This document shows positions 1 to 64,000 of a stretch of DNA of 64,000 nt, piece by piece; the first letter of the stretch is position 1, and every line of letters starts with the position of its first letter. The notes under the pieces were generated by a model. The model was given only the letters and a program-made list of their open reading frames with translations, was not told where the DNA came from and searched no databases. This DNA comes from Halomarina oriensis (lineage in GTDB: Archaea > Halobacteriota > Halobacteria > Halobacteriales > Haloarculaceae). The translations under genes were made by a program, and so were the position numbers. The stretch lies in NCBI RefSeq assembly GCF_009791395.1, contig NZ_WSZK01000011.1, positions 1 to 64,000 of the forward strand, written 5' to 3'.

Positions 1-154
1 TACCGGCTCGATCGGCAGTCGTCGGCAACACACGGGGACAGATCCAACGAGGGCCAACTCCTTCTCCCGTCGACACCGTCTGTCCACGGTTGGCGGTGCT
101 CAAAAAGGTCGACTCGTTGAAACCCGACTCGTTCCGAAAAAGGCTTCCCCGAGA

Positions 155-199
155 CGTTACCCCACAATCTGATATCGGTTTGGGACGTGTGGGGTAACG
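155..199. promoter_or_regulatory. 12-bp perfect inverted repeat abutting a start codon
   Basis: CGTTACCCCACA (155-166) is repeated as its exact reverse complement TGTGGGGTAACG (188-199), with a 21-bp spacer. The right arm ends at the base before the ATG at 200. The position suggests an operator that could block transcription or translation of the 128-aa gene, perhaps autoregulatory. The function is inferred from symmetry and position only. Confidence 0.6.
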
Positions 200-586
200 A
201 TGGCGGACCAGCCAGCCGACCCCCCTGCCCCATCAGACCTGCCAGCATACGTGCTCGATCCACTGGAGCGCCAGTCGCCCGACCGCCTCGAACGCGTCGC
301 GAGCTACGCGCAGACACTCGCCGCCTGGAAGCGCGCCCAGAATGAGCGCGACACCGCTCAGCGCCAGGCTGCGGAAGCGATCTCCGATGACGAACGCGCC
401 GGACTCGACGACCGAGGCATCTCGACGAATCCCGAGGACTACGAGGCCGTGCCGAGCGGAGCGTACATCACGATCAAAACGACCAAACGAACGAGCGAGC
501 GCGCCTACCAGTATTACTACTGGCAGTGGCGGGAGGGCGACATCTGGAAGAACGAGTACATCGCGCCGGTCGGGTCGACAGAATGA
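200..586 (+). CDS. conserved haloarchaeal hypothetical protein near the origin
   Basis: This 128-aa acidic soluble protein has no signal peptide or membrane segment. Residues 1-20 are proline-rich and residues 28-65 look helical and charged. The C-terminal half has an aromatic patch (YQYYYWQW, about residues 103-110) that resembles a small beta domain. I do not recognise a characterised family. The ATG at 200 is preceded directly by a perfect inverted repeat. The gene is beyond the 3' end of orc1/cdc6 and is separated from it by two ORBs, so a role linked to the replicon is possible but unproven. The start is well supported because the upstream arm of the repeat ends exactly at it. Confidence 0.7.
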   Translation: MADQPADPPAPSDLPAYVLDPLERQSPDRLERVASYAQTLAAWKRAQNERDTAQRQAAEAISDDERAGLDDRGISTNPEDYEAVPSGAYITIKTTKRTSERAYQYYYWQWREGDIWKNEYIAPVGSTE

Positions 587-1050
587 TCGACCCGTGGCTG
601 GAATGCGACTCCTTCCGTATTCAACCAGACGGCGACGCCCAACCCCGGAGCCAGTCGGCCACACAGCCGACAGGCATACGTCGTGCCGATTAGTATCAAG
701 CGTCGCCGACACAAAGCCGTCACGCGGGCACCGGTTAGTGGCGGCGTGAGACCGAACACGGTCATCGTCACCCCACCCCCCGTCTGCGAGATGATATCCT
801 GAGCGCTGTGCGGCGTTCCTACTCGCTGGGCGCGGGTTCCTTACGACGATGGCGGGCGAGCATCTACTCATGTTACCGGCAGTCCGAGACTGGAGAGACG
901 CGTCCGTCAGCGGGAGAGCTCTGTTCGAACCAGCAGACATCGTGGCCGCTCTAGCGAGCAGTGCCGACCCGTCATCGAGTGTCGGGGGCGTGCGGTCGTG
1001 ACTCCTGAGACTCGCATCTGCTCTCGTCTCAGCCACCCGAATGGAGTACA

Positions 1051-1076
1051 GACACCCCGTGTGCGAGATGAATTAC
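1051..1076 (+). repeat. origin recognition box (ORB) 1
   Basis: The sequence contains the core ACACCCCGTGTGCGAGATGAAT. It shares the CCCCGTGTGC-AGATGAA core with four other copies in the window. It has the same orientation as the copies at 1118, 2724 and 2869. Haloarchaeal Orc1/Cdc6 proteins bind such boxes, which carry a G/C-run element. Confidence 0.85.
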
Positions 1077-1117
1077 ACAGAGTTCAATGAATGTCAGACA
1101 AGCCAATCCAAACAGGG

Positions 1118-1143
1118 ACACACCCCGTGTGCAAGATGAATTC
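1118..1143 (+). repeat. origin recognition box (ORB) 2
   Basis: Direct repeat of ORB 1 with one core change (GTGTGCAAGATGAATTC), 67 bp further on. It lies between the 128-aa gene and the 3' end of orc1/cdc6. Confidence 0.85.
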
Positions 1144-1232
1144 GACGGATCCGGACAACCCGATTGTCCTACACAGACGGCACCGAAGACGAGCACACGG
1201 CAGAGGCCAGCCCCGCCACCCGAATTAGGAAC

Positions 1233-2579
1233 TCACTCTGTCTGGAAGAAGTCGTCGAGCTGAGCGTTGACGACGGACCGGAGCAAGTCGATGTCGGTGT
1301 CCGCGGCTTCCAGATGCACGTCCTCGAGAAGCGTGTCAGCGACCACCTCGGGATCGTCGACGAACGTGTACTCCTTGTGAACACCACTGCCGTATCCTCG
1401 GCCACGTTTCTCGGAGGTAACGAAGTTGTACGTCTCCGCTTCGTTCATATATCGCAGGTACGAGTCGCGTGACTTCGTATCGGCGTCCAGTCGTTCGGTG
1501 AGGAACTGGTAGACCCGATAGGCGACCGTCGACGGCACGGCATTGATCGCATGGTCGGCAAACACTGGCACGATGGCGGTCGCGTACAGTGAGAGCTTCT
1601 TTTGTGTCGAGAGGCCCTGCATCTGTGTGAGCGTCCGGTCGCGCTCGGCCTCGGCCTGTGCGTCGCGGACGTGGTCCTCACAGACCATGGTCTCGTTGCG
1701 TCGGTCAGCGATCTCACCGGCCTTGCGAAACAGATCGATCGCCTTGCGCGCATCGCCGTGGTCCTGAGCGGCGAACGCAGCACTGAGTGGGATGATCTCC
1801 TTCTCAAGAACGCCGTCACGGTACGCATCCTGTCGGCGTTCGAGGATTGCCTGCAACTGATCCGCATCGTAGTCGGAGAACACCACGTCTTGGGGGTTGA
1901 ACGAGCTCTCGGCTCGGCCGTCAAGGTCCTCCATGAACCGTGGGTCGTTCGTGAGAGCGGCGACTGAGACGTGGCCTTCAATTCGACCGAGTTGCGAGGC
2001 TCGCGAAAGCTGATAGAGCAACTTCGAGTACGCCGGTTCAGCGTTCGGGTCGCGTTGACGACCGGCTAGCAAGTCGACCTCGTCAAGGATGATGATGACT
2101 GAATCGTGGTGGTCGCTGAGGATGTCGTAGAACCGTCGAAGCTTGCGGTCAGTCGAGATGCCGCTCTGAGGGACGTCTGCGGGAACGCCCGCAGCAGCGG
2201 CGGCACTTTCGACGAGACGGTACACTGCACGATCGTGAGACTTGATTGTCTGGCAGTTGATGCTGATAACGCCGAATCGGTCGTCCTGTGCCGCCGCGAG
2301 TTCGACAACCTGTTCGCAGACGGCGTTGATGATGAGCGACTTGCCAGTGCCGGACGGCCCGTACAGGAGCATGTTCGGCGGGCGGTTGCCCTCCAGCGTC
2401 GGGCGAAGGTAGGTGATGATGTCATCAAGTTGGCTATCACGACCGACGATTCTGTCTTCGTCAATGACGGTATCGGGGTCGAGCAGCTGTTTGGCCTGGA
2501 ACACAGAGTGTTCCGCCCCTGCTTGGAGTCGGCTTTTGATTGATTCCGAGAGGGGCTGGTCGTCGGCACCGTCAGGCAT
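1233..2579 (-). CDS. orc1/cdc6: Orc1/Cdc6-type replication initiator
   Basis: This 448-aa AAA+ ATPase binds ORBs and starts replication. Visible motifs are Walker A GPSGTGKS (residues 74-81), Walker B IIILDEVD (162-169), a sensor-1 type AALTND (207-212) and a sensor-2 type helix with RKAIDLFRKAG. The C-terminal third (about 310-448) fits the winged-helix DNA-binding domain. Length is normal for haloarchaeal plasmid or secondary-origin Orc proteins. A TATA box about 25-30 bp before the ATG fits a leaderless transcript. ORBs lie on both sides: three upstream around an AT-rich stretch and two past the 3' end. The gene is intact, so the adjacent origin is probably active. Confidence 0.97.
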   Translation of the reverse strand: MPDGADDQPLSESIKSRLQAGAEHSVFQAKQLLDPDTVIDEDRIVGRDSQLDDIITYLRPTLEGNRPPNMLLYGPSGTGKSLIINAVCEQVVELAAAQDDRFGVISINCQTIKSHDRAVYRLVESAAAAAGVPADVPQSGISTDRKLRRFYDILSDHHDSVIIILDEVDLLAGRQRDPNAEPAYSKLLYQLSRASQLGRIEGHVSVAALTNDPRFMEDLDGRAESSFNPQDVVFSDYDADQLQAILERRQDAYRDGVLEKEIIPLSAAFAAQDHGDARKAIDLFRKAGEIADRRNETMVCEDHVRDAQAEAERDRTLTQMQGLSTQKKLSLYATAIVPVFADHAINAVPSTVAYRVYQFLTERLDADTKSRDSYLRYMNEAETYNFVTSEKRGRGYGSGVHKEYTFVDDPEVVADTLLEDVHLEAADTDIDLLRSVVNAQLDDFFQTE

Positions 2580-2602
2580 AGTCGGGACGTTTCACCGGCA
2601 GC

Positions 2603-2610
2603 ATATATAT
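2603..2610 (-). promoter_or_regulatory. TATA box of orc1/cdc6
   Basis: ATATATAT lies 24-31 bp upstream of the ATG at 2579. This spacing in haloarchaea gives a leaderless mRNA. Confidence 0.7.
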
Positions 2611-2723
2611 CCACGGGCTACCGTGTGCGCGAATAATGGCCCGTGATATTGGACTCTAAGCACCTCTACAGTAGCCCGGCCGAAAATTTGGAAACACCGT
2701 GGTCAAAGTCAATTGAAGGAGCG

Positions 2724-2749
2724 GACACCCCGTGTGCGAGATGAAATTC
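2724..2749 (+). repeat. origin recognition box (ORB) 3
   Basis: GACACCCCGTGTGCGAGATG, followed by AAATTC, upstream of orc1/cdc6. It has the same orientation as ORBs 1, 2 and 4. Confidence 0.88.
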
Positions 2750-2868
2750 CGGTCGGTCGGGTCTTGAACTCGCTACCCCGGTGTTAGATCAGTTATCATG
2801 ACGGTACGGTCGCCTTCGTAGGAATCACGTTGACCGAGTTCCACTGTCCAGTGTCTCGTTCCATTGAA

Positions 2869-2896
2869 CCCCCCCTCCCCGTGTGCCAGATGAATT
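2869..2896 (+). repeat. origin recognition box (ORB) 4, with long C-run
   Basis: A run of seven or more C residues precedes TCCCCGTGTGCCAGATGAA. The extended C-run matches the G-string element of stronger haloarchaeal ORBs. It marks the left boundary of the AT-rich stretch. Confidence 0.85.
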
Positions 2897-3125
2897 CGAC
2901 TGTGAGGCAGGGGGTGGGATGCCTCGAATCACATCGCTAAGCGGGACTCGTAGCGGCGAGCGAGATGGTGGCATGCACAGTGAACATAGACGGAGAGGTA
3001 TATGACCCAAACATTGAATACAATCGCTAGGCTACTAGTCCGTAGCATCTCGTTATAGCGTCAAGAGAGATAGATGTTTAGTACGACTAAGTCGGGTCGC
3101 TAGTACTCCGATTTACTCTCAACTG

Positions 3126-3154
3126 ATTTCATCTCGCACACGGGGTGGGGGTGT
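3126..3154 (-). repeat. origin recognition box (ORB) 5, inverted, with long G-run
   Basis: TTTCATCTCGCACACGGGGT followed by GGGGGTG is the reverse complement of the ORB consensus with an extended G-run. It faces ORB 4 across the AT-rich region. Confidence 0.88.
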
Positions 3155-3285
3155 CTGTTTGCCAGGCGACCCTGCCTCACACACTCGGTCCACTGCAGAG
3201 CACCACGCAGTCTGAGTCAAAACGGGTCACTGCGGCCGATTCCGCACTCCGCTTCCAACTCTCAGCGACTGTGTCGCCCCACATA

Positions 3286-3348
3286 CCACGATATCCGCTG
3301 TTCTTCGCGCAGGGACCACTATCCATGATGGAACAGCGGACATCGCGG
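3286..3348. repeat. 18-bp imperfect inverted repeat beside the origin
   Basis: The left arm (3286-3303, containing GATATCCGCTGTTC) is the reverse complement of the right arm (3331-3348, containing GAACAGCGGACATC) with 2 mismatches in 18 and a 27-bp spacer. A small local hairpin CGCGG-GGTAT-CCGCG follows at 3344-3358. The function is unknown. Confidence 0.55.
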
Positions 3349-3604
3349 GGTATCCGCGCAATCACATACAAGCATTCGCCTGTCCATCGTCACTGAAATC
3401 CGACGACGACTGAGCACCGACGACCAATCAATAGTTTCAGGACACTGATGGCCCAACTGAGGAAACGACAGACACGTGAGATGGTCCGGAGCGAGCTTCC
3501 AGAACCGGTACACCGTCGGGATGAGCACGCACTCAGCATGGTGTCCCATTGGCAGTATGTCGGCCTCTCTGTTCAGACGACACCCGCTCCAAACCGAATG
3601 TACG

Positions 3605-3979
3605 ATGGGTTGTAAGCCAGGGAAAGAGGGACCCCCAGACCTCCAAGAGATCCTTGACGCACTCGACGACCCTGCGTGCAGAGAGATCGTTGAGTGCCTC
3701 GAGGAACCGATGACTGCTAGCGAGCTCTCGGAGCGATGTGAGATTCCGCAGTCGGCGATGTATCGGAAGCTCGACCTCCTCAGTGACGCCTCACTCGTCG
3801 AGGAACGTGTCGAGGTTCGAACTGACGGACATCACACAACCCGCTATGTCCTCGCGTTCAACGAGGTCCGTCTCTCTCTAGATGAGAACCGTGTCCTCGA
3901 TGTAGAGATTGACCGTCCCGCCCGGACTCCCGAGCAACGGTTGTCCGAGATGTGGTCGGAGGTGCGAAAAGAAACATGA
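3605..3979 (+). CDS. winged-helix (ArsR-like) haloarchaeal regulator
   Basis: This 124-aa protein has a central HTH: helix ILDALDDPACREIVECL, then TASELSERCEIPQSAMYRKL as the turn-recognition segment, then a wing with RTDGHHTTRYVL. This matches the small haloarchaeal ArsR-like regulators in which a conserved HTH is paired with a membrane partner. I chose the ATG at 3605 because residues encoded upstream of it in the same frame (from 3476) do not look coding. The stop overlaps the next gene's start as ATGA, so translation is probably coupled. The ligand or target is not evident. Confidence 0.8.
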   Translation: MGCKPGKEGPPDLQEILDALDDPACREIVECLEEPMTASELSERCEIPQSAMYRKLDLLSDASLVEERVEVRTDGHHTTRYVLAFNEVRLSLDENRVLDVEIDRPARTPEQRLSEMWSEVRKET

Positions 3980-4254
3980 ATACGAACATCACAACCACAG
4001 TAATCGTTCTCAAGACACTCACACTCCTCCTGGGGGGGTCGATCACGTTCTTCGCGTTCAAGGCGTATCGACGAACCGCCGCTCCGGCACTCCGTGCGCT
4101 CGCACTCGGGTTCGGTGCAGTGACAATCGGTGCGTTGCTCGCCGGAATCGCCGACCAGTTCCTCCCAGTCGACCCGAGTATCGCACTGGTCCTCGAAAGT
4201 CTGTTTACGACCGTCGGGTTCGGCGTCATTTTGTACTCACTCTATGTGGATTGA
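3976..4254 (+). CDS. small haloarchaeal membrane protein (DUF7521-like)
   Basis: This 92-aa protein has three hydrophobic segments: VIVLKTLTLLLGGSITFFAF, then ALALGFGAVTIGALLAGIAD, then IALVLESLFTTVGFGVILYS. A basic loop (KAYRRTA) follows the first. Small three-helix proteins of this kind commonly follow ArsR-like HTH genes in haloarchaea, as here, where the start overlaps the regulator's stop by ATGA. The pair may be a one-component regulator with a membrane sensor or anchor; this is inference. The ATG at 3976 is preferred over the in-frame ATG at 3952. Confidence 0.75.
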   Translation: MNTNITTTVIVLKTLTLLLGGSITFFAFKAYRRTAAPALRALALGFGAVTIGALLAGIADQFLPVDPSIALVLESLFTTVGFGVILYSLYVD

Positions 4255-4326
4255 GAAGACGGTCGAGAGTAGAGAGCCTGCCAAACCGAGACACAACCAA
4301 TCGGTTTCGACCGACTGAGAGGGGTT

Positions 4327-5295
4327 TCAGCGGGTCGAACGAACGTGTTCGCGAAGTCCGTAGAGGAAGGGTGCACCGAGCACAAGCGCACCACCACCAG
4401 TGACCGCGTAGCTGAGTGTCGAGAGTTGACGGGTTGGCCCCTCGCCGACGAGGATGACACCACGCATGCCCTCATCGCTGTACTCGGAACACTCGTACGT
4501 GCTCAGTCCGTCACCGTCGAACTCGACGGCGAATCGGTGACCCGCTCCGGCGACCTGGTCACTGTGGTAGCCGAGTTCGGCGTCGACCACGTCGTACGAT
4601 TCGTCTCCCACCCACTCCCAGACGACGGTCGTTCCGGGGTCGATACGCATCGCTGGTGGGGCGAACGCGTAGGGGCCACCGTTGCCCTCCACACCGACCT
4701 CGACGGTCACTTCGGACTCGCCACGACGGTCGACGAGCTCGTGGTAGTTCCCGGTGTTCGCCAGCCAGCCGTCGTAGGTCTCCTCGGGCTGTTCGGGTGT
4801 CTGCTCTCCCCCACTGGGCCCGCTCAGCGTGACCCCCGCATCACCGACGACGACAGCGCCTTTCATGCCCATCGCTTCGTGGGGTGCACAGGCATACCGT
4901 GTGACGCCTGGGGCGTCGAGCATCGTCTCGAACGTGTCACCGCTCGCTCCGTAGTACTCCGACTCGAACGAGCCGTCCTTCGCGACGACGTTGTGCGTCC
5001 CGCCGTTGCCGGTCCACGTCCAGACGACAGTCGTTCCAGGGTCGATGCGAACTGCGGCAGGGGCGAACGCGAACGCGCCGCCATTCCCCTCCGCACCCAC
5101 GGTGACCTCGACACGGGACTGGCCGCGGGCGTCGGTGACCTTCGAGACGCCCTCAGTGTTCGCGAACCACTTCGAGAGATCGACCGCTGAACCCCCCGCC
5201 TGTGCGGTGGCTGGTCCAACGAACAGACCGGCACCGAGCGTCGCACCAGCCGTCGCCGCGAGGAACCGTCGGCGAGTCGTTCCCGTCATCGCCAT
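4327..5295 (-). CDS. Tat-exported, membrane-anchored double halocyanin
   Basis: This 322-aa blue-copper protein has a Tat signal (TTRRRFLAATAGATLGAG, residues 6-23), two halocyanin-type cupredoxin domains (about 40-155 and 175-285) and a C-terminal membrane anchor (about 295-315). In domain 1 all type-1 copper ligands are visible: H101, C136, H139 and M144. In domain 2 the cysteine (C269) and methionine (M277) remain, but both histidine positions are tyrosine (Y234, Y272). Domain 2 therefore probably binds copper poorly or not at all. The start overlaps the upstream oxidase gene's stop by one base (TGATG), so the two are co-translated. Its likely job is shuttling electrons at the outer face of the membrane. 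Confidence 0.92.
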   Translation of the reverse strand: MAMTGTTRRRFLAATAGATLGAGLFVGPATAQAGGSAVDLSKWFANTEGVSKVTDARGQSRVEVTVGAEGNGGAFAFAPAAVRIDPGTTVVWTWTGNGGTHNVVAKDGSFESEYYGASGDTFETMLDAPGVTRYACAPHEAMGMKGAVVVGDAGVTLSGPSGGEQTPEQPEETYDGWLANTGNYHELVDRRGESEVTVEVGVEGNGGPYAFAPPAMRIDPGTTVVWEWVGDESYDVVDAELGYHSDQVAGAGHRFAVEFDGDGLSTYECSEYSDEGMRGVILVGEGPTRQLSTLSYAVTGGGALVLGAPFLYGLREHVRSTR

Positions 5296-6440
5296 CAGGC
5301 CTCGTACCCCGCGTAGTCCATCAGCGTCCGGAAGATGTCCGTGTCCATCGCCTCCTTGTAGACGATGGCGTTGAGCATCCCACCCGGATACGACGAGCCG
5401 TTACGGATGTGGTCGACCTTGTGACAGTGCATGAGGTAGATGCCAGGGTCGGCGTCAGCCTCGAACTCGACGGTGTAGCGCTCAGCAGGAGCGACGTTCA
5501 ACACGTCCTGTTTGAACTGGAGTACCTCGGGCATCGGACTGCCGTCTTTCTCGACGACGTGGAAGCGATGGTTGTGGGTGTGCAACGGGTGACTCATGAA
5601 CCCCGCGTTGACCCAGTGGATACGAACTGTGTCGCCCGACTCGACGATGATGGGCGAGCCGGTCTCTGGGTGGAGCGTCGCGGGCGCGGACTTCCCGTTG
5701 AGCGTGAACGCGTCAGCCTTGCGGTTCGTGAGGTCGTAGCTGACGTCCTCGCCACCGTGCTGGCGGGAGAGGCTAGTATCCCACTCCTTGGCGGTCATGA
5801 AGTACTCCTTGTCGGCTTCCTCGTAGCCCTCGGGGTCGACTCTGAGGATGCCGTACATCCCCATGTCCATGTGCATCGGCGTCTGGTAGTGACAGTGGTA
5901 CAGATGCGTCCCCGGAACGTTCGCGGGGATGTCATAAGTGTGACTCTCGCCGGGCATCACCGTGATGCCGGTCGTCGTCGGCACGCCGTCGTTCTCCCAC
6001 GTTTTGCGAACGCCGTGGAAGTGCAGCGTGTGGGGTACCTGCATCTCCGTGTTGTCGAGGGTGATCTTCAGGTCGTTGCCCTCGGTCGTTCGAAGGATGG
6101 GGCCGGGCACGCTTGGCGTGCCGTCGTCAGCCTGGAACGCCCAGACCACGGGGAGGTTGACCGGCCCACCCATCGACTCGCCGGGGTGAATCGCGTGACG
6201 CGCCATCACCGACTTGATCGTCACTTCATGGTTTCGTTCGTCGAGGTCGACCACTTCCGGGCGACCGGTCGGGGGAAGGTCGGAGGGAGCCGCCGAATTG
6301 TTCGGGACCGAGTCGACGACGCGTGCGGACGGTGACGATGTCGTGGTGCAACCCGCCAACGCGACCAGTCCGGTCGAGCCGGTCGCGGCGAGGAACTGTC
6401 GTCGGGAGATACCCCGTCCAGGAGCGCCAATCTCGGACAT
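5295..6440 (-). CDS. Tat lipoprotein multicopper oxidase (two-domain type)
   Basis: This 381-aa protein has a Tat motif (SRRQFLAA, residues 12-19) and a lipobox LAGC (28-31), so it is probably an exported lipoprotein. Copper motifs are TLHFHG (138-143), HLYHCHYQTPMHMDMGM (179-195, with C183, H190 and M195 as type-1 ligands), HPLHTHNHRFH in domain 2 and a C-terminal YLMHCHKVDH. The double HCH signatures and length fit two-domain multicopper oxidases and copper nitrite reductase relatives. The HCH-type motif favours oxidase over NirK, but the substrate cannot be read from sequence. The coupled halocyanin gene downstream is the obvious electron partner. The MFS transporter upstream on the same strand is 219 bp away. 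Confidence 0.88.
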   Translation of the reverse strand: MSEIGAPGRGISRRQFLAATGSTGLVALAGCTTTSSPSARVVDSVPNNSAAPSDLPPTGRPEVVDLDERNHEVTIKSVMARHAIHPGESMGGPVNLPVVWAFQADDGTPSVPGPILRTTEGNDLKITLDNTEMQVPHTLHFHGVRKTWENDGVPTTTGITVMPGESHTYDIPANVPGTHLYHCHYQTPMHMDMGMYGILRVDPEGYEEADKEYFMTAKEWDTSLSRQHGGEDVSYDLTNRKADAFTLNGKSAPATLHPETGSPIIVESGDTVRIHWVNAGFMSHPLHTHNHRFHVVEKDGSPMPEVLQFKQDVLNVAPAERYTVEFEADADPGIYLMHCHKVDHIRNGSSYPGGMLNAIVYKEAMDTDIFRTLMDYAGYEA

Positions 6441-6659
6441 ACATGTAGTCGTTGGAAAGTACGAGAGATAAGCAGGTTATCCGATTCTCAGGTCGTAGGA
6501 ATCGACACCTATTGGAAAGAGGGTAGAGTCCCGAATTCGAGGAAACGAGTTCTTGCACTGATAAACGATACCTGTCTGAGTGCGACCTACACGGAGGTAC
6601 TGGAAAACGTTTCAGTCGATCGAACCATACAGCAGACACAAAACATCCCTCTCTGGACG

Positions 6660-7895
6660 TCATCTGGCTGGTTCTGGTGCCAGCCAGCCGAGGCCTACTC
6701 CAACGACAGCGAGAACGCCTGCGAGAAGAAACGCGGTCTCGAACCCAGCGGAATCGACGACTGCTCCACCGACAATCGGTGCGAGAAACGCCCCGGCCAG
6801 TCCAACACTCGTCTGAAACGCCACTGCAGTCGCAGCTACTCGTGTGTTGACGAGTTCGCGAACGTACGTGAACGAGAGTCCCAGTGTCAATTGAATCGCG
6901 AACCCAGTGACGAGTAACACGGCCACCAAGACTGGAATCGATCGGAGCCGCGTGAACCCGAAGACAAGCGGCGTCGCGACGACGAAGGAGCCGAACACGA
7001 TTGGCTGTCGTCGGCCGCTGAACACGCGATCAGAGAGCAGACCGCTACTGGTACGAGACAGGACACCAACGGCAGGAAACACAGAGAGCAAGAGGCCACT
7101 CGCCGCCACAGAGAGACCCATCTCTTGAGAGAGGTACGGCCCACCCCAACTGTTGACGAAGAGGTATAGGGAGTACCCGAGAAAGCCGAGTCCTCCGACG
7201 AGCCAGACGTGCCGATTGCGGAGAACAGCCCCGAATTCAGCGAGAGATGGGGTAGCTCCAGAGGTGCGGCCGAGTCCTCGGCTCGTCGGCCAGAACAACA
7301 CGAGGCCGAGCAGGGCGATGCCATTGAACGCGAGGAAGATAGCTGGCCACCCGAAGCGGGCTGCGATGAGTGGACCGGTCGCCTGGCCGAGGGCAAACCC
7401 GATCGGCCCACTCGCTGTGAAAATCCCGACCGCCGTTGCCCGGCGGTCAGTATCGACCGCTCGACTGACGATGTCGATACCAGCGTTCCAGACGGCAACG
7501 TACGCGACACCGCCCACTGCGCGAGACGCGATGACGGACCAGAAGTCGCCGCGACGGCCTGCCATCCAGCCCCATGTCCCTGCGACGAACAGGGTGAGAA
7601 CCGCTACGGCCATCGCAGTTCGTGTGTTCGCTCTGTCGAGACCGATACCGATTGGAATACTCGCGATGACTGCCGTCCCGAACATCGTCCCGACAAGCAG
7701 TCCTGCCGCGGTTGCACTGATGCCCAGCGACTCCTGAACGAGTGGCGTAACGCTTGCCGGGGCGATTTCGTACGCGGCGAGACCTGTCGATATGAGACTC
7801 GCTCCGATGACGAGGCTCCAGAGCCGTCGTGGGCTTCGGTCAGGAGAATTCCCGTTTGTCTGAGAGACGTTCGCCGCTGTCGATGGTTCGGTCAT
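6660..7895 (-). CDS. MFS transporter
   Basis: This protein of about 411 aa has twelve hydrophobic segments and an MFS-type loop after TM2 (GTAVIASIPIGIGLDRANTRTAM) with the characteristic G-x-x-x-D-R-x pattern. A second MFS-like loop, GLLSDRVFSGRRQPIV, lies in the middle. It resembles the CynX/NimT-like or nitrate-type antiporter subgroup, but the substrate is not predictable. The start at 7895 (MTEPSTAANV) is preferred over 7910, which would add only five residues. It lies upstream of the copper oxidase pair on the same strand, so a functional link (for example nitrite or metal transport) is possible but only inferred. Confidence 0.88.
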   Translation of the reverse strand: MTEPSTAANVSQTNGNSPDRSPRRLWSLVIGASLISTGLAAYEIAPASVTPLVQESLGISATAAGLLVGTMFGTAVIASIPIGIGLDRANTRTAMAVAVLTLFVAGTWGWMAGRRGDFWSVIASRAVGGVAYVAVWNAGIDIVSRAVDTDRRATAVGIFTASGPIGFALGQATGPLIAARFGWPAIFLAFNGIALLGLVLFWPTSRGLGRTSGATPSLAEFGAVLRNRHVWLVGGLGFLGYSLYLFVNSWGGPYLSQEMGLSVAASGLLLSVFPAVGVLSRTSSGLLSDRVFSGRRQPIVFGSFVVATPLVFGFTRLRSIPVLVAVLLVTGFAIQLTLGLSFTYVRELVNTRVAATAVAFQTSVGLAGAFLAPIVGGAVVDSAGFETAFLLAGVLAVVGVGLGWLAPEPAR

Positions 7896-8425
7896 CTGCC
7901 ACGGTTCCACAGCGTCCGAACGAGTTCACGATCGCTCTCACCGCTGCACGTGAACTGCCGTCTCTCGCTGGGGACTGAAGCTGGCAACACTTGCACAGAT
8001 GGCTTCCTCCCCAGCGAGGGAGCGCTACCGAGACGTGGACGTTTCCTTCTGCGTACGTCATCCGTAGCAATCGGACCTCGCGTATTGAAACGACGGCCAG
8101 TATACAGTGGGGTAGACCATGGGACCATTGTGGTTGTACTGCTGTTCCTCGTCAGTTGTCCTGCTCTCACTGAGTGATGCTTGATTCGTCCTCGACTTAT
8201 TGGTACACATTGAACATCGAATGGGCAAGGTGGGTTCAGTTCGCCCCCAACCGTCGTCGATTGTCACCAGGTCACGAAGTCTCCAGACGGAATCGATCTC
8301 GGAACCGCCATCAATGCACCAATACTGCTAGCTCAGAGGGTAATCTAATTATGGTAAGCGTAGGTGAGTGACTGCTCGGATTGAAAGCCGGTACGTTCAA
8401 TCGTCGCGATATTCAATATCCAACA
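7896..8425. other. 530-bp intergenic region, divergent promoters
   Basis: This region lies between the MFS gene (leftward) and the Bat-type regulator (rightward). I see no convincing gene; the open frames are arginine- or serine-rich and lack haloarchaeal codon periodicity. The right end holds a periodic TTCAAT/ATTGAA array, annotated separately. Confidence 0.5.
8380..8420 (+). promoter_or_regulatory. 16-bp-phased TTCAAT array before the Bat-type gene
   Basis: ATTGAA at 8380-8385, TTCAAT at 8396-8401 and TTCAAT at 8412-8417 start exactly 16 bp apart. The last copy sits in the palindrome GATATT-C-AATATC (8408-8420), ending five bases before the ATG at 8426. This looks like an operator for a dimeric regulator, possibly the Bat-type protein itself. 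The function is inferred. Confidence 0.45.
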
Positions 8426-11302
8426 ATGGAAACTCCACCGCACGCTCTCGATGCAACGCACGTCGCGCTGGTTGGAGAGGCAGGATGGGTTGACGTGTTC
8501 AGAGACTGGGTGGGAACGAGAACGGATGCGACGGTGCTCGGAGTTTCGACCGCCACGGCTGCGCTCGACATCGTTCGGGAATCCGCCGTCGACTGCGTCA
8601 TCTGTGAGTACACGCTCGACGGTGGGACTGGCATCGAACTCGTGGAGTCGATTCGTGAAGAGACGGCGACACTACCCATCGTGATGTGTACTGCCAGCGG
8701 GGACGAGACAGTAGCGAGCGCCGCCATCGGGGCTGGTGTCTCCGACTACATCGCGTTGGACGAGCCACATAGCGACGAGTTCGACGACGTTCTCGCTCGC
8801 GTAGACCGATGCGTTCGGGACGGGAAGCGATCGATGACACGGCAGGACAGAGCCTGCCAGTTCGACGCGATTTTCCACGACTCCCGGACCGCGACGTGGG
8901 TGCTCGACGCCGTCGGTGCGCTGACTCGCGTCAACGAGACCGCTCGTGATCAGATACCCTATACCGTCGAAGACATCATTGGCGAGCCGTTCTGGACCCT
9001 CCCATGGTGGACGCACGACGAGACAATCCAGACGGACGTACGGCGGGTCGTCGAAACCGCCCTTCAGGGAGAGTTCGGTCATGCCGTCGTCACTCACTCA
9101 CCGGTCACAGAATCGGCGAACGTTGTCGAACTCTCCGCCCGCCCCGTCCACGATGGATTCGGCAATCTCGTCTCAGTGGTCGTCCAGGGAGTGGACATCA
9201 CCGAGCGCGTCACGCTCGAACGCGACCTCCGCCAGTCCGAGGAGCTCCATCGGGTGACGCTCAACAACATGACCGACACGGTCCTCATGACCGACGACAC
9301 CGGTGAGTACACCTATGTCTGCCCGAACGTTCACTTCATCTTCGGCTACACGGACGAGGAGATTCACCAGCACCACCCCATCGACGACCTGCTCGGCGAG
9401 GACCTGTTCGACCGTGACGAACTCGCCGCAAAGGGGGTCCTCAAGAACATCGAGTGTACCGCGACGGACAAGGCGGGCCGGGAACACACGCTGCTCGTCA
9501 ACGTCCGCGAGGTGTCGATCCAAGACGGCTCACTCCTCTACAGCTGTCGTGACATCACGAAGCGGAAACAGCGTGAAGAAGCCTTGGCCACCCTCCACGG
9601 GACGGCCCGAGACTTCCTCTACGCCGAGACGCCGTACGAAATCGCCCAGCACGTCGTCGACGACGCCTCCGGTGTCGTGAACCTCGATGCGAGCGCCGTC
9701 TACCTGTTCGACGCCGACGAAAACGAACTCCAGCCGGTCGCGCAGTCCGCCGCAATGCGGGAGTTGAACGGGCCGCTTCCAGCAGTCCGAACTGACGACC
9801 CCGGACTCGTCAGCCACAGCTTCCTGCACGACGAACCACAGTTCTTCGACGACGTTCACGATTCGGAGCGGCTCGACAACCGTGCGACCGACCTCCGCAG
9901 TGTCGCGTACATCCCGCTCGGTGACCACGGGGTGTTCATCGTCGGTTCGGCAGTCGTTGGACAGTTCGATTCGGTGAGCCGGGAGCTGGCTGACCTCTTG
10001 GCGGCGACCGGTGAGGCCGCACTCGACCGTGTCCGACGTGAAGGACGACTTCGCCGACAGGAACGCGAGCTTCAACAGCGTAACACCGAACTCACCGCGC
10101 TCAATCGCATCAACGAAATCATCCGCGAGATCGATCAGGCACTCGTCGGGGCCGAAACGCGAACGGAGATCGACCACGCCGTCTGCGAACGGTTGACCGA
10201 CGACGACCGATTCGCGTTCGCGTGGATCGGCGTCGTCGACACCGTGGGCGACGTCGTCGAACCGCGCTCGTGGGCCGGTGAGGAGCGGGGGTACCTCGAC
10301 GAGATTTCCTTCACCGTCGCGGAGTCAGGAGTCGAACCGGCTGGCCGGACCGCGGCGACGCAGTCCGTGACGACTGTCGACAACGTCGCCGAGCAGCTTC
10401 GGGAGGAAGCGTGGCGAACAAACGCCCTCTCGCGTGATTTCCTCTCCGTCCTGAGTGTTCCGCTCGCGTACGACGAGTTCACGTACGGTGTCCTGACGGT
10501 GTACGCCGACGCCCAGGACGCGTTCGACGATACCGCACGGGAGGTCGTCGCAGAACTCGGTGAGACGGTCGCGTCGGCGACCAGTGCCATCGAGCGGAAG
10601 AACGCACTGTTGACGACGTCGGTTACCCGCGTCGAGTTCGCCGTTGACGACCCGTCGTTCGTTCTCACGCGCCTCGCGCGGGAAGCGGACTGCCAACTCT
10701 CCTATCGGGGTGGCGTCCAGCAGACCGAGCACGGGAGTGACGTGTTCGTGACGGTTGACGGTGCTTCCGTTGAGGCAGTTCAGGAGGCTGCGAACGCTCT
10801 CGTGGCTATCGAGCGTGTCCAGCCGATCAGTTCAGACGCGTCTGGTGGCGTCGTCCGATTACGAATCGCACAGCCGTTCTTGGCACTCGAACTGGCGGGC
10901 CACGGTGCAGTGCTTCAGCAAATCGTCGCCTCGGACGCAGAGACAACGCTCCGAATCGACATCCCGGAGTCAGTCGACGTCCGCCACATCACGCGGCTGG
11001 TGTCGAATTCGGTCGACGGGGTTGACCTCCGGTCGAAGCGGACGCTCGACGGGTCGTCGACGCGGGACCTCTACTCGCGATTCCTCGAACGGGTCACCGA
11101 CCGGCAACTCGAGGTGATCCAGACTGCCTACTACAGCGGCTTCTTCGAAGCACCACGTGAGAGCACGGGTGAAGATGTCGCGGCTGCGCTCGATATCTCA
11201 CCAGCAGCGTTCTACCGGCACGCACGGACAGTGCAACGGAAGCTCTTCTCGACGTTGTTCGATGAGGTCGGTGTCGCCGCGTTCCCAGCCACCGAAAGCT
11301 GA
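8426..11302 (+). CDS. Bat-type multidomain sensor regulator (receiver-PAS-PAS-GAF-GAF-HTH_10)
   Basis: This 958-aa cytosolic regulator has the order: N-terminal receiver-like domain (about 10-130), PAS (about 140-260), PAS (about 265-385, VTLNNMTDTVLMTDDTGEYT), GAF (about 390-540), a second GAF-like region (about 565-715), a Bat domain (about 730-890) and a C-terminal HTH_10 (RQLEVIQTAYYSGFFEAPRE..., about 895-945). In the receiver the usual phospho-acceptor aspartate is glutamate (CEYTLDGG, E61), and the conserved lysine after the TG-type motif is absent. The receiver is therefore probably not phosphorylated and may be locked. The ATG at 8426 gives the best domain fit. Target genes are unknown. 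It resembles bacterio-opsin activator relatives that sense redox or light. Confidence 0.92.
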   Translation: METPPHALDATHVALVGEAGWVDVFRDWVGTRTDATVLGVSTATAALDIVRESAVDCVICEYTLDGGTGIELVESIREETATLPIVMCTASGDETVASAAIGAGVSDYIALDEPHSDEFDDVLARVDRCVRDGKRSMTRQDRACQFDAIFHDSRTATWVLDAVGALTRVNETARDQIPYTVEDIIGEPFWTLPWWTHDETIQTDVRRVVETALQGEFGHAVVTHSPVTESANVVELSARPVHDGFGNLVSVVVQGVDITERVTLERDLRQSEELHRVTLNNMTDTVLMTDDTGEYTYVCPNVHFIFGYTDEEIHQHHPIDDLLGEDLFDRDELAAKGVLKNIECTATDKAGREHTLLVNVREVSIQDGSLLYSCRDITKRKQREEALATLHGTARDFLYAETPYEIAQHVVDDASGVVNLDASAVYLFDADENELQPVAQSAAMRELNGPLPAVRTDDPGLVSHSFLHDEPQFFDDVHDSERLDNRATDLRSVAYIPLGDHGVFIVGSAVVGQFDSVSRELADLLAATGEAALDRVRREGRLRRQERELQQRNTELTALNRINEIIREIDQALVGAETRTEIDHAVCERLTDDDRFAFAWIGVVDTVGDVVEPRSWAGEERGYLDEISFTVAESGVEPAGRTAATQSVTTVDNVAEQLREEAWRTNALSRDFLSVLSVPLAYDEFTYGVLTVYADAQDAFDDTAREVVAELGETVASATSAIERKNALLTTSVTRVEFAVDDPSFVLTRLAREADCQLSYRGGVQQTEHGSDVFVTVDGASVEAVQEAANALVAIERVQPISSDASGGVVRLRIAQPFLALELAGHGAVLQQIVASDAETTLRIDIPESVDVRHITRLVSNSVDGVDLRSKRTLDGSSTRDLYSRFLERVTDRQLEVIQTAYYSGFFEAPRESTGEDVAAALDISPAAFYRHARTVQRKLFSTLFDEVGVAAFPATES

Positions 11303-11468
11303 TGTCGGGGCATCGCATCTGAATTCGCCGCATGCGACTACGGACGCGCTGTCCAGCATTACTCGCCACGCCGGTTTAAGGGGTTGAATAACGAATGTCT
11401 GCCACACACACTAGCGTGATGTTGAACTAGTGCGCCGATACGCTGATACCGTGTAGATTCTCGTGACG

Positions 11469-11612
11469 ATGAGAGATGTCGAATACGACCCTCAAGAGGA
11501 ATCGGCGTACGAGTGCTTCGACTGCGGTACCATCGTGGTCGAGGAATCCTGTCCGCGTTCGTGCCCCGACTGTGGTGGCTCGATGCGTAACCGACTGACG
11601 ACGTTCGAGTAG
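11469..11612 (+). CDS. zinc-ribbon miniprotein, rubrerythrin-like
   Basis: This 47-aa ORF begins MRDVEYDPQEESAYECFDCG and ends RNRLTTFE. Two CxxC knuckles (ECFDCG and SCPDCG) form a rubredoxin/zinc-ribbon fold like the short haloarchaeal rubrerythrin-like domain proteins. It ends three bases before the glutamate dehydrogenase ATG, so the two are almost certainly one transcript. Codon use has strong G/C at third positions, supporting a real gene. The role is unknown; small CPxCG-type proteins are often regulators or redox/zinc adaptors in haloarchaea. Confidence 0.82.
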   Translation: MRDVEYDPQEESAYECFDCGTIVVEESCPRSCPDCGGSMRNRLTTFE

Positions 11613-11615
11613 GCC

Positions 11616-12902
11616 ATGGCAACCGATTCACAGCAGACGACGCAATCTGAGTCGCCCGAAGACGACGAACCCGCTATCGAGACGGCCCGGCGCCAACTCG
11701 ACCACGCGGCCGAGCAGTTCGACATCGACCGGAGTATCGTCGAACGCCTCAAACATCCGGCGAAGGTGACGGAAGTCGCCGTTCCCATCGAGCGTGACGA
11801 CGGCACCGTCGAGGTATTCACTGGGTTTCGTGCCCAACACGACAGCGTTCGTGGACCGTTCAAAGGTGGGCTCCGGTACCATCCCGACGTTACCCGCGAC
11901 GAGTGTGTTGGGCTGTCGATGTGGATGACCTGGAAGTGCGCCGTCATGGATATCCCGTTCGGTGGCGCAAAGGGCGGCGTCGTCGTCAACCCCAAGCGCC
12001 TGAGCGACGGGGAGACCGAACGCCTCACTCGCCGGTTCGCACAGGAGATTCGAGACGTTATCGGGCCGAACCGAGACATTCCCGCCCCCGATATGGGGAC
12101 GAACGCACAGACAATGGCCTGGATGATGGACGCCTACAGCATGCAGGTCGGAGAGACGACGCCCGGTGTCGTCACTGGCAAACCTCCGATAGTGGGCGGG
12201 AGTTACGGTCGTGAGGAAGCCCCCGGCCGAAGTGTGGCGATTGTCACTCGCGAGACGTGTGAACACTACGGGATGTCGCTGGACCACGCGACGGTTGCTG
12301 TCCAAGGATTCGGCAGCGTCGGTGCGAACGCCGCTCGGTTGCTCGACGAATGGGATGCAGACGTCGTCGCGGTCAGTGACGTCAACGGTGCCGTCTACGA
12401 CCCAGATGGACTCGATATCGCGTCGATTCCGACCCACGACGAGGAACCGGAGGCCGTGACGAAGAACGCGACTGACGTACTGCCCAACGAGGAACTGCTC
12501 GAACTCGATGTCGACGTCCTGATTCCCGCTGCTGTTGGGAACGTCATCACCGAGCAGAACGCAGACGCGATTCAGGCATCACTCGTCATCGAGGGGGCGA
12601 ATGGTCCGACGACATCGAGTGCAGACGCGATGCTCCACGAGCGAGAGATACCAGTGGTCCCCGACATCCTCGCCAACGCGGGCGGCGTGACCGTCTCGTA
12701 CTTCGAGTGGCTACAGGACATCAATCGCCGTGCCTGGTCGCTCGACCGCGTCAACGACGAACTCGAAGAGGAGATGCAGACTGCCTGGGGTGAGGTTCGG
12801 GACGTCGTCGAAGAACAGGACGTTTCGTGGCGAGATGCGGCCTACGCGGTTGCCCTTTCGCGAATCGCCGATGCTCACGGCTCGCGAGGGCTCTGGCCGT
12901 AG
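11616..12902 (+). CDS. gdhA: glutamate dehydrogenase (Glu/Leu/Phe/Val family)
   Basis: This 428-aa cytosolic enzyme interconverts glutamate and 2-oxoglutarate plus ammonia. The substrate-site motif [16 protein letters not shown] holds the conserved lysines, [12 protein letters not shown] is the following signature, and [17 protein letters not shown] is the dinucleotide-binding Rossmann motif. Length is typical of haloarchaeal hexameric GDHs. Haloarchaea often carry several paralogues with different cofactor preference, and this one cannot be assigned to NAD or NADP by eye. It follows a 47-aa zinc-ribbon ORF by three bases. Confidence 0.96.
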
Positions 12903-13015
12903 CGACGAGGCGCTCCATATTCGCTCACCGACGGTGTTCAGCAGCGATTCATCGAACTTTCTCGTATGAGGAGTTCACACACAGTAATGGTGTGAGAGAC
13001 GAGCCCAGCACGTCA

Positions 13016-13674
13016 ATGCTTTTCGCTCCAGACGTCGTACCGGGTTCCGTTGTGACCCATTCTGTCCTCACGATGTATGCAGACTACGCCTGTCCGTTCT
13101 GTTACCTCCAACATCAGGTGCTGAAAGACGGCCACGACGAGGCGCTACACGACGTCGAGATAGAGTGGCACCCGTACGATCTTCGTCACGAACATGAACC
13201 GAAAACGGGGGCCTGGGTGACGACTGGACCGGCGGCTATCCTGACCGGGTCCAACAGTCCATCCAGCAGTTGAAGACGGAGTACGGTGAACGAGATATGC
13301 TCAGCCCACACGACGTTCCCCGTGTCGACTCGCTACTGGCACAGTCGACCAGCCTGCACGTCCGACGACAGCACCCCAAATGGTGGTCCGAATTCGACGA
13401 TGCTGTCTTTCGAGCACGCTGGGTGAACGGTCGCGATATCGGCAGTGTCGACACGCTCAGGAGTATCGCCGAAGAGACGGGAGTTCCCGGCGATACCGTT
13501 CGAGAGGTGACTCTGGACGGGCGAGACCGCTCAGCACTGTTCGAGTGTTTTGAGGAGGCCCGACGTCGTGGTGTTACCGACGTACCCACGTTCGTACACC
13601 AAGACGACAGCCTAACTGGCGTACACACGACCGAGAGGCTGCAGCAGCTCGTTGCTGAGTCCAGCTCCGAGTAA
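13016..13674 (+). pseudogene. DsbA/FrnE-family thioredoxin-like protein, frameshifted
   Basis: The 5' part reads MLFAPDVVPGSVVTHSVLTM then YADYACPFCYLQHQ, a DsbA-family start with a CPFC redox motif. After the LRHEHEP segment the frame runs into a stop at about 13273. The homologous continuation (DDWTGGYPDRVQQSIQQLKTEYG) is in another frame and runs to 13674, ending with the expected thioredoxin segment DVPTFVHQDD. One indel around 13205-13222 joins them. Either the gene is inactivated or the base call is wrong. FrnE-like proteins are polyketide/disulfide-type oxidoreductases. No partner is adjacent. Confidence 0.8.
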
Positions 13675-14088
13675 CACCGAACTGAGCGATTCGGGTGTCG
13701 TACACCAATACCGTGACCTCGTGGTTCGCTCCCGCAGTGAGTGGTCGTCTCGCTGACGTCGTCACCGACAGACCCGTTCTGTGAGGATTGGCAACGCTCC
13801 ATTGGATGCAGCGTGTCGCACTCGGACGATTCTACGCAGAAAACTGACCACTGTGGAGTACAATTGCCTCGAAACCAACGGGGACCGAAGAACCAGAACA
13901 GGGCTGTTAGCGTGCGAGAAGCTCACCCTCGACCGGCAGCGGGTGGCCGTTGACGAACGACGCGTCCGAAGACGCCAACCACACGACTGACGACGGGGTC
14001 TGCCATGCCTTCGACTGCGACGCTATAGAGGCAACAGGAAGTCGGCTGTGAAGGAAGCATTGTAGCAGTAGACGCGAGACGGGGGTGT
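13675..14088. other. intergenic, no gene seen
   Basis: The short open frames here lack haloarchaeal composition and start sites. I see no RNA gene or clear repeat. Confidence 0.5.
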
Positions 14089-14451
14089 ATGGAGGTCGAT
14101 GAACACGCCACTACCGACGACACCTTCGACCTGCTCAGCCACAACCGGCGTCGGCTTGCCCTCCAGCATTTCAAGCAGAACGACAACCCCGGCGACGTCG
14201 ACACGCTCGCTCGTCGGGTCGCGCGGTGGGAACAGTCCCTGGCGACCGCCCCGGCGGACGTTGAGGTTGAGCAGGTCGGAATGGCGCTCGAATGCACCCA
14301 CCTCCCGAAGTTCGAGGAGATCGGGCTCATCGAGAGCCATCCTGAGGAGGGTATCGTCACGATGGAGAGTGCGGCCATCGCCGCCGCCATGGCGAACGCC
14401 ATCGCCGTCATCGAATTCTTCTTCGACGGCGCGGCCACCGACGGCGACTGA
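14089..14451 (+). CDS. small haloarchaeal HTH-like protein (DUF7344-type)
   Basis: This 120-aa protein has an N-terminal winged-helix-like core: DDTFDLLSHNRRRLALQHF is the usual start of this haloarchaeal family, followed by DVDTLARRVARWE. The C-terminus has an alanine-rich helix (SAAIAAAMANAIAVIEFFF) that could be a dimerisation helix or weak membrane segment. It is probably a transcriptional regulator of unknown target. A purine-rich GGGGGTGT immediately precedes the ATG. It is not part of an obvious operon. Confidence 0.75.
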   Translation: MEVDEHATTDDTFDLLSHNRRRLALQHFKQNDNPGDVDTLARRVARWEQSLATAPADVEVEQVGMALECTHLPKFEEIGLIESHPEEGIVTMESAAIAAAMANAIAVIEFFFDGAATDGD

Positions 14452-14883
14452 CCCACGTCGGCAACCGTTATCGAGCGCCGACGACTTCACTCGCCATCGC
14501 TGAACATCATCTTGAGCGTAAAAAGATAGAATACCAGTAACTTCGTGGTCGAAGGTGACGACGGCCCCTCTGCCTTCGGGAGTGTGTCAGAGGCGCCCGA
14601 AGTACGACCGTCGTCAGGGGCGGCCGGTATCGGGCGACAGTGTTCCCACCTGCTGTCCGCCCGCCGGTCGACCGCCGGGTCACGTGGGTTCCTTCCCACG
14701 GAACGCCCCTCTTTCGTTTCGGAGGCTGCGAGGTGTCGATGCGCCGCCACGGAGACGAACCGAGACGTCACTCGTCCGGGCGACCCCAGCACGGAGAATC
14801 GAGCCAGCGTCGTCCAGCAACTCGTGACTGTCCGGGGCATCGTCCCCGAGCGTTTTTATCAGGGACTGTCGGACCGGACTAGC
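14452..14883. other. 432-bp intergenic region with a TATA-like element
   Basis: No credible gene is seen. Near the right end, CGTTTTTATC (14851-14860) places a TATA-like element about 25-30 bp before the ATG at 14884, consistent with a leaderless transcript. The open frame continuing upstream from that gene is poor in coding signal. Confidence 0.5.
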
Positions 14884-15564
14884 ATGATTGTTATCGCCGA
14901 CATCAGCGTCCCGGCGAGCCAATTTCCGCTCGGACGGGTGCTCGAAGCGTTCCCGGAGGTGGAGATCGAGCTCGAGCGACTCATCCCGCTCACCGAGGGA
15001 GTCATTCCGCTGATCTGGGTCCGTGATGCGGACGCCGACGCCATCGAAGCGACACTCGGGGACGACCCCGTGACGGAGTCGGTGCGGCGACTCACCCGGG
15101 TCGGACAACGAGTGCTCTATCAGGTCGAGTGGACGCTGGGCGTCGACGGCCTTGTGCAGTCGTTCATCGACTCGGAGGCACAGGTCGTCATCGGGGAGGG
15201 GACGGCGACCGTCTGGGACTTCCGACTGCAGTTCCAGTCGCGAGGAGACTTGGAGACGTTCCGTGCGTCCTGCGAGGAGAAAGACATCTCGCTCAGCCTC
15301 CGTCGTCTCTACAACCCAGCGCTCCCCGAGAACTCCCAGAGTCTCTCGGAGAGACAGTCCGAGGCGCTCATGACCGCCTACCGGGCCGGGTACTTCGAGG
15401 TGCCACGCGAGGTGAAACTGAGCGACATCGCCGCCGAGTTCGACATCAGCGACAGTGCGTTCTCCCAACGAATCCGCCGGGGCTCCTCGGCGCTCATCGC
15501 CGAGACACTCATCCCCGAGTTCGGGCGACGCGGAGGGCGCTCGGACTCGATCCCGTGGGGCTGA
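14884..15564 (+). CDS. Bat-type HTH_10 transcriptional regulator
   Basis: This 226-aa protein has an N-terminal Bat-like sensory region (about 1-160, starting MIVIADISVPASQFPLGRVL) and a C-terminal HTH_10 domain (LSERQSEALMTAYRAGYFEV..., about 168-220). It belongs to the large haloarchaeal family of short Bacterio-opsin-activator-type regulators. I chose the ATG at 14884 because family members start MxxIADxxVPA and because of a TATA element 25-30 bp upstream. The longer frame from 14545 is not supported. The target genes are not evident; both neighbouring regions are gene-poor. Confidence 0.9.
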   Translation: MIVIADISVPASQFPLGRVLEAFPEVEIELERLIPLTEGVIPLIWVRDADADAIEATLGDDPVTESVRRLTRVGQRVLYQVEWTLGVDGLVQSFIDSEAQVVIGEGTATVWDFRLQFQSRGDLETFRASCEEKDISLSLRRLYNPALPENSQSLSERQSEALMTAYRAGYFEVPREVKLSDIAAEFDISDSAFSQRIRRGSSALIAETLIPEFGRRGGRSDSIPWG

Positions 15565-16600
15565 ACGAGAGGGGCCACTTGTGGGGCCAATACCGCACGA
15601 CGACAAAACATGTGGGACTCACGCGCTTTATTTACCAAAACCCGCAATCGACGTGTGACAGGTGACTGCCATCCCAATGAGCCTGCTGAGAGACGACTCG
15701 GGTGGACAGAACAGCGCCGTCGACTATCAACCGCTCACTGGATAACGAATGGTACTGTCTACCGGCCATGTGGTTTGTAGAAATCCACCCTCCGAAGTCA
15801 GGGCTTCCATCTCTCAAAAGATCGTATATCAATATGTGGTTTACTTGCTTCGATATCGCCACTCAAACGCCGAAGGTTTGGTTCTGAGTCCGCCTACCGA
15901 AGGAATACGCTCTCGGGCAAACTCACTTTGTTATAATGAAGTACAACAAAGTGATTTTGAGGCGCCCATCCCGTATAGGGACCGTTGACTCTTCTCTCAG
16001 AGCGACGGGCACTTCCTTACGACACAGAGTCGAGAGTAGTTTCGGCCTCGTTACCACTGTACCATTCGTTCGAGTACAGTCGATATCGCCTACCGCTCAC
16101 CGATGGTTGGTATTCATTTACAACCAAATTCGCCACGCTCAGGATCTCTGGGCGGCGATTCACTGCCCATGGCCCTCGGCGGGCCTAGCTGGGCTTTCCC
16201 ATCTCGCCGCACCATTCACCGAAGCTATCCTATCCATTCGTCTTTTTCAGCACAAGGAGCCCGTGTTCCAATTGGGTAGCTGAACTCTGGCTCCAGTCTT
16301 CCCCGATGTTTCAGCCTTTGTGCCACTTCTCTACGGCAGCGTAATCGAGGGCAGCACAAATCCCGCCAGTACAAGCGTCTCGAAGTGTCGGAAACTCTAC
16401 TCGCAGATGGCCCCCTCTTCACTACCCATGTCGGTGGTCGTCTGTCACCGGATCGACTGGCCTCTGGATGAATCGATTGGTCCGGTTGGCAACTGACGAT
16501 AGGCGTTGTACGGCGGCGTCTGCCGACCGGATCCTGTGGGCATGTGTGTTTTGGAAACGACCTGCCCCAGTCGTTCAATCGATCTTCACTGCAAACACTC

Positions 16601-16755
16601 ATTAGTTGTGTTCAGTAGTGTTGTTCATTGGTTGTGTTCATACTCCTGCGGCCGTTGCTCTTCGTCGGGTACATGCGGTGGTTACATGGGCTGTTATCAT
16701 TCATTGTTTGCACTCCTGAGTATTGTTCATTAGTTGTGTTCACCGGTTGTGTTCA
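16601..16755 (+). repeat. TTGTGTTCA repeat cluster upstream of parA
   Basis: Four copies of an ATTrGTTGTGTTCA unit occur at 16601-16614, 16627-16640, 16729-16742 and 16742-16755, with diverged initial bases in the last. Start spacings are 26 bp for the first pair and 13 bp for the second pair, so they are in phase by a 13-bp unit. Shorter TTGTTCA units lie at 16621, 16723 and just before parA at about 16801. The arrangement fits a partition centromere, iterons or an autoregulatory operator. Confidence 0.7.
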
Positions 16756-16825
16756 TTAACTGCACTCAGCAAATACATTCAGTTGTTGCACCAACAGTTT
16801 TTGTTCATGAATGCGTCTGACGTGG

Positions 16826-16833
16826 TTTGATAA
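16826..16833 (+). promoter_or_regulatory. TATA-like element of parA
   Basis: TTTGATAAT lies 23-30 bp before the ATG at 16856, just downstream of the TGTTCA repeats. Confidence 0.5.
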
Positions 16834-16855
16834 TGGATGCCTCTAATCAACGGTT

Positions 16856-17731
16856 ATGTTGTCGTACTCGACGTACAGCGAGGCTGGTGGGGTGGGAAAA
16901 ACCACGACGGCCGCAAATCTAGCGGTCGCGCACGCTCGTGGAGGACTCAAGCCACTGGTGGTCCCGCTCGACCCGCAGGACGGTGACCTCTCCCGGTTGT
17001 TCGGTGTCGACGACCAACGAACAGAATCGATCGACAATCTGGTCAGACACATGATTCGACGACCGAAGGGTGACTTCAATAACCTCGTCCGGACGGTCGA
17101 AGGGGTCGATATCCTCCCCGAACACAACATGCTCTCGGACCTCGCGACGTTTCTCCAACGGGAGAAAGAACAAGCCGAGGCGATGGGAGAAGCGTACGGA
17201 ATCCATTCCCAGTTGCTTCGGGTCCTCCGCGAGGCCGGAATCCCAGACGAGTACGATGTCCTCATCTGTGATCCCCCTGCCACGGAGGGGCCGCATCTCT
17301 ACAACGCGATCCATGCGACTCGGTCGCTCGTCATCCCTGTCGAGCCGAGTGCGAAAGGCCGTGCCGCCGTAGAAGGACTCGAATCACTCGTCGCTGGGTT
17401 CGAGGACCAACTCGAAGTCGACGTCGGTGTCCTGGCAGCGGTCCCTATCGGGTTCAAGAACACCCGAGACCAGCGAACGATTCTCGACGACATCGAGTAT
17501 GCGATCCCCGAGATCATCGGCGAACGCGCCTCACTCATGGAAGGCTGTTGGATGCAACAGTGTTCCGCGTTCAGGTACGTCAGAGAGTTTCGCGACAGGC
17601 AACGTGAATACGAACGCGAGACGCTCGCGCAGTTCGACCGGCTCGCTCGCTACCTCGAGCGCGAGGTGGGGATTGAGGCACCGAACCCACCGAGGCCGGG
17701 CGACGTCGACCACGAGGTGATAATCGCATGA
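16856..17731 (+). CDS. parA: ParA-family partition ATPase
   Basis: This 291-aa P-loop ATPase segregates replicon DNA. The deviant Walker A reads EAGGVGKTTTAANLA (about residues 9-23). The usual signature lysine (KGGxGKT) is alanine, while the P-loop lysine is kept. Further motifs are LVVPLDPQDGDLS (switch I-like), DVLICDPPA (Walker B) and SLVIPVEPSAKG. This form is common in haloarchaeal ParA/Soj homologues on plasmids. It overlaps the next gene by ATGA. TGTTCA repeats directly upstream could be its centromere or operator. Confidence 0.93.
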   Translation: MLSYSTYSEAGGVGKTTTAANLAVAHARGGLKPLVVPLDPQDGDLSRLFGVDDQRTESIDNLVRHMIRRPKGDFNNLVRTVEGVDILPEHNMLSDLATFLQREKEQAEAMGEAYGIHSQLLRVLREAGIPDEYDVLICDPPATEGPHLYNAIHATRSLVIPVEPSAKGRAAVEGLESLVAGFEDQLEVDVGVLAAVPIGFKNTRDQRTILDDIEYAIPEIIGERASLMEGCWMQQCSAFRYVREFRDRQREYERETLAQFDRLARYLEREVGIEAPNPPRPGDVDHEVIIA

Positions 17732-18132
17732 CGGGGATGAAGGAGGGGGCTGGCGAGGACCCGTTCGCAGAGGACCCGGAGTCGAAAGCCGAGTCGCATG
17801 AAACCGAAGAACTGGGAGAACGCGAAGTCGGTGGCTCCTCGACGGAATCCAAAGAGGGGAGCCGACAGGAGGCAGGGAGCCGGCAGTCGATGCGGATTCC
17901 GTACAAGTTCCGTCGTGATGGCGTTCAGGACGGTCGTGACCGAGTCCCACTGTTCTTACATCCGAAGACGAAGAGTGCCGAGCGAGACGCGCTCCACGAA
18001 CTCGAAGACCGCTTCGACGACAGCGTTTCGTTAACCGACCTGCGGGAGGCGCTCGTGATGGTCGGGTTGGACCATCTCGACGAAGTCGAACTCCACCTCG
18101 AAGAGTGGGGGTACGGACTGACGTTCGACTGA
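17728..18132 (+). CDS. parA-partner protein, putative centromere-binding
   Basis: This 134-aa protein has a disordered, acidic/serine-rich N-terminus (1-55, rich in E, S and G) and a folded C-terminus (about 56-134: RIPYKFRRDGVQDGRDRVPL ... DLREALVMVGLDHLDEVELHLEEWGYGLTFD). Proteins like this regularly follow haloarchaeal parA genes, and the ATGA overlap implies coupled expression. A ParB-like or adaptor role is inferred from position. No ParB nuclease motif or clear HTH is visible. Confidence 0.75.
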   Translation: MTGMKEGAGEDPFAEDPESKAESHETEELGEREVGGSSTESKEGSRQEAGSRQSMRIPYKFRRDGVQDGRDRVPLFLHPKTKSAERDALHELEDRFDDSVSLTDLREALVMVGLDHLDEVELHLEEWGYGLTFD

Positions 18133-18545
18133 TAGCTACGTTCACCTCGTCGCGAACCATCGAGCGGTTCCCGCTCCACTGACCTCGACACCCGGCGAGC
18201 AACGACGGTCGGCCAGGGTCCCTTGTTCCGGCGAACGGGAGTCGGGAAACGTGACGCGAGAAGCGAGCGAGTCGAACTCCCGGGGCAACACGTGTAGCTC
18301 CCACTGGTCGGTCGGAGCCGACAGTCGGTTCCACGGCCGACAGTTCGTCTCGTCGACACGTCACAGCGGCCCCGTCCACGCGCCTCCTCCTCGGAGACGG
18401 ACGCCGACCAGTTCGCCCCTACGCTCTCGTCTATCTACCACTCTGTATTTCGTGAACAACGTTCTTATATGAGGCGCTTGCTAGCACAACCCAAGAGTGG
18501 TTTCACTGGTCAGCACTACCCGAACCGGTCGCAGCTCCGTTCGTC
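18133..18545. other. intergenic, possible distal promoter
   Basis: No credible gene is seen. An A+T-rich element TTCTTATAT (about 18462-18470) is the only promoter-like signal. It is 76 bp before the next start, so it would give a leadered mRNA. Confidence 0.4.
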
Positions 18546-19277
18546 ATGCATACGCACACACTTGCCCCGATCGACACCGCGCTCGAACGCGTCGCCACCG
18601 AACGTCGTGCGCTCGACACCGAACGAGCGGCCTACGAGACGTTCGCCAACCGCGTGGCCCCCCTCGACGTGGCCGTGCCTGCTCACCAGTCGACCGCCTC
18701 ACAGACGCTTCCGTCCGCGGTCGGTGTCGACCGTCGACCCTGCGGTACCGACCCGATCCGCGAGGCGTTCCGCGACACCGTCATGAGCGTCCCGCACTAC
18801 GACGCCGACTACGGTGAATCGCTGTTGGCACACGCGAGCGGGGAACTCAGTCCCGAACTCGCCCGCGGGTTGCAGTCCGATGCTCCACCACCGGGGTTCA
18901 AGCGAACGTTGCTCGACGAAGTCGAAGACGCCATCAAGCGCCGACGAAGCTTGCTCGACCACCTGGTGACCGAGGCCGACTCGCTCGCTGCCGCCCGCTC
19001 AGCACTCCGGGACGTCGTCGCAGGCCTCGACAGCGTGTGGGGTCGTCGCGAGGGAGGGGCTTCCGCCGGGCCGACTCCCGACAAGCTCACCGAGCAGTGT
19101 CGGGCGGTCATCGAGGACCGACAGTCGCTGGTTCAGAACCGGCTGTTCTCGTCGATCCACGACGGTCACGACTTCTGCACGTACCTCTACGGGGACGTCG
19201 ATGGCTGGACGTATCCCGTTCTCTCGGTGGCCGCCTCGCTCCGTCGGGATATTGACGCACTCGATAGCTCGCTCTGA
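18546..19277 (+). CDS. haloarchaeal DUF7260-like helical protein
   Basis: This 243-aa protein is mainly helical. Its N-terminus (residues 1-40, DTALERVATERRALDTERAAYETF) and middle (FKRTLLDEVEDAIKRRRSLLDHLVTEADSLAAARSALRDVV) look like coiled coils. The C-terminus holds a conserved FSSIHDGHDFCTYLYG motif with D/H/C residues. It fits the haloarchaeal conserved-hypothetical family DUF7260. There is no signal peptide or membrane helix. The function is unknown, and it stands alone between intergenic regions of about 400 bp. Confidence 0.75.
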   Translation: MHTHTLAPIDTALERVATERRALDTERAAYETFANRVAPLDVAVPAHQSTASQTLPSAVGVDRRPCGTDPIREAFRDTVMSVPHYDADYGESLLAHASGELSPELARGLQSDAPPPGFKRTLLDEVEDAIKRRRSLLDHLVTEADSLAAARSALRDVVAGLDSVWGRREGGASAGPTPDKLTEQCRAVIEDRQSLVQNRLFSSIHDGHDFCTYLYGDVDGWTYPVLSVAASLRRDIDALDSSL

Positions 19278-19681
19278 CACCGTCGTACCACCGGCGTACC
19301 ACGTAGAGCCTGTCTGTTGTGACGACCCGAGCCAGCGACGAGCGACCGGCAGACACCTCGTGCCGTCTATCGACGGTTCGCCGTTCACCGCTCGCTCCGG
19401 CTCGCGACAGTGGCTCCTTCTCGTGTCGACTCTCGACGCGCAACGCGGGTTGGCGTGTGAACGTCGGTGTCCCGACGGGGAGTGGAACTCTCCGAGGACG
19501 TGTCCTGTGGGTCGCTGAGCCGACATCCGACACGCCGGTCGAACGATGAATCAGGAGGATAAATAACGTTTGGCATGGTGCGGTGTGGTATGACAGCTGG
19601 CCGGTCGGTCGGGAGGTGCTCCGAGTCGGGTCACCGGACGTGAGGTGTACACTTATGCCTCGCCCTACCGTCGGCCGTCGT
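19278..19681. other. intergenic before usp gene
   Basis: No gene is supported. An AGGATAAATAACG element at about 19555-19567 is a possible promoter, over 100 bp before the usp start. The longer frame starting at 19583 is weak. Confidence 0.4.
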
Positions 19682-20146
19682 ATGCGACGCGCACTCGTCG
19701 TCGTCGACCCGACGGATTCGAGCCGTGACCTCCTTCGCGAAGCGGGCGAACTGGCCGCCGGTGTCGGTGCGAACCTCATCGTCCTTTCGCTGCTCACCGA
19801 GGAGGCGTACGAACGGGACCGCGAGATGCTCGACACGATCGCTCGCGAGGAACGAACCGACTACCCCGACGAGTCGATCGCCGACTACGCCGACCGGGCC
19901 GCTGCGGGCCTCGCTGACGACGTGCTCGCGGGCATCGATGTCGAGTACGATCCACGCGGTGTCGTGCTCGACGGTGACGACCGTGGCGCGACCGTCGTCC
20001 GGGTCGCCGAGGAGGCCGGCTGTGACCACGTCTTCCTCGTCGGGAAACGCCGCTCGCCGACCGGAAAGGCGGTGTTCGGCGACACTGCGCAGTCGGTCAT
20101 TCTCAACTTCGGCGGGCGGACGACCGTTGCGATGGCCGACGAGTGA
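19682..20146 (+). CDS. universal stress protein-like (UspA domain)
   Basis: This 154-aa cytosolic protein with an alpha/beta UspA fold starts MRRALVVVDPTDSSRDLLRE and ends with an ATP-site-like segment (HVFLVGKRRSPTGKAVFGDTAQSVIL). The typical G-2x-G-9x-G(S/T) pattern is close to GKRRSPTGKAVFGDTAQS. I start it at 19682 because that gives the canonical beta-1 of the family; an in-frame ATG at 19655 would add nine residues. It is monocistronic. The role is probably nucleotide-binding stress response. Confidence 0.8.
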   Translation: MRRALVVVDPTDSSRDLLREAGELAAGVGANLIVLSLLTEEAYERDREMLDTIAREERTDYPDESIADYADRAAAGLADDVLAGIDVEYDPRGVVLDGDDRGATVVRVAEEAGCDHVFLVGKRRSPTGKAVFGDTAQSVILNFGGRTTVAMADE

Positions 20147-20206
20147 CCCCGGTCACAGTCACACGCGTTCGTCGTCGGGTGTCCGCTCCGTCGACTCGCC
20201 GACCCG

Positions 20207-21202
20207 TCACTCCCCGGCGTCGACGACACACCGGAACCCGATGTTACCGGTCGAGGAGTCGGGGGTGTTCTGTGAGCGGGCCGCAACGCGATAGCGATTG
20301 CAGTACGAGTCGTGACAGAGGTACGACCCGCCGCGCATCACGCGAGCGTCGCCGCTCTCGGGGCCACTCGGATTCTCGCGGGAGTAATCGTCGGTGGTGT
20401 GGTAGTCGGCGCTGAACCAGTCGGCACACCACTCCCAGACGTTCCCCGAGACGTTGAACAGGCCGTAGTCGTTGGGTTCGTAGGCGTCGACCGGTGCGGT
20501 GCCGTGGTAGCCGTCGGCGGCGGTGTCCTCGTCGGGGAACGCCCCCTGCCAGACGTTGCAGCGGTGCTCGCCGTTCGGCGTCAGTTCCTCACCCCACGCG
20601 TACCGCTTTCTCGCGAGCCCACCGCGCGCGGCGAACTCCCACTCGGCTTCGGTTGGCAGGCGTTTCCCCGCCCAGTCCGCGTAAGCGACGGCGTCGCGGT
20701 GGGAGACGTGCGTGACCGGGTGGTCGAGCCGGTCGTCGAGGGCGTTCGACGACGGCCCCTCGGGGCGGAACCAGCGGGCACCTTCGACGGCCAGCCACCA
20801 CGGTGTGGCCGCGACCGAGTCCAGCACCCCTGATTCGTCTTCCGGAGCCACGAAATCCTGAAACACGAACGACCAGCCGAAGCGCTCGGCGTCGGTCGTG
20901 TAGTCCGTGTCGCGGACGAATCGAAGGAACTCCCGAACGGTCACCGCGTGTCGGTCGACGAGAAACGGGTCAAGGGTGACTTCGCGGGGAGGCCCTTCGC
21001 CGTCCTGTGGGAAGCCGACGCCGTCGTCGGTCCCCATCGTGAACGTGCCGCCGTCGAGTCGGACCATCCCGGTCGTGCGAACCTTGCCGACCGACGTCGG
21101 TTCGGCCGTCACACTCGCGTCCCGCGTCGCGTCAGTCTCGCCCGTGTCACGGCTCGCCGAACAGCAGGGTGGGTCGCCGGCCGTTGGCCCGTCGTCGCTC
21201 AT
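20207..21202 (-). CDS. formylglycine-generating enzyme (sulfatase activator)
   Basis: This 331-aa FGE/SUMF-family oxidase converts the cysteine of a sulfatase CxPSR motif into formylglycine with O2 and copper. The C-terminal active-site block RGGSYLCHDSYCNRYRVAAR (290-309) matches eukaryotic and aerobic FGE: both catalytic cysteines, C296 and C301, are present with the same five-residue spacing. The QNTPDSSTGNIGFRC segment follows. Other FGE marks are GGTFTMGTD (51-59), RLPTEAEWEFAARGG (181-195) and NVSGNVWEWCADWF. It has no signal, so it acts in the cytosol. Two sulfatases (24166, 54250) are its evident substrates. It is divergent from dgoD. Confidence 0.96.
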   Translation of the reverse strand: MSDDGPTAGDPPCCSASRDTGETDATRDASVTAEPTSVGKVRTTGMVRLDGGTFTMGTDDGVGFPQDGEGPPREVTLDPFLVDRHAVTVREFLRFVRDTDYTTDAERFGWSFVFQDFVAPEDESGVLDSVAATPWWLAVEGARWFRPEGPSSNALDDRLDHPVTHVSHRDAVAYADWAGKRLPTEAEWEFAARGGLARKRYAWGEELTPNGEHRCNVWQGAFPDEDTAADGYHGTAPVDAYEPNDYGLFNVSGNVWEWCADWFSADYHTTDDYSRENPSGPESGDARVMRGGSYLCHDSYCNRYRVAARSQNTPDSSTGNIGFRCVVDAGE

Positions 21203-21251
21203 GGTCGACGTCTCCCGGCGGAGCAGGATAAACGTTCAGCCTGTGCCGGCA

Positions 21252-21281
21252 GCGACGAGTAAAGAGCTAATAGCTCGTCGC
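21252..21281. promoter_or_regulatory. nested palindrome over the dgoD promoter
   Basis: The outer arms GCGACGAG (21252-21259) and CTCGTCGC (21274-21281) enclose the palindrome GAGCTA-A-TAGCTC (21264-21276). The centre (CTAATAG) lies about 30-35 bp before the ATG at 21301, where a TATA box is expected. This would let a repressor block transcription factor binding. It is in the 98-bp region shared with the divergent FGE gene, so it may control both. Confidence 0.6.
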
Positions 21282-21300
21282 CGATTGTCCCTGACACGCA

Positions 21301-22452
21301 ATGGTGACTATCGTCGACTACGACCTCTACCAGGTGCCGCCACGGTGGTTGTTCCTCCGCCTCGAAACGAGCGACGGCCGGGTCGGCTGGGGTGAACCCG
21401 TCGTCGAGGGACGCGCCCGGACGGTCAAGACGGCCGTCGAGGAACTGCTCGACACCTACCTGCTCGGGTCGGACCCCGACCCCATCGAGGACCACTGGCA
21501 GACGATGTACCGTGGCGGGTTCTACCGCGGTGGCCCGGTGCTCATGTCGGCCATCGCCGGTATCGACCAGGCGCTGTGGGACCTCAAGGGCAAGCAGTTC
21601 GGCGCGCCCGTCTACGAACTGCTCGGCGGGAAGGCACGGAACCGCGTGCAGGTCTACCAGTGGGTCGGCGGGGACCGGCCCAGCGAGGTAGCCGATGCCG
21701 CCCGTCGACAGGTCGACTCGGGGCTCACCGCCGTGAAAATGAACGGGACGCCGGAGTTCCGGGCCATCGACACGCCTGCAGCGGTCGAAGCGGCCGCTGA
21801 TCGCCTTCGCGAGGTTCGTGAGACGGTCGGTCCCGAGGTCGGTGTCGGCGTCGACTTCCACGGCCGCGTCTCGAAGTCGATGGCCAAGCGCCTCGCCCGT
21901 GCGCTCGACCCGCACGACCCGATGTTCCTCGAAGAGCCGGTCACGCCCGGTCACGACGAAGCGCTCACAGCGCTCGCGGCACACACGACGACACCCATCG
22001 CCACGGGCGAACGCCACTACTCGCGGTGGGATTTCAAACCGCTACTCGAATCGGGTGCGGTCGACGTGGTTCAGCCGGACCTCTCACACGCCGGCGGTAT
22101 CACCGAGGTACGGAAGATCGCCGCGATGGCCGAGGCCTACGACGTGGCGCTCGCCCCCCACTGCCCGCTCGGTCCCATCGCCTTCGCCGCGTGTCTACAG
22201 GTTGATGCCGTCGCGCACAACGCGCTCATCCAAGAACAGAGCCTCAACATCCACTACAACGAGACGGCCGACGTGCTCGACTATCTCGCCGACCCGTCGG
22301 TGTTCGACTACGGCGATGGGTTCGTCGATCTCCCGGAGGAACCGGGGCTGGGTATCGCCATCGACGACGCCGCCGTCCGTGAGCGGGCCGGCGACGTCGA
22401 CTGGCACAACCCCGTCTGGCGTCACGACGACGGCAGCGTCGCGGAGTGGTGA
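21301..22452 (+). CDS. dgoD: D-galactonate dehydratase-like enolase-superfamily enzyme
   Basis: This 383-aa enzyme converts an aldonate to 2-keto-3-deoxy sugar acid. It follows E. coli DgoD almost collinearly: N-terminal VPPRWLFLRLETSDGRVGWG and YRGGFYRGGPVLMSAIAGID, then metal/catalytic residues D185 and H187 (DFHGRVS), E211 (LEEPV), E237 (TGER) and H287 (APHCPLGPI), and the C-terminal VWRHDDGSVAEW. Galactonate is therefore the best substrate guess, although gluconate or other aldonates are possible. It probably feeds a semi-phosphorylative Entner-Doudoroff route encoded elsewhere. A palindrome overlaps its promoter. A broken SDR gene overlaps its 3' end. Confidence 0.92.
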   Translation: MVTIVDYDLYQVPPRWLFLRLETSDGRVGWGEPVVEGRARTVKTAVEELLDTYLLGSDPDPIEDHWQTMYRGGFYRGGPVLMSAIAGIDQALWDLKGKQFGAPVYELLGGKARNRVQVYQWVGGDRPSEVADAARRQVDSGLTAVKMNGTPEFRAIDTPAAVEAAADRLREVRETVGPEVGVGVDFHGRVSKSMAKRLARALDPHDPMFLEEPVTPGHDEALTALAAHTTTPIATGERHYSRWDFKPLLESGAVDVVQPDLSHAGGITEVRKIAAMAEAYDVALAPHCPLGPIAFAACLQVDAVAHNALIQEQSLNIHYNETADVLDYLADPSVFDYGDGFVDLPEEPGLGIAIDDAAVRERAGDVDWHNPVWRHDDGSVAEW

Positions 22453-23211
22453 CGGTGGTGGACGACGACCGCTCCACCCAGAACACCTTCGATACCGTCG
22501 CCACGCCTCGCTTCGACGACCCGACCACGAACGCCGTTCCCGGCCGGTTCGACGGGAAGACCGCACTCGTCACGGGCAGCACGCGCGGCATGGGCGCGGG
22601 GATGGCCCGACGGTTCGCGGCGGAGGGTGCGAGCGTCGTCGTGACCGACCGTTCCGCGGAGTCCGGCGAAACTGTCGCGACTGACATCCGCGGGGTCGGT
22701 GGCGAGGCTCGGTTCGTCCGGGCGGACATGCGCGACCCCGACGACATCGAGGCACTCGTCAAGGCGACTGTCGAGACGTCTGGCTCGTTGGACGTACTCG
22801 TCAACAACACCGGCGTCCAGACCGAGACGACCGCAGAGGAAGCGACGGCCGAGGACTGGGCGTTCGTCGTCGAGACGGACGTCCGCTCGTTCTAGCGCTG
22901 TACGAAACACGCCGCTCCACATCTCTCCCGAGGAGCGAGCGTCGTCAACACCTCCGCGAACCACGCGTCTCTGACCCGGCTGGGTCGAAATCGCCCGCAC
23001 CCGCGAAGAGTTGGTCGACGCCGACCGCCAGCGCGTCGAGGCGATGTATCCAGTCGGCCGCATCGGAACGCCCGCCGACGACGCGGGCATCGTGGCCTTC
23101 CTCGCCAGCGACGACGCGGCGTTCGTCACCGGGGCGAGTCTCCTCGTCGACGGCGGGCGTGGTGCCGTCACGGAAAACAAGGCGTTCCTCGACTTTCGCG
23201 AGCGAGGGTAG
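22446..23211 (+). pseudogene. SDR dehydrogenase with internal deletion
   Basis: The 5' part has a good Rossmann start (TALVTGSTRGMGAGMARRFA), NNTGVQ and the DVR segment, but stops after VETDVRSF (22895). A residual HISPEERASSTPP-type stretch lies out of frame. The 3' part resumes from about 22980 as VEIARTREELVDADRQRVEA then MYPVGRIGTPADDAG, the normal SDR C-terminus ending at 23211. The missing piece is where Ser-Tyr-xxx-Lys should be, so the product would be inactive. It began as a translationally coupled partner of dgoD (7-bp overlap, GTG start), perhaps a sugar dehydrogenase. Confidence 0.82.
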
Positions 23212-23256
23212 TTCGGCGGGCGCGGAGTCGACGGTCGATGAACTACCGTCGTCCTG

Positions 23257-24039
23257 TCAGGCGTCGCCGTAGCGGTGTTTCCAGTTGTCGATGGGCTGTT
23301 GACCGCCATCGACACGCAGTTCGTGGCCGTTGACGTAGTCGCTCGCGGGCGCACAGAGGAACTGGACGGCGTCGGCGATCTCCGCCGAGCGGGCGAACCG
23401 TCCGAGCGGGTTGAGGTCGAGGATCTGCTCGCGGGTCGCGGCCTCGAAATCGGCGGTCATCCGCGTATCCGTCCACCCCGGCGCGACGGCGTTCACCCTG
23501 ATACCGTCCCGGCCGAGTTCGAGCGCCAGCGTCTTCGTCAACCCGAGTAGCGCGAACTTCGCCACGTCGTACTGTGGCGACATCCCCACACCGTTTTTCG
23601 TGTGAATCGAGGTGATGTTGACGACCTTCCCGTAGCCCTGCTCGACCATCCCGTCGAGCGCGTGCTTAGTGCAGTAGATGGCCCCGCGGAGATGGGTGTC
23701 GAGGTTGAGGTTCCAGAACGTGTCGTCCGGTTCGTTACGGAAGCGGTCGCCCTGCCCGACGCCGGCATTGTTGACGACGATGTCGATGGTCCCGAACTGG
23801 TCGGTTCCACGTTCGACCATCGCCTGCACTGCTGACTCGTCGCTCACGTCACACGCTATCCCGATTGCCTCGCCACTCCGTTCATCGATACGCTCGACCG
23901 TCTCCTCGGCCGGCCCCGAATCGAGGTCGTTGACGACGACGCTCGCACCGTTCGTGGCGAGTCGCTCGGCGATAGCTCGCCCGTTTCCTCGTCCCGCACC
24001 CGTCACGAGTGCGACGCTGTCACTGAGGTCGGTCTGCAT
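23257..24039 (-). CDS. short-chain dehydrogenase (sugar/glucose 1-dehydrogenase-like)
   Basis: This 260-aa classical SDR has the nucleotide motif VTGAGRGNGRAIAERL (about 11-26), NNAGVGQ (about 88-94), the catalytic serine in ITSIHTKNG and YDVAKFALLG (Tyr-xxx-Lys, about 153-157), followed by the APGW turn. A D at the end of beta-2 (NDLDS) favours NAD(H). The start at 24039 (MQTDLSDSVALVTG) is preferred; the longer frame to 24156 has no support. It is divergent from the sulfatase and next to a second, deleted SDR. It probably oxidises a sugar or its lactone precursor in the island's pathway; the substrate is unknown. Confidence 0.9.
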   Translation of the reverse strand: MQTDLSDSVALVTGAGRGNGRAIAERLATNGASVVVNDLDSGPAEETVERIDERSGEAIGIACDVSDESAVQAMVERGTDQFGTIDIVVNNAGVGQGDRFRNEPDDTFWNLNLDTHLRGAIYCTKHALDGMVEQGYGKVVNITSIHTKNGVGMSPQYDVAKFALLGLTKTLALELGRDGIRVNAVAPGWTDTRMTADFEAATREQILDLNPLGRFARSAEIADAVQFLCAPASDYVNGHELRVDGGQQPIDNWKHRYGDA

Positions 24040-24134
24040 ACGCGTCGCTGTCGGCGAAAGCACTAACGCGTTCAGGTTCCGGCAGCGACGACTCACCGAC
24101 GGCCGAGCGGGACGCGGGTGGTGGCTCGCCCGGC

Positions 24135-24140
24135 AATTAA
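24135..24140 (+). promoter_or_regulatory. TATA-like element of sulfatase gene
   Basis: AATTAA lies 26-31 bp before the ATG at 24166, consistent with a leaderless sulfatase mRNA. Confidence 0.45.
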
Positions 24141-24165
24141 GTAGTGACCCAACCATCCGTCAGCA

Positions 24166-25749
24166 ATGCGCGTGTTGCTCGTCGACATCGACTCGCTGCG
24201 CCCGGACCATCTCGGCTGTTACGGCTACTCTCGTGACACCTCGCCGACTATCGACCGTGTCGCCGCCGACGGCGTCCGCTTCGAGAACTGCTTCGTCTCG
24301 GACTCGCCATGTCTCCCCTCGCGGACGGCGCTGGCGACCGGTCGCCACGGCATCGACACCGGCGTCGTCACCCACTTCGGCGAGGGACAGTGGTACGATA
24401 ACCCCGGGAGTGGTCACGACCCGGACCCCGACCGGCCGCTCGCGTTTCAACACCTCGCACAGCACGGGGTCCGTACGGCGTCGGTGAGCAGTTTCACGCA
24501 GCGCCACATGGCGTATCACTTCGCTGCGGGGTTTCAAGAGTCGATCCAACCGACCGCCGAGACCGGGCTGCTGGCGGTCGAGGACGCGAGCGACGTGACC
24601 GACGCGGCGCTGACGTGGCTCGGCAGTCACGCGACCGAGGACGACTGGCTCCTCCACGTCAACTACTGGGACGTCCACCACCCGTATCAGGGCGTTACCG
24701 AGCACGTCGACGCCGTTCGCGACTCGGGGCCGGCTCCGGACTGGCCGGACGAAGCGGCGCTCGCGGCTCAGGAGGGAATGACAGGGACGCGTACTCGCGA
24801 ACTGTGGCCCAACCCGGCGGAACTCGACGCCGACTGGTACGACGAGAAGTACGGCGAGCGGCCGATGCCGGAGGCGTTCGACTCACGCGAGGACGTCAAG
24901 CAGGTTGTCGACGGCTACGACGCCGCGATCCGAAAGGTCGACGCGGCGGTTGCGGACCTCCTCGACGCGCTCGATGCCCACGGCGTCCGTGAGGAGACAG
25001 TAGTGATCGTGACGGCCGACCACGGCGAGGCGCTCGGCGAACACGGTATCTACGCCGAACACGCTCTGCCGCATCCGGCCTGTCAGCGCGTCCCGCTCGT
25101 GGTGTCGTGGCCCGGTCCGACTGCCGAGTCATCGACCGAGTCAGATGCCGACGACGAGAGTGTGGGACCGTCGGTCGACGGCTACGTCTACCAGTTCGAC
25201 CTCGTCGCGACGCTCTGTGACCTGCTCGACGTTCCCGTTCCGTCCGGGTGGGCCGCCGAGTCCTTCCGCGAAGCGCTCACGCCGAACGATCGCCCGTTCG
25301 CTGGCCGGGAGCAGGTGGTGTGTGGACACGGCATCTACACGTTCGGCCGGGCGCTGTACGCCGACGGCTGGATGTACGCCCGTCTGCTCCATCCCGGCGT
25401 GTTCTCGCTGCCGGGCCAGTACAACGACCCTGCGCTCCCGAACGACGGTCTCGAACTGCTGCACGACCTCGACGCCGACCCCCACGGGAGCGAGAACCTC
25501 GTCGCCGAGCGGCCGGAGCGGGCCGCCGAGATGCGCGCCCGGATGGACCGGTGGCTCGCCGACCGACTCGGGGAGCGGTGGCCCGACCATCGGCCGGTCG
25601 AGACGGTCGGCCGGGACCCGCTAGCGGCGATGTGCCCTGCCGGTCCGTACCTCTACGTCGACCCTGACGACCTGCTGGCGCTCTACCACGAGCGTGACGA
25701 CGACCAGCGCGCGGACCGACTGCGTGCGACGCTATCGCGCCACGAGTGA
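24166..25749 (+). CDS. sulfatase, CxPSR type (sulfatase 1)
   Basis: This 527-aa type I sulfatase removes sulfate esters from sugars. The activation motif is CLPSR (C49-R53) in SDSPCLPSRTALATGRHG. Metal ligands are visible in VDIDSLRPDH (residues 6-15) and VIVTADHGEALGEHG (about 283-297). It has no signal peptide, so it acts in the cytosol on imported oligosaccharides and can meet the local FGE there. Length and the C-terminal half with FDLVATLCDLLDVPVPSGW are typical. The sugar specificity cannot be predicted. It is a distant paralogue of the sulfatase at 54250. Confidence 0.95.
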   Translation: MRVLLVDIDSLRPDHLGCYGYSRDTSPTIDRVAADGVRFENCFVSDSPCLPSRTALATGRHGIDTGVVTHFGEGQWYDNPGSGHDPDPDRPLAFQHLAQHGVRTASVSSFTQRHMAYHFAAGFQESIQPTAETGLLAVEDASDVTDAALTWLGSHATEDDWLLHVNYWDVHHPYQGVTEHVDAVRDSGPAPDWPDEAALAAQEGMTGTRTRELWPNPAELDADWYDEKYGERPMPEAFDSREDVKQVVDGYDAAIRKVDAAVADLLDALDAHGVREETVVIVTADHGEALGEHGIYAEHALPHPACQRVPLVVSWPGPTAESSTESDADDESVGPSVDGYVYQFDLVATLCDLLDVPVPSGWAAESFREALTPNDRPFAGREQVVCGHGIYTFGRALYADGWMYARLLHPGVFSLPGQYNDPALPNDGLELLHDLDADPHGSENLVAERPERAAEMRARMDRWLADRLGERWPDHRPVETVGRDPLAAMCPAGPYLYVDPDDLLALYHERDDDQRADRLRATLSRHE

Positions 25750-25829
25750 CGACCCGACCTGTCGCCCCTCGGCTCTGCTGCGCCGACCGACCGACGCTAG
25801 CGGCCACCGTTGCCGCCCGATGGCCAATA

Positions 25830-25836
25830 CTTAAAT
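25830..25836 (+). promoter_or_regulatory. TATA-like element of the epimerase gene
   Basis: CTTAAAT lies about 100 bp before the chosen ATG at 25933. It would give a 5' leader of about 70 nt, which is unusual here. An upstream start within that leader would be an alternative. Confidence 0.4.
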
Positions 25837-25932
25837 CGGTGCTCGTCGAAGCGAGTTCTGAGAACGTCCGAACTGCGAGCGAACCACACCACCAGTTCGC
25901 GCGAACTACCCACTGTCAGGAGCACTCACCAC

Positions 25933-26973
25933 ATGACTCAACCCGACCTCGGAGCGATCGAGACTGAAGCACAGCTAACTGACGCACTGACCGCGCCGTA
26001 CCCGGAGGACGTCGAATTCGCAAAACGGCTCGACGGCGACGTCATGATTCTCGGGGCGGCCGGAAAGATGGGGCCGTCGCTGGCCGGGCGTATCTTACGG
26101 GCGAGCGACCGGGCGGACGTCGATAGAACGGTCTACGCGGTCTCCCGGTTCTCCGACTCCGAGACGAGAGAGGTACTCGACTCGCACGGTGCCGAGACGA
26201 TCGCGGCGGACCTCCTCTCGGAGGAGTCGCTGGCCGCGCTGCCGGACTGTAAGAACGTCATCTACATGGTCGGAACGAAGTTCGGCACCGGAGGGCGCGA
26301 ACCGCAGACGTGGGCGATCAACGCCTACCTGCCGGGGGACATCGCTCGCCGGTTCGAGAACTCGCGGATCGTCGCGTTCTCGACCGGCAACGTATACCCC
26401 CCGGTTCTCGTCGAGTCGGGGGGGCCGACGGAGGACGACGAGACGGGACCGGTCGGGGAGTACGCACAGTCGTGTCTGGGCAGGGAGCGTGTCTTCCAGT
26501 ACTTCAGTGAGGAGAACGACACGCCCGTCTGCCTCTTCCGGCTGAACTACGCCGTCGAAGCGCGGTACGGGGTGCTGACCGACATCGCGAAGTGGGTGCG
26601 TGACGGCGACCCCGTCCCCTTGGACATGGGATACGTCAACGTCGTCTGGCAGGGGGACGCGAACTCCGTCTGTTTCCGCTCGCTGGAGTTCGCCGACTCC
26701 CCCGCGAAACCGCTCAACGTGACCGGTCCCGAGATACTCTCTGTACGTGACATCGCCGAGCGGTTCGCGGACCGGTTCGACACCGACGTCAGGTTCGACG
26801 GGGAGGAACACGAGACGGCACTCCTCAGCGACGCCAGTCGATGTCACGAGCGCTACGGCGAGCCGAAGGTCTCCGTCGACGAGGTCGTCGACCTGGTCGC
26901 GTCGTGGGTCGAAGCCGACCGGCCGATGATGGACAAACCCACGAAGTTCCACGTTCGGAGCGGGGAGTTCTGA
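25933..26973 (+). CDS. NAD-dependent epimerase/dehydratase-like (extended SDR)
   Basis: This 346-aa protein has a Rossmann motif GAAGKMGPSLAGRIL (41-55), a FSTGNVYPP segment (149-157) and the usual extended-SDR C-terminal part (LNVTGPEILSVRDIAERFADRF). The catalytic YxxxK is instead Y177-A-Q-S-C181 (EYAQSCLGRERVF), so the usual lysine is missing. This may be a family-specific alteration, with altered chemistry or a non-catalytic role. The start at 25933 (MTQPDLGAIE) is preferred over 25810. Its place between sulfatase 1 and the DUF1080 gene points to nucleotide-free sugar or sugar-acid metabolism. Confidence 0.85.
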   Translation: MTQPDLGAIETEAQLTDALTAPYPEDVEFAKRLDGDVMILGAAGKMGPSLAGRILRASDRADVDRTVYAVSRFSDSETREVLDSHGAETIAADLLSEESLAALPDCKNVIYMVGTKFGTGGREPQTWAINAYLPGDIARRFENSRIVAFSTGNVYPPVLVESGGPTEDDETGPVGEYAQSCLGRERVFQYFSEENDTPVCLFRLNYAVEARYGVLTDIAKWVRDGDPVPLDMGYVNVVWQGDANSVCFRSLEFADSPAKPLNVTGPEILSVRDIAERFADRFDTDVRFDGEEHETALLSDASRCHERYGEPKVSVDEVVDLVASWVEADRPMMDKPTKFHVRSGEF

Positions 26974-27043
26974 ACGGCCGGCCGCGGCTACTGGCTGGGA
27001 GTCTCGAACGCGATGCCTGTCGAACACCGTCGAAATGCCGCTC

Positions 27044-27760
27044 TCACAGCGGTCGAACCCAGATGTTCCGAAACCGGACGCGGTCGCCGTGGTCCTGAAG
27101 CGCGAGTGGAGCCTCAGTCGGGTGGTTTTCGTACTGTGCGACCGCCCGGTGTACCGTTTCCCCGAGGAGTGTCGTTCGATGCTGGACGAGGACGCCGTTG
27201 TGAAACACGGTCACGACGGCCGGCCGTTCCACGCGCTCCTCACGAAAGTGTGGCCCGTTCCAGACGATGTCGAAGCACTGCCACTCGCCGGGTGGCCGTG
27301 ACGCGTTGACCAGGGGTGGAGACTGACCGTACACCGCCCCGGCGTATCCGTCCGCATACGTCGGATTGTCGTAGTTGTCGAGAACCTGGATCTCGTAGCG
27401 ATCCATGAGAAACACCCCGCTGTTGCCGCGTCCCTGCCCGTCGTCGGTCGTCGCCGGCGGCGATGCCCATTCGAGGTGAAGCTGACAGTCGCCAAACACG
27501 CGCTCGGTTCGAACGTTCCCGGTTCCCGGCGCGACCTCGGCGTAGTCGGCTTCGACGTGCCACTCGACATCACGACCGTCTTCGTGTTCCCACTCAGCCA
27601 TCGCATTGCCGTCGAAGAGAACCGTCGCGTCCGAGGGCGGCTCGCCGGTCGCCAGAGCTCCCCCGGGATCGACCGGTTCGGGATGCGGTCGGTCGGGGTC
27701 GTGGACGCGGTAGCCACACTGTGGCAGTGTTGGCGTGTCGGTGTATCCGGGGTTTTCCAT
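27044..27760 (-). CDS. DUF1080 protein (3-keto-disaccharide hydrolase family)
   Basis: This 238-aa concanavalin-like protein begins MENPGYTDTPTLPQCGYRVH and includes LFDGNAMAEWEHEDGRDVEWHVEADYAEV, RGNSGVFLMDRYEIQVLDNY and GEWQCFDIVWNGPHF, the core of PF06439. Family members cleave or process 3-ketoglycosides or act as glucanase-like modules. It has no signal, so it is probably cytosolic. The stop of the long open frame and the homologous start both support 27760. It is followed 44 bp upstream (leftward transcription) by a Gfo/Idh oxidoreductase, the enzyme type that makes 3-ketosugars, which fits a shared pathway. Confidence 0.9.
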   Translation of the reverse strand: MENPGYTDTPTLPQCGYRVHDPDRPHPEPVDPGGALATGEPPSDATVLFDGNAMAEWEHEDGRDVEWHVEADYAEVAPGTGNVRTERVFGDCQLHLEWASPPATTDDGQGRGNSGVFLMDRYEIQVLDNYDNPTYADGYAGAVYGQSPPLVNASRPPGEWQCFDIVWNGPHFREERVERPAVVTVFHNGVLVQHRTTLLGETVHRAVAQYENHPTEAPLALQDHGDRVRFRNIWVRPL

Positions 27761-27804
27761 GGCTGGGATTACGTCCAGGCTCCTGTGTAGCTGTCGCTCG
27801 GTGG

Positions 27805-28917
27805 CTACTCCCGGACGTCGATCCACTCTCCGGTCTCGGCGGATTCGTACGCGGCGTCGAGCACTCGGAGCAACTGGACCGCGTCGTCGACCGTCGCTGG
27901 GACGTCGCCCGTCTCGTACCCCGCGAAGTACGCCTCGAAGTAGTCCTGGACGAAGTCGCCCCACGCGGGGAACCGGTCGTAGGTCGGCTCGAACTCGACG
28001 GTCCGGCGCGGCGCGGCCGACCAGTCGGGGGCCGACGAGGTGAGTTCGAGTGGCACCGTCGGTTCGTGCTGGAGCGAGTCGTGGTGCAACGGCGTCTGCG
28101 CCTGCGCGTCGGTCCCGTACAGCCCGAGATGAGTGTCCTTGCCACGGTCGCTGAGGTAGTAGCCGGTGTGGTACGTGCCGAGCGTCCCGCCTGCGGTTTC
28201 GAACTGGAGGACGGCCCCCGCGTCGACGTCGGCGTGGGGGTCGTCGGCGTCGTGGAACCGGGCGTTGACGCGGACGATGGGGTCGTCGAGGATCCACGGC
28301 ATGGCGTCGAGCCAGTGAGGGCCGATCCACTGGAGTGCCCCGCCACGGCTCGTCTCGCGGTCGTAGATGTAGTGGGTGGTGTCCCGATACGAGAGTTGGC
28401 TGGCGTTGAACCGTCCCTCGACGGTCCAGACGTCGCCGAAGAATCCCTCTCGAACCCGCTCGCGGAGGTCCATCGCGACGGGGTTTCGTCGGTAGTAGAG
28501 CGTGGGTGAGACGGTGACGTCAGCCTCGGTGGCCCGCCGAGCGATCGGTTCGAGGTCGGTGGCGGTCCGGGCGATGGGTTTCTCGCTGATGACGTGGACG
28601 CCGTTCTCAACGGCTGCCTCAACGACGGCGGGCGTCTCGTCGCTCCGGTAGGTGATCCAGACGACGTCGATGTCGGCGTCCGCGACGAGTCGCGTCGGGT
28701 CCTCGTAGACGGCCGCATCCTCGACGAGGCTCGCGACCTCCTGACCCTCCGTGGTCACCTCGTCGGGGCGCTCGTCCATCGCCGTGAGCGCGGCGGTGTC
28801 GACACGCTTGCCGGGTTCACAGACCGCCGTGACGGTCACGTCGAGGCCGCTCGCGACGGTGAAATACGGGTCGCGGTGGTGGTGCTCGACGCCGACGTAG
28901 CCGATTCGGACTGTCAT
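27805..28917 (-). CDS. Gfo/Idh/MocA oxidoreductase 1
   Basis: This 370-aa NAD(P)-dependent sugar dehydrogenase family member has the N-terminal Rossmann fold (MTVRIGYVGVEHHHRDPYF) and the EKP motif (VHVISEKPIA, about residues 100-108) with the catalytic lysine. The C-terminal alpha/beta domain carries GGALQWIGPHWLDAMPWIL, with the usual D/H pair near the active site. The start at 28917 is preferred to 28941. It is transcribed ahead of the DUF1080 gene (44-bp gap), so it may oxidise a sugar at C3 to make that protein's substrate. A palindrome lies just before the start. Confidence 0.92.
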   Translation of the reverse strand: MTVRIGYVGVEHHHRDPYFTVASGLDVTVTAVCEPGKRVDTAALTAMDERPDEVTTEGQEVASLVEDAAVYEDPTRLVADADIDVVWITYRSDETPAVVEAAVENGVHVISEKPIARTATDLEPIARRATEADVTVSPTLYYRRNPVAMDLRERVREGFFGDVWTVEGRFNASQLSYRDTTHYIYDRETSRGGALQWIGPHWLDAMPWILDDPIVRVNARFHDADDPHADVDAGAVLQFETAGGTLGTYHTGYYLSDRGKDTHLGLYGTDAQAQTPLHHDSLQHEPTVPLELTSSAPDWSAAPRRTVEFEPTYDRFPAWGDFVQDYFEAYFAGYETGDVPATVDDAVQLLRVLDAAYESAETGEWIDVRE

Positions 28918-28924
28918 GTCGACC

Positions 28925-28939
28925 GTTCGTGAAACGAAC
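28925..28939. promoter_or_regulatory. perfect palindrome GTTCGT-GAA-ACGAAC
   Basis: The arms GTTCGT and ACGAAC are separated by three bases. The palindrome lies 8 bp upstream of the ATG at 28917, between the start and a TATA-like TAGTTTC (28945-28953, minus strand). It is a good operator candidate for the leftward Gfo/Idh-DUF1080 transcript. Confidence 0.5.
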
Positions 28940-29022
28940 ACAAGAAACTACCCCCTCCGCCGAGGCTTGGAGCCGATATCGGCGGCTACGACGGTCGACT
29001 GACGGTCGCCTGTCCACCGGAA

Positions 29023-29030
29023 ACTATTAT
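29023..29030 (+). promoter_or_regulatory. TATA-like element of Gfo/Idh 2
   Basis: ACTATTAT lies 17-24 bp before the ATG at 29047. A purine-rich GGGAGGTGATG follows, so either a leaderless start at 29047 or a start at 29062 is possible. Confidence 0.45.
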
Positions 29031-29046
29031 CAGCGCGCGGGAGGTG

Positions 29047-30210
29047 ATGAGAACGAAACAGATGAAAGAGCTAGGTATCATCATGAACGGCGTGACCGGA
29101 CGGATGGGAACCAACCAGCATCTCGTCCGGTCCATCCTCGCGTTGCGCGAGGAAGGTGGCGTGGAACTCCCCGACGGCGAGCGTGTCCTGCCCGACCCGG
29201 TGCTCGTCGGGCGGGACGAACGGAAGCTGCGACGGTTGAGCGAGGAGTACGGCGTTGAGCGCTGGACCGCCGACCCCGATCTGGAGTCGTGTCTCGACGG
29301 CGACGACACGGTCTACTTCGACTCCCAGATAACCAACCGTCGTGCGCCCGCCCTGCTACGAGCCATCGAGGCCGGCAAGCACGTCTACTGCGAGAAGCCC
29401 CTCGCATCGGACCTCGACACGGCCGTCGAGGTGGCGCGCACGGCCGAGGCGAGCGGTGTGAAACACGGCATCGTCCAGGACAAGCTCTGGCTCCCCGGCA
29501 TCCAGAAGCTCCAGCGCCTGCTCGACATGGACTTCTTCGGCGAGGTGCTCTCGGTCCGCGTCGAGTTCGGCTACTGGGTGTTCACGGGGCACGGCCAACC
29601 CGCCCAGCGACCGTCGTGGAACTACCGGGCGGAGGACGGCGGCGGCATCATCGACGACATGTTCTCCCACTGGAGCTACGTGCTGGAGACCCTCTTCGGT
29701 CGGGTGGAGTCGGTGGCCTGTCTCGGGAGGACACACGTCCCGCGTCGCGTCGACGAGGCCGGCGAGGAGTACGAGGCGACGGCCGACGACGCCGCCTACG
29801 CCATCATGGAACTGGACGGTGGGACGGTCGCGCAGGTGAACTCGTCGTGGACGACCCGCGTCAACCGGGACGACCTGCTGGAGATCCAGGTCGACGGCAC
29901 CGACGGGAGCGCCGTCGCCGGACTCCGCGACTGCAAGACACAGTCACACGCGAACACACCGAAACCGGTCTGGAACCCCGACACGCCGACAAACCACGAT
30001 TTCACTGACGACTGGAGCGATGTCCCGAACAACCGTGAGTTCGAGAACGCGTTCAAACAGCAGTGGGCCGCGTTCCTCCGCCACGTCGCCGCCGACGAGC
30101 CGTTCCCCTACGACTTCCGGGAGGGGGTCAAGGGCATCCAGCTGACGGAGGCGAGTCACCGGTCGTGGGACGAACGGCGCACCGTCGACATTGACGAGCC
30201 GCCGGTCTGA
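29047..30210 (+). CDS. Gfo/Idh/MocA oxidoreductase 2
   Basis: This 387-aa oxidoreductase has the nucleotide site near IIMNGVTGRMGTNQHL, the EKP motif (KHVYCEKPLASDL, with the catalytic K) and QDKLWLPGIQKLQRLLDMDFF. The C-terminal domain includes WNYRAEDGGGIIDDMFSHWSYVLE, where D and H residues typical of the active site are seen. It is longer at the N-terminus than the other three Gfo/Idh proteins and carries a HANTPKPVWNPDTPTNHDFTDD insert. The start at 29047 or 29062 is uncertain. It is divergent from Gfo/Idh 1 and converges with the LarA-like gene. A sugar or inositol-like substrate is likely. Confidence 0.9.
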   Translation: MRTKQMKELGIIMNGVTGRMGTNQHLVRSILALREEGGVELPDGERVLPDPVLVGRDERKLRRLSEEYGVERWTADPDLESCLDGDDTVYFDSQITNRRAPALLRAIEAGKHVYCEKPLASDLDTAVEVARTAEASGVKHGIVQDKLWLPGIQKLQRLLDMDFFGEVLSVRVEFGYWVFTGHGQPAQRPSWNYRAEDGGGIIDDMFSHWSYVLETLFGRVESVACLGRTHVPRRVDEAGEEYEATADDAAYAIMELDGGTVAQVNSSWTTRVNRDDLLEIQVDGTDGSAVAGLRDCKTQSHANTPKPVWNPDTPTNHDFTDDWSDVPNNREFENAFKQQWAAFLRHVAADEPFPYDFREGVKGIQLTEASHRSWDERRTVDIDEPPV

Positions 30211-30241
30211 GCGGCCGACCGCGGTCTGTGAATCGTCGCTG

Positions 30242-31627
30242 TCACTCTCCACTCGGGTCGTCCTCGTCGCTCCGGGCGGCCGGTGCCGCCTCGTGTGGCG
30301 TCGGTGCGACGAAGTCACCGCCCTCGAAGGCGATAGGTTCGGGTTCGGCGACGACGCGGAGGTCGTCGCGTTCGCGTGCCGTCTCGACGAGCGCGGTCGA
30401 CGCGTAGAGCTGGCCGAGGCGCATCGTGTCGGTCGCACGGACGACTCGGACGGTGTCGGGGTCGACGACCCCGATGGTCGAGAGCGCACAGACCAGCCCC
30501 GCACGGTCGGTTTCGGCGACCGGCGGGAGGCGGACTCCTCGTGTCGTGCTCGCCGTCAGTGCGTTGACGAGCGTGGTCGGCATATCGACGGCGGCGAGCA
30601 GGTCGGCGTGGACGACGTCGGCCGACCCCATCCCCATCGCGTTGCCGTGGGCCGCCTCCGTGAGCGACCGGGTGTAGATGCGCTTGATGTCCGGGTGGTC
30701 GGGTTCCGGCTCTTGAATCGCGAACGGGCGGCGGCCGATGACGTTCGTGTCCATGCCTTGTCCGCTGACGTCCTTGCCTTGCCGGTCGATGATGAGGACG
30801 TCAATGTCGTCGAACGGGAGCGTCGGCATGCGCTCGTAGGCCGTCTCCAGCAGTTCCGCCTCGCGGTTGAGGAAGCCACTCGGTGGGACCCCTTCGATGA
30901 GCGTCGTATCGTCGTGCTGGTCCTCGACGATAGCGACGCCGCCCACGACGGGCAGCGCGTCGAGGAGCTGTTCGGTAATCGCTGGAAGCATCTCCCGGAG
31001 TGACCAGTCGACCGCCCAGTCGTGGGCGATTTTCGCGCCGCGCTGCTTCCCGAGACCGATGACGAGCATCTTCGAGAGGCCGCTCTCGACGGTCCCGTCG
31101 AAGTCGGTGTGCGGTTTCACACGGTTGATGGGGAGGATGGCGTCGGCGTCGGCCGCATGCGCGTCCGTGACGACCGGAACGTCCCGATCGGCGGTGCGCC
31201 CGACCTCGACGACATCCATGCTCGACCGAATCGCACAGCCGACCGACGCCTCGGTGACGCCGAGTTCGGCGAGCATCTCGCGTTGCCCCTCGGCGGTCGC
31301 TCCGCCGTGGCTGCCCATCGCGGGAACGACGAACGGGTCGAACCCCCGCCCGTCGAGCGCGTCAACGACGCCGGCGACGATGGCGGGCAGATTGGCGATG
31401 CCCCGACTCCCCACGCCGAGCGCGACCTCTCCGCCGTCGGGCACGCCGTCGAACGACATCCCGTCTACCGCACGGGCAGCGTGCGCACGGACCTCCCCGT
31501 GCGGGATCGGGTCGGTGTCCCACATCTGCTCGATGAGTCCCAGCTCCGGCAGCGGCGTCTCGCCGCAAGCGTCGAGAACGGTCGCTTCCGGAACGGCGAG
31601 CGACGACTGGGGCGTGTTCGAGTCCAT
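30242..31627 (-). CDS. LarA-like (DUF2088/lactate racemase N-terminal) protein
   Basis: This protein of about 461 aa carries the lactate-racemase-type fold (VALGVGSRGIANLPAIV, FVVPAMGSHGGATAEGQREMLAELG, ILPINRVKPHTDF). Conserved H residues of the LarA family are present: SHGG and KPHTDF. The long C-terminal part includes SLTEAAHGNAMGMGSADVV. The start at 31627 (MDSNTPQSSL) is preferred, since the upstream frame is poor. LarA needs a nickel pincer cofactor, and no larB/C/E genes are in the window. A role as a 2-hydroxyacid racemase or epimerase in sugar-acid catabolism is inferred. Confidence 0.85.
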   Translation of the reverse strand: MDSNTPQSSLAVPEATVLDACGETPLPELGLIEQMWDTDPIPHGEVRAHAARAVDGMSFDGVPDGGEVALGVGSRGIANLPAIVAGVVDALDGRGFDPFVVPAMGSHGGATAEGQREMLAELGVTEASVGCAIRSSMDVVEVGRTADRDVPVVTDAHAADADAILPINRVKPHTDFDGTVESGLSKMLVIGLGKQRGAKIAHDWAVDWSLREMLPAITEQLLDALPVVGGVAIVEDQHDDTTLIEGVPPSGFLNREAELLETAYERMPTLPFDDIDVLIIDRQGKDVSGQGMDTNVIGRRPFAIQEPEPDHPDIKRIYTRSLTEAAHGNAMGMGSADVVHADLLAAVDMPTTLVNALTASTTRGVRLPPVAETDRAGLVCALSTIGVVDPDTVRVVRATDTMRLGQLYASTALVETARERDDLRVVAEPEPIAFEGGDFVAPTPHEAAPAARSDEDDPSGE

Positions 31628-32203
31628 GCGTGCTGGGCCGCGGTGCTGGGGCATAAACCTGGCCCACCGTCCGTCCCGGATCAGTGGTCGGTCCGTCGGG
31701 ACCGTCACGAAGGACAGTATGTCGGCGCGGCATGGACTGCCTGTCTCATTTCTGTTCACTAAGGGTAAACATAGGCCGGAATAGTGGTGTGTTAACAGCC
31801 GACGATTTTCAAGAGACTAACAGTACTAGTCTTGTTATGGGCTCCGCAAAGCGGCCCATTTTGGTTGAACAGCTGTTTTTCTGTAGTGAACAAACTAATC
31901 TGCCCCTCGTCACGCGACCGTCACTGCCTCCGGTCCACACCTCCGCCGTGGGGCAGAAGAGCGACTCTCCGGGATCGCCCCGGTGTGCTACGTGTTCACT
32001 AACGTCGAACGTCGTCGGGTCGTACCGTGGTCTTGATTGTGTGTGGTGCCCGCAGAGCTGGTCGAATCGCTCACGACTCCGTCAGCGGCGGCCGAGCGAC
32101 GGCGCCTCGATGTGACCGAGATTCACGTAACTGCCGACAGGCTTACTATGGTCGTCCGACGAGACGGACGTGAGTGTACCATGCTCCAATCAGGTGATCC
32201 GAT
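31628..32203. other. 576-bp divergent intergenic region with repeats
   Basis: No gene is seen. Repeated TGTTCACTA elements occur at 31753-31762 (+), 31884-31892 (-) and 31993-32002 (+). A gapped palindrome AACAgtACTAGTctTGTT lies at 31820-31837. A hairpin-like GGG-ct-CCGC-AAA-GCGG-CCC at 31840-31858 is followed by ATTTT. This is the most signal-rich intergenic region of the catabolic island and probably controls the divergent LarA-like and DUF1961 genes. Confidence 0.55.
31820..31837. promoter_or_regulatory. gapped palindrome AACA-nn-ACTAGT-nn-TGTT
   Basis: This 18-bp element has symmetric AACA/TGTT ends around the palindrome ACTAGT. It sits in the region with three TGTTCACTA copies. It is a possible regulator-binding site; this is not proven. 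Confidence 0.4.
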
Positions 32204-32851
32204 ATGAGTGAGCCGAGCGATGCTTCGAGCCCCGTCCGGATCGGTGGTGCCGAACTGACGGTCGAGCCGCTGTGGGACGCCGACTTCGACTCGTCGGCGG
32301 AGTGGGTGGTCGAACAGCAGAAGCCGGGTAGCACGGTCCGCTTCGAGGGTGGGCAGCTCCACGTCGACTGCGTCGACGAGCGAGGGGTCACCGTCTGGAC
32401 GCCCCAGGAGTTCCCCAGTGACCTGCTCGTGGAGTACGAGGCGACCGTCAGCGAACCCGCCGACCGCACGACTAGCCGAAACCTGAACTGCTTCGTCTGT
32501 GCCTCGGACGACCCGCCGCTCGCCGAGACCGAACGGAGCGGCGGGTACAACGAGTACCACGAGTTCCCGAACTACATCTTCACGCTGACGAACACCCACA
32601 CGCGGCTGCGCCGCGACCCCGGTTTCGAACTGACGAGCGAGCTCATGATGGGGGTCCAGCCCGACGAGCCGTACACCGTCCAGCTCTACAAGACCGGCGG
32701 CCGCCTCCGCACCGCGGTCAACGGTCGGCTGCTCCACGACTGGACCGACGACGACCCGCACGGAGCGGGGTGGGTCGGCCTTCGAACCTACGACACCGAC
32801 GTCACCTACGACCGCTGGACGGTCTACGACGTCCTCGACGGCGACCGATAG
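32204..32851 (+). CDS. DUF1961-like glycan-associated protein (YesU-type fold)
   Basis: This 215-aa protein is built of beta strands (concanavalin-like). It includes FDSSAEWVVEQQKPGSTVRF, GGYNEYHEFPNYIFTLTNTH and RLRRDPGFELTSELMMGVQP, and ends RWTVYDVLDGDR. The pattern matches DUF1961/DUF6250 proteins found in polysaccharide loci (for example YesU in the rhamnogalacturonan locus of Bacillus). No signal peptide is present. A GGTGAT run 5-6 bp before the ATG may act as a ribosome binding site. Function may be glycan binding or lyase-like; the evidence is family context. Confidence 0.75.
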   Translation: MSEPSDASSPVRIGGAELTVEPLWDADFDSSAEWVVEQQKPGSTVRFEGGQLHVDCVDERGVTVWTPQEFPSDLLVEYEATVSEPADRTTSRNLNCFVCASDDPPLAETERSGGYNEYHEFPNYIFTLTNTHTRLRRDPGFELTSELMMGVQPDEPYTVQLYKTGGRLRTAVNGRLLHDWTDDDPHGAGWVGLRTYDTDVTYDRWTVYDVLDGDR

Positions 32852-32887
32852 CCCACGAACCGGCTCTCGGAGCCGTCTTCGGTGTCC

Positions 32888-35056
32888 TCAGAACCGGGCG
32901 TCCGTCACCGCCTCGATGAGCCGCTCGACCCGCTCCGGCCCCGGCAGGTAGGCGTCCTCGGTCTGATTCCCGGGGAAGTGTACGTCGAACCCGGTCGCCC
33001 GCTTGATCGGCGCTTCGAGGTACTCCAGCGCGTGTTCGTTGACGAGCGCCGACAGCTCAGCGCCGAGTCCGAGCGTCCGCCGCGCCTCGTGGAGGATCGC
33101 ACATCGACCCGTCTTCCGAACGGACGCGAGCACCGTCTCGACGTCCAGCGGCGCGAGGGTCCGTAGGTCAACGAGTTCGACGCTCGCATCGACGCGCTCG
33201 GCCGCCGTGACCGCGTGTGGGATCATCGCCCCGTACGTGAGGAGCGTCACGTCCGTCCCCTCGGTGACGAGTCGCGCGTCGTCGAGTGGCCGCGTGTACT
33301 CCTCGACCGGGACCGGCTCGGTCGCCGTCCGGTAGCACCGCTTCGGCTCCATCACGACGACGGGGTCGGGGTGGCGAATACTCGCCGCCAGTAGCCCCTT
33401 CGCCTCGGCTGGCGTGCTCGGGCAGACGACGCGGACGCCGGGGGTGTGGACGAGGAACGACTCGGTCGACTCGGAATGGTACTCGCTGGCTTTGATACCG
33501 CCGCCGTAGGGCACTCGAACTGTCAACGGTACCTCGGTGTTCCCGCCGGTTCGTTCGTAGGTCTTCGCGAGGGCGTACATGAACTGGCCGAACGCGGGGT
33601 AGAGAAAGCCCATGAACTGTATCTCCGCGACGACCCGCTCGCCGCGCATTGCCATCCCGACCGCGGTCCCGAGGATGCCGTTCTCCGAAAGCGGTGTGTC
33701 GACGACCCGCTCCCGCCCGAAGCGCTCGACCAGCCCCTCGGTCGCCCTGAAGACGCCGCCGATGGGGCCGACGTCGTAGCCGAGGAGCCGAACCCGGTCG
33801 TCCCGCGCGAGCTCCTGGTGGAGCGTCCGATTGACCGCCGTCACGAGGTTCATCGGCTCGGTCTCGCCCGTCGGTGTGGGCCGCTCGCTCGGTCGTTCAC
33901 TGTCGGCGTGTATAGAGTCACCCGCACCGCCGCCCAGTTCGACCCCGGCGTCGAGAAACGGGTTCTCGCCGTTCAGTTCGGCGCGAAGCTCTGCACGTTG
34001 GCGACGTTCCCGCCACGAGGTGCCGTGGAGGTGGTTGTCGAACATCGTCGAGGGGTCGGACCGGGGCACCGACCGGGCGCGGTCGACGGCCGACGCAACG
34101 GTCGATTCGGCCTCGCGTTCGATCGCCGCGATGCGGTCGTCGTCGAGAACCCCTTCGTCGACGAGGTACGTCTCCAGGCGGTCGAGCGGGTCGCGGTCCG
34201 CCCAGTAGGCGGCCTCCCGGTCGCTCCGGTAGACGCTTTCCTCGTCGGCGGTGTTGTGTTCACCCCTCCGATAGGTAACGCACTCGACGAAGGTCGGCCC
34301 GTCGCCGCGACGTGCCCGCTCGACGGCGTCGCGGGTGGCGTCATACACCGCGAACACGTCGTTCCCGTCGACGCGGTCGTGTGGAACGCCGTACGCGTCG
34401 GCCTTCTGAGCGAACGTCTCGGCGGCCGTCTGCCGGTGAGCCGGCACCGAGATCGCCCACTGGTTGTTCTGACAAACGATGACCGCCGGCGCGTCGAACA
34501 CGCCGGCGAAGTTGAGCGCGTCGTGGAAGTCACCCTGACTCGTCGACCCGTCGCCGATGTACGCCATCGTGACGACGTCCCGGTCGCGAAAGCGGTCGGC
34601 CATCGCTGACCCGACCGCGTTGGTCACGTTCGCCCCGAGCGGGATGTACGCGGGGGTGACGTTCACCGCAGGCGAATCGGAGATAGAGAGGTGTTCGTCG
34701 ATAGTTTCGGGCTCTTTGCCCATGAGCCCCGCGACGAGACGGTCGATGGGTGCGTCCCAGTAGAGCGACGCCGGGGTCTGGCGGTAGGTGGGAAAGAGCC
34801 AATCGGCCGGGCGAAGCGCCGCACTCGACCCGAGTGACACCGCCTCCTCGCCAAGCGTCCGGGAGACGATGCTGACCTCACCACGTCGCTGCATGGCGAA
34901 CAGTCGGGATTCGAGGGTGCGCGTCAGGACGATGGTCCGATAGAACGCGAGGAGTTCCGCCTCGTCGCGAATCGGTGCCGGCCGTTCGAGGTCACCGCTT
35001 GGCGTCAGTATTCGATCGAACGCTTCGGCGGGTCGCCGCTCGTCCCAGACGTCCAT
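32888..35056 (-). CDS. fused 2-oxoacid dehydrogenase E1 alpha-beta
   Basis: This 722-aa protein joins the two subunits of a branched-chain-type E1 (thiamine diphosphate) decarboxylase. The alpha part (about 1-365) has the ThDP motif GDGSTSQGDFHDALNFAGVF with GDG at 168-170 and NN at 197-198. A charged linker (about 366-400) leads to the beta part (from about 402, MNLVTAVNRTLHQELARD), with PLSENGILGTAVGMAMRGERVVAEIQFMGF and PYGGGIKASEYHSESTES. E1 normally hands the acyl group to E2 and E3, and neither is in the window. It may decarboxylate a 2-oxoacid derived from sugar breakdown and partner with an E2 elsewhere. Confidence 0.94.
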   Translation of the reverse strand: MDVWDERRPAEAFDRILTPSGDLERPAPIRDEAELLAFYRTIVLTRTLESRLFAMQRRGEVSIVSRTLGEEAVSLGSSAALRPADWLFPTYRQTPASLYWDAPIDRLVAGLMGKEPETIDEHLSISDSPAVNVTPAYIPLGANVTNAVGSAMADRFRDRDVVTMAYIGDGSTSQGDFHDALNFAGVFDAPAVIVCQNNQWAISVPAHRQTAAETFAQKADAYGVPHDRVDGNDVFAVYDATRDAVERARRGDGPTFVECVTYRRGEHNTADEESVYRSDREAAYWADRDPLDRLETYLVDEGVLDDDRIAAIEREAESTVASAVDRARSVPRSDPSTMFDNHLHGTSWRERRQRAELRAELNGENPFLDAGVELGGGAGDSIHADSERPSERPTPTGETEPMNLVTAVNRTLHQELARDDRVRLLGYDVGPIGGVFRATEGLVERFGRERVVDTPLSENGILGTAVGMAMRGERVVAEIQFMGFLYPAFGQFMYALAKTYERTGGNTEVPLTVRVPYGGGIKASEYHSESTESFLVHTPGVRVVCPSTPAEAKGLLAASIRHPDPVVVMEPKRCYRTATEPVPVEEYTRPLDDARLVTEGTDVTLLTYGAMIPHAVTAAERVDASVELVDLRTLAPLDVETVLASVRKTGRCAILHEARRTLGLGAELSALVNEHALEYLEAPIKRATGFDVHFPGNQTEDAYLPGPERVERLIEAVTDARF

Positions 35057-35265
35057 GGCGTGATGAATCCGACCGACCGCTTAACACTGTGGGTGTCGGT
35101 GGCACGAACCGGGCGACCGCCGCGATTGCAGCACAGAGAGCGCAAGCATGGTGTGGGTCCGCGGTGGTCGTCCTCCAGTGGGTCGGTACCCGCTCGACGG
35201 GCGGTCGTCCGGGTACCCGGTGTGGTCGAGACAGCTATTTGCTCCCGTCGTCCGACTGCACCGGT

Positions 35266-36711
35266 ATGACCGACGAGCTACCGTTCGAATCGGCGCGAGA
35301 ACTGGCCGCACGGATGCGAGCGGGCGACCACTCCCCCGTCGAAGTGACCGAGGCGTATCTCGACCGCATCGCCGACCGGAACGACGACCTGAACGCGTAT
35401 CTGACGGTCATCGACGACGAGGCTCGGGCGGCAGCGGTCGACGCGGAGCGGGCGGTTGAGCGCGGTGACGACCTCGGCCCGCTCCACGGCGTTCCGGTCG
35501 CGATTAAGGACCTCACCGCATTCAAGTCGGGCGTCCGGCACACCTTCGGCTGTCGAGCGTTCGGCGACAACGTCGCGGACCACACGACCACGTTCGTCCG
35601 CCGGTTGGAGGCTGCCGGAGCCATCGTTCTCGGGAAGACGAACACGCCGGAGTTCGGCCACCGCACGACGACCGACAACCTCCTCGCCGGACCGACGTGC
35701 AACCCGTTTGACCCGACGTGCAACGCCGGCGGCTCCTCGGGAGGGAGCGCGGCGGCCGTCGCCGCCGGGTTGACCGCGCTAGGCCAGGGGGGCGATGCCG
35801 GCGGCTCGGTTCGCACGCCGGCCGCGCTCTGTGGCGTCTACGGGTTGAAACCGACGGCCGGGCGGGTTCCACAGCCGACCCGCCCCGATGCGTTCCAGAA
35901 CCATACCCCGTTTATCGACAAGGGCCCCATCACGCGGACGGTCGCCGACGCGGCACTCATGCTCGACGTGATGGCCGGACCGGACCCGCGCGACCCGTTC
36001 AGCCTCCCGGCGGCTGACGGGTCGTTCCTCGCGGCGACCGACCGGTCGGTCGAGGGTCTCGACGTGGCGTACTCCCCCGACCTAGGCGTCTTTCCCGTCT
36101 CGGCGGCGATCGAGCGGTGCGTCGAGCGGGCGACCGACGCGTTCGTGGACGCTGGGGCGACCGTCGAGTGCGTCGACGTTGAGTTCGGCCACGACCTCGG
36201 AACGCTTCGTGACGGTGTTCGACTCCCACAGATGCATCTGCTCGCCGCGAAGGTCGCGCGGAACCTCGCCCCCTCGGGGGCCGACTTCCTTGACGCCTAC
36301 GGCGAGGACGTCCCCGACACGTTCCGAGAGCGGGTCGAACGAGGGCGCGAGTACAGTGCGATGGACATGGCCAACGGCGAACTGCTCCGGACGGACGTGC
36401 TCGACGCGGTCCTTGACGTGTTCGAGACGCACGACCTGCTGGTGACGCCGACGACCGCGGTGGCGTCGGTCCCGAACGGCGCGCTCGGTGCGACGTCCGT
36501 CGATGGCGAACCCGTCGACCCGACCTCGGACTGGGTGCTGACGTGGCCGTTCAACCTGACCGGCCACCCCGCGGCCTCGGTGCCCGCCGGAACCGTCGAC
36601 GGGATGCCGGTCGGTATGCAGGTGGTCGCCCCACGATACGACGAGGCGACGGTCCTCGCCGCGAGCGCGGCGGTCGAACGCGAGCGGCCGTGGTCAGACC
36701 TGTACGGCTAA
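35266..36711 (+). CDS. amidase (amidase-signature family)
   Basis: This 481-aa amidase-signature enzyme has a Ser-cisSer-Lys triad: K81 (VAIKDLTA), cis-Ser in AGGSSGGSAAAVA (about S157) and the nucleophile S181 (GQGGDAGGSVRTPA). This family cleaves C-N amide bonds; GatA-like roles need GatB and GatC, which are absent here. The C-terminus has VTPTTAVASVPNGALGATS and ends with the usual ERERPWSDLYG. The start at 35266 (MTDELPFESA) is supported by the family N-terminus. It converges with a GNAT gene (4-bp overlap). It suggests that an amide appears in the island's substrate pathway. Confidence 0.94.
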   Translation: MTDELPFESARELAARMRAGDHSPVEVTEAYLDRIADRNDDLNAYLTVIDDEARAAAVDAERAVERGDDLGPLHGVPVAIKDLTAFKSGVRHTFGCRAFGDNVADHTTTFVRRLEAAGAIVLGKTNTPEFGHRTTTDNLLAGPTCNPFDPTCNAGGSSGGSAAAVAAGLTALGQGGDAGGSVRTPAALCGVYGLKPTAGRVPQPTRPDAFQNHTPFIDKGPITRTVADAALMLDVMAGPDPRDPFSLPAADGSFLAATDRSVEGLDVAYSPDLGVFPVSAAIERCVERATDAFVDAGATVECVDVEFGHDLGTLRDGVRLPQMHLLAAKVARNLAPSGADFLDAYGEDVPDTFRERVERGREYSAMDMANGELLRTDVLDAVLDVFETHDLLVTPTTAVASVPNGALGATSVDGEPVDPTSDWVLTWPFNLTGHPAASVPAGTVDGMPVGMQVVAPRYDEATVLAASAAVERERPWSDLYG

Positions 36712-37532
36712 CCGAGTTCGAACCCCGCCGCGGCGACCACCGTCTCGCCCATCAGCACCTCGGCCGGGTTGCCGTGGACCATCCGCGTCAGGTCGCGTTC
36801 GGGGCGGAGTCCATGTCCTCGAAAGGTTCCATCCATCGCTCCGTCGGCGAGGCTGTCGACGATGAGCGCGCCGAAGCGACTCGCGGCGGCGCTCAGCAGC
36901 GCCGCGCACGTCTCGCGGTCGGTCGCGACGAGCGGACCGAGTTGAGCGCGCTCGCGCCCCGGCCGGAGGACGGCGTAGCCGTTGAGCTCCGACCCCTGTC
37001 CGCGAACGAGACCGACGGCCCCCTCCTCCGCGAGTAACCGTGCGAGCAGGTCGCGCCGGTCGGTGCCGCACGCACGACGGTCGAACGCGGCGATCCGGTC
37101 GGAATCGTCGACCGGTTCGACGTCACCGGTTTCGGCGGTCGGTTCGACGGCACCACTCCACCGCACGATCGGAGCGACGTTCTCGAAGCCGTACTGTCGG
37201 TAGACGGTCCGGCCGTCGGCCGTCGCGTCCAGTCCGACTCGGAGTCCGTCGTCGAGGGCGTCGTCGAGCGCGCGTTCGAACATCGCGCTCCCGTACCCCC
37301 GCCGACGGTGAGCCTCGTCGACGAGCACCATCCCGACCCAGCCGACCGCTCCGGCGTAGCTCACGACGGTCGCCGTCGCGACGAGATCGCCGTCAACCCA
37401 CCCGCCGTAACAGGCGTCGGGAGCGAGCGCGATGAGCCGTCGCCAGTCGGTCGCGGTCTGGTTCCAGTTCGCCTGCGTCGAGAGCCGGAGCGCCCCGTCG
37501 ACGTCGGCGTCGGTGAGCAGTCGGATGTCCAT
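36708..37532 (-). CDS. GNAT N-acetyltransferase with C-terminal extension
   Basis: This 274-aa protein has an N-terminal GNAT fold with the acetyl-CoA loop VDEAHRRRGYGSAMFERAL (R/Q-x-x-G-x-G/A type, about 71-89), preceded by GWVGMVLV. The C-terminal half (about 130-274) resembles the Acetyltransf_18-type domain that follows GNATs of the YitH/EIS-like group (AAAGFELG at the end). The substrate is unknown. Its end overlaps the amidase stop by 4 bp in convergent orientation, so it need not be part of the glycan pathway. It could acetylate an amino sugar or act in general protection. Confidence 0.88.
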   Translation of the reverse strand: MDIRLLTDADVDGALRLSTQANWNQTATDWRRLIALAPDACYGGWVDGDLVATATVVSYAGAVGWVGMVLVDEAHRRRGYGSAMFERALDDALDDGLRVGLDATADGRTVYRQYGFENVAPIVRWSGAVEPTAETGDVEPVDDSDRIAAFDRRACGTDRRDLLARLLAEEGAVGLVRGQGSELNGYAVLRPGRERAQLGPLVATDRETCAALLSAAASRFGALIVDSLADGAMDGTFRGHGLRPERDLTRMVHGNPAEVLMGETVVAAAGFELG

Positions 37533-37586
37533 GGGTCACGTGGTACGCCGGGCGAAAAGAGGATTACGAGTACCCAGGGAGGGCGA

Positions 37587-40500
37587 TTACTTCGGCGGCT
37601 TGATGTCGACGTCGCTGTTGGCGGAGACCGTCCACGCCCCGTCGACGCGCCGGACCTGCACCGAACTTGGCAGGGTCGCGGTGTCACCGGCCTTCACGTC
37701 TAGCACGCGGAAGGTGTCACCCTTCGAAAGGCCGGTCGTATCGGTCACCGTCAGGTCAGTGTAGGACGGCTCGGTGTTCTCGATGGTCGTCACGTCGCCG
37801 TCGCTCGTCGCCAGCTGCTTCCCGTCGAAGTACTCGTTGGCGTCGTCTTCCTCCTGTGGTCCCTCGGTGTGGGTGAACGGGAACTCCGTCGGCCCCATCG
37901 CCGTGTTCCCCTCGACGCTCGTGATGCTGCCCCGCGAGAGCGCGATGGTGAGTTCCTCAAGGACGACCCGGGACCCACCGTCGATGGATTCGACGCGCTC
38001 GATGCGGTACGGCGAGTTGTGCGAGTAGTCGGGGTGGTCGAGCAGCAGGTACTGACCCGCGAGCGCGTCGCCGGTTGGCAGGTCGGCGTCGATATGGAGG
38101 CTCTCGCCTTCCTCGTCGACCGCGACGACCGACCCCTCGTGGGCTGCACTCGATCCCTCCACCATCATCGGCCGGCCGCCGCCGAACTTCACCATGAGGC
38201 GGGTCCCGCCCTCCATGCGGGCGGTCCGTACCTCGCCGCTCCCGTCCGTGCGGACCATCGCGAAGGCGGCGTCGGTCTGCAGGAGGTCGCCGCCCCCGAT
38301 GTTTGCCGTGAACTCCTCGCCGTTCGCCGACGAGAGGAAGTAGTCGACGCGCCCGTCGTCGAGCGTCACCTTCGCCGCCACCGGGTCGAACTGGCCGTCG
38401 GTGTCGCTCGTCTCGATGGACTCGACGGACGCGACCGGGAACGAGTCACCGACCGGCTCGATGACGCTCACGAACTGGGCGTCCCCGCCGTCGCGGGCGA
38501 GCAGATACTTGACCGACGTCTCGCTCGGGTCCTTCCCGACGAGTTCGACGAGCTTGTCCGGTCCGTTCGAGACGAGGATCTTACGGTCGTCGTCGGGGAG
38601 CATCGTCAGCCGCAGCGCGGCGGGTGGGCCGTCGTCCTCGACCGCCCAGGTCGCGCTCCAGGTCTCGTCGCCCGGGGCGCTCTGCGGTTGGCCAAGGAAG
38701 CCGTAGCCGTTGCCCGGCGGGACGACCGCCCGACTCTCGTCCTCATACCCCTCGACGTTGCCGTTGTCGCCGACCTTGTCGCCCCAGAAGTAGTCCGGGC
38801 TCGCCACGGAGCCCTCGGCGGGCTCGGAGAGGCCGAGACTCGTCGAGAAGTCGGTTCCCTTCCCGTGGAACGAGAAATCCGCCGACTCACCGCCCGCGAC
38901 GCGGAACACGTCGAACAGGTACGAGGGGCCGTCGGCCACGTCGGCGCTGCTCTCATCGCTCCCCGACGATGCCGCGCCGGGCAGCGCGACGCTCATCGAG
39001 TGGTCGCCGGGACCGACCGTGACGGTGACCGCGTCAACCAGCTCCTGTTCGCTGGCACGCTCGCGGTCGAAGCCCGATCCCGGCTTCGCGTAGCTCACCA
39101 GTGACAGCGTCTCCTCACAGCTCTCCCCGACACTGAGGCTGACCGAGGCGGTACCGCCGTCGACGGTGATGGCGTCGCTGTCGACGCAGTCCGTCACACC
39201 GTTCCCGCCGTGGGCCGTGACCGAGTCGCCGTGGCCGTGAACGTACCGGACGAGCCGACCCTGGTCGCTGTAGAAGTCGTCTGGAGTCTCCCCCAACTGC
39301 TCTTCTGGTTCGCCGGTGACGAGGTCGACCTGGTAGTGGCTGCTCGGGTCCCCGCCATCGCTGCCGCCGCCGCTAACCGCCCCGCTGTCGACGAGCGCGG
39401 TCAGCCGCCTGTACTCGTCGACGCCCTCGTCGCCATATGCGTCGGGATTCGACACCTCGCTGACGGTGTAGCCCTCCCGACTGGCGAACAGCTTGACGCT
39501 CCCGCCATCGTCCTCGTTGGGCACCGAGGAAGTCTCGTTGACCACGGTCGTATGGTGGGCGACCGTCTGCAGCTGGAAGCTCTGTCGGAAGTCGTCTTTC
39601 GGCTTCTGGCCGGGGTCGAACGTGAGGTCGCGCCCCGCGCCGTATATCCACAGGCCGAGTTCGTCGTAATGGCCGTGGCTGAGCGTCGCGCCGTACCGCA
39701 GCATCGCCCCACGGTCCGTTCCCGCGTCCGAGCGGTACATCGTCATCCCCTTGCCTTCGAGCAGTTCGGAGTCGCGCTGCTCGACGGTCAGGTCCGAGAG
39801 GTCGTACCCCTCGATGGAGCCATCGATGTTGAACAGTGGCCACATGTGTTCCTCGGTTCGGTACGCGCTGACGGGGAGGTCCAGCAGTTGGTCGTTGGGG
39901 TCGCCGCCGGCGATCTCGGCGAGCGTCTGGGCGTACTCGTTGCGGGTCGCTTCGTCGGCGGCCCGCGCATAGAATCGGAGGGTCGAACTGAAGTCGCCCC
40001 GAAGCGGTTCGGTGTCGACGCCGAGGTCGACCTGTGAGACGTCGCCGTAGTGCGGAATCCGACCGGCGACGCTCTGGCGACGCGGTCCTCTCACGTTCAG
40101 GTTGACGAATCGCGGTTCGTCGTAGAGGTTCACGCCATCGGGGTAGGCATCGTTGCTGAGGTAGTACGCGAGCCGTGCCCACTCCGCGAGCGACACGGAG
40201 TACAGCGACGACGTCTCGAAGTACGAGCCGTCGCGGAACACCGTGTTTGCGAGGAAGTTCTGCAGCGACACCTGCCCGTCGAGCGCCCACTTGGCGTATC
40301 CCGCGTCAAGGCTCAACAGCGACGACGCGGCGACGAACCCCTTGTTGAAGTCGGCCGTCCCGTTGTGGTAGATGGCGGCGTAGTTCGCGTGTTCGAGGTT
40401 CTTCTCCGGCAGCCCGCCGTGCATGTCGCGCCACATCCAGTCGACCGACTCGACGACGACGTTCTCCGTGGCGTTCTTCTTGATCGTCACGTCGTCGTGG

Positions 40501-41471
40501 AGCTGCGAGGGTCGTTCGAGTTCGCCGCTGCCCCAGACGAGGTCCATCGCATTGACGAACTTCTGGACGATTCGGGAGTAGCTGTACATGTTCCGGTAGA
40601 GCACCGCCGGTTTCTGCTTCGGCTCGGTCTCGAACCACGGGTACGGTCCCCGGTCGACGACATAGTCGAACGAGGTGGGGACCGACTCGCCCAGTGCGTC
40701 GAGGATGGTCGCCACCACCTCGGCGTACTTCTGCTCCCGAGTGAGGACGTATGAGTACGCGTAGGCGTTGATCCAGCGTGCCCACGCCTTCGCGACGAGG
40801 CCGTTGTACTTGGCGATGAACCAGAACGTCTGGGGTTCGTCGAGCTCCTCGGCGGCCGCCCAGTCGTCGGGCACCTCCTCGGGGTCGACCTCGACGCCGC
40901 TCCCGTCGTCGTTCAGGTCGACGCCGTCGACCGTCCCCGGAAAGACGTTCCCGCTGTCGTCGACGACCTCTCCCGGTCGGTCCCAGCCTGCGAGTTTCAG
41001 CTCGGAGCCGTCGACGGGGCTCATCGACCCCTTCAGGAGGTTACCGCCGAACGGCATCGTGTAGTAGGACTGTCCATCGGGCGCGACGACGGGCCGTGCC
41101 GCGAACAGCTCCTCGCGGGACATCTCCTTGAACGGGTAGTCGGTGGTGAGGGCGACGACCTGTTCTTTCAGCCGCGCGCCCCATTCGGTGTTTTCGGCGT
41201 TGTCGCGGGCGACGGACACTTCGTCGGCCGCGTGGTAGACGCGCGGGTGTTCGAGCCCGTATTCGACCGAGTCGAGTGCCTGCTGTTTGGTGATGTCGGA
41301 CTCCTCGACCGGAACGCCCGCCGACTGGGCGGCCACCGGTGTGTTCCACGAGCCGACGGCCCCGGCGGCACCCGCCGCGCCGAGGAACTTGGTGAACCGT
41401 CGTCGTGTCAGGTCCGGCAGGACCGACCGCGATACCCCTCGCTGCCCGTGCGAATCGCTGTCTTGTGACAT
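37587..41471 (-). CDS. Tat-exported 1294-aa heparinase II/III-type polysaccharide lyase
   Basis: This is by far the largest protein in the window. The Tat signal is LTRRRFTKFLGAAGAAGAVGS (residues 21-41) with an alanine-rich cleavage region. The first half is an alpha/alpha toroid (VESVDWMWRDMHGGLPEKNLEHANYAAIY). The heparinase II/III sheet follows, with MLRYGATLSHGHYDELGLWIYGAGRD and its catalytic-type H/Y residues near 597-605. The C-terminal region (about 800-1294) is an extra beta-sandwich part with no recognised end anchor. It probably makes endo-cuts in uronic-acid-containing polysaccharide outside the cell. The substrate (GAG-like, ulvan-like, alginate-like) cannot be decided. A TATA box about 30 bp upstream fits a leaderless mRNA. 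Confidence 0.92.
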   Translation of the reverse strand: MSQDSDSHGQRGVSRSVLPDLTRRRFTKFLGAAGAAGAVGSWNTPVAAQSAGVPVEESDITKQQALDSVEYGLEHPRVYHAADEVSVARDNAENTEWGARLKEQVVALTTDYPFKEMSREELFAARPVVAPDGQSYYTMPFGGNLLKGSMSPVDGSELKLAGWDRPGEVVDDSGNVFPGTVDGVDLNDDGSGVEVDPEEVPDDWAAAEELDEPQTFWFIAKYNGLVAKAWARWINAYAYSYVLTREQKYAEVVATILDALGESVPTSFDYVVDRGPYPWFETEPKQKPAVLYRNMYSYSRIVQKFVNAMDLVWGSGELERPSQLHDDVTIKKNATENVVVESVDWMWRDMHGGLPEKNLEHANYAAIYHNGTADFNKGFVAASSLLSLDAGYAKWALDGQVSLQNFLANTVFRDGSYFETSSLYSVSLAEWARLAYYLSNDAYPDGVNLYDEPRFVNLNVRGPRRQSVAGRIPHYGDVSQVDLGVDTEPLRGDFSSTLRFYARAADEATRNEYAQTLAEIAGGDPNDQLLDLPVSAYRTEEHMWPLFNIDGSIEGYDLSDLTVEQRDSELLEGKGMTMYRSDAGTDRGAMLRYGATLSHGHYDELGLWIYGAGRDLTFDPGQKPKDDFRQSFQLQTVAHHTTVVNETSSVPNEDDGGSVKLFASREGYTVSEVSNPDAYGDEGVDEYRRLTALVDSGAVSGGGSDGGDPSSHYQVDLVTGEPEEQLGETPDDFYSDQGRLVRYVHGHGDSVTAHGGNGVTDCVDSDAITVDGGTASVSLSVGESCEETLSLVSYAKPGSGFDRERASEQELVDAVTVTVGPGDHSMSVALPGAASSGSDESSADVADGPSYLFDVFRVAGGESADFSFHGKGTDFSTSLGLSEPAEGSVASPDYFWGDKVGDNGNVEGYEDESRAVVPPGNGYGFLGQPQSAPGDETWSATWAVEDDGPPAALRLTMLPDDDRKILVSNGPDKLVELVGKDPSETSVKYLLARDGGDAQFVSVIEPVGDSFPVASVESIETSDTDGQFDPVAAKVTLDDGRVDYFLSSANGEEFTANIGGGDLLQTDAAFAMVRTDGSGEVRTARMEGGTRLMVKFGGGRPMMVEGSSAAHEGSVVAVDEEGESLHIDADLPTGDALAGQYLLLDHPDYSHNSPYRIERVESIDGGSRVVLEELTIALSRGSITSVEGNTAMGPTEFPFTHTEGPQEEDDANEYFDGKQLATSDGDVTTIENTEPSYTDLTVTDTTGLSKGDTFRVLDVKAGDTATLPSSVQVRRVDGAWTVSANSDVDIKPPK

Positions 41472-41502
41472 GGGCTGTCGACTCGTTGATTGCTATGCCG
41501 GG

Positions 41503-41512
41503 TTATAAATTT
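41503..41512 (-). promoter_or_regulatory. TATA box of exported lyase
   Basis: AAATTTATAA on the minus strand, about 32-41 bp upstream of the ATG at 41471. It is part of the divergent promoter region shared with the 41639 gene. Confidence 0.55.
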
Positions 41513-41602
41513 ACCCCACAGTACGGCAAACTGTTAGTGATGTTGGCGTACAACGAAACCCTCGTCAACGGGTAATTCACAAGTTTCGTCGTTTTGGAGG
41601 CA

Positions 41603-41610
41603 ACATTTAT
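41603..41610 (+). promoter_or_regulatory. TATA-like element of the DMFase-like gene
   Basis: ACATTTAT lies 29-36 bp before the ATG at 41639. This supports that start over the in-frame ATG at 41624. A 7-bp inverted pair ACGAAAC (41553-41559) and GTTTCGT (41583-41589) lies just upstream and could be an operator. Confidence 0.45.
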
Positions 41611-41638
41611 CAGGCGATAATCCATGAGAGTATCCGTC

Positions 41639-43249
41639 ATGGCAGATAGCCAGTCACCGGACGGCACAGCCGACGGCGTATCGGGTGAGAGTGACAGGAT
41701 GTTTCGGCGGGGGTACCTGAAGACGGCCGCCGGGATGGCGGCGGTCTCGGCCGGGGTCGCCGGGTTCTCCGGGACGGCAACAGCCAATCCCGTCACCGCG
41801 GAGAACGGAAAGGACGGCGACGACGACTGGTTCCCGTCGCTGCCGGTTCGGTCGCGTCCGGAACGCATCACCCACCGGATCGACGGCTACACCTCGCAGA
41901 CGAGCGTCGCGCCCGATGAGTCCGTCGAGTTCCACGTCAGCACCGACCCGGCTGCCCCCTACCGCATCGATATCTACCGGTTGGGCTGGTACGACGGCGA
42001 CGGTGGGCGACTTGTGGCGAGTACCGACGAATCCCAGGGCGAGGCCCGTCCGATTCCCGACCCGGGACCGCTCGGGAAAGTGGCGTGTGACTGGACTATC
42101 ACGGACACTGTCGAGACGACGAAACGGTGGACGACGGGGCTGTACTTCGCGAAGTTCGTCCTCACGGGTGGGGAGTTCGCAGGCGACTCGACGGCACAGG
42201 CGTTCGCGGTTCGCCCCCGCGAGGACCGCGGTCGGACCTCGAAGCTGCTCGTCCAGTTGCCCAACGCCACGTCAGAGGCGTACAACGGCTGGGGTGGCAA
42301 GAGTCTCTACGGCTTCACGAGCACCGACGAGGAGACCGCTAGCGGGACTGACTCGGCGGATGTCGTCTCGTTCGACCGGCCGCGACAGACGCCCGACCTC
42401 CACATGAGCTATGCCATCCACATGCTCCGGTTCCTCGAACGCGAGGGGTACGACGTCTCCTACGTCATGGACGACGACGTACACGAGAACCCGGGGATGC
42501 TGCAGGACCACGAACTCGTAATCAGTTCGGGCCACGACGAGTACTGGAGCATGGCACAGCGTGACGGGTTCGAGGCCGCCCGCGATGCCGGGACGAACGT
42601 CGCGTTCCTCGCGGCCAACACCGCGCTCTGGCAGATTCGATTCGAAGACGACGGACGAACCATCGTCGGCTACAAGGAGAACGTCGAGGACGACTCCTTA
42701 GCGGGCACGCAGGACGAAACTGACCTGTTTCGCGACCTGCCCGACCCGCGTCCCGAGTGTGAGTTGCTCGGCGTGATGGGGACCGGCGCGGGGCTGTACG
42801 CCGCGCCGAACTACACCGTCGTCGACGAGGCGCTTGACCACCCCTGGATGCGTGACACGGGCTTCGAGGCCGGCGACGAGGTCGTCGGCTGCATCGGCCA
42901 CGAGTGGGACTTCGTCCACGACGGGTGTGATGTCCCCGGTGAGCTCACCACGTTCTTCCACTACGAGGCGGGGACGAGCGACACCGACCTCCTGCCGTTC
43001 GCTCCCGTCATCGACACCGACGCCGACGCCGTCTCCTATCAGGCACCCGGTGGCGGGTACGTGTTTTCGACCGGGTCGCTGGGCTACACCTGGCGGCTCG
43101 ATCCCGACCCGACGTGGGCCAGCGAAATCTGGCCGCTCGTCCGTATCAAGGAGTACAAACCCGAGGTACTCACGCCCGACGAGCGACTCCAGGCGTTCAC
43201 GAAGAACGTCCTCGACGACCTCCGGAAGCCCAACACGACAGTGAAGTGA
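41639..43249 (+). CDS. Tat-exported DMFase large-subunit-like protein
   Basis: This protein of about 536 aa has a Tat signal (MFRRGYLKTAAGMAAVSAGVAG; motif RRGYLK). The exported part matches the C-terminal domain of the N,N-dimethylformamidase beta subunit: HVSTDPAAPYRIDIYRLGWYDG, LVQLPNATSEAYNGWGGKSLY, ISSGHDEYWSMAQRDGFEAA and VVGCIGHEWDFVHDG. In the true enzyme this fold binds Fe and hydrolyses an amide, but many homologues of unknown substrate occur in genomes and loci with sugars. It is divergent from the big lyase. It may remove an amide or act as a binding module on the polysaccharide. Substrate unknown. Confidence 0.85.
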   Translation: MADSQSPDGTADGVSGESDRMFRRGYLKTAAGMAAVSAGVAGFSGTATANPVTAENGKDGDDDWFPSLPVRSRPERITHRIDGYTSQTSVAPDESVEFHVSTDPAAPYRIDIYRLGWYDGDGGRLVASTDESQGEARPIPDPGPLGKVACDWTITDTVETTKRWTTGLYFAKFVLTGGEFAGDSTAQAFAVRPREDRGRTSKLLVQLPNATSEAYNGWGGKSLYGFTSTDEETASGTDSADVVSFDRPRQTPDLHMSYAIHMLRFLEREGYDVSYVMDDDVHENPGMLQDHELVISSGHDEYWSMAQRDGFEAARDAGTNVAFLAANTALWQIRFEDDGRTIVGYKENVEDDSLAGTQDETDLFRDLPDPRPECELLGVMGTGAGLYAAPNYTVVDEALDHPWMRDTGFEAGDEVVGCIGHEWDFVHDGCDVPGELTTFFHYEAGTSDTDLLPFAPVIDTDADAVSYQAPGGGYVFSTGSLGYTWRLDPDPTWASEIWPLVRIKEYKPEVLTPDERLQAFTKNVLDDLRKPNTTVK

Positions 43250-43358
43250 GGGCGGTCGAACCGGAGGGCCGCCGTCGACTCCCCTCCTCCCGAACGTTCT
43301 TTTTGGCGACAGTCGAAAGTGTTAGCATCATCCATGCCGAGCGGATACACGACCCACG

Positions 43359-44777
43359 ATGACACATGACAATCAGGGTTCGACAGCGGGACGCATCGCC
43401 TCCAGACGGTCGGTCCTCCGGACGCTCGGTGCGGCGGGCGTCGCGGGCGTTGCGGTCGCGACGCGTTCGGGGTCGGCGACGGCTGCCCCCCGCGGCGGGT
43501 TCCAGTTCGACCGTGTGGTGAACATGCACGAGGCCGGCGCGGACCCGACCGGCGGCGAACCGGTCGACCCCATCGTCGACCGCTACACCGAGAGCGGGAC
43601 GCTGCTCCTGTTCCCGCCGGGTGAGTACCGGCTGAACCAGTTCAACCCCGGCTTCGACACCGACCTGGAGAACTTCGGCATCAGAGGCGTCAACTCGAAG
43701 CAGGTGACGTTCGTTCCCCGCGAGGGACAGGGCTCGGACCGCTACGGAACGGGCTACGCCGACAAGCTGTTCATCAACCTCTGGGGGGTCAGGAACCTCC
43801 TGTTGGGCGGGTTCACCGTCGACTGTACGGCGGAGAACACCGGCGGACGCACCCAACTGCTGGCCGACGACGGACTCGTCTTCCGTGACGTGACGTTCCG
43901 TGGCCGCCACGACGTCGACCGCGGGCCGTTGCTGTTCTGCGTCTTCGATGAGGACGGCGAGGGCGTCGTCGACCGGGCGCGTCTCCCCGATGGATCGGTC
44001 GGTCCCGACCCGAACCCGGTCGGCGTCTTCGTGTTCCGTCCCCACGCGGGGACGCTGACGTTCCGAAACTGCCACGTCGAGGGGTTTCAGGACAACGGCA
44101 TCTACGCCTCCGCGCCCGACGACCCCGGCGTCATCGGCGTCGAGGGTGGGTACTACGCGAACAACAACGTCGCGGGCGTCCGCCTCGGCCAGTCCGAGAG
44201 CTACGTGAAGAACGCGACCATCGTCGTTGACGAGGTGCCCGACTTCTGGAACCGCGCGTTCAAGAACGTCAACATGCGTGGTATCTGGCAGAACGACGGT
44301 GAAGGAATGTCGGTGAAGAACTGCGAGGTGGTGATGGCGACCGACGTCACCTCGCAGGGCGGCATCGTCAGCAGCAAACGCTCGGGCGGGTTCACCGTCG
44401 AGAACACCACCGTCCGCACCGAGGCTCCCTACCGCTCGTTCGGTATCAGCGCCCGCCGCTCGCAGGGCGAGGACGGCTTCGGCAACCAGTTCGAGGACCT
44501 CTCGGTCACGCTCCGGAACGTCTCGACGACTGGCGATGCTCCCGACGCGGCGGCGGTCGACCTGCGCGGCCGCGACGGGAGTCTCGTCGAGAACGCCCGC
44601 ATCCGACACTCGGGGACCGGTCGGGACGGGATTCGGTTGCTCGATTCGGACGCGACGGTCCGCAACGCGGTCATCGACGTGGCTGGCGAACCCATCGTCG
44701 CCGAGGGAAGCGACGTCACCACACGGAACGTCCGCTACGACGACAACGGTCGGGGGCGCGGTCGAAGCGACCGGTAG
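43359..44777 (+). CDS. Tat-exported beta-helix protein 1 (pectate lyase-like)
   Basis: This 472-aa protein has a Tat signal (IASRRSVLRTLGAAGVAGVA; RR near residue 15). It then folds as a right-handed parallel beta-helix: VVNMHEAGADPTGGEPVDP is the N-terminal cap, with repeated coils such as LTFRNCHVEGFQDNGIYASA and VIGVEGGYYANNNVAGVRLG. The sequence DPTGG-GT-L-FPPGEY is typical of Pectate_lyase_3-like proteins. The C-terminal end is basic (GRGRGRSDR). It is a clear paralogue of the 55941 protein. It is probably an exported lyase or other polysaccharide-acting enzyme of the island. The active residues cannot be identified by eye. Confidence 0.88.
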   Translation: MTHDNQGSTAGRIASRRSVLRTLGAAGVAGVAVATRSGSATAAPRGGFQFDRVVNMHEAGADPTGGEPVDPIVDRYTESGTLLLFPPGEYRLNQFNPGFDTDLENFGIRGVNSKQVTFVPREGQGSDRYGTGYADKLFINLWGVRNLLLGGFTVDCTAENTGGRTQLLADDGLVFRDVTFRGRHDVDRGPLLFCVFDEDGEGVVDRARLPDGSVGPDPNPVGVFVFRPHAGTLTFRNCHVEGFQDNGIYASAPDDPGVIGVEGGYYANNNVAGVRLGQSESYVKNATIVVDEVPDFWNRAFKNVNMRGIWQNDGEGMSVKNCEVVMATDVTSQGGIVSSKRSGGFTVENTTVRTEAPYRSFGISARRSQGEDGFGNQFEDLSVTLRNVSTTGDAPDAAAVDLRGRDGSLVENARIRHSGTGRDGIRLLDSDATVRNAVIDVAGEPIVAEGSDVTTRNVRYDDNGRGRGRSDR

Positions 44778-44875
44778 TCGGTCGCCCCTCCCGGTCGCCT
44801 CCCGTCGACGAGTCCGGTTTCGCGACTGCCATCGCACACGTACAGCTATCCGTCTCGCGGTTGAGCATCGGGGTG

Positions 44876-45952
44876 ATGTCCGAACATATACGACTCGGCG
44901 TCATCGGCGCGGGCGGCATCTTCCGGCGACGACACTTCCCGGCGTTCGCCGGGATGGACAACGTCTCCGTCGAGATTATCGCCAACCGAAGCGTCGAGAG
45001 CGCACACGACATCGCACAGGAGTTCGACTTCGACGCCACGGCCTCCGACGACCCCGATGCGGTCGTCGCCCACGAGAACGTCGACGCGGTGATGGTCGGC
45101 ACGTGGCCGTACAAACACCACGAGTACGCGCTGGCCGCGCTCGATGCGGGCAAGCACGTCTTCGTACAGGCACGGATGGCCCGCACCTACCAGGAAGCGA
45201 AGGAGATGCACGACGCGGCCCGCGAGTCGGACCTCGTGACCCAGATCTGCCCGTCACCGATGGCGATGGAGGGCGACCGAACGATGCGGCGACTGCTGGA
45301 GGAGGGCTACGTCGGCGACGTCCACCTGATTCGTGGCCACGTCCTGAGCGGGAACGGTATCGACCCGGAGACGCCGTTACACTGGCGTGACGTCGAACAC
45401 TACCAAGGTGTCAACGCCTTGCAGGTCGGCATCCTCGCCGAGCGGCTCCATCGCTGGTTCGGCCACGCCGACACCGTCTCGGCGCGCGCGGAGACCCGGA
45501 TTCCGGAGCGCCCGCTCCCCGACGGTGAGGGCGGGGGTACCGACGACGCCGGTGGCGACACCGAGACGGCCTCCGTCGAGCGTCCCGACCTCGTTTCCAT
45601 CGACTGTGAGCTGGACAGCGGCGCGTTCATGACGCTCGATTTCTGCAGCGTCGCCGAGCACTCGCCGGCCAACCAGGTCGAGGTGTACGGGAGCGAGGGG
45701 ACGCTCGTCTACGAGTTCGCCGACGACACCATCCGCGGGGCGGCCGTCGAGGACGACGAGTTGCTGGAGATGCCCATCCCGGACGAGGAGCGTGTCGACT
45801 GGACCGTCGAACAAAACTTTGTCGACGCCATCCGTGAGGGTGGGTCGCCCCGGACGACGTTCCGTGAAGGAATGAAGTACATGGAGTTCACCGAGGCGGT
45901 GTTCCGCTCGGTCGAGCGTGGCGAGGCGGTGACCCTGCCGCTGGTCCGCTGA
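44876..45952 (+). CDS. Gfo/Idh/MocA-type oxidoreductase 3 with altered EKP motif
   Basis: This 358-aa protein with a Rossmann motif (LGVIGAGGIFRRRHFPAF) has the Gfo/Idh layout, but the lysine-containing EKP motif is replaced: GKHVFVQARMARTYQEAKEM. The catalytic lysine is thus arginine or lost, so the protein may not oxidise sugars in the normal way. The C-terminal domain carries HWRDVEHYQGVNALQVG and a low-complexity acidic insert (GEGGGTDDAGGDTETA). The start at 44876 (MSEHIRLGVIG) is preferred to 44861. It is followed by the sugar isomerase at 46058. A lyase, isomerase or altered dehydrogenase role is possible. Confidence 0.88.
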   Translation: MSEHIRLGVIGAGGIFRRRHFPAFAGMDNVSVEIIANRSVESAHDIAQEFDFDATASDDPDAVVAHENVDAVMVGTWPYKHHEYALAALDAGKHVFVQARMARTYQEAKEMHDAARESDLVTQICPSPMAMEGDRTMRRLLEEGYVGDVHLIRGHVLSGNGIDPETPLHWRDVEHYQGVNALQVGILAERLHRWFGHADTVSARAETRIPERPLPDGEGGGTDDAGGDTETASVERPDLVSIDCELDSGAFMTLDFCSVAEHSPANQVEVYGSEGTLVYEFADDTIRGAAVEDDELLEMPIPDEERVDWTVEQNFVDAIREGGSPRTTFREGMKYMEFTEAVFRSVERGEAVTLPLVR

Positions 45953-46057
45953 GGGCGACGGGGAACGGCCCGGTAGTCGCCTCATGCGGTCCGGCCAGTT
46001 CCTGACCCGTCGCCACGGTAGTTTCTTGTAACGGGGTACCGAGCGTTCGTTTGACCC

Positions 46058-46885
46058 ATGCGCATCTCGCTGTCGACGCTTGGCTGTCCCGACTGGGACC
46101 TCGACACCATTTGTACGACCGCCGCCGACAACGGGTTCGACGGCGTCGACTTCCGTGGCTACCGGGAGGAGATCGACGTCACCCAGCACCCACAGTTCAC
46201 CGACCGACTCGTCGAGACGATGGCACGACTCGCCGACGCGGGACTCACCGTGAGCGGCCTCAGCACGAGCATCAGAATCTGTTTCGCGGACAAACGCGAG
46301 GAGAATCTCGCCGAGGCACGGCGCTACATCCCGCTCGCCCACGAGTTAGGGGTCGACACGATTCGGGTGTTCGGCGTCGGCGACGCCGAGGAACACTCAC
46401 TGGAGGAACTTGCCCGCGTCGGTGGTGAGACGGTTCGTGACATCCTCGCGCTCGACGGCGCGGCGGACCTCCGATGGCTCGTGGAGACCCACGACAACTG
46501 GACCTCGTCGGCGGACTGCCGACTGCTGCTGGACGAACTCCCTGACGACAACACGGGTATCCTCTGGGATGTCGGGCACACGACGCGCCTCGGTGGCGAG
46601 TCGCCCGCCGAGACGCTCGACGCTATCGGCGACCGCATCGAGTACGTCCACGTCAAAGACGCCGTCTACGCCCCCGACGACGAGAACGCCAAGGACGACG
46701 GCTGGGTGTTCGTCCTTCCTGGCGAGGGCGAACTCCCCATCGACGACGCCCTCCGCGAACTCGACGACCGTGGCTACGACGGCTGGGTCGTCCACGAACA
46801 CGAGAAACGCTGGCAGCCATACGTCGCCGACCCCGAGGTGGCGTACCCCGCGTTTGCGGAGTGGTACCGGACGGTGCTGGAGTGA
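46058..46885 (+). CDS. sugar phosphate isomerase/epimerase (AP-endonuclease-2 fold)
   Basis: This 275-aa TIM-barrel protein of the Xyl-isom-like family has metal residues visible in WLVETHDNWT (E and D/H type), TGILWDVGHTTR (D, H), EYVHVKDAVY (H, K, D) and GWVVHEHEKRW (E, H). This fold includes hexulose/keto-acid isomerases and 3-ketosugar acting enzymes. It is located between a Gfo/Idh gene and a RidA gene on the same strand, as often seen in glycoside catabolism loci, and may act on a keto-intermediate. A TTTCTTGTA element 28-36 bp before the ATG is TATA-like. Substrate unknown. Confidence 0.9.
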   Translation: MRISLSTLGCPDWDLDTICTTAADNGFDGVDFRGYREEIDVTQHPQFTDRLVETMARLADAGLTVSGLSTSIRICFADKREENLAEARRYIPLAHELGVDTIRVFGVGDAEEHSLEELARVGGETVRDILALDGAADLRWLVETHDNWTSSADCRLLLDELPDDNTGILWDVGHTTRLGGESPAETLDAIGDRIEYVHVKDAVYAPDDENAKDDGWVFVLPGEGELPIDDALRELDDRGYDGWVVHEHEKRWQPYVADPEVAYPAFAEWYRTVLE

Positions 46886-46946
46886 AGCGTCGGCCTCCCC
46901 TCGCTCGGCGGAACGACTAACCCGGTCGCTCCCGACTCCGCTGACG

Positions 46947-47327
46947 ATGCGCGAGATAACGACCGACGACGCACCGGCCAGTATCGGCCCGTACTCACAG
47001 GGCGTCCGCGACGGCGACCGCGTGTTCGTCTCCGGGCAGGGCGGGGTCGACCCCGAGAGTGGCGACGTGGTGAGCGACGACATCCACGAGCAAACCGAGC
47101 GAACACTGCGGAACGTCGACGCCGTGCTCCGAGCGGCGGGCGGGTCGCTCGACGACGTGGTGAAGGCGACGGTGTTCGTCACGGACATGGCCGACTACGA
47201 GGCCGTCAACGAGGTGTACGGCGACCACATGTCGCCGCCGTATCCTGCCCGGAGCGCGGTCGAGGTACGTGACCTCCCGGTCGACATCGGCGTCGAGATA
47301 GAGGTCGTCGCGTCGATACCGGAGTAG
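46947..47327 (+). CDS. ridA: RidA-family enamine/imine deaminase
   Basis: This 126-aa protein starts MREITTDDAPASIGPYSQGV and includes VFVSGQGGVDPESG and DVVKATVFVTDMADYEAVNEVY. Its PARSAVEVRDLPVDIGVEIEV segment holds the substrate arginine typical of active RidA proteins (ARSAVEV). RidA hydrolyses reactive 2-aminoacrylate-type imines. It is 61 bp after the isomerase on the same strand and abuts the opposite-strand Gfo/Idh 4 with zero gap. In this setting it may hydrolyse an imine made during amino-sugar or amide breakdown, or give general protection. Confidence 0.93.
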   Translation: MREITTDDAPASIGPYSQGVRDGDRVFVSGQGGVDPESGDVVSDDIHEQTERTLRNVDAVLRAAGGSLDDVVKATVFVTDMADYEAVNEVYGDHMSPPYPARSAVEVRDLPVDIGVEIEVVASIPE

Positions 47328-48452
47328 TCAGTCCTCGGCCGGGGTCGGGGAGAGCTCCTCGGCGTCGACGAGCGCCTCCAGCGGGTTGTCCTCGGCGTCG
47401 AGCGGGAGGTCGATGCGGCCTCGCTGGCGCACCGATTCGTACACTGCGAAGATGAGTTCGGTCGCGACGAGCGCCCGACTCGCGGCGGTCTCGGGTTCCT
47501 CGCCGGCCGCGAACGAGTCGACGACGTGCGCGATACTGTCGACGACACGGTCGCCGTCGGCGTCGATATCGATTCCCGTCCACTCGGTCTCACCCTCCCG
47601 GCGATAGCGGTTCTCCTCGCCGCCCTCGTGGAGTTCGACGACACCGTTGGACCCGCACAACCGGAGCGACGCGTCGACGAGCCACGCGCCATCACCAACG
47701 GCAGCGAACCCACCGAGACGACCGTCGGCCGCGTTCTCGCCGTCCGCTGCCGTCCCTACACCCGCGTTCTCCTCCGGTTCGTACGCCCACTGGATGACCG
47801 CCTGGTTCACGTTGTGGGTTCCGTAGCGGACGTTCTCGGTCCGGTAGTCGACCTGCCCGAGGACCCAGTCGACCGGTCGGGCGTCGGTGAAGAACGTACA
47901 CATGTCGAACAGGTGGGTGCCGTGGTCGAGGACGTTCCGCGGTGCGACCTCGACGCGTTCGAGGTCGCCGATTCCCCCGTCGTCAAGGACGCGTTTGGCT
48001 TCTCGCCACGCCGGGTCGAACCGCCGCTGATGGTTGAACGTCAACTGAACGCCATAGTCGTCGGCCGTCTCGGCCATCCGTCGGGCGTCGCCCCACGTGT
48101 CGGCCATCGGCTTCTCGCAGTGGATCGCGTTCACGTGGCCGCTCTCGATACAGTCGACGACGATGTCGGCGTGGGTCGGGACGGGTGTACAGACGCTGAC
48201 GAAGTCGGGGTCGTGAGCGGCGAGCATCTCGCCGTAGTCCTCGTAGACGCTCTCAGGGGAGATGTCGAACTCCTCGGCGAACGCACGAGCGTTCTCGGGA
48301 ACGAGGTCCGCACATGCGACGAGGTCACACTGGTCGTGCTGACGATAGCCGGCGGCGTGTCGGTACGCCATCGCCGCGCTCTCGCCCCAGACGGGCGTCT
48401 CCGGGTTCGGGCCGGTGCCCACGAAGGCCACCGTGAATCGTGAGTCGGACAT
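47328..48452 (-). CDS. Gfo/Idh/MocA oxidoreductase 4
   Basis: This 374-aa oxidoreductase starts MSDSRFTVAFVGTGPNPETP. The Rossmann region is followed by the EKP motif with the lysine kept (GHVNAIHCEKPMADTWGDARRMAET) and the HQRRFDPAWREAKRVL helix. It has a long C-terminal region with low-complexity acidic/alanine parts (ADGENAADGRL). The start at 48452 is set by family alignment, because the longer frame reaching 48911 is not coding. Its stop meets the RidA stop without a gap (convergent). A sugar or sugar-alcohol substrate is likely; specificity is unknown. Confidence 0.9.
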   Translation of the reverse strand: MSDSRFTVAFVGTGPNPETPVWGESAAMAYRHAAGYRQHDQCDLVACADLVPENARAFAEEFDISPESVYEDYGEMLAAHDPDFVSVCTPVPTHADIVVDCIESGHVNAIHCEKPMADTWGDARRMAETADDYGVQLTFNHQRRFDPAWREAKRVLDDGGIGDLERVEVAPRNVLDHGTHLFDMCTFFTDARPVDWVLGQVDYRTENVRYGTHNVNQAVIQWAYEPEENAGVGTAADGENAADGRLGGFAAVGDGAWLVDASLRLCGSNGVVELHEGGEENRYRREGETEWTGIDIDADGDRVVDSIAHVVDSFAAGEEPETAASRALVATELIFAVYESVRQRGRIDLPLDAEDNPLEALVDAEELSPTPAED

Positions 48453-48571
48453 TGCCTGCCGTGAACCGTGTGCCCGACTCGCATAACTGTGGGGGTACCG
48501 CCGGGTCGACGACCCGCTCGCGGCCCCGTCCGCCAGCAGCGTTATGTGCTCCGTCGTCCTCCCCCGGACCG

Positions 48572-49360
48572 ATGCGAGCGTTCGTACTGACCGACATCGA
48601 GGGTGTCGCGGGTGTCGACTCGTTCGACCGGACGCGAACGACCGACGAGGCCCTAAAAGGCCCGGCGATGGACCAACTCGCCCGTGAGGTGCAGGCGTGT
48701 GTCGAGGGTATTCGGTCGGTCCACCCGAACGCCCGCTGCACGGTGTGGGACGGCCACGGGTCCGGCGGCCTCCGTGAGGAGGACGTCGCGGCCGTCGAAG
48801 GGGCGAGGTACGTCTCCGCGGGGCAGCCGTACTGGGACCTCGACGGCTACGACGCCGTCTACTTCGTCGGCCAGCACGCGATGGCCGGGACGGCGTTCGC
48901 GCCGCTCGCACACACCTACAGTTCCCGGCACGTCGCGTACTACCGGCTGAACCGGTTCTTCGTCGGTGAGTTCGGCGCGCGGGCGCTCGTCGCCGGACAG
49001 CAGGGCGTCCCCACCGTATGCCTCGCGGGCGACGACAAGGCCGCCCGCGAGGCCGAGAACGTCGTCCCCGACATCGAAACTGCCGTCGTCAAGGAAGGGA
49101 CGGGCCTGGAGAGTGCCGACCACCTCGCGTCCGACGCCGCGTGCGAGCGGGTCCGCGAGGTCGCCGCCCGAGCGACGCGACGGGTCGACGACGTCGCGCC
49201 GTTCGACCGCATCGAGCCGCCGTACTCGCTCGAAATTCGATACGTCGACCCACACGACGACGAGGACCTCCCGGACCGGATCGACCGCAGCCTCGTGACC
49301 AGAATCGACGCGCGAACCGTCCGGATCGAGAGCGGCGACCTCGCCGATATGCCGTTCTGA
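48572..49360 (+). CDS. M55 family D-aminopeptidase (DppA-like)
   Basis: This 262-aa zinc peptidase of the DppA family has the ligand set D8 and E10 (FVLTDIEGVAG), H62 (WDGHGSGG), H102 (FVGQHAMAG) and E133 (VGEFGARAL). These correspond in order and spacing to the binuclear zinc site of Bacillus DppA. The C-terminal part has the usual IRVDP-like strands (SLEIRYVDPHDD). It has no signal, so it is cytosolic. DppA-type enzymes release N-terminal D-amino acids. Next to a nitrilase-family enzyme, it suggests that amide- or amino-acid-bearing compounds are handled by this island. Confidence 0.9.
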   Translation: MRAFVLTDIEGVAGVDSFDRTRTTDEALKGPAMDQLAREVQACVEGIRSVHPNARCTVWDGHGSGGLREEDVAAVEGARYVSAGQPYWDLDGYDAVYFVGQHAMAGTAFAPLAHTYSSRHVAYYRLNRFFVGEFGARALVAGQQGVPTVCLAGDDKAAREAENVVPDIETAVVKEGTGLESADHLASDAACERVREVAARATRRVDDVAPFDRIEPPYSLEIRYVDPHDDEDLPDRIDRSLVTRIDARTVRIESGDLADMPF

Positions 49361-49407
49361 CCGATCACCTGCTATGAGACGGCCGAAAACGGACGCGTTG
49401 ACGACGC

Positions 49408-50430
49408 TCAGTCCCCGTCGCCGTCCGGAGCAACGCGCCTCGACCGTCCGGTGAGGTCGAGGCTCGTCCCGCCGGCGTCGACGGCCGCGCGTCCGGTCCG
49501 GTCGAGCCAGTCGCGGTAGCGTTCCAGTCCGTACTCGTCGACGACGTCGGCGACGGTGGCGTCCCGCTCCCGGGACTCCAGCGCGAAGGTCTCGTCGTCG
49601 CTGAAGTCGTGGTAGACGACCGCCCGGCCGTCGGCCTGGAGCGCCTCGACCGCCTGTCGATTGGCCGGGGTCCGACCGAACACCCCCCAGTCGGCGTTCA
49701 GTTCGGCGAACGCGTACCGGGCCTCCCCGCCAGCGTCGAGGGACTCCAGCGGTTCCTGCCCGGCCCACTCGCCCGCGTTGCGGGCGACGGTCTCGCCGGT
49801 CGGTCGCACCACCTCGGCGGTCGACTGGTGGGCCTTCACGACGTGGAGGCCGTGTTCGCGCGCCCAGTGGGCCATCAGCGCGCGGCCCTGCAGGTGCGTC
49901 GAAAAGAAGAGGAGGTCGACGCCCTGCCGGGCGAGTTCGACGCCGAGTTCGGGGTACTTCAGGTCGAAACAGACGAGGCCGGCGACGCGGCCGAACGGCG
50001 TCTCCCACGTCGGGAGCGACGTGCCGGGGCTGGTCCCGCCCTCTATCTCGCCGACCGTCGGCCGGAGTTTCCGGTAGGTGCCGACCACGCTTCCGTCGGG
50101 ACCGAGCAACGCGAGCGCGTTGTACCGTCGCTCGCCGTCGCACTCGGGCATCGGCAGCCAGACGTACGTGTCGTGGGCGGCCGCCAGTTCGCCCACGCGG
50201 TCAGTCGCGGGACCAGGAATCGGCTGGGCGCACTCCTCTTTCTGGTCGGCTGTACACCACCGCCGAAGCATCGCTTCGGGGAAGACGACGAAGTCCGGGT
50301 TCCACCGGGCGGCACGGTCGACGGCCTCGCAGACGTTGTCGAGGTTGTACTCGAACCGGTCGGCCTCGGGCGGTAGTTCCTCGGTCTTCGGGACTTCGAG
50401 CGAGACGGGGACGACACGAGTCTGTCGCAT
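49408..50430 (-). CDS. carbon-nitrogen hydrolase (nitrilase superfamily)
   Basis: This 340-aa protein has the nitrilase Glu-Lys-Cys triad: E52 (VVFPEAMLRRW), K121 (TYRKLRPTVGE) and C154 (AGLVCFDLKYPELG). A second glutamate near 128 fits the family. The C-terminal 100 residues extend beyond the minimal fold. The start at 50430 (MRQTRVVPVS) is preferred; upstream in-frame sequence to 50610 is not coding. It hydrolyses a nitrile, amide or carbamoyl group. The gene converges with the M55 peptidase (47-bp gap). The substrate is not predictable. Confidence 0.92.
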   Translation of the reverse strand: MRQTRVVPVSLEVPKTEELPPEADRFEYNLDNVCEAVDRAARWNPDFVVFPEAMLRRWCTADQKEECAQPIPGPATDRVGELAAAHDTYVWLPMPECDGERRYNALALLGPDGSVVGTYRKLRPTVGEIEGGTSPGTSLPTWETPFGRVAGLVCFDLKYPELGVELARQGVDLLFFSTHLQGRALMAHWAREHGLHVVKAHQSTAEVVRPTGETVARNAGEWAGQEPLESLDAGGEARYAFAELNADWGVFGRTPANRQAVEALQADGRAVVYHDFSDDETFALESRERDATVADVVDEYGLERYRDWLDRTGRAAVDAGGTSLDLTGRSRRVAPDGDGD

Positions 50431-50627
50431 AGGTGGGGCTCGGATGCCGAACGGAAAGAACGTTTCTCCAATCGCACGCCATCGGGCGGAGAGACACGAT
50501 TCGAACGGCAGCCGTTCGACCGACCGACCCGTCGCCGGGTAGTGAGCTCGTTCAGATGGAGAACCGAACCGAGCCGAGTTTTCAATCCGACACCGAGGTG
50601 GTTGAAACAATTGACATCACTACCAAT

Positions 50628-50634
50628 CTTTTAG
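50628..50634 (+). promoter_or_regulatory. TATA-like element of beta-helix gene 2
   Basis: CTTTTAG lies 31-37 bp before the ATG at 50665. The upstream 40 bp (GTTGAAACAATTGACATCAC) is AT-rich, unlike the flanks. Confidence 0.4.
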
Positions 50635-50664
50635 TCGGTTCGATTCGTCGGTGGTGCTCGGTCT

Positions 50665-52362
50665 ATGCTACCAGACGACAAACCCGACCGAGAAGCGGAG
50701 GCGACCGATCTCGAAACGACCAAACGAGCGTTCATGAAGCTCCTCGGCGCGGCCAGTGCTGGTGCCGGCCTGAGTGGTGCGAGCGCGGCCACCGGTGATG
50801 GCGTGATCGCAGCGCTCGACGCCGCTGACTCCGGCACGGTACGGAACGTCTACGCTCAACCGACGCGAGACCAACTCCCCGACCTGTCGGCCGAGCAGAC
50901 GCCTGCCGTAGGAATCACGGATCAGGGAGTGTACGGTTACGACTCGTCGGCTGACCGGTGGGAGCAGTTCACCGACGAGCCGATCCAGAACCTGCGGGAC
51001 ACCGACGCAGCACTCGGCCGCGTCGATCGCCCGCTCCAGACGACGGGACCGCGAACCATCCACGTCGCTCCGGACGGAAGCGACGACGCCGCCGGGACGG
51101 AGGCCGACCCGCTCGCGACCGTTCAGGAGGCGTTCAACCGGACGCCGGTGTTCATCCACCACGACTGGACCATCGACCTCGCCGACGGCGAGTACCTGAC
51201 CGGGAAGGACGACTTCGCCACGCGAACGGGGCTGCACCTGGTGTGGTCGAAGGACAACTTCACGCTGCTCGGAAACCCGGACAACCCCGAGAACGTCACG
51301 ATCAACGCGCTGAACGCGAAGTTCGCGGGCGGGAAGCACAACAACTGCAAGTTCAGGGGGTTCTCAGTCAGGTATCTCACACAGTTCGCCGGCCGGGCGT
51401 GGGTGCGGGACTGTCGGTTTCTGGGGAAGTCGTACCGAGAGAGCGGTGTCTCGGCGTTGAGCGGGAAGAACGGTTCAGTCGATATCGGGCGCTCCCAGAT
51501 CGGGAACCGCGAGGACCCGCCGGAGTACGCCATCACGCACAGCCTGTACGACAACTACCTCCTGAAGGCCTGCGAGGTGTACGCGAAGAACTACGTCGTG
51601 AACAACTCCTACAGCAAGCAGGCCCGCGTCCAAATCGCGGGGAACACGACGTGGGAGTCGAGCTACGGGCTCGGTGACCCTGGCTCGGCGACGCTGATGG
51701 TCTACGACGAGACCATCTACGTCGGCGGGTTCACCACGGTCGCGGACGACTTCAACGACGACCTGTTGACCGGTCGCATCACGATGAACGGCGGTGGGCA
51801 CGGCGGCTACCGACCGGAGTGGTCGTCGTCGGAGTCGGCACACGCACGTGGCGGGGAACTCGTGTTGCCAGCCGGGGACGACGCGAGTGCGGCCGTCCCG
51901 TCGCCGGTCGGCATCGGAACGTGGGCGTTCGATGTCGCAGTCGGCTCCGAGACTGGTCGTGGCCCTCCCGACCACGCGAATCCGGACGGGCAGAAAGGGA
52001 AGGGCAAGAAGGGTAATCCCACGACCGGGAGCGCCCAGGTCTACTTCCAGTACACCGCGGAGGGGGCCGACTACTATCGGCTCCGTGTCGATCACGACGG
52101 GACGCTCGCGCTCCAGAAGAGCGAGGCAGGCGCGCCGCCCACGACCGTCGCGTCCGGGGCCATACCCGACGGTCGAATGGCGGGTCGGGTCGTCATTGGG
52201 CGTACGGCGGAGGGGAAGACGACGGTGAGCGTCGACGGCGAGGAGGTGCTGTCGGGGACGGACACGTTCCAGCCGATGGCCAGCGACGAGCAGGCCGTGA
52301 AGTTCGAAAACGGGTTCGACGCGACGGTTCGGGTGGACAACCTGCGAGTCGAACAGGGGTGA
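50665..52362 (+). CDS. Tat-type exported beta-helix protein 2 with C-terminal glycan-like domain
   Basis: This 565-aa protein has a Tat-like signal with Lys-Arg instead of Arg-Arg (TTKRAFMKLLGAASAGAG). The exported part begins with TIHVAPDGSDDAAGTEADPL, a DUF1565/pectate-lyase-like beta-helix entry, then coils such as NCKFRGFSVRYLTQFAGRAW. From about 380 a low-complexity hinge (PDGQKGKGKKGN) leads to a concanavalin-like C-terminal domain (YFQYTAEGADYYRLRVDHDG ... VKFENGFDATVRVDNLRVEQG). The second domain is similar to those of DUF1080 proteins. It is probably an exported glycan lyase or binding protein. Confidence 0.85.
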   Translation: MLPDDKPDREAEATDLETTKRAFMKLLGAASAGAGLSGASAATGDGVIAALDAADSGTVRNVYAQPTRDQLPDLSAEQTPAVGITDQGVYGYDSSADRWEQFTDEPIQNLRDTDAALGRVDRPLQTTGPRTIHVAPDGSDDAAGTEADPLATVQEAFNRTPVFIHHDWTIDLADGEYLTGKDDFATRTGLHLVWSKDNFTLLGNPDNPENVTINALNAKFAGGKHNNCKFRGFSVRYLTQFAGRAWVRDCRFLGKSYRESGVSALSGKNGSVDIGRSQIGNREDPPEYAITHSLYDNYLLKACEVYAKNYVVNNSYSKQARVQIAGNTTWESSYGLGDPGSATLMVYDETIYVGGFTTVADDFNDDLLTGRITMNGGGHGGYRPEWSSSESAHARGGELVLPAGDDASAAVPSPVGIGTWAFDVAVGSETGRGPPDHANPDGQKGKGKKGNPTTGSAQVYFQYTAEGADYYRLRVDHDGTLALQKSEAGAPPTTVASGAIPDGRMAGRVVIGRTAEGKTTVSVDGEEVLSGTDTFQPMASDEQAVKFENGFDATVRVDNLRVEQG

Positions 52363-52520
52363 TCGACGCAGAGAGCTCGGGAGGTGCCCTCTCTCCGGTG
52401 GGGTAGCTGCGGGTGCGTCCGCTCGGTCCGATGTCGAGAGGCAGCGGTGACCGTGCTACACTCTCGTGCTGTCGTGGCTCCCGAACGTTTAACCCGCTCT
52501 GCGACGCCGTTCAGCCAACC

Positions 52521-54221
52521 GTGATAGACTGCCACTTCCACCTGTGGACGACCGACGAGTCCACCCCCGAGAAGCGCGCCGAACGAGCCGAACAGTTGCG
52601 TGAAGAGATGGAGCGTCAAGGCGTCGACCGCCTCTGTCTCATCGGCGAGGTCGGCGACACTATCGAGGAGTGTCGCGAGGCGAACCGCACCGTCGCGAAG
52701 TACGTCGCGGAGTACCCGGAGTCGTTCTACGGCTGGGCGCGCGTCGACCCGCGGCTGGGTGACGACGCCGTCGCGGAGTTCCGCCGCGCCGTCGAGGAGG
52801 ACGGACTCGTCGGTCTGAAACACCACTTCATACCCACGCCGATCAACATCTCCGACCCCGAGTTCTTCCCGCTGGCCGAGGCCGCCGTCGACATGGACGT
52901 GCCGGTCATCGCGCACGTCATGCAACGGCTCCCGGCGGACCAGGAACGATGGGACGATAGCGAGGCCCACACGGAGGACGTCCTCGAACTCGCACAGCGA
53001 TACCCCGAGTTGAAACTCGTCTCGGCGCACATCGTCGCGGGCGGGGACGCCGAGTACCGCATCAAGACCGTCGCCGACCAAGAGAACGTCATCCTCGACA
53101 TCTCGGGGAGCAACTGCGAACGCGGCTACGTCGAGAGAGCCGCCGAGCGTCTGGGCACCGACCGACTGGTGTTCGGGACGGACACCTGGTTCGCCCCCGG
53201 CGTCGGGAAGCTGTCGGGGCTAAACCTCTCGTCCGAGGCGCGCGCCGACATCGCCTACGGGATACACGACCTGTTCCGCGACGACCAACCCGGCCGCTTC
53301 ACCGACGGAGAGCTGGCCGAACGGAAAGCGGCCGCGGCCGAGCGGTTCGCCGCGAGCGACGAGTCGCGTCGCGAGGGGGCCGTCGACGTCAACGCCTTCG
53401 TGGGCCACTGGCCGTTTCGCGACCTCGATGCGAGCGCCGACGCGCTTCTCTCGTTGATGGACGAGGCGGGCGTCGATGCGGCGCTGGTCTCCTCGCTGGA
53501 GAGCGTCTTCTACCGCAACGTCCACGCGGGGAACCGTGACCTCCGCGACCGGGTCGCGGGTCACGAGGAGCGACTGTTCCCGCTCGCGACGATCAACCCG
53601 ACGTATCCTGAGTGGGAAACCGACCTGCGAGAGTGCGTCGAGGAGTGGGGGTGGTCGGGCGTCAAGCTCCTGCCGGCGTACCACGACTACGACCTCGATG
53701 CCCCCGAGACGACGGCGCTGTTCGACGTCTGTGCCGACCTCGACGTGCCCGTGGTCGTCTGTGCGACGCTCGAAGACCAGCGCCAGCGCCACCCCCGTGT
53801 GACGCTCCGGGGGTTCGAAGACGGCGGCACACGAGCGTTCACCGACGGCCATGTCGACGCCCTCGTCGACCTCCTCACCGAGTGCCCGGAGACGGACGTG
53901 GTGCTGGCCGATCTGTGGACACACGCACCGCGCATCGTCGAGGAGTGCTGTCGGGTCCGCCGAAACGGGGTCCGGCTCGACAACCGGGTGCGCTCGGGGG
54001 AGACGCTGTTCGTCCTCGACGACCTGTTCGTCTACTTCTCACACCAGGGCGAGCGGCTCGTCGAGGAGGTCGGCGTCGACCGGCTGGTCAGAGGGCCACA
54101 GCTCCCGTTCAAGATCGCCGAAGCGTACGACGGCTACGTCGACCTGCTGCCGGCGAGCGACGACGACCGGGCGCGGGTAGGAGGCGACACCCTCCGCTCG
54201 GTGTTCGGTCTCGACGGGTGA
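52521..54221 (+). CDS. tandem amidohydrolase_2 protein
   Basis: This protein of about 566 aa with GTG start (VIDCHFHLW, metal H-x-H at residues 5 and 7) contains two amidohydrolase_2 domains in series. The first (about 1-280) has KHHFIPTPINI, PVIAHVMQRL, LVSAHIVAGG and VFGTDTWF, all typical metal-site elements. The second (about 288-566) begins VDVNAFVGHWPFRDLD, where only one histidine of the HxH motif is present, and has LPAYHDYD and DLWTHAP. It may be a degenerate or differently specialised domain. The fold fits 2-pyrone-4,6-dicarboxylate-lactonase- or uronolactone-type enzymes, so sugar lactone hydrolysis is a reasonable guess. Confidence 0.88.
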   Translation: MIDCHFHLWTTDESTPEKRAERAEQLREEMERQGVDRLCLIGEVGDTIEECREANRTVAKYVAEYPESFYGWARVDPRLGDDAVAEFRRAVEEDGLVGLKHHFIPTPINISDPEFFPLAEAAVDMDVPVIAHVMQRLPADQERWDDSEAHTEDVLELAQRYPELKLVSAHIVAGGDAEYRIKTVADQENVILDISGSNCERGYVERAAERLGTDRLVFGTDTWFAPGVGKLSGLNLSSEARADIAYGIHDLFRDDQPGRFTDGELAERKAAAAERFAASDESRREGAVDVNAFVGHWPFRDLDASADALLSLMDEAGVDAALVSSLESVFYRNVHAGNRDLRDRVAGHEERLFPLATINPTYPEWETDLRECVEEWGWSGVKLLPAYHDYDLDAPETTALFDVCADLDVPVVVCATLEDQRQRHPRVTLRGFEDGGTRAFTDGHVDALVDLLTECPETDVVLADLWTHAPRIVEECCRVRRNGVRLDNRVRSGETLFVLDDLFVYFSHQGERLVEEVGVDRLVRGPQLPFKIAEAYDGYVDLLPASDDDRARVGGDTLRSVFGLDG

Positions 54222-54249
54222 CGGTGGGGCCGCCGCCGTCGTCGTCCAC

Positions 54250-55674
54250 TCAGTCGGGGCCGCCGAGTTCCGCCAGTCGCTCGCGCTGGTCGCGGCGGGC
54301 CCGCTCGTCGACGGCGTCCGGGTCCTCGTCGAGATGCACGCGCAGACGACGCTCGAACCGTTCGCGAACGTCGGTGTACTCGGGAGTCCCGGCGAGGTTC
54401 GTCAGTTCGTCGGGGTCCGATTCGAGGTCGAACAGCTGGTCGGGGTTGTCGGGGTAGTAGACGTACTTGTACCGTCCCTGCCGGAGCATGAACATCCCGC
54501 GACTGACGCCGTGAGCGTGGTACTCGGAGAACACTGCGCGGTCGTCGTCGGGCGCGTCGCCACAGGCCACGTCGAGCAGCGAGCGCCCGCGCCACGCCGA
54601 GTCGTGCGGAACACCGACCGCGTCGGCCATCGTCGGGACGAGGTCGAGCAGCGAGACGGGTGCGTCGACCGTCCGACCAGCGACGCCCGGCCCCCGCATC
54701 GCCAGCGGGACACCCACCGACGGTTCGTACATGCAGCACTTCCACCAGACACCGTGGTCACCGAGCGGTTCGCCGTGGTCGCTGGCGTAGACCACTAGCG
54801 TGTCCTCGGCGAGGCCGAGACGGTCGAGCGCGTCGAGCAGCTGTCCGACGTGGTCGTCGAGCGCCGTACACAGCGCGTAGTACGCGGCTCGCGTGCGCCG
54901 AAGTGTCGCCTCGTCGAGGTCGGCCCCGTCGAAGTGCGACCGGAGTTCGTCGAGGATGGGGTGGTCGTCGCCCGGTGGGTAGTCGGTCGGCAGATCCACC
55001 TCGGTTTCAGGATAGCGTTCGTAGTACGACGGTTCGGCGACCAGCGGGAAGTGCGGTAGGATGTAGTTCGTCCAGCAGACCCACGGCTCAGCGGTTCCGG
55101 AGCCCTTCCCCTCGCCGTCGCCGGCCGCCTCCTCCGCCCGCGCTTCGAGGAACGCGACGGTCTCGTCGGTGACGCGGTCCTCGCGCTCGCAGTACCACGC
55201 CTCGCCGTCGGCGGCGGCGGAACCGGCGGCTTCGATACGGTCCCGTGCCCCGTCGCGGACGATGGGAGGGTCACGGTGGAGGCCGTTCACGTCCGGCGTC
55301 TCGCGGTGGAAGGCGACGCGCTGGTCGTCGAAGCCGTCGTCACAGTCGGGCTCGAAGTCGAGCTTTCCGACCGTCGTCACGTCGACGCCGTGGTCGACGA
55401 AGTGGTGACCCCAGCTTCGGGGCGTACCGTCGTACGGTGTCGCGTTGTCCCAATGGCCGGTGTCGTGGACGTACCGGCCGGTGGCGAAGCTGGCGCGACT
55501 CGGCGCACAGAGCGGACTCGAACAGTACGCCGACGTGAACCGGATGCCGGTGGCGGCGAAACGGTCGAACGTCGGCGTCTCGACGAGCGGGTGACCCGCC
55601 GCCCCAAGCGCGTCGGGACGGTGTTCGTCGGACGTGATGAGCAGGACGTTGAGCGGAGTGGTCGGTTCGGTCAC
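54250..55674 (-). CDS. sulfatase, CxPSR type (sulfatase 2)
   Basis: This 474-aa type I sulfatase has the activation motif CAPSR (C56-R60) in SSPLCAPSRASFATGRYVHD. The metal-binding N-terminus is VLLITSDEHRPDALG, and the DHG motif is VVYASDHGEPLGDHGVWWK (about 297-315), followed by DLVPTMADAVGVP. It has no signal peptide, so it acts in the cytosol where FGE can convert its cysteine. It resembles IdsA/choline- or arylsulfatase-like enzymes more than sulfatase 1 does. The sugar specificity is not predictable. It converges with the tandem amidohydrolase and is divergent from beta-helix protein 3. Confidence 0.95.
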   Translation of the reverse strand: MTEPTTPLNVLLITSDEHRPDALGAAGHPLVETPTFDRFAATGIRFTSAYCSSPLCAPSRASFATGRYVHDTGHWDNATPYDGTPRSWGHHFVDHGVDVTTVGKLDFEPDCDDGFDDQRVAFHRETPDVNGLHRDPPIVRDGARDRIEAAGSAAADGEAWYCEREDRVTDETVAFLEARAEEAAGDGEGKGSGTAEPWVCWTNYILPHFPLVAEPSYYERYPETEVDLPTDYPPGDDHPILDELRSHFDGADLDEATLRRTRAAYYALCTALDDHVGQLLDALDRLGLAEDTLVVYASDHGEPLGDHGVWWKCCMYEPSVGVPLAMRGPGVAGRTVDAPVSLLDLVPTMADAVGVPHDSAWRGRSLLDVACGDAPDDDRAVFSEYHAHGVSRGMFMLRQGRYKYVYYPDNPDQLFDLESDPDELTNLAGTPEYTDVRERFERRLRVHLDEDPDAVDERARRDQRERLAELGGPD

Positions 55675-55940
55675 GGCCGACCGGTCTCACCTGGCGCGCA
55701 TAAATTGGTGGGAGGAGGCCGCCGTCCAACCCACCCGGTCCGACGAACCGGACGAGTTTCGTGATTGTACTTCGATTTGCAAACAAGACTAATGTGTGAT
55801 GAAAATTACGTTCAGACGGGGCACGGGCGGACAAACCGACGACGAGTCGTTGGGAGAGCGACGGGTCTGTCGGCCCTGTCAGTGGGACCGTCGGAGCCGT
55901 GCGACGTGACCGCCTTCAACCCCGGAGACGAGCGAACACG

Positions 55941-57437
55941 ATGACACGAGACGACCGACACGTGGCGCGTGGCACAGAGCGAGAATCGAACGACACCGAC
56001 GACGAACGGTCGCCGATGCCCGTCGACCGCCGATCGTATCTCCGGCTGGCGGGGGCGGCGGTCGCTGGGGCCGGACTGCTGACCGCTCCCGACGTCGCGG
56101 CGGCAGCGACCGAGTATCACGGCTTCACCTTCTCGACGACGGTCGATATGGTCGAGGACGCAGGCTGTGACCCGACCGGCGGCACCGACTGCAGCACCAT
56201 CATCGAGGACGCGGCGGCCGACGACACCCTCCTGGTCTTCCCGGAAGGAGAGTACCGTATCGCGAACCCGGTGGTGCTCGACGGATACACGACCGTCGGC
56301 GTCCGCGGCGAGGGCGAGGCGACGTTCGCGTGGGACAGCGGGTTCGACCGGAACAAGTCGTTCGCCGTCGAGGCCACCGACGAGTTCTACTATGAGGGTA
56401 TCGACTGGGACATCACCGCCAAGAACTGCGCGCCGGGGCTGTACTTCGAGGTCGACTCGCGGGCCCACGTCGAGGACCTCGAAGTGGTCGGTCGGGGCGA
56501 CGGGACGGCGAACGCGCTCAACCCGTTCGTCAGGGACCCCGACGGGACGGCCGTCATCCGGAACTTCGTCGCCAAGCAGGGGTCGGACTGGGACGAGACC
56601 GGGCGGGTCGGCGCGCTCGTCTTCCGGGAGTCCGAGAACGTCCCGCGGAACGTTGGGACGATTCGCTTCGAGGACTGCCACATGGAGGAGTTCGAGAACA
56701 ACGGCATCTACGCCGCCGCCTCCGGCGGCCCCATCCAGGTCGTCGGCGGGACCTACCGCAACAACAATCGCGCCTCGCTCCGGTTCTCGGGGCCCGAGTC
56801 GTTCGTCGAGGACGCGGTCGTCGAGGCCGACCTCTCGACGGTCGATCCCGACTCGAACGCCACGACGACGGACAACCCGGTGAACCTTCGACCTATCTGG
56901 TGGCAGAACTCCTTCGGGCGCAACGGCGGCGAGATTCGGGACACGGAGGTCGTCGTCGCCGAGGGGACGAACTCCGCGGGTGGTGTTGTCTTCCGCCGCC
57001 AGTCGGGGGCGTGTACCGTCAGGGACACCAGCATCGAGATCCGGGCGGACGAGACGCCCGCCGTCCTGGGTCAGCGCCCCGACCGGGACGTGTTCGACCC
57101 ACCGTTCGGCATCACGCTCGACGACGTCCGAATCACTCACACGGGCGACGCCGGGGGGTTCACGCTCGTCGAGACGGTCGGGTTCTTCGTCAACCGTGAT
57201 GGGACCGAGATCACCGACTCCTGTCTCCACGCGACCGAGTCGGGCATGAACGGGCTCACCTACCGTGATTCGACGGACTGCTCGATAACGGACACGACCA
57301 TCGACGTCCCTGGCGAGCAGGTCGTCGAGGAGGACGCCCCCGTCACGACGACCGACGTCAATGATGACGGCCCCTGTCCGGGCGGTCGCGGCGGGAAGTC
57401 CGGCGAACGGCCCGGAAAGGGGCCTGGAGGGAACTGA
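55941..57437 (+). CDS. Tat-exported beta-helix protein 3 (pectate lyase-like)
   Basis: This 498-aa protein has a Tat signal (VDRRSYLRLAGAAVAGAGLL) and an N-terminal cap FSTTVDMVEDAGCDPTGGTD matching beta-helix protein 1. Repeat coils follow (GTIRFEDCHMEEFENNGIYAA, IQVVGGTYRNNNRASLRFSG). The layout DDTLLVFPEGEYRIANP is the same element as in protein 1, so the two are paralogues. The C-terminus is glycine- and lysine-rich and disordered (GKSGERPGKGPGGN), perhaps a surface-interaction tail. The start at 55941 (MTRDDRHVARG) is preferred to 55899. It is probably an exported glycan-acting enzyme. Confidence 0.88.
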   Translation: MTRDDRHVARGTERESNDTDDERSPMPVDRRSYLRLAGAAVAGAGLLTAPDVAAAATEYHGFTFSTTVDMVEDAGCDPTGGTDCSTIIEDAAADDTLLVFPEGEYRIANPVVLDGYTTVGVRGEGEATFAWDSGFDRNKSFAVEATDEFYYEGIDWDITAKNCAPGLYFEVDSRAHVEDLEVVGRGDGTANALNPFVRDPDGTAVIRNFVAKQGSDWDETGRVGALVFRESENVPRNVGTIRFEDCHMEEFENNGIYAAASGGPIQVVGGTYRNNNRASLRFSGPESFVEDAVVEADLSTVDPDSNATTTDNPVNLRPIWWQNSFGRNGGEIRDTEVVVAEGTNSAGGVVFRRQSGACTVRDTSIEIRADETPAVLGQRPDRDVFDPPFGITLDDVRITHTGDAGGFTLVETVGFFVNRDGTEITDSCLHATESGMNGLTYRDSTDCSITDTTIDVPGEQVVEEDAPVTTTDVNDDGPCPGGRGGKSGERPGKGPGGN

Positions 57438-57546
57438 CGCCGCCGGCCGGTCCGCGGTCGCGTTGGCCCCCTGTTGCTGGGCGCGCCCGACCGGGCCGTC
57501 ACCGTCCGGCGGCGCATTGATATGGCTCGTCGACGAGCGAGCGCGT

Positions 57547-59499
57547 ATGAATCGCAACCGTCCGACGGGCGACTGGGACGTCGGGGCGCTCTCGACGGTG
57601 GCCGGCACGGGACCGCGCTGCTCGCTCCCCTCGTACGACGACCAGCAGGCGTGGGATCGACTCTGCGGGTCGGCCGCCCTCGCCCCGCTGGTCGAGCGTG
57701 TGGTCGACCGAGCGGACGCCGTCCGGTCGTCGGAGGCCCTCAGAACGACGACGGCGAGCCAGTACCTCGACTACGATCGGACCGGCGACCTCAACGCCTA
57801 CCACAGCACCTACGCTGCACAGCGAACGGCACTGTCGGCGCTCGCGGTCGCCGAGTGTCTCGACCGCGAGGGACGATACCTCGACGCCGTCCTCGACCAC
57901 GCGTGGACGGTCTGTGAGGCGACGACGTGGGTCCTCCCCGCCCACCGCTCCGAGGGGAGTCTGTGCGAGGGACTGCCCGCCGTCGACGCCGCGCCCACGG
58001 TCGATCTGAACGCGGCGACGACGGCGCTTCTCCTCGCCGAACTCGACGACCTCCTCGGCGACCGGCTCCACCCCGCGCTGCGCGGGCGTATCCGCGCCGA
58101 GGTCGAGCGGCGTGTCCTCATGCCCTACGAGACCGAGAACCACTGGTGGACCGACGCCGAGAACAACTGGAATGCGGTCTGCACCGCCGGCTGCGTCGGC
58201 GCGGCGATTCACCTCCTCGACGACGAGGAGCGAGTCGCTCGGTTCGTTGCGCGGGCCGCCGACAGCACCGAACGGTACCTCGCGGGGTTCGGCGCGGACG
58301 GTTGCACCCAGGAGGGGATGGGCTACTGGAACTTCGGCGTCGGCCACTTCGTCGTCCTCGCAGACCTCGTCGAGTCGTGGACGGGCGGCGAGCGCTCGCT
58401 GGTCTCCGCGCCGATCACCCGAGAGATCGCGGCGTACCCGCGGCGCGTCGAGTTGAGTCCCGGACGATACGTCCCGTTCTCGGACGCCGCCGAGACCGAC
58501 GGGCTACTCCCGTACGCGGCCTGTTGGCTCGGTCGACGGTTCGACCGGCCCGCGCTGGCCGCCCGCGGCCGCTACGAACTGGCGACCGCACCGGCGCTCG
58601 CGGCGCTCCATCGGCTGCGTCGCAACCTGTTCTGGCCGCTCGACGCGCCGAGAGCACCCGTCGCCGCCCCGCCCGAACGAACGTACTTCGCGGACAATCA
58701 GTGGTGGCTCGTCCGCGACGATGCGGAAGCCCATGACACGTTCGTCGTGGCGGCGAAAGGCGGGCATAACGGCGAGTCACACAACCACCTCGACTGCGGC
58801 AGCTTCGTCACGCACGTCCGCGGCGAATCGCTCCTCACCGACCTCGGGAAACCCGTCTACGACGCGGGCTACTTCGGCGAGGAGCGCTACGAGTACCTCA
58901 CGACGCAGTCGCTGGGCCACTCCGTGCCCCACGTCAACGGCCACGAACAGGCCGTCGGCCGCGAGCACGCCGCGCGGATGCTCAACCGAACCGAATCGGC
59001 CGAGCGCGAGACGTTCGCCCTCGACCTCACCACCTGTTACCCCGACGCGGCGGGTATCGGCGAGCTCCACCGTCGGTTTATGTTCGACCGCGGAGCGCCG
59101 ATGGGTCGACTCCGTGTGACCGATACGGTCTGGTTCGCCCCCGACGCCGGTCGCGAGTTCGTCTCCGTCCTCGTCTCGTACTGCCCTTTGAGCGTCGAGG
59201 ACGGGACGCTGTGGGTCGACGGCGAGCGTGCTACACTTCGCGTCGACGCCGGACCGGGCGACGTCGGCGTCGCGGTCGAACGTCTGCCGGCGGCCCTCGA
59301 CCGCGACCGCTGGCGGATGAACGACGACGGCGGGGAGACCGGGGCGAGCGACGTCTGGCGCGCACGGCTCAGTCCCGACCCGGACGCGACCGTCGACGTG
59401 GACGGCGAGGGTGGTGAGGGCACGCGCCGTCTCCGTCTCGACGTGACCCCCTCGACCGCCTGGGAACGGTTCGGGGGCGCGTGGAACACTACCGGATGA
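57547..59499 (+). CDS. cytosolic heparinase II/III-type lyase (paralogue A)
   Basis: This 650-aa protein has no signal peptide, unlike the exported lyase. The N-terminal toroid includes TTWVLPAHRSEGSLCEGLP and NHWWTDAENNWNAVCTAGCV. The heparinase II/III sheet has the block AAKGGHNGESHNHLDCGSFV (about 402-421), with the catalytic-type histidines, then GYFGEERYEYLTTQSLGHS. The start at 57547 (MNRNRPTGDW) is preferred; the longer frame overlaps the previous gene. It likely acts as an exo- or oligo-lyase on imported fragments, splitting a 4,5-unsaturated uronate from the end. Highly similar to the protein at 60754. Confidence 0.9.
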   Translation: MNRNRPTGDWDVGALSTVAGTGPRCSLPSYDDQQAWDRLCGSAALAPLVERVVDRADAVRSSEALRTTTASQYLDYDRTGDLNAYHSTYAAQRTALSALAVAECLDREGRYLDAVLDHAWTVCEATTWVLPAHRSEGSLCEGLPAVDAAPTVDLNAATTALLLAELDDLLGDRLHPALRGRIRAEVERRVLMPYETENHWWTDAENNWNAVCTAGCVGAAIHLLDDEERVARFVARAADSTERYLAGFGADGCTQEGMGYWNFGVGHFVVLADLVESWTGGERSLVSAPITREIAAYPRRVELSPGRYVPFSDAAETDGLLPYAACWLGRRFDRPALAARGRYELATAPALAALHRLRRNLFWPLDAPRAPVAAPPERTYFADNQWWLVRDDAEAHDTFVVAAKGGHNGESHNHLDCGSFVTHVRGESLLTDLGKPVYDAGYFGEERYEYLTTQSLGHSVPHVNGHEQAVGREHAARMLNRTESAERETFALDLTTCYPDAAGIGELHRRFMFDRGAPMGRLRVTDTVWFAPDAGREFVSVLVSYCPLSVEDGTLWVDGERATLRVDAGPGDVGVAVERLPAALDRDRWRMNDDGGETGASDVWRARLSPDPDATVDVDGEGGEGTRRLRLDVTPSTAWERFGGAWNTTG

Positions 59500-59539
59500 C
59501 GAGTGCGATCGATCCATCCGGGTTCGGGCGACGGGTCGG

Positions 59540-60292
59540 CTACGGCCCTAACCCATCGAGCAGTCGTCGACAGCCGCCCGCGTTGGAGAGCACGCTCAGC
59601 GTGACGCCGTCGACTCGGGGCAGCAGGTGCGGGTCGGAGTCGGTCGAGAGGGGGTCGGCGGGACCGACGGCCGGGTGCCCCGGCGGCCCGGCGACTGCCG
59701 TCTCGTGGGAGTCGCGCACGACCGTGAGGCTTCGTTCGTCGAACCGATAGAACGGGTAGGCGAAGTGGTCGGGGGCGACACCGAACCGGCGTTCGAACGT
59801 CGTCCGTGCGCCGACGATCTCGTCGACGAGCGTTCCGTGGTCGTCGACCCGGTCGAGATACGGATGCGAGCGGGTGTGGTTGCCGACCGTGACGAGGTCG
59901 TGGTCGAACAGGTCCCGCAGTTGTGTCTCGGTCAGGTGGTTCGAGGAACCGATCGCGTCGGTGTGGACGTACACCGTCGCCGGGACGTCGAACCGTTCGA
60001 GCAGCGGGACGACACGCGTGGCGAACGACTCGTAGCCGTCGTCGAACGTGAGCGCCAGTCGCCCGCCACCGCCGCCGGTCTCGACGGCGGTCGTCAGGTC
60101 GACGATCCGGTAGCCACGGTCGAGCCACGCTTCGATGTCGAGCGCGAGGCGGTGTTCGGAGATGGTCCGCCCGTAGCTGTCGCCGTGGTCGGTGCCGACT
60201 GAGTGGTAGAACAGAACGGCTCCGTGTCCGGGTTCTCGTCTCCGGTCGTGCCCATCGCCGGTCGCGTGCGGTCGCTCGTCGTGCCGGTCCAT
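59540..60292 (-). CDS. polysaccharide deacetylase (NodB family)
   Basis: This 250-aa protein has the NodB motif 1 LTFDDGYES (D84-D85) and motif 2 NHTRSHPYL (H139, H143), with AVLFYHSVG upstream. These residues form the metal-dependent deacetylase site. There is no signal peptide, so the target is cytosolic, for example an N- or O-acetyl on an imported sugar. The N-terminal 20 residues are charged and disordered. The start at 60292 is supported by alignment; the longer frame to 60544 is not coding. It lies between the two cytosolic lyase genes, suggesting work on the same oligosaccharide. Confidence 0.92.
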   Translation of the reverse strand: MDRHDERPHATGDGHDRRREPGHGAVLFYHSVGTDHGDSYGRTISEHRLALDIEAWLDRGYRIVDLTTAVETGGGGGRLALTFDDGYESFATRVVPLLERFDVPATVYVHTDAIGSSNHLTETQLRDLFDHDLVTVGNHTRSHPYLDRVDDHGTLVDEIVGARTTFERRFGVAPDHFAYPFYRFDERSLTVVRDSHETAVAGPPGHPAVGPADPLSTDSDPHLLPRVDGVTLSVLSNAGGCRRLLDGLGP

Positions 60293-60383
60293 GCGGTATC
60301 GTGCGTCGCGGGAACGGTATATCTGCGCCTCACACCAGAGCCCGACGCCGATAGTTAAGACGGACCACCGAGTAGTGCCGGCC

Positions 60384-60776
60384 ATGAACCGACGTGCGAC
60401 GCGCATCGAGGATGAGGTCGTCGTGGTCGAAACGGGCGACGGCTGGCTCCGGGTCGGTACCGTCGGGGACGTGGTCGCGCTCGCCGGCGGGGAGACGTAC
60501 GAACTCCAGTACGACGATGCCGACCTGTACGACTGGCTCGACACTGACGAGGCGGGCGTCCTCCGGTTCGACGTGCTGGAGACCGTCGCGTCGCTGACCC
60601 ATCCCCCCGAGTTCGTCGAAACGGTGGGCGATACGCCGCTCGACGAGACGAACGCCGACGGCTACCCGAAGCGGACCGCCGTGTTCATGGACGTGCTCAC
60701 GACGGCGTGGGACGGCAAGGGAGCCGTCGAGGACGAGGGCCGGGGCCAGGGGGTCAGTCGAGCGGACCGGGGGTGA
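60384..60776 (+). CDS. haloarchaeal conserved hypothetical protein
   Basis: This 130-aa protein starts MNRRATRIEDEVVVVETGDG. The middle has a helix-rich part (DLYDWLDTDEAGVLRFDVLETVASLTHPPEFVETV), and the end is disordered and glycine-rich (EDEGRGQGVSRADRG). It is cytosolic and very acidic. I do not recognise a family. It is divergent from the deacetylase and its 3' end overlaps the opposite-strand heparinase gene by 23 bp. The good codon bias and a consistent start support a real gene; its function is not known. Confidence 0.65.
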   Translation: MNRRATRIEDEVVVVETGDGWLRVGTVGDVVALAGGETYELQYDDADLYDWLDTDEAGVLRFDVLETVASLTHPPEFVETVGDTPLDETNADGYPKRTAVFMDVLTTAWDGKGAVEDEGRGQGVSRADRG

Positions 60777-62778
60777 CGACGATCCCGACCGACGACCGGT
60801 CGCCGGTCGGCGGTTCGACGCGCGCCCGCCAGACGTCGCGAGCGGTCGCGTCACCCTCCGCGTTCGTCGGGACGGGAACCGCCTCGGGAAGGCGCTCGAC
60901 GTCGACGCTCGCCCCCTGCGGGTCAGTCGTCACCGCGACCCTCCCCTGACTGTGCTCGCCTATCGTCAGCCCCTCATCGGTCCGCTCCATCGGATGGTAC
61001 GAGACGAACACCGACTGCCACGACCGATCACCGGTGCTCCCGTCGTCGAAGGTTGCGTCGTCGACGACACGGACACCCCCGGCGGCGCGGTCGAGCGCGA
61101 CGGTCCGCCGGAGCGCGTCGAGCCCGGCCGCCTCGGGGTAGCACGCCGTCAGGTCGAACGTGACGTACTCGCGGTCGGGGGCCGTGTCGGACCCGTTCTC
61201 GCCGCCCGAGTCGCCGGTGTCGCCGGTGTCGCCGCTCGAAGTCCCACCGTTCCGGCTGCCGCCGCGTTTGAGGACGCGGGCGGCGTGCTCGCGGCCGACG
61301 GCCTGCTCGTGGCCGTTGACGTATGGGACCGAGTGGCCCAGCGACCGCGCGGTCAGGTAGTCGTAGCGCTCCTCGCCGAAGTAGCCCGCGTCGTAGGCGG
61401 GGGCGCCCAGATCGGCGAGCAGCGACTCGCCTCGACAGTGGACGACGAAACTCCCACAGTCGTTGTGGTTGTGCGGCTCGCCGTTGTGGCCACCTTTCGC
61501 CGCCACGACCAGCCCCTCCGGGTGCGTCGGGTCGGCCCGCGCGACCCACCACACGTGGCCGGGGAAGAACGTCGCGTGGGGCGGCGTCCCCTCCTTCCGG
61601 GGCGTCCCGTCGGCGCGGTCGCCGGCCCGTCGGGCCCAGGCGAGCGTCCGCCAGCACTCCGAGAGCGTCTCGGTCCCGCCCCGAAACGGCGTGTTCCGGT
61701 CGGCGGCCGCCACCCCTCTCGCCACGAGTCCCTGCCGGTCGAAGGCGAGCCCGGCGTAGCAGGCGGCCTCGGGTGCGAGGCCCTCACGTTCGGGCGTATC
61801 GGAGAAGGGGACGAAACGGCCGGGGCTCAGTTCGACGCGGCGCGGGAACCGGGCGGCTTCTCGGACCACTGGCGGGGAGCGCAGTGACAGCGCGCCGTCG
61901 GTCCGCGCGTCGAGGTGCTGGTCGAGGTAGAGGTAGTGGCCGAACCCGAAGTTCCAGTACGCGATCCCCTCCGGGGTACAGCCGTCGGGATCGAAGTTCG
62001 CGAGGTAGTGTTCGAGACTGTGCACGGCCCTCGTCACGATACGTGCGAGGCGGTCGACGTCCGTCTCGAACCGGAGGGCGGCGACGGCGATGCTCGCGTT
62101 ACAGACCGCGTTCCAGTTGCCCGTCGGCGGTCGCCCCCAGTGCTCGTCGACGGTCGCCTCGAACGGCGTCAGCACGCGCCGGTCGACCTCCTCGTGCATC
62201 CGTTCGCGCAGGGTGGGATGGAGCCGCTTGCCGAGCAGTCGGTCGAGGTCGGACAGTAGCAGGGCCGTTCGAGCCGAAAACAGCGCGACCCGGTGGTCCT
62301 CGCCGGCGGCGGGACGGGGAAGCCCGTCGTGACGCTCGTCGGCGGGCAGGTGTGCGGGGAGCAGCCACGTCGTCCACTCACAGAGCCGCCACGCGTCGTC
62401 TAGAACGAGGTCGAGATACCGGTCGTCGCGGTCGAAACACGCCGCCAACGCGAACGTCGAGAGCCGCCGCTGGAACGCGTAGTACGGCAACTGGTAGGCC
62501 TTGCGGTCGCCGGTTCGCCCGTAGACGAGGAACTCCGACGCCGTCGGGTTCGGCGGGGGGTCGTCGCGGGCTCTCGCCGCGTGCTCCCGGATGGCGGCGA
62601 CGAGCGACCGCGTCGGTGGGTCGTGGGCCAGTGTCGCCCACGTCGACTCGTCCTCGTAGGTCGGCAGGGGGCAGCCGACTCCGCCGGTCGGTGCGTCCAG
62701 CGCCCTCGCCACTTCGTCGACCGTCCACTCAGCAGGCGGGTACTCGTGATCGTAGTCCCGTATTACGTCGGGAGGCAT
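60754..62778 (-). CDS. cytosolic heparinase II/III-type lyase (paralogue B)
   Basis: This 674-aa protein is a close paralogue of the 57547 protein. It shares AAKGGHNGEPHNHNDCGSFV (about 426-445) and DAGYFGEERYDYLTARSLGHS, plus the HRVALFSARTALLLSDLDRLLGKRLHP toroid region. It has no signal peptide. It carries an extra glycine/aspartate/threonine-rich insertion at about 501-535 (SSGDTGDTGDSGG and more), absent from its paralogue. This lies between core strands and may be a disordered loop. Probably a second oligosaccharide lyase with different end or linkage preference. Confidence 0.9.
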   Translation of the reverse strand: MPPDVIRDYDHEYPPAEWTVDEVARALDAPTGGVGCPLPTYEDESTWATLAHDPPTRSLVAAIREHAARARDDPPPNPTASEFLVYGRTGDRKAYQLPYYAFQRRLSTFALAACFDRDDRYLDLVLDDAWRLCEWTTWLLPAHLPADERHDGLPRPAAGEDHRVALFSARTALLLSDLDRLLGKRLHPTLRERMHEEVDRRVLTPFEATVDEHWGRPPTGNWNAVCNASIAVAALRFETDVDRLARIVTRAVHSLEHYLANFDPDGCTPEGIAYWNFGFGHYLYLDQHLDARTDGALSLRSPPVVREAARFPRRVELSPGRFVPFSDTPEREGLAPEAACYAGLAFDRQGLVARGVAAADRNTPFRGGTETLSECWRTLAWARRAGDRADGTPRKEGTPPHATFFPGHVWWVARADPTHPEGLVVAAKGGHNGEPHNHNDCGSFVVHCRGESLLADLGAPAYDAGYFGEERYDYLTARSLGHSVPYVNGHEQAVGREHAARVLKRGGSRNGGTSSGDTGDTGDSGGENGSDTAPDREYVTFDLTACYPEAAGLDALRRTVALDRAAGGVRVVDDATFDDGSTGDRSWQSVFVSYHPMERTDEGLTIGEHSQGRVAVTTDPQGASVDVERLPEAVPVPTNAEGDATARDVWRARVEPPTGDRSSVGIVVTPGPLD

Positions 62779-63113
62779 GGTAGCCTGTCACGGCCGCCGG
62801 AGAAAAGCGTGTCCGTCGGAGCGGTCCGAGTTGGAGAGGGTCGACCGGCAACTCGATTATAAACGAGCGGAGGCGTTGTTAGCCGAACCGAGTCGCCCGA
62901 CGTGGGCCGGGTCGAGCGAGTGGTACCCGTGTCGTGCGCCCGGTCCGGTACGGTGGCACCGAGAGACTGGACGCATCGAGCGACGCGGGTGGCTCTGTGT
63001 CGGCGGCGTCACGAACGGTAACACCGAGACGTACAGCCACGTGGGCGAGCCCGACAGCATCGATTATCCAGGCGATCCAGCGTTCGTCGGGACATTAGGC
63101 TGTCCCGACGACT
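62779..63113. other. intergenic after the lyase gene, no gene seen
   Basis: No convincing gene is seen; the single long frame is arginine-rich and lacks codon periodicity. Promoter signals for the leftward lyase gene must lie here, but I could not identify one with confidence. Confidence 0.4.
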
Positions 63114-63729
63114 ATGATCGGCTTACAGTACGACACCCCCGGTCGAGCGTCGTGAGCTACCTCGGCGGTTCGTTCGGGACGCTTCGCGTGGCGTCGATGA
63201 CCGTAATCGTCGGGCGACCGGGTTTCTGAACACGCTCGGCGACCAGGATTTCCTCAGGGCCGGCAACACGGACGACTTCGAATTCGACAGAATCGTCCCG
63301 TGGCAGACGGCGATTGAGACCGGGAAGGGTGTCGCAATCGATTCGGCCCCGATAGATGTCGGCGAGTTCACCACGGAGTTCACGCTCCACACTGACACGG
63401 AGCGTGGCATGGTAGAAGTACGCGTACTTCCCGAGATCGGTCGGAACTTCGCGGTCCTCGACCCGTTCGACGAGAACGGCAACGAGGCGTCGGTCTTCGA
63501 GACCGACGACGGCATGGTCAAGCGCCCAGTCGTTTCCGACGTAACCTGTTCGACGGTGCCGTTGGAACGAACGGCTCGTCCTGCAGGACACAGAAGACGT
63601 GTGTTGACGGTGGACGCTGTAACACTGGGATTACTGGACACCAAATCCGGCACTGTCGGGGCGGGGACTGCACACGTAATCCAGGTTCGCCTGCTGTCTC
63701 GGGCCGAGCTGTTTCGACTCCCCGTGTAA
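63114..63729 (+). pseudogene. frameshifted gene of unknown family
   Basis: An ATG at 63114 starts MIGLQYDTP but the frame stops after about 13 codons. Removing one C from the C-run at 63136-63140 joins it to a long well-biased frame (PVERRELPRRFVRDASRGVD ... NTDDFEFDRIVPWQTAIETG) that runs to the TAA at 63729. Strong G/C at third positions, and a serine-rich antisense frame, support the plus strand. I do not recognise the family. It may be a real frameshift, a base-call error, or my misreading of a decayed region. Confidence 0.4.
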
Positions 63730-63850
63730 CTGTTGAGTACGTCATCTCCCCTGGTTCATCCACGCGAGTGAGCGACGTTCAGGTATGGAGTTCGATGGGA
63801 GAGACCGCGACGCTCACCTCACGTGCGGCTATCCGTGAAACGCCGACCCG

Positions 63851-64000
63851 TCAGCGAACGGTGGCTGCCGTCGCGAGCGCCGTCGCCGGCTCCCGATACT
63901 GCCGGTACTGCTCGCGTCCCCATTCGACGCTTCGTTCCGTCGTGTTCTCGATGAGCCCGCAGCAGCCGTGACTCGTGTGGACGACGAGGACGACTCGTTG
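63851..64000 (-). CDS. 3' end of a gene cut by the window edge
   Basis: A minus-strand frame enters at 64000 without a start and ends at the TGA at 63851-63853, giving the last 49 residues. It reads QRVVLVVHTSHGCCGLIENT, then EWGREQYRQYREPATALA and ends ATVR. The sequence has a normal haloarchaeal amino-acid pattern and high third-base G/C. The CC pair and the long helix are visible, but I cannot assign a family from a fragment. Confidence 0.65.
   Translation of the reverse strand, partial: QRVVLVVHTSHGCCGLIENTTERSVEWGREQYRQYREPATALATAATVR

Follow-up and report, generated by a model that had tools for sequence, protein, structure and literature searches.

Bacterial DUF1080 (PF06439) proteins have been implicated in the cleavage of 3-ketotrehalose and 3'-ketolactose (PMC9007349). 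In the Caulobacter lactose pathway of LacABC plus a DUF1080 protein, a dehydrogenase gene lies near the DUF1080 gene, as it does in the haloarchaeal locus described here; there, however, LacABC is membrane-bound and the DUF1080 protein is thought to be periplasmic (PMC9007349), whereas here the dehydrogenase is of the Gfo/Idh family and no signal peptide was visible by eye at the N terminus of the DUF1080 protein. The O-glycoside beta-eliminase pathway of Agrobacterium provides the same order of chemistry, namely C3 oxidation, elimination and hydration, but there the elimination falls to an Mn enzyme of the sugar phosphate isomerase type, not to a DUF1080 protein (PMC10628242). Closer to it are the PF06439 3-keto-glycoside eliminase/hydratases (8rr2 and 9fbe, the hydratases 8tda and 8v31, and BT2157), which belong to the same Pfam family, match it at Z 18-19 and have ExQxLD and QDHGD motifs in common with it. 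In contrast to these enzymes, to which it is 20-28% identical, the haloarchaeal protein is known from its sequence and a predicted model, and it sits on another branch, nearest to the bacterial protein BDI_3914 of Parabacteroides distasonis (4qhz).

In haloarchaea, the use of glycosaminoglycans through lyases, sulfatases, GH88 and GH154 has been reported; a term search of that paper found neither Gfo nor DUF1080 (PMC13260240). An archaeal 3-keto-disaccharide hydrolase or DUF1080 protein acting on 3-keto glycosides was not found in the literature searched, outside of which most subscription papers lie. Should the DUF1080 protein described here prove active, glycoside cleavage of the oxidation-first kind would also take place in the archaeal cytosol.

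The DUF1080 protein and its predicted fold

The window, a stretch of 64,000 nucleotides, is part of contig C3 of the 4.07-Mb genome of Halomarina oriensis, and carries the two genes of interest within a polysaccharide island:

27044..27760, minus strand: DUF1080 / PF06439 protein, 238 aa, probable 3-keto-glycoside eliminase/hydratase (PF06439 profile, predicted model and structure matches)
27761..27804 (44 bp), minus strand: gap between the GFO_A stop and the DUF1080 start (sequence)
27805..28917, minus strand: GFO_A, Gfo/Idh protein of a divergent haloarchaeal subfamily, 370 aa (Pfam; 71-83% identical orthologs in 19 other genomes; conserved HHHRDP and W197)

The original prediction had placed a Gfo/Idh gene and a DUF1080 gene here, 44 bp apart, and this arrangement was confirmed exactly. 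Both reading frames are open throughout on the minus strand, with GFO_A spanning 27808-28917 plus its stop (27805-27807) and the DUF1080 frame spanning 27047-27760 plus stop, with its start at 27758-27760.

The DUF1080 protein matched PF06439 over profile positions 2-187 of 187 (E 1.7e-40, 139.5 bits against a cut-off of 26.8), and a profile search of the genome found no PF06439 gene besides this one. An AF2 model built from 36 relatives reached a pLDDT of 94.7 and a pTM of 0.92. The nearest solved relative, 4qhz, is 44% identical (sequence match E 1.3e-55) and superimposed on the model with Z 30.6, at 1.4 A across 203 residues. Next came 9fbe, 8rr2, 8v31 and 8tda, with Z of 18.4-19.2, all of which are titled either 3-keto-glycoside eliminase/hydratase or 3-keto-2-hydroxy-glucal hydratase. 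Sequence alignments revealed that the ExQxLD and QDHGD motifs of the protein recur in the solved relatives; among its 79 close relatives, ExQxLD was found in 78 and QxH in 72, and the window protein has both. Taken together, the DUF1080 protein is a sound member of PF06439, modelled with the fold of solved 3-keto-glycoside eliminase/hydratases, and it is probably active as such an enzyme, probably in the cytosol.

The protein could instead bind carbohydrate, or be a hydrolase of another kind, with no 3-keto activity. Lectins and binding modules have the same fold, the title of 4qhz states no activity and speaks only of a putative glycosyl hydrolase, and an endo-xanthanase/lichenase has been described for a PF06439 protein (PMC9007349). 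However, the matches to 3-keto eliminase/hydratase structures lie well above the lectin background (Z about 11-12.6), which reflects the common jelly-roll fold, and the window protein retains both motifs, as do nearly all of its relatives; they recur in the solved ones. We consider a DUF1080 protein lacking 3-keto activity unlikely.

Bacterial relatives of the protein are abundant in many phyla, at about 51-62% identity. Identities of about 60% to bacterial sequences, against 54-58% to haloarchaeal ones, led us to consider a recent transfer from bacteria; since the haloarchaeal sequences group together on one side of the tree, with support that is moderate (89/83), such a transfer is not claimed.

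GFO_A and its conserved neighbours

GFO_A passes the cut-offs of all three Pfam profiles for the N- and C-terminal domains (PF01408, PF22725 and PF02894); its Rossmann-domain match begins no earlier than profile position 46. The EKP motif, which the original prediction described as intact, indeed retains its lysine (Lys113), and His201 is also kept, but the protein departs from the family elsewhere. In the GGxLxDxGxH motif the usual Asp is replaced by Trp197, a substitution seen in each of the 19 orthologs inspected. The glycine-rich nucleotide loop is GYVGVEHHHRDP, on the pattern GYxGxxHHHRDPYF, and the same 19 orthologs show GYxGxxHHHRDP. Modelled with AF2 (pLDDT 79), GFO_A adopts the Gfo/Idh fold and resembles a large number of family members to about the same degree, so that the model singles out no substrate. 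Against the NCBIfam disaccharide 3-dehydrogenase and levoglucosan dehydrogenase families, GFO_A scored 31.2 and 56 bits, far below the equivalog cut-off of 650. By its sequence, GFO_A belongs to a divergent subfamily and is not assignable to the known glycoside 3-dehydrogenases.

We searched 391 Halobacteria genomes, one per species, and found GFO_A orthologs in 19 others, at 71-83% identity. Homologs of the DUF1080 protein were found in 9 other genomes, and not one of these was among the 19. The single overlap is thus the window genome itself, which is about what chance would produce. Loci around 17 of the GFO_A orthologs were compared, one of which starts at a contig end. GFO_B was found near GFO_A in 15, a LarA homolog in 14, and an IclR gene, labelled by sequence recognition rather than by a profile, close by in 15; DUF1080 was present in 0 of 17 loci and in none of the 19 ortholog genomes. 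The GFO_B homologs adjoining GFO_A are 76-82% identical to that of the window. Also recurrent are ABC transporters, a FAH-family hydrolase and an enolase-family protein, and, in several of the loci, GH28 and pectate-lyase-like genes. In the window, LarA, GFO_B and GFO_A are ordered and oriented as they commonly are in the relatives, and the DUF1080 gene occupies the position of IclR. The two neighbours on the far side of GFO_A are:

29062..30210, plus strand: GFO_B, second Gfo/Idh protein, conserved neighbour of GFO_A (Pfam; homologs beside GFO_A)
30242..31759, minus strand: nickel-pincer cofactor-dependent isomerase, group 22 (LarA homolog), start codon uncertain (NCBIfam NF052515; near GFO_A in most loci)

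The LarA homolog scored 487.5 bits against NF052515, above the equivalog cut-off of 400, which places the conserved neighbour of GFO_A in group 22 of the nickel-pincer isomerases. The genome also encodes a LarC-family nickel insertion protein (E 3.5e-128). Characterised LarA homologs interconvert 2-hydroxy acids (PMC11770544); a substrate for group 22 was not found in the literature searched. From these sequence comparisons, the nickel-pincer isomerase of group 22 and the two Gfo/Idh proteins form a trio that is widely conserved in haloarchaea (27805-31759 in the window; loci L052-L068). It is usually accompanied by IclR, FAH hydrolase and enolase-family genes and sometimes by pectin-degrading genes, and its pathway is directly testable.

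Relationship between GFO_A and the DUF1080 gene

The original prediction proposed 3-keto glycoside cleavage as a possible role of the two genes as a pair. GFO_A would oxidise a glycoside, either a disaccharide or a uronate oligomer, at C3 with NAD, and the DUF1080 protein would cleave the product by elimination and hydration, in a dedicated archaeal pathway. The fold and motifs of the DUF1080 protein speak for its share in this scheme. The genes lie close together on one strand, and known 3-keto pathways include members of both families. Beside the 79 close relatives of the DUF1080 gene, which are mostly bacterial, Gfo/Idh genes filled 8 of 150 neighbour slots, compared with 8 of 630 among genes farther away, a modest enrichment (p 0.005, uncorrected for the relatedness of the genomes). 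Five of the eight are on the same strand, and Gfo/Idh was the most frequent family (5/55) in a Pfam tally of same-strand neighbours that covered 55 of 72 neighbours and whose gene selection includes some out-of-frame ORFs for DUF1080. Haloarchaeal PF06439 domains also occur inside large proteins (L074:9529-13893, L077:7113-11144 and L075:6441-8885), fused to GSDH sugar dehydrogenase, malectin and dockerin domains, or else to an AP_endonuc_2 TIM barrel; some of these domains lack the His of the QDHG motif. Given the enrichment and the fusions to GSDH and TIM-barrel domains, it is credible that DUF1080 proteins are linked in general to the oxidation of sugars.

The case for a specific coupling with GFO_A is weak. 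Only a single genome was found to carry the pair, and the orthologs of GFO_A live with other, constant partners; several standalone haloarchaeal DUF1080 homologs are surrounded by unrelated genes. Neither the Asp nor the glycine-rich loop usual in the family is present in GFO_A, and it scores far too low to join the disaccharide 3-dehydrogenases or levoglucosan dehydrogenases. With 19 Gfo/Idh Rossmann matches in the window genome, moreover, a Gfo/Idh gene next door is not rare in itself. Codon usage also differs between the two genes. Among the correctly framed genes compared, with the HEP2 row left out, DUF1080 had the lowest GC3 (0.75) and the lowest codon score (0.57); the other genes scored 0.67-0.78, with GFO_A among the highest at 0.77. 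We therefore regard a dedicated pathway of the two proteins as improbable. Because its orthologs keep other company, GFO_A and DUF1080 seem to have become neighbours recently and not to form a long-standing pair, and the partnership with GFO_A is the part of the original prediction that was not supported.

The reading we favour, with a probability of roughly 0.55, is that the gene of an active DUF1080 eliminase/hydratase has come to lie behind GFO_A, which itself is part of a conserved sugar-acid module that can do without the DUF1080 protein. The DUF1080 gene would have been inserted where relatives carry the IclR regulator gene, and would be co-transcribed with GFO_A. The module, consisting of GFO_A, GFO_B, the nickel-pincer isomerase and often the FAH-family hydrolase, the enolase-family protein and pectin-degrading genes, may handle uronate-derived sugar acids, a job for which DUF1080 would be dispensable. 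The DUF1080 protein, for its part, may cleave a 3-keto glycoside or hydrate a 2-hydroxy-3-keto-glycal that one of the cell's sugar dehydrogenases produces. Two considerations count against this reading: the enrichment of Gfo/Idh genes near bacterial relatives, as judged from sequence, favours a functional partner next door, and the pair may exist in other genomes, as the search covered one genome per species.

A bolder proposal combines both sets of genes. The divergent Gfo/Idh protein with its HHHRDP loop would oxidise uronate-derived disaccharides and the DUF1080 eliminase/hydratase would cleave them, forming a cytosolic archaeal 3-keto-glycoside pathway added onto the nickel-pincer-dependent sugar-acid module. 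We hold this to be a shade less probable still than the dedicated pathway.

Other dehydrogenases and the surrounding island

Three more Gfo/Idh genes and a TIM-barrel isomerase had been predicted nearby, and all were found, with only GFO_B lying within 10 kb. The remaining ones are:

44876..45952, plus strand: GFO_C, Gfo/Idh-like protein with EKP replaced by QAR, possible partner candidate (Pfam; motif)
46058..46885, plus strand: xylose-isomerase-like TIM barrel, AP_endonuc_2 (PF01261, E 3.4e-31)
47328..48400, minus strand: GFO_D, Gfo/Idh protein with EKP and the usual Asp and His, start approximate (PF01408, E 1.7e-20; motif)

An active DUF1080 eliminase/hydratase might work together with a different dehydrogenase encoded in the island, for example GFO_D or GFO_B, so that its place behind GFO_A would give expression only. 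GFO_D has EKP, Asp and His all present, and the many Gfo/Idh matches in the genome offer further choice, but neither linkage nor conservation backs a pairing with GFO_D or GFO_B. This alternative is tentative, and we place it below the favoured reading of a DUF1080 gene set behind GFO_A, yet above the dedicated pathway.

GFO_C lies about 100 bp upstream of the TIM-barrel isomerase on the same strand (44876-46885). These two were considered as an alternative 3-keto pair and set aside, as GFO_C is without EKP.

Elsewhere in the island (20207-25749, 37587-41471 and 54250-62778) are an FGE-type sulfatase-modifying enzyme, two sulfatases and three heparinase II/III-like proteins, and further homologs follow on contig C3 past position 64000 (L192). 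A single ORF at 32888-35056 contains both the alpha-like and the beta-like parts of a 2-oxoacid dehydrogenase E1.
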